A DNA stretch of 64,000 bases from Thalassia testudinum (Eukaryota; Streptophyta; Magnoliopsida; Alismatales; Hydrocharitaceae), in assembly GCA_037157565.1 (NCBI GenBank), contig JAZHRO010000002.1, positions 70,825,001-70,889,000 of the forward strand, written 5' to 3'. The position numbers were made by a program, and so were the translations under genes. The notes under the pieces were generated by a model. It worked only from the letters and a program-made list of their open reading frames with translations, was not told where the DNA came from and did no database searches. Each line of letters starts with the position of its first letter. Positions within the stretch are counted from its first letter, which is position 1. Shown here one piece after another: positions 1 through 64,000 of this stretch.

Positions 1-1330
1 CCCTTTGCAAAGAAGAAGCCGAGCCTGTTTTATGGAGGAAGAAAGCATGCACAGCTATGCCCTGGCTGTGCATGGCTGTGCATGCGGCTGCAGGGAGTGG
101 CTTGCAGAGCATGCTGAGCAAGACATGGCGAGAGGAAGAGGCTGCCATGCATGGCAGCCGCGCGAAGAAGAGTTTCAAAGTCAAATAGAAATAGAAAATA
201 AAGAGGGAGATTTTGCAAGGCAGCACTTGAGGAAAGCGTGAATTGCGAGGCCATTTTATTCACTCTCCTCCCCTCTCAATTAAATGCATGCATGCGTGTA
301 TTTTTACAAATGCGACTATGGGTACCTAATATGCACTGGTAATGCTAAGAAATAGCACAAGATGGCATAATTGTTGGTGTATTTTTGCTGTGCAATCACA
401 GCCGCGCGGTCGCACTCGGTTGGCCGCGTAGGTGCGCATTGGTGCGCGCCTGTGCACGCCTGCAGGGGTTTGGTGGCGAGGGCGCGAGCCTCTGCAGGCA
501 TGGCTGGTGGCTCTTTAGCGTCTGTAGAGGGGGCATGCTGCGGTGGTTGGAGAGGCGCGGTCCTGACAGGGCAGGGGGCGTGTATAGGCGGTGCTGAAGG
601 CGAGCGCCTGCGGTGCTTGGCGTGCAGCGCCTGCCGAGGGGGTCTGCAGTGGAGAGGCGGGGGCCTGGCAGGGGTGCGGGTGGGGCGGTGCACCTGAAGG
701 CGGGTGCTGGTGGCAAGGGCGGTGAGCGGTGCAGCGCCTGCAGTGAAGGGCGCTGGAGGAGAGGTGGGGTGCCTGCGAGGGCGCTGGAGGCGCGGGCACG
801 ATAGGGGCGCGTAAGGAGGAGGCCCTCCAGGGAGGTGCTGTGCGGGTGCGGCCTAGCAGGTGCAGGGGGAAGCGCCTGCAGGGGTGCGGGCGGGTGCGCG
901 AGGAAGACTTGGGTGGTGTGAGTGCTAGAAGGTGCAAGCGCCTGTGGGCGCAGGTAGGGCGAAGTGGGCGCCTGCATGGCGTTGGAGCAGGCTGGAAGGT
1001 GATGGCGCTGGAAGGGGGTGCGGTGATGGCACTGGTGCGGTCGTCTGCGGCTGGAGGGAGCGGTGAAGACTTGGTGCACAATGCACACGGGTTACACGGT
1101 TCCTCGATGATGCCTCTTCTCCTGCGCTCCGCCTCCTCTTAACTCCTCTCTTCCGCCCTTCCCGGAATTTTCAAAATCCCCTTGCTATTTTTTGCCGGTG
1201 GCTGTTGAGGGTGGACGGAGGATGGGGAAAAACATGTGCCGCCAGTTGTTTGTTGGGGAAATTTATTCCCCAACTCCTTGTTATTTCTAAATATCATTCC
1301 TTCATATAAAAAACAACAAAATCATTACAT
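1..1330. other. Non-coding GC-rich region, no gene seen
   Basis: No convincing gene is visible. The long open frames on both strands between about 316 and 1142 are low-complexity products of GC-rich sequence (Pro/Arg/Ala/Ser-rich, overlapping in several frames) and resemble no protein I know. The stretch 420-1000 is rich in CCTGCAGG/GCGCCTGC-type words. It is probably an LTR or other repeat fragment, but no termini or target-site duplication could be found. Confidence 0.5.
420..990. repeat. Diverged palindromic CCTGCAGG-type motif cluster
   Basis: Words such as GCGCCTGC, CCTGCAGG and CGCCTGTG recur many times without fixed period, for example near 455-465, 495-505, 605-635, 738-745, 866-885, 940-955 and 968-978. 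The central word CCTGCAGG is its own reverse complement. Spacing is irregular, so this is a dispersed motif array and not a tandem satellite. Function unknown. Confidence 0.5.
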
Positions 1331-1402
1331 ATTAAGTTATAGAATGTTATAAAACATATGTAAACTTAAATCATGATGGATGCAAATATTCTATAACTTA
1401 AT
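1331..1402. repeat. AT-rich inverted repeat (15-bp perfect arms)
   Basis: ATTAAGTTATAGAAT at 1331-1345 is perfectly complementary to ATTCTATAACTTAAT at 1388-1402, with a 42-bp loop. It lies at the apparent left edge of the D3 LTR and could be a tiny MITE remnant or a hairpin. No target-site duplication was recognised. Confidence 0.6.
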
Positions 1403-2777
1403 GTAGTTATTAACAAGATTAAAGTTACTTAGGCGTAATATTAGTCCATTAATATGGACTCATCAACAACCACAAGTGCAATGTAACTAAGCAGAAAATA
1501 ATATAGAGATAGTAAAGGAAACAGAATGAAATGTCTCATAATAGTACAGCCCATCACAACTACTACAGTGGAAAATAAAACAGAAATGTAATAGAAATAA
1601 CATTACATAAAATAAAAACTCACTACTACAACAAAAAGACGTGCTAGAACAGAAACGACAACAGCTAAGGCTAGGCTTGACTGGGCCCAGCTCCTTCTGC
1701 AACCAATGGTGCTGGCTGGCAACTCCCTGACCTGAACAAGGTTATAAAATTCCGTAGTCAGCTAACGCTGAATAGAGTGGTAACTAAGCTATTTACATGC
1801 AATTAAGACAAGCAACTAATTAACTATTCATTTTCATTTAGCTCAACCATTTAGATCTTATTTGTTTGTTCTTTTATTTATATGGTCATCTCTTGATCTT
1901 GTCTGTTCCTCAAGGGAACGATCTTGATTGCAGACTTTCCCGTGATGTAGGATGTACACATGGTGCTCTCCTGGCCGGGAGAGTCCCCCATGGTAATCCT
2001 ACACCCAGTCAACCACCTCGACGTCACGGTCGCGACATAGCGGTGACTACGGCACGCTCGATAAGTGCACGGGTAGCTATCCTGCACTAGCATGCGGTCA
2101 GTCATTTCTGCTAGCGGGTACGCCTAAAGGTACAATATGGAATAGTACAAGGCCTTGCCCTCTCAGAACAGGGGTCTCGCCCCTCAGAACAGAATAAGAG
2201 TCTCGCCCCTCCACAGTCCATGTACCCTCATCCGACTATCCCAGTTTGCCTAGTGGACCTAACAAGAGTCGGTGTAGGGTGGCTAGTCCTAACCCCGGGC
2301 CCTGTGGGGCGGCTAGCTCACTCCCTACACTAAGTAACTCACCTCGATACCATGTACTCGAGGGCCAAACAGAAGTTGGTGTAGAGTGACTAAACCTAAC
2401 CCCCAGTTCTCAACCCAATGAGGCGGCTAGCTCCCCTCTACACTAAAGGGACAGTTGCTCTCCTTGGTATCATGTACACAAGGGCTAGCTCACTTCCCGT
2501 CTACTTACTAAGTTCCTTCCATATACAGGAGTTCATCTCCTAATTTCCCGTAGGGTTCATACTTGTATTCCTTTCATTCCATTTTCCAACATTCAGATCT
2601 TACTATTCACATTACGGGTTTCATTCTTATAATAAGCAGCTCGTGCTTTACTAACTGAGAAAGCATCACATCAATAAACTAATACATTTGCTAGCAAGTT
2701 GGTTTAACATGCATCTCAAGGAAACAGTGTAGCTCAAGCAATATTCGTTCGTTTCTCCCTTAGGGTGCATTTCACGT
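1403..2777 (-). mobile_element. Solo LTR D3, segment 1 (LTR family D)
   Basis: This stretch matches D2 (60419-62100) in the same orientation and D1 (57800-59440) inverted. Shared blocks include the CTCTCCTGGCC...GAGAGTCCCCCATGG region near 1960-1995, the GGGAACGATCTTGATTGCAG block near 1914-1933, and repeated GGCTAGCTC...CTACACT blocks. The left end is diverged and placed only approximately (within about 30 bp). The segment ends at the TSD of solo LTR E (2773-2777). Summing the three D3 pieces gives about 2.74 kb, close to D1 (2.72 kb) and D2 (2.67 kb). No coding capacity. Confidence 0.65.
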
Positions 2778-5508
2778 TGATGGGAACACCATCATGAGCC
2801 ACAACTAGCTCTTTTTGATCCAATTGAGCCAATAAATGCTCCTACATGACCACCAAAGAACCATAACTCATTACATAAGCATTCTGAGGGAAACATAAGA
2901 AAGTAGGGTTAAAACTGTAATTTTACCAATGCAGTACCACCACGAGTTTTCTCAAGGGCTGAATAAAGGTCAAATTATCTTAATAAGATAACAAGTGGGT
3001 TATATTAGACAGAAAAGGGTTTGTGTATGTTCTAAGAATTAAATGACTTTTGAAACCCTAAAAATAGACTCACTTAATTAAATGAGGTTTTGGTCAAAAT
3101 AAAATTCACCTAAACCCTCTGAAAATCATAGAAAAATATTCTCTAGGATTTAGTACCTTCAAATTGACCATCAGAACCCATCTTGACCTAAAATGGAGTC
3201 TCAGATAGATATTTGCCCTAATATGATTTTTTGCATAAATTACCCAATCAAACATGGTCAAAACCAAAATCCAACTTCACCATTGGATTCCTTAGGTCCA
3301 TATTAGATTTGTACCAAAATTTGGACCCAAGGATAACTTGTCTTGACCTAGTTTGCAAAAAGGTCCTGTCTTATTACATTTATACCCCTAACTTTCAAAA
3401 ACCTTTGCATTCACCCCCCAACTTCTTCCTCATCTTCACAATTAGGTCCCTCCACCATTATCGTGGAGGAAACCTACTCCGGCAACCTTTGAAAGGAGAT
3501 TTCTCCTTGATTGCTTGGAGAATCTCTTCCAAAATTGGAAGGAAGATTCTCTAAGCAATTCTCTTCAGTTTGAACCCGACAAGATGCTCTGATTCTTTCC
3601 CAATATCTCATGCAAATGCATGAGAGATTTGGGTCTCTTGAAAATCCTAAATCTGGCAACCTTCCAAGCTTGGGAAGCTTGCTTCCCAAGCTCTAACCGC
3701 CCCTTAGAACCCTTTACAAGGACCCTCAAAGCTCCCCGAATTCCTCACACTCTAATTCAGCCGTTAATCCCCTCAATTCATCTCTCCCTCTCACAGTCGA
3801 AGGTTCCTTGACGTCCAGAGACTTTTCCTGCCTCTTCTCGTCGTCCGCCCGCTATACCTAAGCGGATTCCTCTTCCTTGCCTCCGTCCGCGTCTCACCGT
3901 ACTAGTAGACGCCACTTCCTCCTTCGTCCTCGCCATCTCTCCCTCACCGAAACCGCCATCGTCTCCAACGTCGGCCACACCACACCCAACGTCATCGTGC
4001 CCCCTTCATCCATCAACCTCCTAGCTAAGTCCCCTATCCCCTCTACTTTCTTCCCTTCTCTTTATCTTCCAAATCTGACCACCGACGACCCTTCGCAACT
4101 CCATCTCCTCCATCTCCGGCCACCCCCTCCGGCGAGGCCATACCACCTCCATAGCCTGCCAAAACCGTCGCCGACCATCGCAAAACCTTCGCCACACATC
4201 CCTGATCATTTCCCCTCTCTTCATTCACCTAGCCACACACTCACGGCCACTGTTACGCCACGCCACCACCCCCATCATGTTCGCCGTGCTCCGGCGATAC
4301 TCCTTGACCGCTCTGACGTGACCGAGAGGCCATTTTACTAATTTTAGGTGTACACCCCATCCGCCATTGGCGAGCAAGCTTCGAGCTTGCTTGAGGTTGC
4401 TCCAGGCCTTGCTATGCCCAGGTCTTTGTCTCAGGTTGCGCGGAAGAGCCTCGTGCACGGTCCCAAGTCCTCAATTGAAGACATAAGCCTCAGTCGTTGA
4501 GGCAATTGTGAAGGACACCCCCTACTGCGGATGTGTGAAGGAAGGGGTGCACGAATAGTCCCACATCGAAAGCTATTGAAGCCGTGCACCCACATAAATT
4601 GTAAAACTGACAGTAGCTATTCGCCTCAAATCCACAGGGTGAGGTCCCTCTCACCTTCACCCAGCCTCATCCGCGACACACCCTCACAAACCTGGCCTGA
4701 CCTGACCCGACCTGCACTCCTCGCTCACCACCGCACGCCAATGAGCCTGGACCCGGGAATGCACCTAACCCGATAACCTATATACCCGTGGCTCTAAGAG
4801 AGCAGATCCTAAGAGAGAAAAAGAGAGGAGAGTCACGCGGATAGGGGGAGGGTTTTGCTACAGGAACCTTTAGCCGACACTTAGCCGAATTCTGAAGAGG
4901 AAAGCCAGAGAAGAAGAAGAGGAGGCCTGAAGCTAAAGAAGAGAACTAAAGGCAGAGGAAGAAGAAGAAGGCTTGGAGAGGTCGTAGCTGAGAAAGCCAA
5001 GAAAGAAAAGAGGCAGGTCTGAAGAAAGAGAAGAAGAAGAAGAAGAAGAAGAAGAAGAGATGAAGGCCTAAAGAAGAACAGAAGAAGAAGGAGCAAAGAA
5101 GGGCCAGAGAAGAGGAAAGCTTAAGGAAAAAGGGAAGAAAAGAAAGAAAGAAGGAAGAGGCATGTAGACAAAAGCAAAAAGGAGTCTGATTTCATACACC
5201 CTCCTTTAGTAAATTTGACTAATTATTCTATGTATTAGACTTATAATTGGTGATTCAAATCACCATAATTTTGTCTAAAATTCTTTTTACTCTTCATATA
5301 CTCATATGCTCTACATTGCAAATTAGTTTTTGAGCAATATTTTGAGTTCCATTTGCATTAATTGTTGAGATTAGTACGTGAATTCCATTTGCTCCCTATG
5401 TTCGACCTCAGAATCTTTTCAAGTAATAAAAATTGTATTTGTTTGAATGCTATTTCGACTATATTGCAATGCGACACTATTTAAAACACCGATTTAGTGA
5501 GACAAACA
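2778..5508 (+). mobile_element. Solo LTR E, Athila-like family of B and C
   Basis: A 2731-bp LTR starting TGATGGGAACACC and ending ACAAACA, flanked by the 5-bp duplication CACGT (2773-2777 and 5509-5513). Its ends are the reverse complement of the LTR ends of B and C, so its sense strand is +. Internal landmarks in order: a degenerate TATA near 3850, a CT-rich leader-like stretch, a USE-like box at 4558-4568 with a TATA-like box 24 bp on, a GA-rich block at 4900-5160, and AATAAA at 5425-5430 near the 3' end. No internal element sequence flanks it, so it is a solo LTR left by recombination between two LTRs. Confidence 0.88.
4558..4600 (+). promoter_or_regulatory. USE + TATA promoter-like module in LTR E
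   Basis: GTCCCACATCG at 4558-4568 is an 11/11 match to the plant U-snRNA upstream sequence element RTCCCACATCG. It is followed by a 24-bp gap and the TATA-like box CATAAATT at 4593-4600. The same 24-bp gap occurs in LTRs B, C and F. From what I know of plant snRNA genes, this gap corresponds to the shorter, Pol III (U6) spacing. Transcriptional activity is inferred only. Confidence 0.6.
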
Positions 5509-5513
5509 CACGT

Positions 5514-6606
5514 CCCAGGGTTCAATTAAGTTATTCTAAACATACACTTTTTTTGATTAAATCTTGATATTAAAGCAAACCACTCTACCGGGAAACATAG
5601 GAGGAATGGGGGCTAGAACCGCAGGTCCTATTGCTTCTGCAGGCCCCAAACATGCTACAGGCTAGTGACCTATACCACTGACTAAGTCACATCAGACAAG
5701 TTCAAAATAGTATATACTCGACACTAACACGTAGAGAAACTCGAGCGGAAAACAACGGTACTTTGTTTGCAGAAATCTAGTTCCGTTCGGGCCCCGAACG
5801 GGCCAAAAACGTGCATACTGCCCAAAATCAAACGTCTAGGACTAAGGCCCAGACGTCTTAAAAGGCGTTAGAACTCACCCTGTGTTTTCTGTGGCTTCCT
5901 CTGACATCCGGATCCTTCCGTGATCGTCTGAGGGGAGTCCCAGACATCAGACTCTCCTTCCAGTCGTCTGGGAGTACAATCAAACATCTGGCGATGTGCT
6001 CAAACGTCCAAAAGTACCTCGAAGGACACACCGCTCGCCTTTCCAATGCTCTGTGCCTACGTACAAATGTACAGACCCAAAATCAGCTAAGGGTCCCATC
6101 TACATGGTCGGAACCCATGCAGAAACATGTACCTCGGCACTAATCGTGCTTTCAAACGTCCAGCTTCAGCTCCGAACGTCCCACTACTACTCCAGATGCC
6201 TAGTAGGTGCTCTAGACGTCTGATACTGGAAAGGATCCAGTATGCAGAATTCCTCGCGACACTGTCTCCTCCGCGAGCTCGCCTGCAGGAGTTGCAACAG
6301 CACCTCCAGCGGCCACAAGAGGCCGAGGCTTCTACCCACGAGCTCCTCCTCCTCACATGCATCCTCGACTCCTGCATGAGCTCCTCCGAGCTCCCGTGGC
6401 TCCCTCTCAAGCTCCTCCCCTAGAGCTCCTCCTCCTCGAGCTCCATTGAGCTCGCACCACCGCGCCTGCAGTAAGGTACCCCTCACGCACAAGCTCCCTC
6501 GAGGTCTCTCCCTCTTTCTCACGCCCTCGCTCACACTCTCTCCCTCTCACCTTCTCCTCCACTTGCTCGCTCGCAACAAGGGGGCGATAACGAAGATGGT
6601 CACAGA
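5514..6606 (-). mobile_element. Solo LTR D3, segment 2
   Basis: Continuation of D3 after E. It aligns in order with D2 from about 61910 onward (the GGAAAC...GGGGGCT...CCCCAAACATGC block near 5590-5655, then the GACGTCTG-rich stretch 5830-6230, then the GAGCTC-rich and CT-rich stretch 6270-6580). The AGACGTCT-like words near 5830-5860 and 6165-6220 are the family's palindromic motif. Open frames here are shadows of biased sequence and not genes. Confidence 0.65.
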
Positions 6607-9600
6607 TGAGAGGCTCATCATGGCTTCTAATTACCCCTAATTAACTAGTTTCCCTAATTAATTAACTAGGAATATGTATACATAAGGATTAATTATGAAA
6701 TAAGGGACAAACCATTAAAAGACTTTAAAATAAGTTTAAAATGATAAATTATAAGCCAATTAATATTATTAATAACTTAATTAATAAATGGACTCAAAAT
6801 ACTATTAATTAATTACTTAATTAATATCTTACTTAACTTAAGTATAACTTAAGACCTAAGTTTTAAATAACTTAAGTAAGTTAATAAGTAAATAAATATA
6901 AATAAATGGGTTAAAAATGTGAATACAAGGATTCAATATAATATTTAGCTAAATTATAAATATATAAAAAAAGTTATAAAAGAAAATAATTTAAATTAAC
7001 CTTAAAAGCCTCTGTTTGCATTTCGATCCCTATAATTTATTGCATTTGAGTCCTTTTCATTCACTTAGGTCCTCATCTTTCCTTGCATACCGGTCCCTGC
7101 GAACATCTTCTTCATTTCTTCTTCAGCTGCTTCAACGGCTGTTGATCGGCGGTGCATTTACCACCTGATCACCTCACATCTGACGTCATTCCCTCTTTGC
7201 CAAGCTCCTGGAGCTTGCGCTCACCGTCATCTCTCCATCCCACAGTTTGGATGCCCCTGAAATCCTAATTAGGACTCAAGGTTAACATCACCGGCATCGG
7301 AGAAGACGCCAGTGGTTACCTTGAACCTAAACACATTTTCGTCCAGATTAGGCCACCTTAGCCATCGTCGAACCCTATAAATACCCCTTGAACCCTTCGA
7401 TTTCAGCAGCTAGCTCCCTACCCTCTTCCCCAACTGCAGCTAACTGATAGGCTATTCCTCCTTCTCCGGTGGCCAACCTCCATCTCCATCCTAATCCTCC
7501 GTTCGTCCTCACTCACTTCCGATCTCCGCCACCATCCACTGCGTCCTCTGATGAAGCGTCGACGCTGGACTCTGCTTCCACTCCACAAAACCACCTGGCA
7601 GAATTCTTCCTCCAACCTTCTGATTTCTTCCTCTGTTAAGGACCTTCGACGAAGATTTCTCAAACCCCTTCGTCTAGGTAACAGTAGGATATGATAAGGT
7701 AAGAGTAGTGTCACTTAGTTTAGTAGATTAGGTACTTAATTAGATTTTAATTTTCAAATTGTATGTCATCTTCTCTAGCTCCAGCAAGCTCTTTGAGCTC
7801 TTCTGAGCCATTATTTTGTCATTTTTACGCACTGTTCATCTTCTTCACCTTATCATGATTCCATAACATTGTTTTGCCCTCACTTTTAGCAGCTGTAACG
7901 CTTAATTCATCTTCACACTCACCGACGACCTTTGTTGTCCACAGCGGAGGTCTCTGAGACTAGAACACACCCACTAGGGCCCTCCATCACCTTTCATTAT
8001 CTAAGGGCCCCGATCTTATACCTAATTAGTATAATTATCTCATATAAAGTAAACGCCTAAATTTCACCCTCATTTCTGAGCTCACTGTCAATGGTGGCTC
8101 AGAGATGAGTTAATCACCTAATTAAATAGTCCACTAGCATCGCTTCACCCCTCAGAACTCTTTCCCTCACTCAATTGAGTAAGGGGATACTCTCTGAGTT
8201 CCACTGAACTCAGAATTTGCACTTTCTGAATTCATTGCATATCTTCTGTTATGTTCATCAATGGAGTAAATTGATGGACTCCTGAGGTTCCTTGTGACCT
8301 CAGGAAGCTTTTCAGATCTTCAATGGTTTGTTTTATTGAGTTTTATACTCTATCAATCATTTTCTGGACTCACCGGAGCTCCGATGAGCTCTGGCAAGTC
8401 ATTTTTCAGTTTTAGCCCTTGATAGGTCTCAAGGAGTTCTAGAATGCACAACTGAGGTGTATGAATTCTGATTTAGTGATTATTTTGGTGATTTATTGCC
8501 TAGAGCTCAGTAATGACCTTTGTCTTCATTAGGTTTTAGGTTCTGGAAATAGGTTCGTAAGCTTAAGTAGAACCTATAGAACTTAGTCATGATTTCTAAT
8601 TGCTCTGAAATTCCCTAGGATGTTCCACCGAACTCAAGTCACCTTGGTTCGAGGCGGTGATGCCTGAGATCATATCAATGAGCTCAAAACATAGTTTTGA
8701 GCTATTCAATAACTTCCTGGGGTATAATTGAGTTGATTTAGATCTTAAATTGGAACTGAGAAAGTCCGGAACAGTAAGTCAACTTTGTGGTCGATTTGGT
8801 CAACTATGATCTAGAATTGAAGAATTGATGTCTTAAATTCTAATCTGATGATTTAATTTAGTCTTTGAGATGATCTGGGATAATTTAGAGTTGATTGGAT
8901 TGAGTTTACTGAGGAATTAGGGCAATTCAATTCATTGAACAGTATGGGTTTGTTTGAACCCATTACTGTGTTCTTGAGTTTTTGTTGAGATTTGAATGCC
9001 AAAACCAGCCAAATCAAATGTGATAACCTGCACAGGTTGTTCAATCCTCTTTATTAGGTTGTCAGCTCTCTGTCGAGTTGCTCAGAGCTCAAAATGGAGC
9101 TCTAAAGCTCATGAACGAAGATCAGATGCTCATGTCTCTTTCTGAAGCTTTTTGAAGCTTTCCTTCTTAACCAATAGATGCGGAATCATCTACTGAGATG
9201 GTTCAGACCTCAACTGGAGGTCAGAGGCTTCCCTGCAGGTCAAAAGACCTGAGATCATCTTCTGCAAGCCATGATTGGCCATGCTAACCTCCCAGTTTCG
9301 CCCTTCAAATCGAAGGGCTAGATTTGATCTGAACACCAAATTGGTGTTACAATTAGATAGAACTATTCAAGAGCTTTCAATCGAGCCTTTGCTCGATCAA
9401 TTTGGTCCAGCCAATCAGCCGAAATCGCCAGCCAAAGATCGACCAGAACCTGGGAAACAATATCCCACCTCGGTAAATTGTAAGCGCTAGCACTAGTATA
9501 TTACGAAAAAGTGAAGACGATGTTTCGATCGTCAGCGTAGGGTGCAAAATGAAACTGAGCTCTCGAGTGCAGGTGCGTGCATTGCATGTGCCTGCACACA

Positions 9601-10526
9601 TGTGTGCATGTGTGTGCGCACCTGTGGGCGTGAGCGTAGGCCCGAGGGGGCGTATGTGGGCCTGGGAGGCTAGGGATTGTGCATTGGCTTGAAACGAAAA
9701 GAAAACACCTAATATAAACTAGGCTCGGACCCAGTAGGGTCTGGTCCCATGCTCTGGGGGGTGCTACGTATCCCCGACCGGTCTAAGCTGCCAACTATAA
9801 AAATCAAATTTTTGGTTAAGTGTGAGCTTATATGCACAGAACTAAAGAAGAGAAAAAGAAGAATTAAAAGAGAGTAAACCTAATGAGAAAGCTAAGAAAA
9901 GAAAATAGAGAGGGCTTAGAAGAAGAAGAAGAAGAAGAGAAAAAGAAGAATAAGAGAGAGTGATAGAGAGAGTAACGATAGAGAAATAAAAGAGAAGAAA
10001 GGAGACCCTTGTGACTTTTAATCTTTACTTTTGTGTCTTCATTGTAATAATATGTCTCCTTTTAATATTTTGAGCTTAATTGATGTAATGAGGCATTTAT
10101 ATTCACTTGTATAAATTTTCTTGCCTTAAACTTTTGTAATAAGTAGTAATTAGTAAATAAACATGTTTACTTGATTCTTAATGAGAAATCACATGTGTAA
10201 ATATGTTCTTGCTTAATGGAATGTTGCATGCTTTTAAGTGAATATCTCTTATGCAAGATTCATGTACTTAAAATAATCTAATTATAATCCTGATTGATTA
10301 AGTAGTTAGTAATTTATGTTTAGGAGTTAATGGTGAATTAAGAAAAGTTATGCCTCCTAGTGAATGACCTGAACTCCACCAGTTAAAAAGAATTTAAAAT
10401 CCAAAATGTTAGATTAACTTGACCCTATACTACACAACTGACATTAATTTAAGTTAACCTAAGTTGCTTTCTTATGCAATTAATTAAGTCTAAATAACTT
10501 AATTAACTATGTTGAGGAATTAAACA
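6607..10526 (+). mobile_element. Probable long solo LTR F inserted in D3
   Basis: About 3.9 kb of mostly AT-rich DNA interrupts D3. Its left end, TGAGAGGCTCATCATGG, resembles the sense start of LTR C. Its right end is ...GAATTAAACA. Inside are a canonical TATA box (CCCTATAAATACC near 7374-7386), a long GAGCTC-rich stretch (7780-9130), a USE-like box at 9462-9472 with a TATA-like box 24 bp on, and GA-rich and poly(A)-signal-like sequence near 9890-10160. No clean 5-bp duplication was found, so the limits are provisional. No coding frames of interest. Confidence 0.5.
9462..9504 (+). promoter_or_regulatory. USE + TATA promoter-like module in LTR F
   Basis: ATCCCACCTCG at 9462-9472 matches the snRNA upstream element RTCCCACATCG at 10 of 11 positions. 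After exactly 24 bp comes TATATTAC (9497-9504). Neither flank is obviously alignable with LTRs B, C or E, so the retained spacing suggests constraint. Confidence 0.5.
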
Positions 10527-10807
10527 AGCAATCGCCGGCAGGGGGAAGAAGATGGAGGTGGCGGTGGCTGGTGGTGATGGTGAGGGTGGCGTGGGTGTGT
10601 AGGGGTTTAAATAGATGGTTATTAGGGTTTTGGGTGAGGAGGCCGGAGGGGGGTAAAAAGCGCATGCGTGTCGCATGCATGCGAAAAGAGAAAGAACGTA
10701 CGGTTTTCCTTACTTTCAAATATCCTACCATCTATCCAGATGTCTGGACAGACGTTTAGCGAACACTCCAGACGTCTTATCCAACCAAAAAGCGGCGGGT
10801 CACTTCA
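10527..10807 (-). mobile_element. Solo LTR D3, segment 3 (promoter end)
   Basis: On the - strand this is the start of the LTR. It holds a TATA-like box (TTTAAATAG at about 10608-10616 on +, read CTATTTAAA on -) and, 120-170 bp upstream of it, GACGTC-type palindromic words (10736-10778). It ends ...GGGTCACTTCA at about 10807. The corresponding ends of D1 and D2 lie about 30 bp after the same AGACGTCTT word. No perfect duplication was found with the left end. Confidence 0.6.
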
Positions 10808-11359
10808 CTAAGAAAGTCTAGAATCTTAAGATTCTTTAACTATGCTTTTGTAAAACTTATGATGAATATCTTACCACTAGGCAAAAGATGCTTGGTTTTC
10901 ATTCCAAGTCACCTTACAATATGACCCTTGTTGAAAAGGATGTGGAGATCACTCAGCACTTATTTTCTCCTTTGTACCTTAACACACACCACCTTTTTCT
11001 CTTTTGGTTGAGAACCAATTTACTGGTAGCTGATTGTCTTATATTTATCCCAAAAGATTAAGGCACCCTGGATAGCAACCTATTATTAGCTGTAGTTATT
11101 ATGGAGTTATGGACATACACATGTCAAGTCATATTCCAAGCCAACAAAAGCCCCATCCAAAAATTTCTTTTCTTATGTGGCTTCTCTTACACAATAAATT
11201 CCTTACCCTTGATAACCTCCAAAAATGAGGTTGGTCCTTAACAAATTGTTGCTTTCTTTACAAATTTGATTTAGAATCCATTGATCATCCATTACTTTGT
11301 TATCCTTTCATCATCCAACTATAGGTGCATAAATAATTAGGCACCACATTATCTTTAAA
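10808..11359. other. Intergenic, nothing recognised
   Basis: AT-rich sequence between D3 and the copia LTR. No open frame of note, repeat or RNA gene was recognised. Confidence 0.6.
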
Positions 11360-12721
11360 TGATGTTTTGATGATAACAAACATCTCAAGTAATTGAGATT
11401 AAAATTAGATTTTATACATAGATGTCGCAAGAATGTTTTTTAAGTTGAAACTTTTTTGATGAAATCTGAAGCCAAGAAGGAGGAGACCATGCTCGTCAAA
11501 TTTAGGTCTTTTTGTAATGTAGGGAAAATGATTGTAATCTTATATTTTTAGATTGTAAAGAGAGCCCCAATTAGATTTCATATTAACAAAATTATAAAAG
11601 TCTTATATGCAATTTTCACAAGAACACCACACCTAGCCTAAATAGGTTGAATTGTGTCTAACTAAGTTTCTACGTGCTAGTGCATGAGCCTAACACCTAG
11701 TGGGAACCCAAGATACCAGTTTGGACAATTAAAAGGCCTTTTACAGGCCATCTAACGTTAAGTACATGCTACTTAACATTAGATAGTGTGTTGGGTGCCA
11801 ACAAGGGTCTCCATGAGATAATGAACTTTACATTGAACTTTGTACATAACGCTAGATGGTTAATCTAACGTTAGATAAGGTATACCTAAGGTTAGATGGA
11901 GGTTTCCCTGCCAGTCAACTTGCCAACAGGAGATAGCGAACTTTACACCTAATGTTAGATCATTTTTACCTAATGTTAGATAAAGTACTTTTTGACCAAA
12001 TAAATTAATTGTTTACAAATCAATTTGGGAAACTTTTTAGCCATTGAAGAAGGGATTTTGCACACCAAAATTAGTCCAAACACTCCTCTATATATATAAG
12101 AGGATTTCCCACTCTTTGGTGGTTAGAAGAACACCCTAAAACACACTCAAAAGCACATTCAAGCATATATTCAGAAAAATCACATATTTGGTGTTCATTG
12201 AAGGTGACTTAAGCTCTTGATCTTAAAGTTCAACTTCCTTAGAGCTCAACCACCTCAACTCCTAGTTTTCCATCCTCTCACACTCACTAAGGGAGTTCAT
12301 TCTAGTCTCTTAGATAGCTATTTCATACAAGTTATTGCATATCTTTTTAGGGCTATCCATAGAAGCTAAAATTCTGTTTTAATTCAGTTTTTCTTTATCT
12401 TTTACTTGTAATCTAAGGGCCCAGATTGTGGGCTCCTCTCCTCTCAAGTGAAAGGGGTTACTCTTGAATGGGGAATTAAGAAGGTTTGTACAAAGGGTTT
12501 ATACCCCATAAGTACATATTAGTTTTCTGATATTGATTGAGACAAAATCCTTGGTTGGGAGACCTAGGTAGTGGTTTCTACCCAATTTTGGGTCTTCTCT
12601 ATATATGCTTGTGTTTTTATTGGAAATTTACTTATGGATTATTTAGCACTTATCTCTGAATTATTTTAATTGGCATTATTTTACCTCCTTAAGCACTATT
12701 TACCCCCCTCTAGTGCTTTCA
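11360..12721 (+). mobile_element. 5' LTR of a Ty1/copia element (G)
   Basis: The LTR is about 1.36 kb. It starts at TGATGTTTTGATGATAAC (11360; the TG at 11363 is also possible) and ends TTTCA at 12721, directly before a tRNA-iMet primer site. A TATA box lies in CTCTATATATATAAGAG near 12088-12104. Upstream of it, at 11745-11990, are at least six diverged copies of a CTAACGTTAG palindrome. The 3' LTR and most of the body are not in the window; SIRE/Maximus-like affiliation is an inference from LTR length and start. Confidence 0.75.
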
Positions 12722-12723
12722 TT

Positions 12724-12735
12724 TGGTATCAGAGC
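12724..12735 (+). other. Primer binding site (tRNA-iMet) of copia element G
   Basis: TGGTATCAGAGC, two bases after the LTR end, is the standard primer site of plant Ty1/copia elements, complementary to the 3' end of initiator methionine tRNA. Confidence 0.92.
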
Positions 12736-12778
12736 TTAGGTTGGTGAATTTTGAAGTAAAATCCACACACCGATAACA

Positions 12779-13011
12779 ATGGTGGAATCAAACAACTTGA
12801 GGACTAAGGGATTGTCGACCCACTGACCTTTGTATTTCAGCGGCAATGGCTACATGCATTGGAAGAGGAAGATGACAATCTACCTCAAATCAGCCACCGA
12901 GAACCTTTCGCTTTGGAAGATGGTGAAGGAATTCAAGATACCGGAAGTAGGCACCACTACCAGAGACTACAAGCCAGAAGACGAGAAGAAGATCTCCATA
13001 AACTACAAGGT
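12779..13011 (+). pseudogene. Truncated copia gag N-terminus
   Basis: An ATG at 12779 opens a frame that meets TGA after about 15 codons (near 12824) and then continues in the same frame. It includes a segment with the pattern L-Y-F-S-G-N-G-Y-M-H-W-K-R-K-M, which fits the conserved N-terminal gag motif of plant copia elements (P-x-F-x-G-x-N-Y-x-x-W). The match stops at about 13008-13011, where a scrap of Athila-like LTR and then element B follow. No zinc knuckle, protease or RT remains here. Confidence 0.7.
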
Positions 13012-13059
13012 TTTCGAAAGTTAGAGGCATAAAAGTAATTGGGAGGATTGTTTTCAAAA
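13008..13059 (-). mobile_element. 50-bp scrap of Athila-like LTR
   Basis: This piece (TTTTCGAAAGTTAGAGGCAT and on through AAAAGTAATTGGG) closely matches an internal part of the B LTR at 15161-15208. It sits between the copia gag and the true end of B at 13060. It is too short to classify further. Confidence 0.6.
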
Positions 13060-15783
13060 TGTTCGTTCGAAAGCAAGATCGGGTTTGTAAATATCACATT
13101 GCAGTATAGTTGAAATCGCTTCAAAAAATAGATAAGAATTTATTACTTGAAAAATTAAGAATCCAAGGTCGAACATGGGGAGCAAATTGGTATTTAAAAA
13201 CTAAGAACACAATCTCAAATTGATAACATGTGATGTTCAACAATTTATGAAGCAATAGAATTAAGTTCAATGTATATAAATGCTAAAGAGATGAATAGAG
13301 ATGTAAAAAGAAATTCAGATGCTTTGAGCTTTCTCTTCTTCTTTCTTCTTCTTCTCTGATGTCTTCTTCTTTCTCTTCCTTTTCTTCCTTCTCTGATTTC
13401 TCCTTCCTTCCTCTGCGACTTCTTTCTTCTTTTGCCTTCTTCTTCTTTCTTTTCTTCTCCTGGTTTCTTTCCTTCTGTCTTCTGCCTTCCTTCCTCTCTG
13501 TGGCTCCTTCCTTCTCTTCTTCTTCCTTCAGTTGTGCCTTCTCCGTCCTTCCTTTAGCTTCTCCTTCTTTCTCCTTCAGATTTACCTTCAGGACCTCAAC
13601 TTCTTCCTTAGTCGTGCTTTCTTCCTCTGCAGCATCCTTCCTTAGCCTCTTTCTTCTCTGCGGCTCCTTCCTTCAGCTTCCCTTCCTGCTTTCTCTTCCT
13701 GCACAGAAGTGCAAAACCTACCCCTACCCTCCCCCGCGTACGCTCTCTCTTTTCTCTCTTAGGTTCACTCTCCCAGAGCCAATCGGGTATACGGGTCGGG
13801 TCAAACACACCCAGGTCCAAGCGCACCGGCGTGGGTGATGCGCGAGGAGTGTAGGGTTATTGAGCCAGGGTAGCCAGGTCCGCAAAGGAGTGAGCGCGGA
13901 CAAGGCGGGTAAGTGGGCGAGGGGACCTCACCCCGTGTTTGGAGGCAACAAGCTGAGAGCACAAAAATAATATAAACCACTTACCTGCACCCAAAGTTAT
14001 CGAGGTGGGACTAAAGCCAGTCCCTGGCTTCAATTATTGGGTGCAAAGGGATCGCGAGGTATTTCCACGCACCTGGGGCTCAATCTCCTGGAGCGTGGCG
14101 ACCTGGAGCAAGCTTGTGAGCAAGCTTTGCTCCTGCTCCAATGGCAGCTGTGGATCGAACCTGCCAATCACAAATACGGCCTCGTGGCCCTGTCAAAGCA
14201 CTTAGAGAGCTTCGTCATGACACGGCAAAGGTGGTGCAATGAGTGGCGTGGTGCAGAACAGCCTAGGCATGCGTGCCTAGGTCGGACTATGGCCGTGAAA
14301 GTGCGGTTGTTCGGGGAGAGTGTAGTGTGCGTGTGGCGGTCAATGAAAAGGCGGATGATGATCAATGGATGATGGTGAAGCTTCTGCGGTACTTGGCGAG
14401 GTGTGTGGGTGAGTGAATTGATGGTTGCACCTTTGCTGGTGGTCTGCTGGAGATGAGGAAGATGAGGGTGATCTGTGGCTGTCGAGGGTGGTTTTGTGAA
14501 ATAAAGAGGGGGAAAATGAGAGAGGAGTTATCTGAGAGTAGCTGGACGAAGGGGGGAGGCGAAGGGTGAATGGTGCGTATCTGCAGTCACCGGAGACGAA
14601 AGCCCTGAGATGAAGAGGCGGCAACGACGAGAGGGTCGAAGACGCACGCGCAGGCATGGCACGACGTGGAAGAGCAACGTAGAGAAGACTCTACCACTGG
14701 TATGGTGGTAGAGTGACGAGAAAAGGGAGGAGATATCGCCGGAGCTTGAGGGCTATTTGGCTGGAGATGGGAAAGGAGGAATTTTGGGGGTTTCTTCAGC
14801 CAAATCAAGCTTAGAATGACCGGCTGGGCTTGGGGTTTCTTTTATAGGCACCGGCAGAGGGCCTTGTGCTTGGAAGACAACCTTCCAAGCACAGGTTTCC
14901 TCGTCGGAGTAGGAAATTCGAGAGATACCCATATCTCTCGTGCATTCGCACAAGAGATTGGGTGCGAATCAGGGCGTATGATTGAGTTCACATGGTCGGG
15001 AACTCCTCAGAGAATCTCCCTTTCAAATCTGAGAGGGCTTCTCTGAGGAATCAGGGAGAACTTCCCTCTTGAATCCTCGCCGGAGTAGGACTCCTCCGCT
15101 ATAATGGTGGAGGGACCTAATTGCAAAGAGTGGAGAGGAAGATAGGGGGTTTCTGCAAGATTTTCGAAAGTTAGGGGCATAAAAGTAATTGGGTGGACTA
15201 TTTTGCAAAGTAAGTCAAGGTGACCTCTCCTTAGGTCCAAATTTTGGTACAGACCTAATTTGGACCTAAGGAATCCAATGGTGAAGTTGAATTTTAGGTT
15301 TTACCATGTTTAACTGGATATTTTACACAAAAACCCAATCTAAGCCAAATAATTAGCTAGGACCCCTATTTAGGTCGAAATAGGTTCCAAAGGCCAAATT
15401 GAAGGTTCTAGATCCTAGGGGATATTTTTTCATGAATTTTAGAGGGTTTAGTTGATTTTTATCCAGACCCGAACCGTGTTAAATTAAGTGGGTTTGTTTT
15501 AGGGTTATAAGATGTCATTTAATTCTCAGATCTCACAATAACCCTTTTTTGATTGAACCATCCCACTTTTCATCTTGTTAAGACCAATTGACCTATGTTT
15601 AACCCCTGAGAAATTCTATTTTTGTATTACAATGGTAAAATAATAGTTTTACCCTTTGTTTCTTACTTTTCTTTCAACCCAATTATTCTCTGAGTTAAGC
15701 CCTTCACTTGATTATGTAGGTGCTTTTATTCTCTTTTCTAGGTCAAAATGAGCTAGTTAGGGCTCATGATGGTGTTCCCATAA
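13060..15783 (-). repeat. 3' LTR of element B (2724 bp)
   Basis: It starts TGTTCGTTCG (+ strand) and ends CCCATAA, where C and E have a ...TCA end, so the terminal CA has mutated. On the - strand it carries a canonical TATA box (CCTATAAAAG, about 14832-14841), a USE-like box at 14001-14011 with TATA at 13969-13976, a CT/GA-rich block (13330-13710 on +), and AATAAA at 13139-13144. The open frames at 13359-13838 and 14005-14372 are byproducts of this biased sequence. Confidence 0.85.
13969..14011 (-). promoter_or_regulatory. USE + TATA module in the 3' LTR of B
   Basis: On the - strand GTCCCACCTCG (14011-14001; 10/11 match to RTCCCACATCG) is followed after 24 bp by TTTATATT (13976-13969), which is very like the TATA of plant U6 genes. 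The predicted start is a G about 23 nt downstream, near 13946, at a conserved G-CCTC. The first T4 on this strand is at 13716-13713. Confidence 0.62.
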
Positions 15784-15820
15784 TACCCCCATGCCTAGAT
15801 TTTGCTAGTCCCCCAGCAAA
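15784..15820 (-). other. Polypurine tract of B with adjacent hairpin
   Basis: Next to the 3' LTR the - strand reads GCATGGGGGTA, the plus-strand primer tract. Ten bases further inside is an inverted repeat TTTGCT (15801-15806) / AGCAAA (15815-15820). The same arrangement occurs in A and C with different arm sequences. Confidence 0.6.
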
Positions 15821-17414
15821 ATTTCAAGGTTTTAACTTCTGTTCTAGACCATGAGTTTCTTTCACAATTTATGATAAGTGCTTTTTCTTTTTCTTTTCAA
15901 TTAGGTTAGAATGTCGATAGTAGGCCTAGAGGTACCCAAGTACCAACCAAGATCCGGACCTGACTAGCTCTAACCTCGGTCCTCTATAAAGGTTTTTAAG
16001 GCCCGCAGGAATTATCCTAAGGTTTGTTGGACTCCGCGGTTAAAGCACCCGTGCTTGAGACATATTTTAGCCTTGGTTCAGTTTGCAGTGTGTTTTTGTA
16101 AGAGAGAGATGGAGGATTTATTTGTTTGGAGAGTTTTCTCTCTCTTTTCTTTTTATTTCTAGCTTCGGATTGGCTTCTCAACATGGTCTGTATCGGATTC
16201 CTCGTCCCCATCATCAATCCTCAAAGGTTCCTGGCAATCGATGCTTCGTGATAACACCGCCCATGGAAACCCCCAGAACCCTGGCATTCGAGATTTCGAG
16301 ATAATCCCACCCATGGCGTTCGGTAGCCAAATCCAGACCCTGGCAATCGACATTTCGTGATAATGCCGCCCATGGTAAATGAACCAACAGAGTGCTTACA
16401 TGCCCCCGGTAAGATATGTAAATATCCTAGGAGATAAGTACCGAGGAGATGATATGTTGTTACGCATCTTCGAGGGAAATTTCTGCCTCTCCGCGTTGAG
16501 AACTCGTCCAAATCAACTTGTGTTGATCGGCCGTTCCTAATCTAGGCAACTTTTTTCAGAATATTTAAACACTTTTGCGTGATTTTGATAGTTATGCACG
16601 TTGAACCAAACTATGTGTGGACTGGGGTGCTTAGGTTACTGAGTCCCGCAAACTAAAGGTCAGTTAACGAGGCCGAATGCTCCCTAAGCATTAGACCTAA
16701 TACTTAAGCTTCGCATTTTCCCCAACCTCTTGAGGATTATCCAGATCTTAATAGATACTTGAATTTTTAAGCCTAAGAGTCTAGCCCAAAAGGTCTAAGA
16801 TCAGCGTTCCTACTAATCTCTTTTTTTGTCTCATTAGCACCTTTTTCCTTGATGTGGTCTAGAACTTCAGTTAATCCCTTAATTTCTTACTAATGACTAT
16901 TCTTTTTCTTTTTCATTTTGTGCTCCTTTTTGTCATTTTGCTCTTTTCCTCCTCATGTTCTATATAGCCTCAAAAAATTTCCTCTCCCCCCTTCAATTTT
17001 TTTTTCTTTTTTCAAGATTTTTTTTTTCATTTTTTGGTGTTTTTTGTGATATGTGAATTTTTTGTTGAAACCTTTTCTTGTGATATGGGCTTTCATAATG
17101 TTTTGCACTTTCATACCCCCCCATGCCTACGATTTGCAATGTCCCCATTGTAAATTAGGTGGGTTCGAATTCATCTTAGTTCATTCATTAAGATAGGTGT
17201 TGGGTGGGCGAACAGATCGAGGTGATTATTGCAAACGATTTCTAGACTCGAGTACGGGTACCTGAGGTGGAGTCAGTTGTTCTAATGGATGAACCCTAAA
17301 GTGCAATATGAATTCAGCATAGAAATGTCAAGAAAGGTTTCAGGTTTTTCAAAAAATGACGGGTTGCCTCCCGTTAAGCGCTGAGTTTTATGCCATCGGC
17401 TAGGCGCAATGAGC
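15821..17414. other. 3' non-coding region of B, between pol and 3' LTR
   Basis: No env-like or other convincing frame. It contains a threefold tandem repeat (16229-16375), T-rich tracts (16990-17060), a second polypurine-tract-like sequence with hairpin (17111-17150), and the conserved GGGTTGCCTCCCGTTAAGCGC block (17363 on). Confidence 0.6.
16229..16375. repeat. Three-unit tandem repeat in the 3' region of B
   Basis: Three units of about 38 bp, each running from CCTGGCAATCGA-like to CCGCCCATGG, lie at about 16229-16265, 16279-16316 and 16338-16375, with short spacers. Element C has the same three units at 46946-47093. Their retention in both copies shows they predate the split of the two elements. 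Confidence 0.75.
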
Positions 17415-20400
17415 TCAAGGAGAATGGAGGGTAAAGGATATCTCAGCCAAATTTGTATCAGTCACGTCAATGAACGGTTTGAGTCTCTGACCGTTCACGA
17501 CGAAGGGTTCGGAATCGTGGCTAAATGAACTGATCTCAATGGCTCCATTTCTAAAGATTCGTCAGACTAAGTAGGGTCCAATCCATTTAGATCGTAGCTT
17601 CCTGGGAACAATTTGAGTCTAGCATCGAAGAGTAGGACCTTTTGACCAGGATGAAAGATCTTTCTAGATATGTGCTTGTCATGAAAGGCTTTAACCCGCT
17701 CTTTGTAAATTCACGAGTTCTCATACGCGTCATGGTATAATTCATCGATCTCGCTCATTTGAAGCTTTCTATGGGTTCCAACCTTAGAAAGGTCTAGGTT
17801 GCAATTCTGTACTGCCCAATAGGCTTTACGCTCCAATTCGATGGGAAGGTGACACACCTTCCCGTACACTAGTCTAAAGGGAGACATACCTAATTAGGTC
17901 TTTTGGGCGGTCCTATAAGCCCACAAAGCTTCCAAAAGCTGAGATGACCAATCCTTCCTATCAGGTCGAACAATAACCTGGAGGATTTTCTTGATCTCCT
18001 GGTTTGATAACTCAGCTAGACCATTAGTTTGGGGGTGGTAAGGAGTGGAGAGTTGGTATGACACCCCGTATTTGGTCATCAGTGACCTGAACTGAGTGTT
18101 TGTAAAATGGGTCCCTCCATCGAAAATTATTGCACGTGGAATCCCAAACCGTGAGAAGATGTTCTGATGAATGAACTTGATAACAACTTTGTGATCATTG
18201 GTTCGGGTCGGAATGGTTTCGATCCATTTGGACACATAGTCAACAGCGAGTAAAATGTATTTGAAGTCGTCCGAGATAGGGAAGGGTCCCATTAAATCAA
18301 TCCCCCAAATGTTGAAATTTTCGCATACCAGAATCGGCTGTGAAGGCATCATATCTTGATGGCTCATGTTGCCCAAGGTCTGGCAATGGGTACATGCCTT
18401 ACAGTGATTGTACGCATCCTTGAAAATTATGGGCCAGTAAAAGCCACACTGGAGGACTTTTGCTACGATTTTTTGTCCTAAAAAGTGTCCACCACATGCC
18501 TGGTCATGGCAGAAAGAGAGTATGTCTTTGATTTCCGCTTCCGCGACACATCATCAAATTATTTGATCAGCACCAATGCAAAATAGATACGGATCTTCCC
18601 AAAAGTAATACTTGGCATCGGAAAGCAATTTGTCCTTCTTGGCCTTCAGCCAGTCGGACAGGATCTGATGTGATGCCAAGTAGTTTACTATGTCAGCAAA
18701 CCATGGAAGCCCTATATTAATAGTCAGAAGGTGCTCATCAAGAAAATGTTCCGTGATGGGTCCAGAAGGGTCAGTGATCTCAGAAGGAAGGCGTGACAAG
18801 TGATCAGCTACCACGTTCTATTTTCACTCTTTGTCATGAATCTCGAGGTCAAATTCTTGCAACAGCAAGATCCAGCAGATTAATCGAGGTTTCGCATCCT
18901 TCTTTGCAAGGAAATGCCTTACAGTTGTGTGATCCAAGTAGATGATAACATGGGAACCCAGGAGGTAAGATCTAAATTTTTTTAGGGCAAATACTATGGC
19001 TAGTAGCTCTTTCTCAGTAATTGTGTAGTTACGTTGAGCCTCGTCAAGTATTTTGCTAGTGTAGTAAATGACCACGGGTTTCCCATCAATTTTCTACCCC
19101 AATACCGCTCCTACAGCGAAGTCAGATGCATCACACATGATCTCAAAGGGTTGAGACCAATCAGGGGACTGTAGGATCGGGGCTTGGGTAACTCGATCAC
19201 AGACGATCTCAAATGCTTGAGTGCATTCCTTGGAGATTTCAAAAGGTACATCCTTGGAGAGAAGAGTAGTCAGGGAGCACACAATTTTCGAAAAATCAGG
19301 GATAAATCGACGTGCCCCAGAAAAGATCAGATGTCCTTGATTGAGCTAAGCATAGGGAGTTTGGAAATCAACTTCACCTTGGCTCGATCGACTTGGATGC
19401 CTTTCTCTGAAATCAGATGTCCTAGGACGATTCCTTCAGGAACCATGAAATGGCTCTTTTCCCTGGAAAGAACCAAATTCACGTCAATGCACCGCCTGAG
19501 GATTTGGACCAAATGCTGGAGGCAATCGTCAAATGATGCTCCAAATACTCAAAAGTCATCTATGAAGACTTCCAAATAATAACCTACCATATCTGAGAAT
19601 ATGGCAAGCATGCACCGTTGAAAAGTCGCGGGTGCATTGCAGAGATCGAACGGCATCCTTCGAAATGGGGTGTCCCGAAGGGGCAGGTGAAAGTGGTCTT
19701 TTCTTGGTCCTCAGGATGGATTGCCACTTGGTTATAACCGGAGTACCCGTCAAGAAAGTAGAAGAACCTATTTCCAGCTAGTTTCTCGAGGATCTGATCA
19801 ATAAACGGTAGTGGGAAATTATCCTTCTTCGTAGAGGAATTGAGTCTTCTATAATCAATGCAGACTCTCCACGAATTAGCTACACGGGTCGGTATGACCT
19901 CTCCGGTTTCAGTCGTAATGACGGGGAGTCCTGCCTTTTTAGGCACAACCTGGATTGGACTCACCCACCGACTGTCGGAGATTAGGTAGATAATCCCTAC
20001 ATCTAACCACTTAATGATCTCCTTTTTCACGACCTCCTGCAGTTTAGGGTTCAAACGTCTCTGCATTTCTCGCGAAGGTCATGTGCCCTCTTTAGTGTAG
20101 ATTCGGTGTGTGCAGTAAGAGGGACTTATGCCAGTCAAGTCATCAAGAATCCATCTAATGGCTCTTTGATGTTGCTAGAGAACAGTAATCAAACGGGATT
20201 CTTGGTCAGGTGTGAGTCTGGAGTTGATAATCATAGGAAACGTCTGATTGAAACCCAAAAAGACGTATTTCAGATGATCGGGAAGGGGCTTGAGTTCCAG
20301 GATGGGGTTATCAGCAGCAGCGGGCAGTTCAGAGTGTGTGTCAGGAACAAGGGTAGGAGTTATGGGTATATCTAGATCAGGTTCAGCCTCCTCTGTTTGC

Positions 20401-20846
20401 GGGTTTTGATCTTCTGGTGTTGATCGGGAATAATCAGGTTGTCCTCGATATGCGATTCATCAACCACGGCTTTGATATCACATATTTATTCTATGACACC
20501 GCAATTAATCCCTTGTTGGGCCTTAAAGATGTTAATCTTTAGAGTTTGGTTCCCAAATTTTAGTTCTATTTGGCCCTCCTCATAGTTTATATTGGCCTTA
20601 GCAGTGGCCAGGAAGGGTCTCCCTAGTATAATCTGTGTATCCCTTGGGTTCTCAGGTGCATCCATATCCAGAATTATAAAATCCACCGAGAAGTAGAAAT
20701 CCCATGCCCTAACAATGACATCCTCGAGTATTCCTTTGGGCGACTTGATGGATCGATCGGCTAACTACAATGTCACCCTGTCGGTTTAAGCTCGGATTCT
20801 TCAAGGTGGTCAAGGAGGGATGTAGGTATGAGGTTTATGGAGGCAC
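17415..20846 (-). pseudogene. B pol pseudogene, C-terminal part (protease end, RT, RNase H, integrase)
   Basis: Similarity to the pol of A runs without large gaps from just after the protease active site (20846) through RT, RNase H (around 18824-19282), the integrase zinc-finger region (about 18370-18510) and integrase core (17894-18376) to the stop near 17415. The frame is broken by stops and frameshifts in several places, for example near 20066, 19579, 19327, 19080, 18815, 18554 and 17890. Recognisable motifs include the RT segment with Y-S-G-Y-N-Q-V and the integrase segment with D-G-G-T-H-F. Not functional. Confidence 0.85.
20842..20846. repeat. Target-site duplication of A (left copy)
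   Basis: GGCAC precedes the TG of A's left LTR and recurs at 31868-31872 after the CA of the right LTR. In element C the uninterrupted site reads GGAGGCACCTAGGTC (51524-51538), which confirms the empty site. Confidence 0.95.
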
Positions 20847-21541
20847 TGACGTGCCTTCGTGCGTGTGTGTTAAGAGGTGTCGTTATAGTTGCACTTGATA
20901 CGTCGGTTTTAAAAGAAGTAAACGGAGGGAGTCCGAGTGTCGATCTCAGGGAGGCGTGGAAATCGGATTTTTTTTACCACTTGTTGTCACGAAAAAGGCG
21001 GAGTTTTGCTTGCGAAAGAAACGGTTTTGAAAAGCGAGAGATAGAGAGAGTTTAGGGTTAGAAAGCTCTTTGGTTTTGATCATGCACTTTAAACAGAAAT
21101 TAAAAAGGCAACTAAATGAAAAATAATTTCATTGAACATGCATTCATAGTTCATGGTTTACAATATTAAATACATGCTTCAACAAAAGTAAATGAAAGCT
21201 TTAAAAGAGAGAGAGAGAGAGGTAGAGAGAGAGTGGAGAGCGACGAGGCAGCCACGGCGGTGGAGGAGGCTCCGTCGGCGGCTCGTCGTCTCCGGCGATT
21301 ACAAGAGTGCCTAAGACTAGCTAGGAGAGGAGTGGAGTAGTTGCAAGTGGGAGAGGATGCCTTGAATGGTGGTAGAAGGGGGTTTAAATAGAGTTAAGGG
21401 CTTCCTAAAAGAAGAATGTGCTTTAGCGACATCCAGAACGTCGCTAAAACCGCTTCCATATACGTCGGTGAAGGTCTGCTGCCGCCGGTCAGCCGCCCGC
21501 CCCTTTCTCTCTTCAGGCGCGATCCGTGGACGTCGAACGAG

Positions 21542-21568
21542 AGCCGTCCGATTGATGATCGGACGGCT
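21542..21568. repeat. U3 inverted repeat 1 of A (11-bp arms)
   Basis: AGCCGTCCGAT (21542-21552) and ATCGGACGGCT (21558-21568) are perfectly complementary around a 5-bp loop. The same repeat is at 31154-31180 in the right LTR. Confidence 0.9.
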
Positions 21569-21751
21569 GAGATCCTCCCGCGCCTGCGCTAGGATCGCGC
21601 TTCGGGCGTGCGTGCGCGCGCGCGTTTCCGCCCGGCGTGCGCGCGCGCGTGGGAGGTGGGGCGCTGTCGTCGCGCCGCGTGGCGCGATCCTAGCCGCTCG
21701 CTTCTGATCGCGCGGCTCAATTTTGCCGCGCCCTTCGCCCGCAGACGATTT

Positions 21752-21823
21752 TTGCTCCGCGCGAATCGAACGCGCGTCGCCGCAACGCGGGCGTGCGCGC
21801 TAACCGTTGCGCCACGCCCGCGC
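21752..21823 (-). other. tRNA-like A-box/B-box module in the U3 of A
   Basis: On the - strand TGGCGCAACGGTTAGCGCG (21814-21796) matches a tRNA A box and D arm, with a 4-bp perfect D stem GCGC/GCGC. GTTCGATTC (21771-21763) matches the B box, inside a perfect 5-bp T stem with a 7-nt loop (21775-21759). Box spacing is tRNA-like. The anticodon stem pairs only partly and no acceptor stem forms, so this is not a tRNA gene. Part of the same stretch also folds as a simple hairpin (GCGGGCGTG/CACGCCCGC). The right LTR has an identical copy at 31364-31435. Confidence 0.45.
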
Positions 21824-21854
21824 TTTGTCGCGGCGACCGCGGGCGAGCGCGCGG

Positions 21855-21890
21855 ATCTCGGCCGTTCGATCGAAGATCAACGGCCGAGAT
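21855..21890. repeat. U3 inverted repeat 2 of A (12-bp arms)
   Basis: ATCTCGGCCGTT (21855-21866) pairs perfectly with AACGGCCGAGAT (21879-21890). Copy at 31467-31502. Confidence 0.9.
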
Positions 21891-21953
21891 GCGTCCTTGG
21901 CTGGCTTGGGGGCGTGCGGGCGGCGGGGGCGGGGCGACGTGGCACGTTCTAGG

Positions 21954-21975
21954 CCGTTGATCTCCAGATCAACGG
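21954..21975. repeat. U3 inverted repeat 3 of A (10-bp arms)
   Basis: CCGTTGATCT (21954-21963) pairs perfectly with AGATCAACGG (21966-21975) across a 2-bp loop. Copy at 31566-31587. Confidence 0.9.
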
Positions 21976-22255
21976 TCAGGATTTCTTGGGCCCATTGTGG
22001 GAGCTCCGGATGTCGGATTTGGCCGATTTTGAGTCCGTTAGACTCCGTTCGTCATCCTGAATCCATCCGTGCGGTCCGATTGCTCATCTGAGGCCTGCTT
22101 TGACAAATGCTTTACACAAATGGCCATTAATACAGTTTATAAACAATCTTGGTACTTGATGCATGCAATGCTCCTATTCTACTTTATGTTGTGCCTTTTA
22201 TTCTAAAGATGGGCCATATTCAACCTAATTACTACCCCCTTGCGTGGTGTTATCA

Positions 22256-22292
22256 TACCCCCATGCTTACTCCTTGCTAGTCCCTAGCAAGG
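22256..22292 (-). other. Polypurine tract of A with adjacent hairpin
   Basis: Directly beside the 3' LTR the - strand reads AAGCATGGGGGTA. Inside it lies a perfect 9-bp stem, CCTTGCTAG (22272-22280) / CTAGCAAGG (22284-22292), with a 3-nt loop. The equivalent stems in B and C use different bases but stay paired. Confidence 0.7.
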
Positions 22293-23657
22293 TTTATTCT
22301 AGCCTTTATTTCTTTGGCGAATTCAAGAAGTAATTGCTTAGGCACTTCGTTACTTGTTAATAAGAGGAACTATACGAAGATCTTAATCTACAAAGACTAA
22401 GCAGCGCCCGGGTGTCTGCCAAAATATGAATCGCCTGAATCCTTGCTTTGTATATATAACTATACTTATGTATACGTATATATCTATATATGTCTTTTTA
22501 GAATTTTTAAAATTCAGTGTGGGTTGGTAACTTTTTACGGCTACCCAACCCACCCAAAACTCGGTCAAAACCCTAAGTGCTAAGCATCTTGGTGTGAATG
22601 TTGTGATAGACTTACTTAACGGTAATTGAGACAGACTTCGAGTTTCTACGCCTCTAGGTGACCGGAAAAGAAAATAAATTTTTGCCTGAAGGTGTATTTG
22701 TTCGATTGGTAGCTTTCTCCCTGCGTTCATTTTACTTGGGGTCAACACAAGGATTTTCCAGTGTATATCTCCCCGGCTTGTACTACTTCCCCGCTTCTTC
22801 CTTAGGTGTTTTTGGTCTTCTTTTTTTTGTGCAATTATTGAGCTGGGCTCTGGACAACCGACCAATGGGCTGTTACCCACGATCACTTGCCAGCCATACT
22901 TGTGCGGTGAAGTGTGGTTTATTTTCTTTTTTTTTTTTTTTTTAATTATTATTTTTTTTTTTTTTTACGTAGGTGGCTTCCCTAATCTCAAATGTACCTA
23001 GAGGCAGTGAAAAAGAAATGGCCTGTGGCTGGGTTCTGGACAACCTGCCAATGGGCTGTTACCCACGACAACTTGCCAGCCATACCACCCTAGAGAGTTC
23101 ATTAGCTACCCAATTTCTGTCAAAATCTCCGAGAAGTGAGTCTGTGCAAAAATGTGTGTAGATGCTTAGACTCAAAGTTTTCCTGAGTTAGAGGGTGAGT
23201 TGATAAGTCGTATACTTATTACCTTATTTATTAGGTGGATTAGAATAGCTTAAAGTTGCAAGGGTTCGCCGCTAAATCCATATTTTAATGGACACCAGGG
23301 CTAATTAAGCTTGAAGGCCTGAAAAGTCTAAGTGTTTAAGTTCTTTTTGTATTATTTCCCACTATTGACAAGTTTCTAATGCCTAAGTTTTTCTTCCTAA
23401 ATTCATTTTTTCATTTTTTTTTTCTTTTTAATCAATTAATTTATTCATTCAAACTGATTAATTAAGCTCTGGATTATGCAGTTTACCATCCCCTCCATGC
23501 TTAAGTTGGACAATGTCCTCATTGGCAGATGCATGGATGCAAAAGGGTTCAAAAAGATAGTACCTGAGTGACGTAAACTACCAGATCAGTCTGAATCCGC
23601 TGGGTTGCCTCCCAGGAAGCGCTGAGTTTAACGCCTCCAGCTGGGCGGTGCCTGGTG
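22293..23657. other. 3' non-coding region of A
   Basis: About 1.4 kb between pol and the 3' LTR with no credible protein. An open frame of 167 codons (22383-22886, -) has no recognisable domain and ends in low-complexity sequence. It contains poly-T tracts (22923-22966), a direct repeat (22849-23085), a second polypurine-like tract (23485-23500) and the GGGTTGCCTCCCAGGAAGCGC block shared with B and C (23601 on). Confidence 0.6.
22849..23085. repeat. Direct repeat in the 3' region of A
   Basis: A roughly 53-bp unit with CTGGACAACC...CCAATGGGCTGTTACCCACGA...CTTGCCAGCCATAC occurs at about 22849-22901 and 23033-23085. It occupies the same relative place as the three-unit repeat of B and C. Confidence 0.75.
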
Positions 23658-26600
23658 TCAGCCCTCAACAAGGGTGACACTCTCCTTGGGGGGTACCTGG
23701 GCCAGGAAATGCTTCAATCTTTGACCATTGACTGTAAAGGTGTGCCCGGTATTAAGATCGGCGATTTCGACTGCCCCATTGGAATAGGGCTTGACCACCC
23801 GAAATGGTCCTGTCCATTTGGACCTAAGTTTCCCTGGAAAGAGTTTCAGGCGTGCATCAAATAGCCAGACTTGTTGGTTTGGCTCAAAGGTTTTCCTATG
23901 AATGAGTCGGTCGTGGACGGCTTTCATTTTCTCCTTATATAGCCGACTATTGTCAAAGGCGTCCCGACGAATTTCTTCAAGCTCAGATAATTGAAGAGTC
24001 CTTTGCGCACCAGCTAACTGGGGATCCATGTTACATTGCTTAACAGCCCAGTAAGCCCGGTGTTCCAATTCGACAGGGAGATGGCAAGCTTTGCCAAAGA
24101 CCAAGCGGTAAGGTGACATGCCTATCGGGGTCTTAAAAGCGGTCCTGTATGCCCACAGGGCATCATCAAGTCGTGTGGACCAGTCTTTCCTGTCAGGTCT
24201 CACAGTCTTCTGTAAAATGTTCTTGATTTGTCTGTTTGAGACCTCAGTCTGCCCATTTGTTTGTGGATGATACGGGGTGGCAATGCGGTGGTTTACCCCG
24301 TATTTTCTAAGTAGGGCACGGAACTGGGAATGGATAAAATGGCTTCCACCATCACTGATCATGGCCTTGGGTATTCCAAAATGGGAAAAGATGTTCTTCT
24401 TTACAAAGTCCATGACCGTCTTGTGATCGCATCGTCGGGTGGCGACGGCTTCAATCCATTTGGAAACATAGTCTACCGAGACCAAGATATACTCGAAGCC
24501 GTTGGATGGTGGAAAGGGGCCCATAAAATCGATACCCCAAACGTCGAAAATTTCGACAATCAAAATGGGCTGAAGGGGCATCATATCTTTTTTGGTCATT
24601 GTCCCTAGTGTTTGGCATCGTGAGCAAGTCTTGGCAAAGATGTGTGCATCCTTGAATAGGGACGGCCAATAAAATCCAGACTGCAAAACTTTTGCAGCTG
24701 TTTTCTTGCCAGAGAAATGGCCGCCACACGCTTGGTCATGACAAAAGGAAAGCACACTCTGAACCTCGTCTTCGGGGAGGCACCTCCTGATGATCTGATC
24801 AGCACAGAGGCGAAACAGCATGGGATCATCCCAGAAATAGTGCTTGGCCTCAGCCAAGAACCTGTCCCGTTGCTGTTTGGACCAGCTGTGCGGGGTTTGT
24901 CCTATAACCAGGTAGTTGACATAGTCAGCATACCATGGCATTTTCTTGTCTTGCACGGCTAGGATGTGTTCATCAGGGAAGGTATCAGATAGAGGTAGGG
25001 AGGGTCCAATGTGGTCTGGATGAAGTCTTGACAGGTGGTCAGCCACCACATTTTTCGATCCGGCCTTGTCTTGGATTTCCAGGTCAAATTCCTGCAAAAG
25101 CAGGATCCATCTGATGAGCCTGGGTTTTGCATCCGTTTTGGCCAACAGGTGCCGGATGGCTGAATGGTCGGTGTAGATAGTCACGTGGGATCCCAGCAAG
25201 TATGATCGGAATTTTTCCAGTCCAAAGACTACAGCAAGCAACTCTTTTTCTGTGACCGTATAATTACGCTGGGCCTCGTCCAACGTTTTGCTCGCGTAGT
25301 AGATCACCACGGGCTTCTTGTCTTGCCTTTGTCCCAGGACAGCGCCTATGGCAAAATCTGATGCGTCACACATAATCTCAAAACCCTGGGACCAGTCTGG
25401 GGGTTGAAGTACCGGTGCGGTGGAGACTAAGTCCCGGAGGGTATGATAAGCCTGGGTGCAATCAGGAGACATGTGGAAAGTTGCGTCGTTGGCTAGAAGG
25501 TCGGTCAAGGGTTTGGAAAGTTTGGAAAAGTCTTTGATGAACCTTCGGTAGAAGCCAACATGTCCTAGAAAAGAGCGAATCTGTCGGACCGAACTAGGTG
25601 GAGGAAGTTTGGAAATTAAATCAACCTTAGCTCGATCTACCTCGATGCCCTTATGCGAAACGATGTGTCCGAGGACAATTCCTTCCTGAACCATAAAATG
25701 GCTCTTTTCCCAACTTAACACCAAGTTAACCTCGATACATCGTTTCAGGATTTTCTCCAAGTTGCTCAAACAATGGTCGAATGAATTCCCGAATACAGAG
25801 AAATCATCCATAAGGACCTCCAAGTATTCACCCACCATTTCTGAAAAAATGGCTAGCATGCAACGCTGGAAGGTTGCGGGTGCGTTGCATAACCCGAATG
25901 GCATTCGACGGAATGCAAATGTGCCATACGGGCAAGTGAATGTGGTCTTTTCCTGATCTTCCGAAGCAATTGCGACTTGGTTATATCCTGAATATCCATC
26001 CAGGAAGCAAAAACACTTCTGCCCTGCCAATCTTTCAAGGATTTGGTCAATGAATGGCAAGGGGAAGTGGTCCTTCTTAGTGGCTTCGTTAAGCTTCCTA
26101 TAATCAATACACACCCGCCATGCGGTGGTGGTGCGGGTGGGAATGGATTCGCCATGATCATTAGTGACAACGGTGAGCCCAGCCTTCTTGGGAACCACTT
26201 GAGTGGGGCTCACCCAGGGGCTATCAGAGATAGGGTAGATGATGTCGGCGTCGAGCCACTTGATAATTTCTTTTTTAACGACCTCCCGCATGTTAGGGTT
26301 TAACCGTCTCTGCATCTGGCGGGAAGGTCGGGCCCCGTCTTCCAGGTAAATCTTGTGGGTGCAATAGGTGGGGCTAATTCCTCTTAGATCTGAGATGGTC
26401 CAACCAATGGCGGCCCGATGTTCTGAAAGAGTTGCAGTCAACCTTAGTTCCTGATCCTTGGTTAGATGGGAATTAATAATCACTGGGAAGGTCTGGCCAG
26501 GTCCCAAGAAGACGTACTTGAGATTCTCGGGCAATGGTTTAAGTTCAGGTGCAGGTGGGACCACAGTCGATGGGAATGGAAAGGGCGGTAGTTGATCAAC

Positions 26601-27455
26601 ATTGATTTCTTCAAATGGTGTCATGTGATGATACTCAGCCTTACAGAGGTCCACAGGTAATGATGGTGGCGAGTCAGAACTACGGGTTTGGTGGTCTGAG
26701 ACAGAATTGAGGGTAAGGCATTCCTCGATTAAAGTTTCCACGGGATCATGTTCCTCAATGTAATCACAATCAAAAGACTTTGTTGCCCGGAAGATATCTA
26801 ATTGCATTTTCCTGTCTCCGAAGGCGATTTCCATACATCCCGTGTCGCAATCGATGTTTGCTTTAGCCGTGGCTAAGAAAGGTCTGCCTAAGATTATGGG
26901 TGCGTTCTGTAATTTTTCAGGGACTTCCATGTCGAGCACCAAAAAGTCGACTGGGAAATAGAAGTCCTTGACCCGTACAATCACGTCCTCGACAACCCCC
27001 TTCGGGGTTTTCACTGATCTATCCGCCAGCTGGATGGTGACAGGGGTTGGTGCCAGCTCCCCAAAACCAAATTGGTGGTACAAGGTTGTGGGAATTAGGT
27101 TGATAGAAGCACCTAGGTCCAGGAGCGCTCTATCAAATGTCATGTCCCCGATGTTGCAGGAAATCAGGGGTGCTCCTGGGTCAGTTCGTTTGAGTGGAAG
27201 GTTGCTTGATATCACGGAACTGGCTTGCTCAGAGAGTACAACCTTCCTAGGTGCTTGAGGTCTCGTCTTACGCTTGGGTGTACAGGCATCCTTTAAGAAC
27301 TTGGCATAAGCGGGGATGTGTTTGACAGCTTCTAGAAGCGGAATATTAATCTGTACTTGTTTAAAAATTTCCATCAGCTCCTCAGTTTCCACAGTATTCT
27401 TTTTTCTCTTGATTGTTTCCAAGGCCTCAGGATAGGGTGTCTGGATTGGTTCCAT
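23658..27455 (-). CDS. Pol polyprotein of element A (PR-RT-RH-IN)
   Basis: A 1265-residue open frame. Domains in order: retropepsin-like protease with active-site D-L-G-A-S at residues 113-117; reverse transcriptase from about 380 to 640, with Y-S-G-Y-N-Q-V at 488 and catalytic L-M-D-D around 548-551; RNase H from about 690 to 810 (D697, E737, D763 as likely catalytic residues); integrase with the H-H-C-C zinc finger (H906, H913, C944, C947) and the D-D-E core (D976, D1035, E1071); then a C-terminal region ending near [10 protein letters not shown]. It is continuous in frame with gag except for one TAG at 27525-27527; the first ATG after it is used here as start, but translation would normally come as a gag-pol fusion. 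No env follows. All key residues seem present. Confidence 0.93.
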
Positions 27456-27524
27456 GTTTGGGTCCTTGGTTGGTGCTTCTTCTAAGTCGGGTAAAGTCTC
27501 GGGGAGAGTCGGCCATTTGGGATC

Positions 27525-29246
27525 CTAGGTTTTGGTGCCGCTTCTCAAGGCCACCGCATTCGCAGAGGCATTGGGGCCATGGGGTGATCCTTGAGAAGAT
27601 GAGGATGAAGAGGCGCCAAACCCAGGAGGTGTTTGTGGAGCCGGTTGGACCATATGAGCCTGCCCGGGGTTGCCTTGGAACCCTTGCGAATTGGGGCCTC
27701 TGTTAATTATGTTTCGCGGGTTTGGTTGTGGTTGGGAAGGTAGAGATCCTTGCTGTTTACAGTCCAAGAGTTGGCTTAACTGTCCCTTTACCAAGGCCAT
27801 TTCCTCCTGATGTTTTTGGTTCATGTCAGCCATCATCTTTATTAGGGTGTCCATTTGGTTTTGTGGGGGAGGGGCCGCCCTATTTTGGTTATATTGGGGT
27901 CTAACTGGTGGTCCTTGCTGATAGGGGGGCAAGTGTGGCTGTTGGTTTGGCCTGGGCTGGTTTTGGAATTGCGGTAGTTTCTGGTTTGTCCAACCAAAGT
28001 TGGGGTGATTACGCCAGCCGGTGTTGTAAGTGTTGGAGAAAGGGTCAGGTTTTGCATATCCTTGGACGGCTTGCACATCTTCTAGAACAGCCGATGTTGA
28101 TGAAGAAGGAAGGGAGTAATCAAGGGTCGAGGGAGCAAAGGTCCCTCCTTGGAACATGGTTGGGGGTTGTTCCAGGTTTAGTTGGGTGAAGGGTTGGACC
28201 AGGTCAACATTATGTGCTCCTTTTGCTAGGGTGAAAGTCTGCAAGGGGTTCCTGGTCTGGTTTAGAAGCTCATCAATCTTCTTGTCCACCAATTCCACTA
28301 GATCCAACTTTTTGGCAATAATGTCCATGTCAACCATTCCAGAATTTGCTTGCACCTCATAAATCCCACCACGGGGTTGACTGGATCTGTTAAACTGGTT
28401 CATGGAGGCATTGTTGAGCGAATTCTCGCTCATAGACTCAAAGAGCTCAAACGCGCTCTCCTCATCTTTGTTTAGGAAGTTTCCCCCGCATGAGGCATCG
28501 ACGAAGTTCCGTAGGTTGCTATCCAGACCGTGGTAGAAGATCTGGGCCAATTGCCACCTTGGAACTTCGTGGTGTGGGCATTTCCTCAAAAGTTCATTGA
28601 ATCTTTCCCACGCCTCATGAAATTGTTCCCCACCCTGGAGTGTGAAGGTAGTGATAGCTCTTCTGAGGGCATTGGTCTTTCCTATGGGGAAGAATTTCTT
28701 TAAAAATGCATGCCTCAGTTCCTCCCAGGTGGTGATGGGTCTACCTAGGGTTCTAAGCCAATGAGAAGCCTTGTCTCTTAATGAGAAAGGGAACATCTTG
28801 ATTAGAACAATATCAAGGCTAATGTTCCTAGGTTTTACTGTTCTTGCTATGCAGTCGAGATCTTCTAGGTGCTGAAAGGGGTCTTCATTTGAGCTTCCAT
28901 GAAAGTGGCTCTGGATTAGACTTAATACATTAGGTTTTAGCTCAAAATCGTCTCCCCCTTCGGGGATCCTAAGGTGTGGCTCGACTCTAATGGCAGAAGG
29001 GTTATAGAAATCACGGAGGGGTCTTGGCTGGTTCTGAAACGGTGGTAAATCAAGTGGTGGTTGTCCTGGTATGTCATTGAAAGGTGGTGGTTGTTCTTGC
29101 GGGTTCTGTAACCGTTGTATGGCTTGCATGATGGTGTGGATTTGTCGTTGCTGAAGCCGATGGTTAGCATTGATTTGAGCCTGGACGACAGCCATAGCAT
29201 CTGGTGGGGGTTGATCTTCAGCCTCATCTACCCTAGGTTCAGCCAT
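27525..29246 (-). CDS. Gag protein of element A
   Basis: A frame of about 573 residues from the ATG at 29246, whose start (M-A-E-P) parallels the M-A-Q-P-I-E-E start of gag in B and C; the frame itself is open further upstream to 29324. It contains the retrotransposon gag core (segment W-L-R-T-L-G...F-L-K-K-F-F-P) and a conserved Athila-type motif with G-W-R-N-H-P-N-F-G-W. The second half is Pro/Gln/Asn-rich and no CCHC zinc knuckle is evident. It assembles the virus-like particle around the element RNA. The frame ends in TAG at 27525-27527, after which the same frame continues into pol; element C has a glutamine codon at the equivalent place. Confidence 0.9.
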   Translation of the reverse strand: MAEPRVDEAEDQPPPDAMAVVQAQINANHRLQQRQIHTIMQAIQRLQNPQEQPPPFNDIPGQPPLDLPPFQNQPRPLRDFYNPSAIRVEPHLRIPEGGDDFELKPNVLSLIQSHFHGSSNEDPFQHLEDLDCIARTVKPRNISLDIVLIKMFPFSLRDKASHWLRTLGRPITTWEELRHAFLKKFFPIGKTNALRRAITTFTLQGGEQFHEAWERFNELLRKCPHHEVPRWQLAQIFYHGLDSNLRNFVDASCGGNFLNKDEESAFELFESMSENSLNNASMNQFNRSSQPRGGIYEVQANSGMVDMDIIAKKLDLVELVDKKIDELLNQTRNPLQTFTLAKGAHNVDLVQPFTQLNLEQPPTMFQGGTFAPSTLDYSLPSSSTSAVLEDVQAVQGYAKPDPFSNTYNTGWRNHPNFGWTNQKLPQFQNQPRPNQQPHLPPYQQGPPVRPQYNQNRAAPPPQNQMDTLIKMMADMNQKHQEEMALVKGQLSQLLDCKQQGSLPSQPQPNPRNIINRGPNSQGFQGNPGQAHMVQPAPQTPPGFGASSSSSSQGSPHGPNASANAVALRSGTKT

Positions 29247-30435
29247 GTTTTCAACAGAGTTACGTCGCCTAGATTCCTGCCCCAAAACACACAATTCGGG
29301 ATGCAGTGAGCGCCTCCCGTGCATACACTAGAGAAGAACTGGAGGGGATGCGGAGGGCGACAGATGCGAGAAATGTGTTTCAATCAAGCACGCAAGCCTA
29401 ATCCTTATGGTGTATTCCTTAGGAGACCTAGAAATCTCACAAAGGGTGATTAAGTCCGTAAGCACTGGACTTCCCTTCTCAAGGCTAATCTGGCCAGGTT
29501 GATTACGAGGGGATTGCAGGGAAGGTTCTTCCTTTGGCTTACGCCTCCGGTTCCATAGACCCCACAACCACGGTCGTTTGACACTGCCCCGCAGCCTAGT
29601 CACCAGATTCTACCAAGGGAATGAAAGCCAAGTGCCTAGCAGACAAAACCTCACCTTTTGAGACTTAACTCAGTCCTACCTAGGGCACGTCTACTCAGTT
29701 TTAAAGGGCTAGGATAGTGCTTGTGCTTAGGGTGATGTGATGAGGCGTTGATTGGGGTGGTGCCTCTTAATGTTCTACTTTCAAAGTGTGTGCTTCTAGC
29801 AAAACATGATTTTCAAGCAAGGATTTGTTAAGATATAGTGTCTTTTTAGTGTTTCATCCTTACTTACGTACTTTTTAGGGTTGACGTGTCTTAATTTTTT
29901 CAAACAAGTTTCAGTGGGCACGTCAAGTTCTGCACACAACTTAGTGAAAGTAGATTTCCTTTTATTTTGTAGAGGCTCTAAAACCCTAGTGTACTCATCC
30001 TGATAATCATGCAGCTTCTATTAGATGAGTCAGTTTTAGGGTTGAGTGGTGCGGCCCAGGTCAACTCACGGTGGCTTCGCAAACACCACTCAAGAGAGAA
30101 AGAAAAGAACACTCCAAGAATTTGTCCAGTATATTAGAGTGTACATTTTTTGTAGGGTGGTGTGTTAAGAATGTGGGTCAAGCAATCATTCGTCACGCCA
30201 ATTTTTTTCAGTTTTTATGATTTTTTTTTTAGCTTTTTCACGCAAGCAAACAATGAGAGAGAGAGAGTACTCACTATCGGTCCTCGAGGCGTCTACTTCC
30301 TTGCTACCATAGTGGAATGCGTCGCTTCGCCGTCCATGCGCCGAATTCCTGCATCCGTCAAGTAAAAAGGAAAGTAGGGCATTAGACGATATGAGAATGA
30401 AGGTGGAATGGAGGTGATAAAACAAATCCGTTGCC
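29247..30435 (-). other. 5' leader region of A between primer site and gag
   Basis: About 1.2 kb without a convincing gene. Short frames at 29328-29603 and 30186-30425 do not resemble known proteins. The length is typical of long untranslated leaders in large plant gypsy elements. Confidence 0.6.
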
Positions 30436-30453
30436 TCCCCGGCAACGGCGCCA
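30436..30453 (-). other. Primer binding site of A (tRNA-Asp)
   Basis: The + strand reads TCCCCGGCAACGGCGCCA, identical to the 3' end (with CCA) of plant tRNA-Asp(GUC), five bases from the 5' LTR. The - strand is therefore a perfect 18-nt primer site. Confidence 0.92.
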
Positions 30454-30458
30454 AAAAC

Positions 30459-31867
30459 TGACGTGCCTTCGTGCGTGTGTGTTAAGAGGTGTCGTTATAG
30501 TTGCACTTGATACGTCGGTTTTAAAAGAAGTAAACGGAGGGAGTCCGAGTGTCGATCTCAGGGAGGCGTGGAAATCGGATTTTGTTTACCACTTGTTGTC
30601 ACGAAAAAGGCGGAGTTTTGCTTGCGAAAGAAACGGTTTTGAAAAGCGAGAGATAGAGAGAGTTTAGGGTTAGAAAGCTCTTTGGTTTTGATCATGCACT
30701 TTAAACAGAAATTAAAAAGGCAACTAAATGAAAAATAATTTCATTGAACATGCATTCATAGTTCATGGTTTACAATATTAAATACATGCTTCAACAAAAG
30801 TAAATGAAAGCTTTAAAAGAGAGAGAGAGAGAGGTAGAGAGAGAGTGGAGAGCGACGAGGCAGCCACGGCGGTGGAGGAGGCTCCGTCGGCGGCTCGTCG
30901 TCTCCGGCGATTACAAGAGTGCCTAAGACTAGCTAGGAGAGGAGTGGAGTAGTTGCAAGTGGGAGAGGATGCCTTGAATGGTGGTAGAAGGGGGTTTAAA
31001 TAGAGTTAAGGGCTTCCTAAAAGAAGAATGTGCTTTAGCGACATCCAGAACGTCGCTAAAACCGCTTCCATATACGTCGGTGAAGGTCTGCTGCCGCCGG
31101 TCAGCCGCCCGCCCCTTTCTCTCTTCAGGCGCGATCCGTGGACGTCGAACGAGAGCCGTCCGATTGATGATCGGACGGCTGAGATCCTCCCGCGCCTGCG
31201 CTAGGATCGCGCTTCGGGCGTGCGTGCGCGCGCGCGTTTCCGCCCGGCGTGCGCGCGCGCGTGGGAGGTGGGGCGCTGTCGTCGCGCCGCGTGGCGCAAT
31301 CCTAGCCGCTCGCTTCTGATCGCGCGGCTCAATTTTGCCGCGCCCTTCGCCCGCAGACGATTTTTGCTCCGCGCGAATCGAACGCGCGTCGCCGCAACGC
31401 GGGCGTGCGCGCTAACCGTTGCGCCACGCCCGCGCTTTGTCGCGGCGACCGCGGGCGAGCGCGCGGATCTCGGCCGTTCGATCGAAGATCAACGGCCGAG
31501 ATGCGTCCTTGGCTGGCTTGGGGGCGTGCGGGCGGCGGGGGCGGGGCGACGTGGCACGTTCTAGGCCGTTGATCTCCAGATCAACGGTCAGGATTTCTTG
31601 GGCCCATTGTGGGAGCTCCGGATGTCGGATTTGGCCGATTTTGAGTTCGTTAGACTCCGTTCGTCATCCTGAATCCATCCGTGCGGTCCGATTGCTCATC
31701 TGAGGCCTGCTTTGACAAATGCTTTACACAAATGGCCATTAATACAGTTTATAAGCAATCTTGGTACTTGATGCATGCAATGCTCCTATTCTACTTTATG
31801 TTGTGCCTTTTATTCTAAAGATGGGCCATATTCAACCTAATTACTACCCCCTTGCGTGGTGTTATCA
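30459..31867 (-). repeat. 5' LTR of A (right copy)
   Basis: 1409 bp and collinear with 20847-22255 (offset 9612). By eye there are about four substitutions and no indel. It contains the same TATA, tRNA-like module and inverted repeats, and drives transcription toward lower coordinates. Confidence 0.95.
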
Positions 31868-33973
31868 GGCACCTAGGTCTAATAAGGCTCTGTCGAATTG
31901 GGTATCACCAATTGTACATGAGATCAGGGGAGTACCTAGGTCTTTAGCCTTAGGTGGGAGTCTGCTCAAGATTACAAAGCTGGCTTGCTCTAACAGTACG
32001 ATCAGACTCCCACTTTTGGATCCTGACTTACGCTTGGGTGTACACACGTCTTTCAGAAATCGTGCGTAAGCTAGTACGTGACGGATTGCATCCATCAAGG
32101 GGATGTTTATCTGGACCTATTCAAAGAGCTTGACCAGATCCTCCTCAAGAGCCACGGGTTTGGTTATCCTCTTTCCCTTGGTTAAGGCCTCGGGAAATGG
32201 AACCTTGGCTGGTTCCTCTAGAATAGGTCCAGGTTCTTGATCTAGGATAGGGGTATCCTGGATAACTATCCTAGGGCTTGGGTTACTACCAAGCTTGGAG
32301 TGGTTTGGATAAGGTGGGTCTTGGGTTGCTTTACCACTACTGGTTGTTATGGAGTTTAGTCCTACCTGGTTTTGGTTTGGGGTTGGTAAAATAGGTGGCT
32401 GCTATTGAAATCCCACGTAAGATGTTGAAGCTTCCATCCCGTCGGGTGATGGAACAGAAGGGGCCTGGTAAACCATGTGTGCATGGCCTGGATTTGGGTT
32501 CATAATGCACCTCTGGGTCAGCAGGTTATTTGGATTCAGCAGAGGTTGCGAAGGAAGTGTGCCAGGTTGGCGGGAATTTTCCATCAGGGCGAGTTGATTA
32601 TGAACCTCTATGATCTCGTCCTTGTGCTGTTTATGTATTGCCGCATTCATCTTCTAAATGTCAACCAATGTTTGAAGGATAAGAGTCATTTGATCTGCTT
32701 GATTTAGCCCAAATTGATAGGTAGGGTTGGGCTGAGGCTGAGGCAGTTGATATGGAAGAGGAGCTTGTCGACGGGGTTGATAAGGTGGTCTTTGATTCTG
32801 AGAATTTCCCGCCCACAAGAAGTTGGGATGATTCCACCATCCAGGGTTGTAGGTATTGGAGAATGGGTCATTCTGGATGGCGTTGAGGTCCTCGCAGGTC
32901 TGAGGAGCCTAAGGAAAATCAGAGTATGAGGGTTCATAGTTCCCCCAACTGGAATAGAGTGGATCAGAGGTCCCTCCGATCTTGGAGTCAGACAGGGGTG
33001 GATACGGGTCCATCCCCTGAGAAGATCAATGATAGATGTTCTGCACAGTTTCCCTCGTAAGAGGTGGCTGTGCAAATGAGTTTTGCGCAGAGGTGGCTCG
33101 CTGCAGATGCCGAGTCAGCTCGTCCACCTTCTTCTTTATGATAGAGACCTTGTCCAACCGACTGGCCATTAGCTCCAAGTCGACAGATGCGGACAGGCCC
33201 TGTCTCATGTGCTCCACTAAGATTCGTTAATGCGCGGGCATTCGTCCGGTCGAATAAGCCCATGGAGTCATTATTGATGGAGTTCTCGCACGTATTCTCG
33301 AGAATCTCCCACACTGTGTCCTCATGTTGACCCATGATGTTTCCTCCACAAGTTGAATTGACGAACAATCGAATGTCTTCACGGAGTCCCTAGTAAAAAG
33401 ACTGGACTTGTTCCCATTTAGGAACTCCGTGATGGGGGCACTTTCGCATGAGATCCAAGAATCGGTCCCATGCCTCATGAAGAGGTTCTCCTGACTGTTG
33501 AGTGAAGTGAGTGATCTGGTAGCGCAAGGCATTAGTCCGGCCAATGGGGAAGAACTTTTTCAAAAATTCGGACTGGAGTTCGACCCGTGTGTTGATCGGA
33601 CGTGTTTGAGTCTGATACCAATGAGCAACCTTGTCCATAAAGGAGAAAGAAAACATCTTCATGAGCAGAATATCCCGATTTTGTACATCTGACCTGAAGG
33701 TCTGGGCCAGATGTTTGAGTTGTTTGATATGCTGGAAGGGATCCTCGGAGTTAAGCCCATGGAATTTTGGAATGGCATGAATCATATTGGGCTTGAGTTC
33801 AAAATCAGGGCCTCTAGCCGGGATTTGGACTCAAGGCTTGTTGCCACCGCAGCGGGATTATAGTGATCCAGCATCATAGGACGCTGCGACGGGTTTACAA
33901 AGTTTTGGAATAGATCATTTAAGCGCTGAAGTTGGTGCTCAAAGTTGTTCTCTTCTTCAATTGGTTGTGCCAT
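31868..33973 (-). pseudogene. B gag and N-terminal pol pseudogene
   Basis: Gag begins at the ATG at 33973 (M-A-Q-P-I-E-E) and runs leftward through the gag core (33390-33785), a coiled-coil-like stretch (about 33026-33217) and a Pro/Asn-rich tail (32402-32650) into the linker before protease (31873-32098). The sequence stops after D-R-A-L-L-D-L-G-A, where element A is inserted. Frameshifts and stops occur throughout (for example near 33785, 33390, 33227 and 32700). Compared with the gag of C it is the same family but more decayed. Confidence 0.85.
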
Positions 33974-35057
33974 GATGGAAGAAGGAGAACTTGGTTCTGA
34001 TGAATCAGAGGAGAGATCTATGTGGTGGGGTTATTGCACAAACACGGGCATCGAGGCTTGGCCTCGGCAAGAGTGGATTTCTAAAGGAGGTCTTAAGGAT
34101 GGTCTTAAGGACCTCCTACCAAATATGCACCGAAGGATTTGATGAGATTAGAATGTGCTGAACCCAATCGAGACACCCAACAAATGTGACTATAGAGGTT
34201 CAGGGTGGATGATACCCCTTGGTCAGAAAGGTCTTCCACCTGAGAAATACCTAGGCAGCCAGAGAGGGATAGTCCCGCAAAGACCCCTACACGGTAGTGC
34301 ATCCCTACGAGTTACAGGGTCTCCCCCACCCAACCTCCCTTGTCACTAAGATTCCAAGTAGATCAGAATGGGGACCCTGACCTCTTAAGTCTACCACTTT
34401 TAGTTAAGATCAAGGTGCTTAGGGTTCCACTTGAACTTTAGATCTTTTGAGTGCAAAAAGTGACCTAATTTCAAGGTTGGTTGACCCAAAGGGTCAACTT
34501 CACCTCTTTGTCCTTTGAGAGATTTTAGGTCCTTTCTTTTAGGGTTCAAGTGAGTTAAAAGCTTGATTTTCTTAGGGTTTCTCTTGGATAAATCTCTTCA
34601 AGCAAGGCTTAGGCACACCTCCTTTTGAAAATTTTTTATTCTTTGCTTAGAAAAGATGTGTATCTAAAAACCCTAGATTGAAATCCTTAAGTTGGCTCTA
34701 TTTGGTCTAATTTAGTTGCCTCAAAGATGGTATCTAGGGCTCAATCAAGAAGGTGTTAGCCCTAGTTACCTTAAATGGATGTGCAATTCAAAAATGTGTT
34801 AAAATTAAAATCAAGAAACTTTGGTGAATTACTACTAAATGTGGAAAGCAGGTAGCCCTAGATTGATTTTTCTTTGTTTTCCTTTTTAGGTTTTGAGGTG
34901 ATTAAGAGAAAGGGCTAATGAGAATTTACCTGTTCCTGGTGTGGTTGTTGTGCAGCTGTTTTTCTTTTCTTCCCTTTAAAACAATCACAACAAAAGAAAG
35001 AGAGTAAGTTAGTATTGAATCAGAGGTTGTGATCAAAGTTTCTAAAATGCCCGTTGC
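33974..35057 (-). other. 5' leader region of B
   Basis: Non-coding leader between primer site and gag, collinear with 53621-54700 of element C. Nothing else was recognised. Confidence 0.6.
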
Positions 35058-35075
35058 TTCCCGACAACGGCTCCA
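35058..35075 (-). other. Degenerate tRNA-Asp primer site of B
   Basis: The + strand sequence TTCCCGACAACGGCTCCA matches the tRNA-Asp 3' end at 15 of 18 positions and lies three bases from the LTR. Confidence 0.8.
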
Positions 35076-35078
35076 AAA

Positions 35079-36046
35079 TGTTCGTTCGAAAGTGAGATCG
35101 GGTTTGTAAATATCATGTTGCAGTATAGTTGAATGGCTTCGAAAAACAGATAAGAATTTATTACTCGAAAAATTAAGAATCTGAGGTTGAACACAGGAAG
35201 CAAATTGGTATTTAAAAACTAAGAACACAATCTCAAATTGATAACATGTGATGTTCAACAATTTATGAAGCAATAGAATTAAGTTCAATGTATATAAATG
35301 CTAAAGATATGAATAGAGATGTAAAAAAAAAATTAGATGCTTTGAGCTTTCTCTTCTTCTTTCTTCTTCTTCTCTGATGTCTTCTTCTTTCTCTTCCTTT
35401 TCTTCCTTCTCTGATTTCTCCTTCCTTCCTCTGCGACTTCTTTCTTCTTTTGCCTTCTTCTTTCTTTTCTTCTCCTGGTTTCTTTCCTTCTTTGTCTTCT
35501 GCCTTCCTTCCTCTCTGCGGCTCCTTCCTTCTCTTCTTCTTCCTTCAACTGTGCCTTCTCCGTCCTTCCTTTAGCTTCTCCTTCTTTCACCTTCAGATTT
35601 GCCTTCAGGACCTCAACTTCTTCCTTAGTCGTGCTTTCTTCCTCTGCAGCATCCTTCCTTAGCTCTTTCTTCTCTGCGGCTCCTTCCTTCAACTTCCCTT
35701 CCTGCTTTCTCTTCCTGCACAGAAGTGCAAAACCTACCCCTACCCTCCCCCGCGTACGTTCTCTCTCTTTTCTCTCTTAGGTTCGCTCTCCCAGAGCCAA
35801 TCGGGTATACGGGTCGGGTCAAACACACCCGGGTCCAAGCGCACCGGTGTGGGTGATGCACGAGGAGTGTAGGGTAATCGGGCTAGGGCAGCCAGGTCCG
35901 TGAAGGAGTGAGCGCGGACGAGGTGGGTAAGTGGGTGAGGGGACCTCACCCCATGTTCGGAGGCAACAAGCTGAGAGCACAAAAACAATATAAACCGCTT
36001 ACCTGCACCCAAAGTTTCCGAGGTGGGACTAAAGTCCCACCCGCTG
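35079..36046 (-). repeat. Truncated 5' LTR of B
   Basis: Only about 960 bp of the expected 2.72 kb remain. Similarity to the left LTR runs from TGTTCGTTCG (35079) to about 36034-36046. The lost part is the upstream portion on the - strand, including the canonical TATA box. The USE-like box and its TATA are still present. The break falls in or beside a perfect palindrome GTGGGACT-AA-AGTCCCAC (36023-36040). Confidence 0.82.
35987..36029 (-). promoter_or_regulatory. USE + TATA module in the truncated 5' LTR of B
   Basis: On the - strand GTCCCACCTCG (36029-36019), a 24-bp gap, then TTTATATT (35994-35987). Spacing is identical to the other LTR although several bases within the gap differ. Confidence 0.6.
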
Positions 36047-36985
36047 GTAATCTTAGTCGTAATAAACACAAGGTCACACGTGGTCCCTAACAAAATACTT
36101 CACTAAAAAAGTAAGAAAAAGAAGACCAACACCTCCAACACACCAACCAACCACCACAAAAGCCGTCGCAGTACCCGCTGCGACCTCTGAGCATTGTCAC
36201 CACCACCAACCGCCCAAGCCTGCCTAGAGCTTCGTCGCCACCATGACAAAGAGCTGCAACCACCCCAATCCCGAACAACCAGTACAAGCAACCACCAGTT
36301 ATGCATGTCAAGGAGGAGGGTCACACATCGAAGAGGAAAGGTCCAAGGGAGAGATGGGAGCTTTCAAAGGCGGAGAGGGGGGCTCCGATCAACCTCATAT
36401 GGTCGATTAGAGAGGCCGATCGAAGCCCAAGCTTTCAAAGTGTTTTTCACCGTGGGAGAAGTTGGGAGCTATTTTAAGTTCTCACTTGCAAATCTAACCT
36501 TTGCTTATCTACGTAATTCTTTAACTACTATCTTTTGATGTCTATAATTAAAATATAACCCATCCGCCTTGTGCTAAATGCTTCCGCATCCCTTGGCAGT
36601 TAAATTGGGCTAAGCAATGAATGGTGCTAAACATTTTTTATTCATGGAATTATCTTGATAAACGTCGATCATTGTTGGATGTTATTATTGATAACCATCT
36701 TTTACGTGATCAACATTTGTAAAAGAAATCCAATTTTCAACTCTTTTTTTTATTATTATTTTTCTTAACAGCCCCCGCCCCGTTCCGTCATCCCCATCCC
36801 ACCTTTGGAATGCGATTTCTTCGGCCTCCGTTTCGTTTCACGTCTATCTTTGGACACCCGTTCGGTTTCAGCCCTTTTTGGAAAGAGCGGTCGGGGTATC
36901 GGAAGGCCCAACAACAATGACAAGGAATCACCTTTGGGATTCAGAAATATCTCGCCCCCATTTCCATCGAAAGGGCTGGTGACAA

Positions 36986-36994
36986 AAAATATCT
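36986..36994 (+). promoter_or_regulatory. Evening element 1 (FKF1 promoter)
   Basis: AAAATATCT, the exact evening element bound by CCA1/LHY and RVE-type MYB clock factors, lies 344 bp before the FKF1 ATG. An 8/9 variant (GAAATATCT) is at 36944-36952. Confidence 0.75.
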
Positions 36995-37066
36995 GCCCAC
37001 GACGACACCTACCACGACACCCCTCCGTCCGCACCAAGAATCTAACGTGTCCAACCCTCCCCTCCC

Positions 37067-37075
37067 AGATATTTT
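37067..37075 (-). promoter_or_regulatory. Evening element 2 (FKF1 promoter)
   Basis: The + strand reads AGATATTTT, the exact reverse complement of the evening element. It lies 263 bp before the FKF1 ATG. Confidence 0.75.
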
Positions 37076-37298
37076 GCCGCCACTATCGCCCCCCAGATTT
37101 TGCCGCCAAGCAACAGATAAATATCGTACCCGCGAGACCAGACGTGAAGCTGAAGTTGGTTGGCAACTTGGACCACCCTTCCCAGATCTTTTAGCGAATC
37201 CTCCAATCCCTCCTTAATCTTTGCCCCAAAATCCCCCAACCGCCCATTCCGTGAGTCAGCCACCGTTTCCCTCCGATATCTCTCGTCATCTTTCCTGA

Positions 37299-41006
<3,708 letters not shown>

Positions 41007-43123
41007 AATTCCGAGTCTGATTCAGTTTTCGCGTGGCTCCGTCGTGAGTTTTTAACATTTGTTTGTAATTAATAATCTGTGGTACTTCGTGAGATTTGTA
41101 GCTCTTTTTCCAGCTCGTGCTGTTACTGTTACCGTGTTAGCTTGTGAGGCTTGGCAGCTCCTTTGTAGAAAAGAATTTTGGGTCTGCTTGTTGTGAATCC
41201 AAATGCTTGGCCAGCAGCTCTCTATTCCTATACCGTTAGGTTCATTGTAAGATGTATGAATCTCCAGGGTATTGTGCAAAACTTCCTGTCTTGTTTCCAT
41301 TTGCCGCAAGGATCTCGTCTTCTTCTTCCTTTTTTTCTAAATTTCTCGTTCCTTTAGGAGCCAAGTTGTATCTTCAACTAATTTTGATGCAAACGAACCT
41401 TTACCGTGTGTCTTTTTAAGCTTATGGTCTACATTCCAGAGCCAGAGGTGATACGGTGTTGCAGGAAAGTAGAACAGTGGACCAAATAACGTGTATCGGA
41501 CTCAAGCTACATTTGCAAGCATACAAAGATACATTTCTGAAGCATGAGTGAGGTCTCTTGAGTTGAACAGACAGTGACGTATGATGTCCCAATTGATTAA
41601 AACTTTTACAAGGATTCACCATCTTATCCTACTAAACTCGTCAATCTCATGTTGGTCAGATTCATCATCTCACCCTACTAAATTCATCATTAATGCCTTT
41701 AGCTAATGCCCCGTTTACGTTTGCCAAGATCTGAATCTGTACAACATAAAATTAACCACACAAGGTAATATTTCCTGTGACGAGGAAATACAAATGAAAC
41801 GAAGCTGCATTAGTCAGATGGAAAAATATCTGCAGACCCAAGACAAACCTTGGAAGCTTGAACAAATCATTGCTGTCCAAAACAGTCTTTAATGATTTAG
41901 GATCTGGTCTTACTTGGAAAAACAAAAAGAGGGAGATACTTTAACGGTATGATTCCCTGCAACTGTGGAGTCTCACAGCTTCTATATGACACATACTATT
42001 TCTCGATTGGAGATGGAAACCACAATCATTTCGGGCTCACTAGAGCATCTACGCGTGGCCCGTTGATTGAAACCTGCCTACGTCCATACGGTCTGTCAAA
42101 TAATAAAAAGACCACAATTTCTCAGGCCAGTGAAACCCGGACAGCCACTAACAATTGGCTGAAGCCCCTCAAAAGAAGAACAGGGCAAAACTTCGATTCC
42201 AGATGATAAACAATTTATTTTCGCAGGTAATGCCACTTCAAATGAAAAGGACAGCGTGACATTATCTTTCCAACGAAAGAACAGACGTCATGTCAAGTAC
42301 ATGTACCATCTTATCTCAGATGGTGGTCATGAGGTCCAAGATGGACTGTTGTTTCTGTACATACTCATTTCCCCCCAAGAATCGCAGTCTTCATCTCGCC
42401 GGCTTTAAACAGAGGAGAACCAAGAAAAACGGAGGTTTCCAGTTTGGTCGGAGTCCTCTCTTAACATTCTGTCAGGTTCGAAGCAAGATAAGAATCTGGT
42501 CAAGAAAATAAAGCAATCACACACAAATATGCAAGAAATTGGTAATCTAATTACACCAAAAATAATCTACCTATGTTAGAAGGTGTATGTCTAAAGAGGA
42601 GATTTAACCTTCAACGTTTTCCCTAAATATGTGAAAGATAGGGAAAAGAGAAGAATACAAATATTTCCTCTCTTGGAGTTGCATGCTCATGATGTGGGCA
42701 GCCCTTGCCCTTTGATAGAGATTGCCCCTGGTAGTCTCAATGACTAGGATTTGTTATCAAGATCCTTCGGACTATCCTTCTGTAACTGTGCGATATCTTC
42801 AAGGTTGTCTTTCTACAACAATTCCGATATTTCTGAGGTGCATCATCTTTGAAATTATCCTTCCATGACAATCTTGAGATTTTTGGCACACGATATGTTT
42901 GTTGCTGGGATCTCACAACGGTTGGATTTGATCATATTATCCTTGCCCAATAGCGATTATGGCTGCGAGAGGTTGTCTGCCTTATCTTCTGTCAAGGCAT
43001 TCTCGCTTAACCTCCTCGTCGGTTCTTCGGCTAGTTCTTTTGTCAAAATCAACAACCATTCTATTAGGCAAGCACCTAAAGTTGTTCAATTGGATGACTG
43101 TCTGGTCTCTCTTACCGGGTCCC
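41007..43123. other. FKF1 3' UTR and downstream intergenic region
   Basis: The first 250 bp probably hold the 3' UTR (AATTAATAAT near 41068-41077 is a possible poly(A) signal). Beyond that no gene was recognised. Weak tandem repetition of about 50 bp, with ATCCTTC...GATATTTC-type words, occurs at 42760-42890. The + strand frame 42959-43222 starts with a Ser/Leu/Arg-rich sequence and runs into the D1 LTR; it is not supported as a gene. Confidence 0.55.
43119..43123. repeat. Target-site duplication of D1 (left copy)
   Basis: GTCCC precedes D1 and recurs at 59441-59445 after its end, 16.3 kb away, across the nested element C. Confidence 0.9.
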
Positions 43124-43813
43124 TGTTACGAACGCGGCTTCAAGACGGTTTTTAAGACGTCTAGGAGGTGGCCCATACGTCTGACCAGACGTCTGGAACC
43201 CCTTCCAGACGTCTGGGATTAAATTTCTGCGGCGTACGGGGTTGCGTCTGCGCGCATGCGCGCGCAGACCTGCAACTGCCACCCTCTTTCCTCTTTTTCC
43301 CTCTCTCCTCCTGCAGGGCGCAGTGCTCTCTCTCTCTCTCCCCACGCGGCCTTAAAAGGCCCTCGCCCTCTCCCTCACCCTCATCTCCTTTGTGTCCCTC
43401 TTCTTCTTCTCCCAGCCGGTGCGAGAGCGAGCGGCGGCAGCAGCGGCCGCGGCAAGTGTGCGGGAGGAGGTGTTGCGCGAGGGAGGAGACGCTCGACCGT
43501 GAGGGCTCGAGCTTGCCGGGGCAGCTAGAGCCGGCCAGCGGGGGAGCAGCGGGTGTGGAGTGTCGCGGAGGGGCTACTACAGCTCGAGCAGCAGGAGGAC
43601 GGGGCGCGGCGCGGCCGTGCGTCGAGGGCGGAGAGCGAGAGGAGCTTTGACGTCTGGGCTTACGACCAGACGACGGTGAAGACGTCTGGAGGATTGTCCA
43701 AACGTTTGACAGGTAAGATATTTCATCTTCTTCCTTTTTTTCGCGCGTACGGCCATGCAGCCGTCCGCCACGCCTTCGTCTGCGACCCGTCGTACTGAGA
43801 ACGGGTATGGGTG
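43124..43813 (+). mobile_element. Solo LTR D1, segment 1 (promoter end)
   Basis: It starts TGTTACGAACG. A TATA-like box (CTTAAAAGG, about 43349-43357) is followed by a CT-rich leader. About 135-205 bp upstream of it are clustered AGACGTCT palindromes (43153-43218), with more at 43650-43695. The long open frames (43161-43850) are GC- and Arg-rich shadows. The segment is interrupted by element C at the duplicated GGGTG (43809-43813). Confidence 0.88.
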
Positions 43814-46499
43814 TGTTTGTACGCTTTTGTGGGGTTTTAAAAGATAACACGTTGTAATATAGCCGACAAAATGTTCAAACAAATATAGAGAATTTTATTA
43901 CTCGAAAAACTAGAGTATCCGAGGTCGAACACAGGGAGCAATCTCAATACTTTTAAAACCAAAGAATACAACTTTTAAATGAAAATAATTGATTCAAAGA
44001 GAGAGTTATAAAAAGAATTGCTAAAAGAAAATAGAATTGGATGTCTGATTTCTTTATCAGACATCTTAAAAGTAAGTCTTCTTTCTCTCTTCTGCCTTCT
44101 TCTTCTTCTTCGTTGGCTCTTCTTCTTTTCTTCTGATCCACAGGTCTTTGTCTTCCTTGAACTTCTTTCTCTTCTCTTTCCTGTGAAGGCTTCTTCTCCC
44201 TGCCCTTTGTTTCTCTTCTGTCTTCTTCCTTTTTGTCTACAGTCCTTCTTTCTTCCTTATCTTCTCTTCTTCTGCTTCTTCTTCCTTCTTCTCCTTGCGG
44301 CTAAGTCTCCTCTCTTCACTGCCCGGCCTGCCTGCACACAGGGAAGCAAAACCTAACCCTTCCCCTCTACCCGAACGTCTCTCTCTCTCTCTACAATTCG
44401 CTCAAGGACGCTCTCCCAGAGCCACGGGTATTCGGGTCGGATCTCGCACCCGGGACCAGGCGCACCGGTAGGTGGGTGATGCGCAAGGAGTGCTCAGGTT
44501 AGGGTCGGGTCGGATCCCGCCAGATCCGCGAGGTGAAACCGCGGATGAGGCAGGCGTGGGTCAAGTAAGGGACCTCACCCCTGTGCGTTCGGAGGCGATA
44601 AGCAGATAACACAAAAACACTTTAAACCATACCTGCGCGTTGCGTTTCGCCGATGTGGGACTATCTGGCCTGCCCCAATTTCGCGCGCCCGCAGAGCTTT
44701 CTTTGTGCAATTGCCTAAGCTGCAGGCTTCGCAGCTCTACCAGCTGGACCCGAGGGCTTCGCACTTCTCGCGTGAATCTACTGCGCCTGAAGCCTGGAAG
44801 ACCTGACACCTGGAGCTACTACGAAGCTGCTTGCTGCTTCAACCGTCAATGGCGGCAGGGCTGAAAATCTGTCAAACACAAACACGGCCTATTGGCCTAA
44901 TCAGACTAGCTGGGCACCTTCGCCGTGACACGGCGAAGGTGGTGAACGGTGTTGCAGGCCGTGGGATGGCCTAGGCGTGCGTGCCTAGGTCAACCTGTGG
45001 CCGGAAGTATGGGTGAGTTCTGGGGGCTATTGCGGAGGTGTGGAGTGGCAGTGGAGGGGCGGAGATTGCTCCTTGTGGTGGGGCGGAGCTTCTGAGATGG
45101 TTGGCGAGCCGTGTGGAGGGGCGGAATGGTGGATGCGGCTCGCCGGAGGCCGGTCGGAGGCGAGGAAGATGGAGGTGGTCAGGCACTGTCGGGGGGCAAT
45201 TAACTAAAATAACAAGGGGAAAAGAGAGAGGGAAAGATAGAGAAGGTATCTGGAGTGTTCTGGAAGGGAGGGAGGCAGCGGAGCGGACGGCGCATAGCTG
45301 CCGTTGTCGGAGAAGAATAACCCTGAGGGAGGGAGCGGCGACGAGGACGAGGTCAGGGGCACGCGCGCTTGGTACGGCGCGACGCGGGAGGAAGAGGCAA
45401 AGTTGACTCTGCTGCTGGTATGGCAGCAGAGCGACGAGAAGGAGGGGAGGAGGTCGCCGGAGCTTGCGGGTCTCTTGGCTAGAGATGGAAGAGAGGAAAG
45501 TTTGGGGGAATCTCCGCCAATTCAAGTCTGAAGATCTGCGGCCGGGTCTGAAGATCCTTTTATAGGTGTTGGCCGAATCTTCTAGTGCATGGAGATCGCG
45601 CAATCACCTCCGCCGGCTCGTCGGAGAAGGAAAGAAGGTGGATACCCAAATCCCTCGTGCGTTCACACGAGAGATTGGTTCACACCAGAGATCGTGATCG
45701 GCTTTAGATGGAAGGGAATTCCTCAGAGAATCTCCCTTCCATTTCTGGGAGGGAATCTCTGAGGAATCAGAGAGTAATCCCTCTCTAAACCTGACCGGAG
45801 ATCGGTTTTGCCCTAACAATGGCGGCAGGACCTGATTGCAAAGGTGGCGAGGAACTTAGGGGGTCTCTACAATGATTTTCAAAAGATAGGGACCAAGTTA
45901 TGATTTGGGTGTACTAAATTGCAAAGTAGGTCAAGATGACCTCCACTTAGGTCCAAATTTTGGTATAAACCTAATTTGGACCTAAGGAATCCAATGGTGA
46001 AGTTGGATTTTAGGTTTGACCTCGTTTGACTGGACATTTTACGTAAAAACCCAAATTAGGTTAATTGAATGTCTAGGACCCTAATTTAGGTCAAACTGGG
46101 TTCCAAAGGCCACATTAAGTGTTATAAACCCTAAGGAGTATTTTTCCATAATTTTTAGAGGGTTTAATTGATTTTTATCCTGGCCGAAACCTTGTTAATT
46201 TAAGCAGGTCTGTTTTACGGTTACCAAATATCATTTAATTCCTAGATTGCAAATAAACCCATTTCTGATTGACTTAACCCACTTTTTATCTCATTTAGAC
46301 CATTTGACCTATGTTTTGCCTCTGAGAAATCCCGTTTATGCACTGCAATGGTAAAATTGCAGTTTTAACCTTTAATTCATGTTTTCTTCTCAGAGCACTT
46401 ATTCCTTCATTTAGGCCTTTTTCTAGGTTATGTAGGAGCTTTTATCTTCTTTATTGGGTCAAAATGAGCTAGTTATGGCTCATGATGAGGCTCTCATCA
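43814..46499 (-). repeat. 3' LTR of C (left copy)
   Basis: TGTTTGTACGC...CTCTCATCA. On the - strand it has TATA CCTATAAAAGG (about 45562-45572), a USE-like box at 44651-44661, TATA-like sequence at 44619-44626, a hairpin GCTCT-GGG-AGAGC (44410-44422), the first T4 at 44351-44348, a GA/CT-rich block (44085-44400) and AATAAA at 43894-43899. Short open frames here are not genes. Confidence 0.92.
44619..44661 (-). promoter_or_regulatory. USE + TATA module in the 3' LTR of C
   Basis: On the - strand GTCCCACATCG (44661-44651; 11/11 match to RTCCCACATCG), a 24-bp gap, then TTTAAAGT (44626-44619). The predicted start is a G near 44596. Confidence 0.62.
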
Positions 46500-46537
46500 T
46501 ACCCCCATGCGTAGCTTTTGCTAGTCCCTTAGCAAAA
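46500..46537 (-). other. Polypurine tract of C with adjacent hairpin
   Basis: The - strand reads GCATGGGGGT beside the LTR. The stem TTTTGCTA (46516-46523) / TAGCAAAA (46530-46537) differs from the stem in A by compensating base pairs. Confidence 0.65.
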
Positions 46538-48080
46538 TTTCAAGGTTTTAACTTCCGTTCTAGACTCAAAGTGTCTGTCAACAATCATGATAAGTGCTTC
46601 TCCTTTTCTTTTGTGATTAGTTCAGAATTCCGACAATAGGCCTAGAGGTACTTAAGCACCAACCAAAATCCGGACCTGACCCGCTTTAGCCTCAGTCCTC
46701 CGCAAAGGTTTCTACGGCCCACAAAAACTAACCTAGGGTTTGTTGGATTCCGCGGTTAAAGCACCCATGCTTGAGATATTTTTAGCCTAAGTTCAGTTTG
46801 CAGTGCATTTTTTTGTAAGAGAGAGATAGAAGATTTATTTGTTTGGAGAGCTTTTCTCTCTCTTTTCTTTTTATTTCTAGCTTCGGATTAGCTTCTCAAC
46901 ACGGTCTGTATCGGATTCCTCGTCCCCATCATCAATCCTCAAGGGTCCCTGGCTTTCGAGATTTCGTGATAATCCCGCCCATGGAAACCCCTAGAACCCT
47001 GGCTTTCGAGATTTCGAGATAATCCCGCCCATGGCGTTCCGTGGCCGAATTTAGACCCGGGCGATCAACATTTCGGAATAATGCCGCCCATGGTATCTGA
47101 ACCAGCAGAGTGCTTACATGCCCCCAGTAGGATATTTAAATATCCTAAGAGACAAGCACCGAGGAGACGATATGTTGTTATGCATCTTCGAGGGGAATTT
47201 CCCACCTCTCCACGTTGGGAACTCGTCCAAATCAATTTGTGTTGATTGGTCGCTCATAATCTAGGTGACTTTTTCAGAACATTAGACGCTTTTTGCGTGA
47301 TTTGGATGTTTATGCGCACTGAACCAGACTGTGTGTGAATTTGGGGTGCTTAGGTTACCAAATCCCGCAAATCGGAGGTCAGTTAACGAGGCCGAATACT
47401 TCCTAAGCCTTAGACTTAATACTTAGGCTTCACATTTTCCTCAACCTCTTGAGGATTATCCAGATTTTAACGGATACGTGAATTTTTAAGCTAAAGAATC
47501 TAGCCCAAGAGGCCTAAGACCAACGTTCCCGCTAATCTCTTGTTATGTCTCCTTAGCACTTTTTCTTTTTCTTGATTTGGTCTAGAACTTCAGTTAACCC
47601 ATTAATCTTTCACTAATGACTATTTCTCTTCATTTTCATTTTGTGCTCCTTTTTGTCATTTTACTCTTTTCCTCTTCTCATTTGTATGACCTTGAATTGT
47701 TCCTCCCCTCCATCAAGTCTTTTTTTTTTATTGAAACCCTTTCTTGATATGAATTTTTCTGACGTTTTGCACTTTCATACCCCCCCCATGCCTAAGATTT
47801 GCAATGTCCCCATTGTAAATTAAGTGGGTTCGATTTCAGCTTAGTTCATGCAATAGGACAGGTGTGTGGTGAGTGAATGGGTCGAAGTGACCTGTTGTGA
47901 ACGATTTTTAATCTCGGGTAGGGATACCTGAGGTGAAGTCGGCTGTTCTAATGGATGAACCCTAAAGTGCAATATGAATTCCGCATAGAGATGTCAGAAA
48001 AGGTTTCGGGTTTTTCAAAGAATGATGGGTTGCCTCCCGTTAAGTGCTGAGTTTTACGCCATTGGCTGGGCGCAATGAGC
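46538..48080. other. 3' non-coding region of C
   Basis: No env-like frame. It holds the three-unit tandem repeat, a second polypurine-like tract with hairpin (47775-47815) and the GGGTTGCCTCCCGTTAAGTGC block. Confidence 0.6.
46946..47093. repeat. Three-unit tandem repeat in the 3' region of C
   Basis: Three units ending CCGCCCATGG, homologous to 16229-16375 of B. The third unit has diverged most. Confidence 0.75.
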
Positions 48081-51000
48081 TCAAGAGGAATGGAGGGTAA
48101 AGGATGACTCAGCCAAATCTATATCGGTCATGTCAATGAACGGCTTGAGTCTCTGACCATTCACGACAAAGGGTTCAGAATCGTGGCTGAGTGGGCTGAT
48201 TTCAATGGCTCCATTTCCGAAGATTTGTCGGACTAAGTAGGGTCCGACCCACTTGGATCTTAGCTTCCCTGGGAATAATTTGAGTCAGGCATCAAAGAGT
48301 AAAACTTTTTGACCAGGATGAAAGACCTTTCTAGAAATGTGTTTGTCGTGAAAAGCTTTTACCCGTTCTTTATAAATTCGCGAGTTCTCATACGCGTCGT
48401 GGCGTAATTCATCGATCTCGCTCATTTGAAGTCTTCTGTGGGTTCCAGCCTTAGAAAGATCCAGATTACAGGTCCGTACTGCCCAATAGGCTTTATGCTC
48501 CAACTCGACGGGGAGGTGACATGCCTTCCCGTACACTAGTCTGAAGGGAGACATTCCTAATTGGGTCTTGTGGGCGGTCCTATAGGCTCACAATGCTTCC
48601 GGAAGCCAAGAAGACCAATCTTTTCTATCAGGTCGAACAGTAACCTGAAGGATCTTCTTGATCTCTCGGTTAGATAGCTCAGCTAGACCATTAGTTTGGG
48701 GGTGGTAAGGAGTAGAGATTCGATGTGACACCCCGTATTTGGTCATCAGTGACCTAAACTGAGCGTTAGTGAAATGGGTCCCTCCGTCGGAAATTATAGC
48801 ACGTGGGATCCCGAACCTTGAGAAAATGTTTTGATGAGGGAATTTTATAACAACTTTATGGTTGTTGGTTCGGGTCGGAATGGCTTCTATCCACTTGGAA
48901 ACATAGTCAACTGCAAGTAAGATGTATTCAAAGCCCTCCGAGATAGGGAAGGGTCCCATGAAATCAATCCCCCAAATATCAAAAATTTCGCATACCAAGA
49001 TCGGTTGTAGAGGCATCATGTCTCGATGATTCATGTTGCCCAGAGTCTGGCAACGGGAACATGCCTTACAGTGATCGTATGCATCCTTGAAAATTGTGGG
49101 CCAGTAAAAGCCACACTGGAGGACTTTTGATGCGATTTTATGTCCTGAAAAATGTCCACCGCATGCTTGGTCATGGCAAAATGAGAGTATGTCTTTGATT
49201 TCCACTTCCGCGACGCATCGTCGAATTATCTGATCATCACCAATGCGGAATAGATACGGGTCTTCACATAGGTACTACTTGGCATCGGAATGCAATTTGT
49301 CCTTTTTGGCCTTCGGCCAATCGGGCGGAATCTGATGTGATGCCAGGTAATTAACTATATCAGCAAACCATGGAAGACTTGTACTGATAGTCAAGAGGTG
49401 CTCATCAGGAAAATGTTATGTAATAGGTCCGGAAGGGTCAATTATTTCAAAAGGAAGGCGGGACAAGTGATCAGCTACCACATTCTACTTTCCTGCCTTG
49501 TCGCGAATCTCGAGGTCAAATTCTTGCAACAGCAAGATCCATCGGATTAATCGAGGTTTCGCGTCCTTCTTTGCATGGAGATGCCTCACAGCTGTGTGAT
49601 CCGAGTATATGATAACACGGGAACCCAGAAGGTATGATCTGAATTTTTCCAGGGCAAATACTACAGCCAGCAGCTCTTTCTCAGTAACTGTATAGTTACG
49701 CTGAGCCTCATCCAGTGTTTTGCTGGCGTAGTAAATGACCACAGGTTTCCCGTCAATTTTCTGCCCCAAAACCGCTCCTACAGCGAAGTCAGATGCATCG
49801 CACATGATCTCAAAGGGTTGAGACCAATCAGGGGACTGTAGGATTGGGGCTTGGGTGACTCGGTCACGTAGGATCTCAAATGCTTGAGTGCATTTCTTGG
49901 AAATTTCGAAAGGCACATCCTTGGAGAGAAGATTGGTTAGGGGGCGCGCGATTTTGGAGAAATCAGGGATAAATTGACAGTAAAAATCGACGTGCCCCAA
50001 AAAAGATCGGATGTCCTTAATCGAGCTAGGCATAGGGAGCTTGGAAATCAAGTTAACCTTAGCTCGATCCACTTGGATGCCTTTCTCCGAGATTAAATGT
50101 CCCAGGACAATTCCCTCAGGCACCATGAAATGGCTCTTTTCCCAGGAAAGAACCAAATTCACCTCGATGCATCGCCTGAGTATTTGGACCAAGTGTTGGA
50201 GGCAATCGTCAAATGATTGTCCAAAACCTAAAAAGTCATCCATGAAGACTTCCAGATAATCACCCACCATATCTGAGAATATGGCAAGCATGCACCGCTG
50301 AAAAGTTGCAGGTGCATTGCAGAGACCGAATGGCATCCTTCGAAAAGCGTAAGTCCCGAAGGGGCAGGTGAATGTGGTCTTTTCTTGGTCCTCTGGATGG
50401 ATTGCCACCTGATTGTAACCGAAGTACCCATCAAGAAAGCAGAAGAACCTATTTCCCACTAGTTTTTCAAGGATCTGATCAATAACGGTAGTGGGAAATG
50501 ATCCTTCTTCGTGGAGGAATTTAGTCTTCTGTAATCAATGCAGACTCTCCACGAGTTAGCTATTCGGGTAAGAATGACTTCTCCGGCTTCAGTCGTGATA
50601 ATGGTAAGTCCTGCCTTTTTAGGCACCACTTGTATTGGACTCACCCAACGACTGTCGGAGATCGGGTAGATGATCCATGCATCTAACCACTTTATGATCT
50701 CCTTTTTCACGACCTCCTGTAGGTTAGGGTTTAGGCGTCTTTGCATTTCTCTTGAAGGTCGTGCGCCTTCTTCTATGTAGATTCGATGTGTGCAGTATGA
50801 AGGGCTTATGTCAGTCAAATCATCGAGAGTCCATCCAATGGCTCTACGATGTTGCTGGAGAACAGAAATCAAACAGAGTTCCTGGTCAGGTGTGAGTCGA
50901 GAGTTGATAATCACAGGAAAGGTCTGATTTGAATCCAAAAACACGTACTTTAGATGTTCAGGAAGGGGCTTGAGTTCCATGACAGGATTTTCAGCAGCAG

Positions 51001-53620
51001 CGGGTGGTTCGGGGTTTGTATCAGGAGTAATGGTAGGAGTCATAGGTGTGTCTAGATCATGTTCGCACTCCTCTGTTAGCGGGTTTTGATTCTCTAGTGG
51101 TTGATCAGGAATAATCAGGTTGTCCTCTATATGTAATTCATTAGCCACGGCTCGGATATCACATATTTCCTCTATAACCCCACAATTAATCCCTTGTTGG
51201 GCCTTAAAAATGTCAATCTTCAGGTTTTGGTTCCCAAATTTTAATTATATCTGGCCCTCTTCGCAGTTTATGTTGGCCCTAACAGTGGCCAAAAAGGGTC
51301 TCCCTAATATGATTGGTGTGTCCCTTGGGTTCTTAGGTGCATCCATGTCTAGTACTATGAAGTCCACCGGGAAATAGAAATCCCGTACCCTAACAATGAC
51401 ATCCTCGAGTATTCCTTTAGGTGACTTGATGGATCGATCGGCTAACTGCAATGTCACCTCAGTGGGTTTAAGTTCAGATTCTTCAAGGTGGTCAAGGAGG
51501 GATGTAGGTATTAAATTTATGGAGGCACCTAGGTCTAGTAAGGCTCTATCAAATTGGGTTTCACCAATTTTACAGGAAATCAAGGGAGTTCCTGGGTCTT
51601 TAGCCTTGGGTGGGAGTTTGCTCAAGATGACAGAGCCGGCTTGCTCTGACAGTACGATTGGATTCCCATCCTTGGTTCGCGGCTTACGTTTAGGGTACAT
51701 GTCTTTCAAGAATCTTGCGTAAGCCGGTATGTGGCGAATTGCATCCATCAATGGGATGTTTATCTGGACCTGGTCAAAGAGCTTGATCAGATCCTCCTCG
51801 GGAGCCACGGGTTTGGTTATCCTTTTTCCTTTGGTCAAGGCCTCAGGAAATGGGATCCTAGTTGGCTCCTCTAGGATAGGTCCAGGTTCTTGATCTGGGA
51901 CAGTAGTATCTTGGATAACTATCCTAGGGTCTTGGTTATCATCAGGCTTGGAGTGGTTTGGATAATGTGGGTCTTGGGTTGTTTTACCACTACGTGTTGT
52001 TACAGAGTTTAATCCGGCCTGATTCTGGTTTAGGTTTGGTAGGAGGGGTGGCTGCTGCTGAAATCCTGCATAAGATGTTGAAGCTTCCATCCCGTCTAGT
52101 GATGGAGCAGTAGGGGCCTGATAAATCACATGTGTTTGGCCTGAATTTGGATTCATAACACGCTTCTGGGTTAGCACGTTATTTGGGTTGGGCAGAGGTT
52201 GCGAGGGAAGGGTACCAGGTTGGCGGGAATTTGCCATCGGGGCCAGTTGGTTGCGAACCTCTGTGATCTCGTCCTTGTGCTGTTTTTGCATTGCCGCATT
52301 CGTCTTTTGAATGTCAGCCAGTGTTTGAAGGATAAGAGTCAGTTGATCCTGGTTTTGCCCGGATTGGTAGGTGGGATTGGGCCGGGGCTGAGGCGGCTGA
52401 TATGGACGAGGGGCTTGCGGACGGGGTTGATATGGTGGTCTTTGAGAATTTCCCGCCCATTGAAAGTTAGGATGATTTCGCCATCCAGGGTTGTAGGTAT
52501 TGGAGAATGGGTCATTCTGGATGGCGTTGAGATCCTCGCAGTTCTGAGGAACCTCAGGAAAGTCAGAATACGAGGGTTCAGAGTTCTCCCAACTCTAGTA
52601 GAATGGATCGGAGGTCACTCCGGTCCGAGAGGTAGACGGGGGTGGATATGGGTCCAGCCCCTTGGCAGATTGGTGATAGATGTTTTGCACAGTTTCCCTT
52701 GCCAGAGGTGGTCGTGCAAAAGAGTTTTGCACAGAGGTGGCTTGCTGCAAATGTCGAGTTAGCTCGTCCACCTTCTTTTCTATGATAGAAACCTTGTCCA
52801 ACCGACTGGCCATTAGTTCCAAGTCAACAAAATTGGACAGGTCCTGCATCTCATGTGTCCCTCTCAGATTCGTCGATGTGCGGGCATTCGTCCTGTCGAA
52901 TAAGCCCACGGAGTCATTATTTATGGAGTTCTCACACATGTTTTCGAGAATCTCCCACACTGTGTCCTCGTGTTGACCCATGATGTTTCCTCCGCATGTT
53001 GCATTGACGAATAAACGAATGTCTTCACAGAGTCCCTGGTAAAAAGACTGGACTTGTTCCCACTTAGGAACTCCGTGATGGGGATACTTTCGCATGAGAT
53101 CTAAGAATCGATCCCATGCTTCGTGAAGAGGTTCTTCCGGTTGTTGAGTGAAATGAGTGATCTGGTGGAGCAAGGCATTCGTCCGGCCAACGGGGAAGAA
53201 TTTTTTCAAAAATTCAGACTGCAGTTCCTTCCATGTGTTGATCGGACGGGTCTGAGTTTGATACCAGTGTGCGGCCTTGTCCATGAGGGAGAACGAAAAC
53301 ATTTTCATGAGTAGGATATCCCAGTTTTGTACATCTGACCCGAAGGTCTGGGCCAGATACTTGAGTTGTTTAATGTGTTGGAATGGATCCTCAGAGTTAA
53401 GCCCGTGAAACTTTGGTATGGCATGAATCATATTGGGCTTCAGTTCAGAATCAGGTCCTCCAATCGGGATTCGTACTCGAGGTTCGATCGCCACCGCAGC
53501 AGGATTATAGTGATCTCGCATCATAGGTCGTTGCGGTGGGTTTACAAAGTTCTGAAAGAGATCATTAAGGCGTTGAAGTTGGTGTTCAAGGTTATTCTCC
53601 TCTTCGATGGGTTGTGCCAT
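48081..53620 (-). pseudogene. C gag-pol pseudogene
   Basis: Gag starts at the ATG at 53620 (M-A-Q-P-I-E-E). Gag core, linker, protease (D-L-G-A-S, about 51520-51535), RT (about 49900-50800), RNase H (about 49490-49850), integrase zinc finger (about 49060-49200) and integrase core (48588-49000) are recognisable in order, ending near 48081. Lesions include TAG at 52595, TAA at 51245, a one-base deletion near 50484 relative to B, stops at 49485 and between 49205 and 49450, and a Trp-to-stop change at 48588. Several lesions fit C-to-T decay. No intact enzyme can be made. Confidence 0.9.
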
Positions 53621-54700
53621 GATGGAAGAAGAAGGAGAACCAGGGTATGAATCAGATGAAAGATTTATGTAGTGGGGTTGCTGCACAAACAAGGGCGTCG
53701 AGGCTTGGCCTCGACGAGAGTGAATTTCTAAAGGAGGTCTTAAGGGTGGCCTTAAGGACCTCCTACCGAACATGCACTGAAGGATGTGATGAGATTAAAA
53801 GGTGCTGGACCCAATCAAGACACCCAAAAATTGTTGGGTGACTATAGAGGTTCGGGGTGGATGGACCCCTTAGTCAGAAAAGGTTGTCCACTTGAGAAAT
53901 ACCTGGGCAGCCAGAGAGGGAGAGTCCCGCAAAGACCCGTACACGATAGAGCATCCCCATGAGTTACAGGGTTTCCCCCACCCGACCTCTCTTGTCACTG
54001 CGGTTCCAGGTAGACCAGAATGGGGACCTTGACCTCTTAAGTCTACCTTTTTTACTTTAAGATCAAGGTGCTTAATGTTCCACTTGAACTTTTAGGTATT
54101 TTCAGTGAAAAAGTGACCTAATTTTAAGGTTGGTTGACCCAAGGGATCAACTTCACCTTTTGTTCCTTTAAGAGCTTTTAGGTCCTTTTCTTTTAAGGTT
54201 CAAATGGATTAAAAGCCTGATTTGCTTAGGGTTCTTCTTGTGTAGATCTTTTCAATCAAGGTTTAGGCACACCTCTTTGTTTAAGATAAGGTGTGTCTCT
54301 AAAAACCCTAGCTTTGTAATCCTTAACTTGGCTCTAGTGGGTCCAATTTAGTTGCCTCAGAATTTAGTACCTAGGGCTCAATCAAGAAAGTTTTAGCCCT
54401 AGTTACCTTAGTTGAATGAGCAGATAAAAATGTGTTGAAATGAAAATCAGGCAACTTGATGAGTTACTAAATATGAAACAGGTAGCCCTAAGTTGATTGT
54501 TCTTTCTTTTTTTTTCCTTTCAGATTTTGAGAGAGTTAAGAGGGAGGGCTTATGGAAATTGCCTGTTCCTTGGAGTGTCTGTTGTACAGCTGCTCTTCTT
54601 TCCTTTTTGCTTTCCTTGTTTTGAGCACAACAAAAGAGAGGAGTTAGGTCAAATATTGGATCAAAAAGTTGTAATCAAAAGCTTTAAAAGTGCCCGTTGC
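53621..54700 (-). other. 5' leader region of C
   Basis: Non-coding leader between primer site and gag, collinear with the leader of B. No gene seen. Confidence 0.6.
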
Positions 54701-54718
54701 TCCCCGGCAACGGTGCCA
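54701..54718 (-). other. Primer binding site of C (tRNA-Asp)
   Basis: The + strand TCCCCGGCAACGGTGCCA matches the tRNA-Asp 3' end at 17 of 18 positions, three bases from the 5' LTR. Confidence 0.9.
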
Positions 54719-54721
54719 AAA

Positions 54722-57402
54722 TGTTTGTATGCTTTTGTGGGGTTTTAAAAGATAACACGTTGTAATATAGCCAATAAAACGTTCAAACAAATATAGAGAA
54801 TTTTATTACTCGAAAAACTAGAGTATCCGAGGTCGAACACAGGGAGCAATCTCAATACTTTTAAAACCAAAGAATACAACTTTTAAATGAAAATAATTGA
54901 TTCAAAGAGAGTTATAAAAAGAATTGCTAAAAGAAAACAGAATTGGACGTCTGATTTCTTTATCAGACGTCTTAAAAGTAAGTCTTCTTTCTCTCTTCTG
55001 CCTTCTTCTTCTTCGTTGGCTCTTCTTCTTCTTTTCTTCTGATCCACAGGTCTTTGTCTTCCTTGAACTTCTTTCTCTTCTCTTTCCTGCGAAGGCTTCT
55101 TCTTCCTGCCCTTTGTTTCTCTTCTGTCTTCTTCCTTTTTGTCTGCAGTCCTTCTTTCTTCCTTATCTTCTCTTCTTCTGCTTCTTCTTCCTTCTTCTCC
55201 TTGCGGCTAAGTCTCCTCTCTTCACCGCCCGGCCTGCCTGCACACAGGGAAGCAAAACCTAACTCTTCCCCTCTACCCGAACGTCTCTCTCTCTCTGCAA
55301 TTCGCTCAAGGACGCTCTCCCAGAGCCACGGGTATTCGAGTCGGATCTCGCACCCGGGACCAGGCGCACCGGCAGGTGGGTGATGCGCGAGGAGTGCTCA
55401 AGTTAGGGTCGGGTCAGATCCCGCCAGATCCGCGAGGTGAAACTGCGGACGAGGCAGGCGTGGGTCAGGTGAGGGACCTCACCCCTGTGCGTTCGGAGGC
55501 GATAAGCAGATAACACAAAAACACTTTAAACCATACCTGCGCGTTGCGTTTCGCCGATGTGGGACTATCTTGCCTGCCCCAATTTTGCGCGCTCGCAGAG
55601 CTTTCTTCGTGCAATTGCCTAAGCTGCGGGCTTCGCAGCTCTACCAGCTGGACCCGAGGGCTTCGCACTTCTCGCACGAATCTGCTGCGCCTGAAGCCTG
55701 GAAGACCTGACGCCTAGAGCTGCTGCGAAGCTACTTGCTGCTTCAACCGTCAATGGCGGCAGGGCTGAAAACCTGTCAAACACAAGCACGACCTATTGGC
55801 CTAATCAGACCAGCTGGGCACCTTCGCCGTGACACGGCGAAGGTGGTGAACGGTGCTGCAGGCCGTGGGATGGCCTAGGCGTGCTTGCCTAGGTCAACCT
55901 GTGGCCGGAAGTATGGGTGAGTTCGGGGGTCTATTGCGGAGGTGTGGAGTGGCAGTGGAGGGGCGGAGATTGTTCCTTGTGGTGGGGCAGAGCTTCTGAG
56001 ATGGTTGGCGAGCCGTGTGGAGGGGCGGAATGGTGGATGCAGCTCGCCGTAGGTCGGTCGGAGGCGAGGAAGATGGAGGTGGTCAGGCACTGTCGGGGGG
56101 CAATTAACTAAAATAACAGGGGGAAAGGAGAGAGGGAAAGATAGACAAGGTATCTGGAGTGTTCTGGAAGAGAGGGAGGCAGCGGAGCGGACGACGCGTA
56201 GCTGCCGTCGTCGGAGAAGAACCCTGAGGGAGGGAGCGGCGACGAGGATGAGGTCAGGGGCACGCGCGCTTGGTACGGCGCGACGCGGGAGGAAGAATCG
56301 AAGTTGACTCTGCTTCTGGTATGGCAGTAGAGCGACGAGAAGGAGGGGAGGAGGTCGCCGGAGCTTGCGGGTCTCTTGGTCGGAGATGGAAGAGAGGAAA
56401 GTTTGGGGGAATCTCCGTCAATTCAAGTCTAAAGATCTGCGGCCGGGTCTGAAGATCCTTTTATAGGTGTTGGTCGAATCTTCTAGTGCGTGGAGATCGC
56501 GCAATCACCTCCGCCGGCTCGCCGGAGAAAGAAAGAAGGTGGATACCCAAATCCCTCGTGCATTCGCACGAGAGATTGGGTTCACACCAGAGATCGTGAT
56601 CGGCTTTATATGGAAGGGAATTCCTCAAAGAATCTCCCTTCCATTTCTGGGAGGGAATCTCTGAGGAATCAGAGAGTAATCCCTCTCTAAACCTTGCCGG
56701 AGATCGGTTCTGCCCTAACAATGGCGGCAGGACCTGATTGCAAAGGTGGCGAGGAACTTAGGGGGCACTCTTCAATGATTTTCAAAAGATAGGGACCAAG
56801 TTGTGATTTGGGTGTACTAAATTACAAAGTAGGTCAAGATGACCTCCACTTAGGTCCAAATTTTGGTATAAACCTAATTTGGACCTAAGGAATCCAATGG
56901 TGAAGTTGGATTTCAGGTTTGACCTCGTTTGACTGGACATTTTGCGTAAAAACCCAAATTAGGTTAATTGAATGGCTAGGACCCTAATCTAGGTCAAACT
57001 GCGTTCCAAAGGCCACATTAAGTGTTCTCAACCCTAAGGAGTATTTTTCCATGATTTTTAGAGGGTTTACTTGATTTTTATCTTGGTCGGAACCTTGTTA
57101 ATTTAAGCGGGTCTGTTTTAGGGTTACCAAATGTCATTTAATTCCTAGATTGCACATAAACCCATTTCTGATTGACTCAACCCACTTTTTATCTCATTTA
57201 GACCATTTGACCTATGTTTTGCCTCTGAGAAATCCCATTTATGCACTGCAATGGTAAAATTACAGTTTTAACCTTTAATTCATGTTTTCTTCTCAGAGCA
57301 CTTATTCCTTCATTTAGGCCTTTTTCTAGGTTATGTAGGAGCTTTTATCTTCTTTATTGGATCAAAATGAGCTAGTTATGGCTCATGATGAGGCTCTCAT
57401 CA
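54722..57402 (-). repeat. 5' LTR of C (right copy)
   Basis: 2681 bp, TGTTTGTATGC...CTCTCATCA, homologous to 43814-46499. It contains TATA CCTATAAAAGG (about 56459-56469, - strand) and an intact USE + TATA module. Confidence 0.92.
55523..55565 (-). promoter_or_regulatory. USE + TATA module in the 5' LTR of C
   Basis: On the - strand GTCCCACATCG (55565-55555), a 24-bp gap, TTTAAAGT (55530-55523). It is unchanged from the other LTR despite scattered substitutions around it. Confidence 0.62.
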
Positions 57403-59440
57403 GGGTGTGTGCAGGTTCTGCTCGGGAGGGCGCGAGACTCGCCATCCAACGCGAATCGGACGTCTGGCCGCAGTGCCAGACGACGGAGAGGACTTCCAGA
57501 CGTCCGGGTTGACCATCGGACGTCTGGGAATTAAGTCAAATGCCCCCGTAGGCTTCTGGACGTCTGAGGGACTACACAGAGCGAAGGTATCATCTGAACC
57601 ACCTTTTAAGACGTCTGGAAGAGGTTCCAGACGTCTGATTTTGGACTGTTTCGTCGTTTTCCACCCGTTTAGGGCCCGTTCGGAGTCTGTTTTTCGCGTT
57701 TCGAGTTGCGTTCTTCCCAGAATGAAATCCTCTACCCGTTTACAGTAATTATATACTATTCTGAGAAACTCCTTGTGTTTGATCCTTGTGTTAGGACCCC
57801 GTTCCATTGCAGTCTCGGGGGTTGCGGAGGCGCGCGGGATTTCCGACCACGCCCCCAGTACTCCCGTTGTAGCTGGTAGAGTGGCTTTTAAATTTATTAG
57901 CATAAATTGTTACACTTATGGAACAATTAATAGAACCTAGGACATTGCATGAATCCTAGGAATGAGAACTAGATTGAATGATAGATCCTAGGGTATTGCA
58001 TGAATCCTAGGGCTGGAAAACTAGATTGTATGATAGATCCTAGGGTACGGCATAAATCCTAGGACTGGAAAACTAGTGGAATATATAAATATTGCAGTCT
58101 CGGAAAGGTGGAAAGGAAATAATAGCTGCCTGTAAATTGATTTAACCGCTGCCTGTTATGAATAAATAAACATGATTGAAAACATGGGTTGTTTGAACGT
58201 GAAACTGGAATGGTGAAACCTAAATGTGCTGAGTTAAAAGAGCTGGAACCCTACGGGGAATTAGGTGTAGAACTCCTGGAAAGAGAATGGAATGGAACTG
58301 AGAAAGAAAGACGTGGAAGTGTGTTGCCTCTTGGGTACGTAGTGCCAGGGGAAGCACCTGTTACCTGTTTAGTGCAGAGCGGAGCCAGCCGCCCCAGGGA
58401 CCCGGGGATAGGTCTGGCCACTTTGTACCGACTTTTGGCCCTCGTGTACACAGTACCGAGGAGAGCTACTAGTGTAGAGCGAGTACTAGCTACCCCACGG
58501 GCCTCGGGGTGCTGCTAGCTCACCTACACCGACTTATTAGGCCCACTGGGCAAACCAGGGTAGTCAGGCGAGGGTACGCGGACTGTGGAGGGGCAAGACC
58601 CCTGTTTGGTTACTGTGGAGGGGCTAGACCCCTGTTACTGAGAGGGCTCTGCCCTATACTGGTTCCGTGCTGTGCTTGGGCGCACCCGTTAACGGAAACG
58701 ACTGACCGCGTGCCAGTGCGGGGAAGCTACCCGTGCATTTACCGCGCGTGCCGTAGTCACCGTTACGTCTGTCAGCGACCTTGGGGTGGTTGACTGAGGG
58801 TAGGACCACCATGGGGGGACTCTCCCGGCCAGGAGAGCACCATGTGTTACTTCTACTTTTCAGAAAAGATTGCAATCAAGATCGTTCCCACGAGGAACAT
58901 TCGAGATCAAGTGAAGGATCTGAGAAATAAATAAATCGTGAAATAATAAAAAGACGTAAATAAAGAAAGTAACGAAATATAACAATTACTGTACACTCTA
59001 CTGCTTCTTTAGTTTTAGTTGCCACTCTACTCAGCGTTTCGCTGACGTGTTACACTCGTTACTTTTCAGGACCAGGTGTTGAGCAGCCAGGGTCAACGGC
59101 TGCAGAGGATGCTGGGCCGAGTAGGGTCCAGTAGAGTTACCGCAGTTCTTTTGTACCCCTTTTGTTCCACTGTAGTGAGTAGTTCTTGTTACTCTCTGTA
59201 CTTTTCCTTACTTGTAGTTCATGTTATGTTATAATTGTTGTTCTACTGTTGTGGTGGTATATACTGTAGTAGTTCTTTTTCTTACTGCTGTATTTTGTTA
59301 CTGCTAGTTATATTCATGCTGAATGTGGTTTATTTTACCGCTCTTTTGGTTACTTCCTCATTGGACGACTAGGTCTTGGGATTAGTCGAGTCGGTCCGGT
59401 TCTCGTGTCTCGTAGGGACTCGGGAAATCGGGTCATTACA
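57403..59440 (+). mobile_element. Solo LTR D1, segment 2
   Basis: Continuation of D1 after C. It begins with the second GGGTG copy, carries many GACGTCTG words (57458-57640), then the family's conserved blocks, and ends ...GGGTCATTACA at 59440, followed by TSD GTCCC. With segment 1 the LTR is about 2.72 kb. The open frames 57400-58875 are not protein-like. Confidence 0.9.
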
Positions 59441-59445
59441 GTCCC

Positions 59446-60413
59446 TCTATTGAGGAATTAGATTCGCTGCCTGGTGCTATCGTTACACTTATGTCAAATA
59501 AGCGCACTAATCTAAAAAATCGACTTAATTAAATACATAATATAGTTCAAGTTGGGTCAAACCACATAAAGGGAGTGTAATGTGATTAACTAGGAGTGCT
59601 CATGAATTTTTTCTTTTTTTGGAATTTTTAAAATCTTTTTTCTTTGGATTTTTTTTATTGTACAAGAGGCAAAACTGTATATTTGACCTCTTGTGCTTAT
59701 ACATATCGATCTACTGTAGAAATATGGCAAATTTTAGTGCCACAGAATCCAATGAAACATATTTCTAAAGCTAACAATAAGATCTATTCGGATTAAAATA
59801 GTAGTGAAAACACGATCAAAACAACAAACAAACAATGTGGGAAATGGCATGGGGTTTGGGGTGTTTCCTAGGCATTCTAAGCTACATCTAGGATTACGTT
59901 GTAGTCACAATACATGTTCCCCTAGGCTTGGCATGTGTCAACTTCACATTCGAGGCATAGCCCAACTCGAAGATTCACTCTTAGGCTCAGGCTATCTCCA
60001 AATGATCCATAGCAACCGCCAACTTGGGTTCCCGCACATTGCGAGCCACTCAACCCAATACACACCCTAACCTACCTAAGTCATCTCCCTACTCGCCTAA
60101 GGAATTAGCCACACATCGAAATTGAGAACACGCACATCATCTCACGAAATACATAAGCATTCATTTTCAAATCAAATGTCAAGTTCAAATGTACAAAATA
60201 AAGTGAATGGAAATGAAACCACTTGGCAGCTAAGGGTGGACTGCATGTAGGTGGTGATGGCTGGTCGTCCCTTCAAGGTTGCTACAATTGACTCCACCTC
60301 CTCTGCAATCGACTCCACCTCCAGATGAAGATGGTGAATGGCTGTGGTGGTGGTTGGGAAGGTGGGGTGCGTTGCAAGATCGGAAGGAGTTTAAATTTGG
60401 TGGCCGATGGACT
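59446..60413. other. Spacer between D1 and D2, no gene seen
   Basis: About 970 bp. One open frame (59804-60070, +) has no recognisable features. Confidence 0.55.
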
Positions 60414-60418
60414 GGGGG

Positions 60419-63086
60419 TGTTACAACCCAGTTTCCGAATCCCTACAGAACCCGAGACCGGCTCGACTTGACTAATCCCAAGACCCAGTCGTCCAACAAG
60501 AAATAACCAAAAATAGGAAAGTAAACCACATTCACTATGCAAAGTAACTAACAATAAAAGAGTACAAGCAGTAAAGGAAGTAAAAGCTGCTAACAGTATA
60601 TATCACCACCACAACAGTAAAGTAGAACAAGTACAGAAACAGAAACGGTAACAACAGTCTAAAACTCACTAGTAGAACATAGAGTACAACAAAAACAGGA
60701 AACTACTGCTGGGCTCGACTGGGTCCAGCACCCTCTGCAGCCGGTGACTCGGGCTTCTCAACTCCTAGACCTATAAAGGGTTACAAGTAAAATGGAGTTA
60801 GCGAACGCTGAGTAAAGTGGTAACCAAACTAACTAAGGCAGTAAAAGCTAACAGGTAAATTTATCTTTTCCAATTATTTTATTTTACAAGTTATTCCTTT
60901 TCACCCATTGGTTTGCTTTCAGATCTATTTCTTGATCTCGCATGTTCCTCGTGGGAACGATCTTGATTGCAGTTTTTTCCGAAGAGTAGAAGGCACACGT
61001 GGTGCTCTCCTGGCCGAGAGAGTCCCCCATGGTGATCCTACACCTAGTCAACCCCCCGAGGTCATGGACAGACGTACCGGTGACTACGGCACGCACGATA
61101 AGCACACAGGTAGCTACCCCACACTGACACGCGGTCAGTTATTTCCGCTAGAGGGTACGTCCAAAGTACAGCACGGAACAGTATATGGCCTAGCCCTCTC
61201 AGTAACAGGGTCTCGCCCCTCCACAGTCTGCGTACCCTCGTCTGACTACCCCAGTTTGCCCAGTGGGCCTAACAAGTCATTGTAGGGTGGCCAGCTGAAC
61301 CCCGAGCCCCATTAGGTGGCTAGCTCCCTCCCTACACTAGTAGCTCTCCCCAGTACAGTGTACGTAATGGCCAATAAAAGTCAATGTAAAGTGGCCAATC
61401 CTAACCCCGGGTCCCAACCCAAGGGCGGCTAGCTCCGCTCTACACTAAACAGGGGACAGTCACTCTCCTTGGAACCACGTACTCAAGGGCCAGCACACTT
61501 CCCACTCACATTTCCAGATCCTTTCCATTCATCCTCAGGAGCTCTACTCCTAATTCCCCATAGGGTTCATGCTCATATTCACCATGTTGTTCCATACCAA
61601 GTTTCACCATTCACATTTCCATTCTTGTATTTACACATGCAGCTCGTATTTTCACAATTAACATATGCAACAAGTGATATCACAGGTAACTGTTTAACTA
61701 GCACAGGCATTTCATATTCCAACAGGCAGCTCGTATTTATTAACAGATAATTGTTTATAATTCTACTCATTCATTTATGACTGCAATCTCAAACACGCTT
61801 ATAAATAGTACAACTGTTTCTCATCCTAGGATTCATGCCACATCCTAGGTTCCTAGTTATCTAATTTCACATATGCATTCATGTTTTATAATTAAAACAA
61901 GGGGAAACCACTTTATCAGATAATCCGGGAGTACTGGGGGCTCGAACGGCAGACTCGCGTGCCTTTGCAAGCCCCGAACATGCAATAGATCAAAGTCTTA
62001 TACCAAGGAACAGACTACAATGGAACATCCAGAATAGTATATAAGGATTTCTAACATGTAGAGGAACTCACAAGGAAACCATAGATATCTCGTTTATGTA
62101 AAACGGACCTCAAATGGACCCTAAATAGGTCAAAAATAGGATTGTAGAACCAAATCAGACGTCTGGCACAAGGTCCAAACGTCTTAAAAGTCACCAAGGT
62201 CTCACCTGAAGTTCCTGCGTCGACCTCAGACGTCCAGGGCCCTTACTTGACCGTCTAAACTCAGCTCCAGACGTCCGACATCTCCTCCAGTTGTCTGGGA
62301 GTGCTTCTGGTCGTCTAGTAAGCTGTCCAGACATCCGAAACACGTGGGAGGGCGTGCCGCACACCTTCCCAAAGCTACCCCTACGCGCGACAGACAAAAT
62401 CCCCCCACTTTAGCCAAATAGATTGGCTCTGCGGTGCGGCCTGCATGGCCGTAACCGCAAGAAGAACGCACCTTCGCGAAACCTTGCTTTCAAACATCCG
62501 GTGTCATCACCAGACGTCCAACCCATCGTCTGGACGGCATTCCAGACATCTGATTCTGGGAAAATCCCAGAACCAGAGCGAGCTCCCGCTCCTCTCCCCG
62601 CGCACAGCCGCAACTCCCTCTCGTTGCAGCTCCAACTGTAGTAGGAAGTCGGGGACGGCTCCCCCGACTCACTCCTCCCGCATGGGTCGCTCCGGCCCTG
62701 CACCCTCCGGCGAGCTCCCACGAACTCGCGAGCTCAACCTCCTCCTCCTCTCTTCACGCCACTCCTCCTTACTCCTCGCTCTCTCTCCCTCTCTCTTGTT
62801 CGTTCCTCTCACGGCAGTGGAGAGGAAGAAGGTGGTGGTGGTAGAGTGGAGAAGAGAGGAAGGGGGATGAGGGCTCTTATATAGAGAGTAGCTAGGGTTC
62901 GATGAAAGGGAGAGAAGAAGAAGAGAGAGAGAAGAAAGTGGTCTGCGCATAGCCAGTGCGCAGAACCGACCTTACGTACAAATTTTTCAATTTCCAAATG
63001 TCTGGGAAAGGGTCTAGACATATAACCAGACGTCTGACTGACAATCCAGACATCTTAAAAGGCTCAGAACAGGATAGGTCTTTACA
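60419..63086 (-). mobile_element. Solo LTR D2 (2668 bp)
   Basis: TGTTACAACCC...GTCTTTACA flanked by GGGGG (60414-60418 and 63087-63091). It aligns with D3 in the same orientation and with D1 inverted. On the - strand a TATA box (CTATATAAGAG, about 62873-62883) is followed by a CT-rich leader. GACGTC-type palindromes lie upstream of the TATA (62990-63056) and again downstream (62156-62340, 62510-62555). No internal domain, so a solo LTR. Confidence 0.9.
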
Positions 63087-63091
63087 GGGGG

Positions 63092-63320
63092 TGTTACTGC
63101 AGGAGCAATTAGGAAGGACAGTGGTGAAAGCTCTGGTGTGGGATGGGCGGGGCGATGGTGTGTGGTCCCTGGAGCAGTGAGTGAGAGATCGGGTATGGTG
63201 TTCCCCTATCTGTGTTTTTGGCGATGGGAGGCAAGGTGGATCAAGCGGGTGATGGGTCTAGAGTTCTGATGGTGTGGATGGAGAGCAATGTCCGACGAAG
63301 GTTGCCCATTCCCGACCCTT
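63092..63320. other. Flank of D2, no gene seen
   Basis: GC-richer non-coding sequence. An open frame ending at 63180 crosses the D2 boundary and is not supported as a gene. Confidence 0.5.
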
Positions 63321-63510
63321 AGGGCTAGTTTACTTAGGAGTTAAGAAAGTGGTGTTAAGAAATGTGAAACTAGTGTTAACCCTCAATTGTGTTTACTTGC
63401 AAAGTGGTGTTAACACTAGTTTGTGTTTACCTGAATTGATGTTAAGTTGGAGTGTTAACCCTTGTGGTGTTTACTTGATAGTGGTGTTAAGAATTTGAAT
63501 GGTAGTTAAA
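63316..63510 (+). repeat. MITE-like start with short tandem repeats
   Basis: CTTAGGGCTAGTTTACTTAG (63317-63336) resembles the terminal sequence of plant hAT-type MITEs. It is followed by repeated GTGTTTACTTG words (63389, 63423 and 63467) and AGTGGTGTTAA words (63349, 63403, 63480). The other end was not found; the element may extend past the window. Confidence 0.4.
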
Positions 63511-64000
63511 TTTGTTAGAATGATATATTTAAATGTGAAGGTGGTTATGGTAGTTATAATTATTTTTTTGTACTATATATTGGTAATTATTTATATAAGT
63601 AATGTTATAATTGTAAATATATAAATATTTTTAGGATAATATAAATAATGTGTTATTAAATATATTTGGGTATCAATTTCTATTAATGATCATAAATTGA
63701 AAATTAAATTAAATTAATTCAGTTAAAATTAAATTAAATTAGTTCAGTTATTTATTCATTTCAATATGATCAACAACTTTGTTCTAATTACGTAGTATAA
63801 AAAAGGTGTTGAAAATCAAAACAGATCATCTCTGTGAAAATGATGATTGTTATTGGATTGGATCCATGGACATTAGGTTGCAAACTGATAGAAATGATCT
63901 CTTCTAACATCAGTTTGAGTCTATGCAATAGCACTTCTCTCCTAGGATGAGGATGTCAAGTCTGAAATAGGATCATTAAGAAATATAATCTTTAGAAAAG
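63511..64000. other. AT-rich, nothing recognised
   Basis: Low-complexity AT-rich sequence with a direct repeat of AAATTAAATTA-type words (63700-63740). No gene or RNA seen. Confidence 0.5.

Follow-up and report, generated by a model that had tools for sequence, protein, structure and literature searches.

Two classes of Gypsy-type LTR retrotransposons in Thalassia testudinum carry within their LTRs a core promoter that is built like that of a plant U6 gene, in which an upstream sequence element (USE, RTCCCACATCG), a 24-bp gap, a TATA-like box and a predicted start on a pyrimidine-purine (Y-R) step 65 nt from the first USE base follow each other in fixed order. The sequence comparisons support an snRNA-type core promoter with Pol III spacing that has been kept across thousands of LTRs. 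The best explanation, to which we assign a probability of roughly 0.5, is that a U6-type snRNA promoter serves as the core promoter of these class I and class II LTRs, with Pol III making a short RNA and Pol II the long one.

The window analysed here is a 64-kb stretch of DNA for which the initial annotation had listed six such sites, and all six were recovered where it had placed them, with a box-to-box distance of 24 bp in each; since the boxes there are not TATAWA, this gap was assigned by hand. The upstream box had been described as an RTCCCACATCG-type USE, and the type holds for all six sites, with exact matches at 4558, 44661 and 55565 and one mismatch at 9462, 14011 and 36029 (CCCACCTCG). 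At up to one mismatch, the window contains seven USE matches, six of which are these sites, against 1.26 expected. On the plus strand, the exact USE GTCCCACATCG of LTR B (4558-4568) is followed by the TATA-like box CATAAATT (4593-4600), and the one-mismatch variant ATCCCACCTCG of LTR C (9462-9472) by TATATTAC (9497-9504); similarity assigns B to class I and C to class II. The other four sites are on the minus strand. In element E, the one-mismatch variant GTCCCACCTCG stands at 14001-14011 in the 3′ LTR and, as identified also by self-comparison, at 36019-36029 in the truncated 5′ LTR, with TTTATATT as the TATA-like box at 13969-13976 and 35987-35994, respectively. In the 3′ LTR of element F, an exact GTCCCACATCG (44651-44661), the 24-bp gap (44627-44650) and the TATA-like box TTTAAAGT (44619-44626) follow each other directly, and its 5′ LTR has an exact USE at 55555-55565 and TTTAAAGT at 55523-55530. 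An AT-rich box therefore follows the gap in 6/6 sites, as had been claimed, but because the boxes read CATAAATT, TATATTAC, TTTATATT (twice) and TTTAAAGT (twice), TATAWA occurs at gap 24 in 0/6. The proposed pairing of LTRs had to be redrawn: the two-LTR pairs are 14011/36029 (E) and 44661/55565 (F), while two LTRs each for B and C were not borne out, self-comparison of the window having found no second LTR copy for 4558 or 9462.

Element F (43814-57402, minus strand) is 13.6 kb long and complete in outline, with two TG..CA LTRs, a 5-bp TSD, a PBS, and gag and protease domains between the LTRs. Its 3′ LTR occupies 43814-46499 (minus strand, 2686 bp, TG..CA, TSD CACCC), and its 5′ LTR, 54722-57402 (minus strand, 2681 bp), has the USE at base 1838 and is followed by the PBS TGGCACCGTTGCCGGGGA. 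Similarity between the E LTRs ends 5 bp upstream of the USE (36019-36060, minus strand), where sequence unique within the window forms, together with the USE, the palindrome GGTGGGACTTTAGTCCCACC. Nested between the E LTRs is element D (20845-31867, minus strand), a young Gypsy element with LTRs 99.7% identical and an apparent TSD GTGCC; no USE was found in its LTRs (20845-22255 and 30457-31867), and the box is therefore not general to Gypsy-type LTRs here. An open frame for an FKF1/ADAGIO3-like host protein lies at 39399-41006 (plus strand), its top named matches being from monocots at 80-82% identity.

The snRNA genes of the host served as spacing controls. A USE-like box is present at 3/5 host U6 loci (GTGCCACATCA, GTGCCACATCG and GTACCACATCG); a pattern search did not find one at L052, and the 121 bases inspected at L051 hold none. 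In the three genes with the box, the distance from USE to AT-rich box, read by eye, is 24-26, and that from USE to +1 is 65, 65 and 64 nt. The host U6 RNA begins GTCTCTTCGGAGAC, and a 54-base U6 5′ sequence used as a query gave no match. At the U2 loci, a USE is present in two of four, with a gap of 32 and a USE-to-+1 distance of 77 at L043, and a gap of 32-33 and a distance of 75, counted by hand from coordinates, at L116; none was found at the weaker U2 matches L114 and L115. The reading of 24 as a U6-type gap is supported by this comparison (24-26 in host U6 against 32-33 in host U2), by which LTR classes I and II have U6 spacing and class III mostly U2 spacing. According to PMC9845283, PMC11961915 and PMC12268498, USE and TATA suffice in dicots, an extra MSP box is needed in monocots, and the USE and TATA of Pol III genes are one helical turn closer; the first two describe this spacing as a major determinant of Pol III in plants. 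In the LTRs, too, the TATA-like box stands a helical turn nearer to the USE than it does in Pol II snRNA genes. The MSP consensus RGCCCR, sought on the plus strand within 150 bp, occurs in 4/12 LTRs and 0/3 host U6 genes. Among 20 other USE-bearing loci, the only known RNA gene is one U2.

Genome-wide searches extended the spacing analysis well beyond the window. Across the 4.26-Gb host genome, RTCCCACATCG-N20-30-TATAWA matches at 9,954 places and its reversed pattern at 21, and RTCCCACATCG-N25-45-TATAWA gives 510 against 45 for the control; these counts and the excess in the window reject chance matching. Among the 100 matches listed for gaps of 20-30, all on contig C1, the gap is 24 in 94, 23 in three, 26 in two and 29 in one, and the 100 listed for gaps of 25-45 have modes at 32 (41 matches) and 26 (15). 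When all 15 listed gap-26 places were inspected, five (L029, L030, L035, L038 and L044) proved to have the downstream box of class I and, at 24, an AT-rich 8-mer; at L025 and L027, the pattern counted a gap of 39/40, yet TTTAAATT and CATAAATT stand at 24. Four matches with an identical 41-base sequence, one of them (L056) in class II, lie about 52.67 kb apart at 6026980-6185015 of C1, as in a tandem duplication.

Because the non-redundant rows had been picked by pattern, LTRs were also retrieved through a box downstream of the start, which yielded 11,871 copies genome-wide against 0 for the control. Among the 100 retrieved copies listed, again from C1 only, 44 have a strict upstream match, with a gap of 24 in 43 and 23 in one; 24 of the remaining 56 were inspected (four from the retrieval and 20 fetched), and each has a USE and, at gap 24, an 8-mer with 6-8 A/T. 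Within the 68 copies inspected of the 100 listed, the gap is thus 24 in 67/68 and 23 in one. The USE of the 68 is exact in 60 (44 by pattern and 16/24 by reading) and has one mismatch in eight. The constant gap that the initial annotation had described for its six sites thus extends to genomic copies, at 24 in 94 of the 100 listed matches and 67 of the 68 anchored ones, and a variable gap is not what they display.

Sorting by similarity downstream of the TATA divided 93 records into class I (42), class II (14), class III (32) and five others, with L012, L013 and L015-L017 in no class. Drawn from the loci and the six window sites, these records each have 300 nt or more ahead of the USE and 900 nt or more behind it, a flank rule that left out the one-kb loci L029-L048 and L085. 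The gap is 24 in class I (Athila-like) and in class II (window element C and its relatives), and in class III (Copia-like) it is 32 in 20/32, 33 in 6/32 and between 25 and 37 in the six others; since class I and II loci come mostly from the 20-30 list and class III loci from the 25-45 list, these class ranges are limited by the patterns. Four class I loci and a single class II locus (L076) carry the primer site TGGCGCCGTTGCCGGGGA exactly; we take a PBS of this type to be Athila/Tat-like. On sequence criteria, class I is Athila-like Ty3/Gypsy, with the TG..CA LTRs, 5-bp TSD and PBS type found in F, the name resting on the initial annotation and the PBS. The primer site TGGTATCAGAGT lies at USE+448 in L113 (class III) and at USE+1472 in L111; from it and from LTR appearance, class III is presumably Copia-like. 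The USE-bearing Copia-like LTRs are L009-L011, L014, L019-L024, L026, L028 and L094-L113, with mostly U2 (Pol II)-type spacing of 32-33 bp. Outside the LTR classes, L015-L017 are three USE-bearing repeats about 1.33 kb apart with TATATA at gap 45. For the sequence beyond the core, common descent of classes I and II was considered and set aside, the only window matches being short and read as GA-rich.

It is the length of the gap that is kept, while its sequence is free to change. This contrast, already noted among the window elements, was borne out in 21/21 non-redundant class I LTRs, the mean pairwise identity of which is 77% downstream of the start (minimum 57%). Of the twelve bins measured in these LTRs, the gap shows the lowest conservation, with a mean modal 4-mer fraction of 0.31, and control segments of 24 nt are of constant length in all rows in only 3/59 cases downstream and 0/6 upstream.

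At USE+64/65, the start position of the host U6 RNA, a Y-R step is present in the sequences of 21/21 class I and 13/13 class II non-redundant LTRs. It stands at USE+65 in 23/24 anchored copies, L133 lacking the purine, and in 35/42 class I records it heads a GCCTC box there. Boxes, spacing, Y-R step and the match with host U6 genes together give the LTR core promoter the anatomy of a U6 promoter. At about USE+80 to +97, class I has a dyad, GGTGAGGTCCCTCACC, nearly the whole of which is covered by the 21-base pattern behind the 11,871 genome matches; it is likely a factor-binding site just past the start.

Downstream of the predicted start, class I LTRs have their first run of four or more T at +230 to +246 in 21/21, with no TTTT before it. 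In the 3′ LTR of F, the predicted transcript, drawn from U6 geometry and the T-run, would begin with its +1 at USE+65 and end with the first TTTT (44348-44351), thus covering 44348-44596 on the minus strand, so that the interval 44348-44661 spans the USE through this TTTT; its counterpart in the 5′ LTR, likewise predicted to end at TTTT, would cover 55254-55500 on the minus strand. TTTT is a minimal terminator. In class I it is invariant in 21/21, a conservation equalled by few other modal 4-mers, and consists of only four T in 20/21. A TTTT-free stretch closed by an invariant TTTT is what a Pol III RNA about 245 nt long would have, although a run of only four T is short. The stretch itself is ordinary for class I composition, and TTTT avoidance is weak as a stand-alone argument for this class, given that 87% of local shuffles lack TTTT before +200. 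For class II, 63% of local shuffles are TTTT-free before +200, and 12/13 rows are TTTT-free; a T5 occurs at +249 to +287 in 8/13, a T4 at +78 in one, and none before +450 in four. In class III, the first T4 has a median position of +49. Conserved structure in the predicted 245-nt RNA was also considered: RNAalifold gave a z of -6.5 against column shuffles, and single-sequence folding a z of -1.26. As the covariation term did not back the first result and shuffled columns make a weak control, we do not claim structure. A known RNA gene within the LTR was rejected, the 3′ LTR of F having no Rfam match at E<=1.

By the host's own measure, the LTRs have the USE, TATA and spacing of a U6 gene, and we therefore read them as bearing a U6-type promoter usable by Pol III. 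The initial proposal of a Pol III-type snRNA promoter stands as regards anatomy, the gap and USE-to-+1 distance being those of host U6 and unlike those of U2; as regards the polymerase, sequence reasoning leaves the odds of actual Pol III use about even. On this core, a USE-binding factor resembling SNAPc would assemble together with TBP in a Pol III-selecting phase, and the class I product of Pol III would be an uncapped RNA, about 245 nt long, ending at the conserved T-run. Pol II would supply the long genomic RNA, acting either through a TATAAAAG-like box some 900 bp upstream or, at times when it occupies that site, from the same start. We infer the factor binding, the polymerase, the short RNA and any role that it may have. 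Counting against this reading are the minimal length of the TTTT terminator, the unremarkable composition of the TTTT-free stretch, the five of 13 class II rows without the T5, a predicted RNA with neither covariation nor an Rfam match, the scarcity in the LTRs of the MSP box (which the three host U6 genes lack as well) and the two U6 and two U2 loci at which no USE was found. The upstream canonical TATA, which the initial annotation had mentioned, is real: a TATAAAA-/TATATAA-type (TATAAAAG-like) box lies 835-904 bp before the USE in 7/9 class I LTRs aligned, the exceptions in which it was not found being L025 and B, and in the 5′ LTR of F it is TATAAAAG at 56458-56465 (minus strand), 900 bp ahead of the USE. 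This box could supply the long RNA in class I. A fuller version, which we hold at somewhat short of even odds, has Gypsy LTRs at both ends of the elements, in about ten thousand copies, carrying a true U6-type Pol III promoter that would make a short uncapped RNA, with a distinct Pol II promoter, lying about 900 bp upstream, providing the long RNA and a Copia-like lineage having taken the Pol II-spaced version of the same snRNA promoter.

Less probable, but a serious contender, is that USE-24-TATA is an ordinary Pol II LTR promoter, in which the USE factor and TBP set the start at USE+65, the U6-like phase is tolerated, and Pol II is recruited by other U3 sequences or a downstream box. Retrotransposons this large need long RNA, and AATAAA occurs 663-832 nt past the TATA in 10/10 class I copies scanned (that of F lies roughly 80 bp short of the LTR end). 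In three class II copies, no canonical TATA was found within about 1.4 kb upstream, one having TATATAT at -1448; lacking a near upstream TATA, class II may therefore have to make its genomic RNA from the USE promoter, which favours Pol II. The USE-bearing Copia-like LTRs, too, must presumably use Pol II, and at the human type 3 promoters of U6 and 7SK, Pol II is loaded as well, at the start used by Pol III (PMC6023835). Against this alternative stands the spacing, which in the LTRs is that of host U6 and not of host U2, is described as a major Pol III determinant in plants (PMC11961915 and PMC9845283), and is mostly of the U2 kind in the Copia-like class of the same genome; the closure of the class I TTTT-free stretch by an invariant TTTT also speaks for Pol III. 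It is improbable that the USE-like motif is bound by an unrelated activator, with the constant spacing reflecting that factor and TBP and no link to snRNA machinery: the Copia-like gaps of 25 to 37 do indicate that such a box is able to function when the spacing is looser, but identity over the 11 USE bases combined with a gap, a USE-to-+1 distance and a Y-R step like those of host U6 would be much coincidence. A module without present function, inherited from a common ancestor and multiplied by amplification, is very improbable, for although most copies come from large related families, common descent accounts for much of the sameness, and a TTTGTG-like stretch past the TATA is common to many rows of classes I and II, the gap changes freely in sequence and hardly in length while USE and TATA stay, at 77% mean LTR identity.

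The U6-type reading of the class I and II LTRs has partial counterparts among known systems. With plant U6/U3-type (type 3) Pol III promoters, the LTRs share the USE RTCCCACATCG, the closer TATA and a start about 65 nt from the USE, as measured on three U6 and two U2 host genes; they differ in lying within LTRs of large retrotransposons and not before a small-RNA gene, and in that their use by Pol III is a prediction. The closest published cases that we found are the TRIMp3 elements (PMC10886601) and, in trypanosomatids, the Pr77 promoter (PMC8190864). TRIMp3 elements (Cassandra, Helenus and Ajax) are likewise LTR retroelements with a Pol III promoter, here a predicted one, in the LTR, but they are short and non-autonomous, with 5S- or tRNA-derived promoters, whereas F, a Gypsy element, is 13.6 kb long and its snRNA-type promoter is of the gene-external kind; F is coding, is not short, and by Rfam has no small-RNA-derived (5S, tRNA) LTR sequence. 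Pr77 is also a retrotransposon promoter, to which TBP and SNAP50, a subunit of SNAPc, bind, but it lies at the 5′ end of non-LTR elements, and its direct SNAP50 binding is weak. According to a commentary (PMC10226582), the trans-species miRNA genes of Cuscuta are another instance of a USE with Pol III features beyond classical snRNA genes, in miRNA genes rather than LTRs. Plant telomerase RNA and AtR8 (PMC6765143) share the USE, TATA and terminator, and theirs is a Pol III RNA of about 260 nt that is lost in a SNAPc mutant; they are host genes of single-copy type, and the F LTR has no Rfam similarity. In the literature searched, with most subscription journals outside coverage, no description of a USE in LTRs was found.

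LTR retrotransposons are regarded as Pol II units, and such Pol III-driven LTR elements as we found in print are short ones whose promoters are of the 5S or tRNA type. If the reading is true, a gene-external snRNA promoter multiplied some ten thousand times would be a new transcription mode for a retroelement, and it would constitute a large sink for SNAPc and Pol III. With classes I and II Pol III-spaced and the Copia-like class Pol II-spaced, both halves of the plant spacing rule are found in the mobile elements of one genome, and these different retroelements therefore offer a natural test set for the plant USE-TATA spacing rule.
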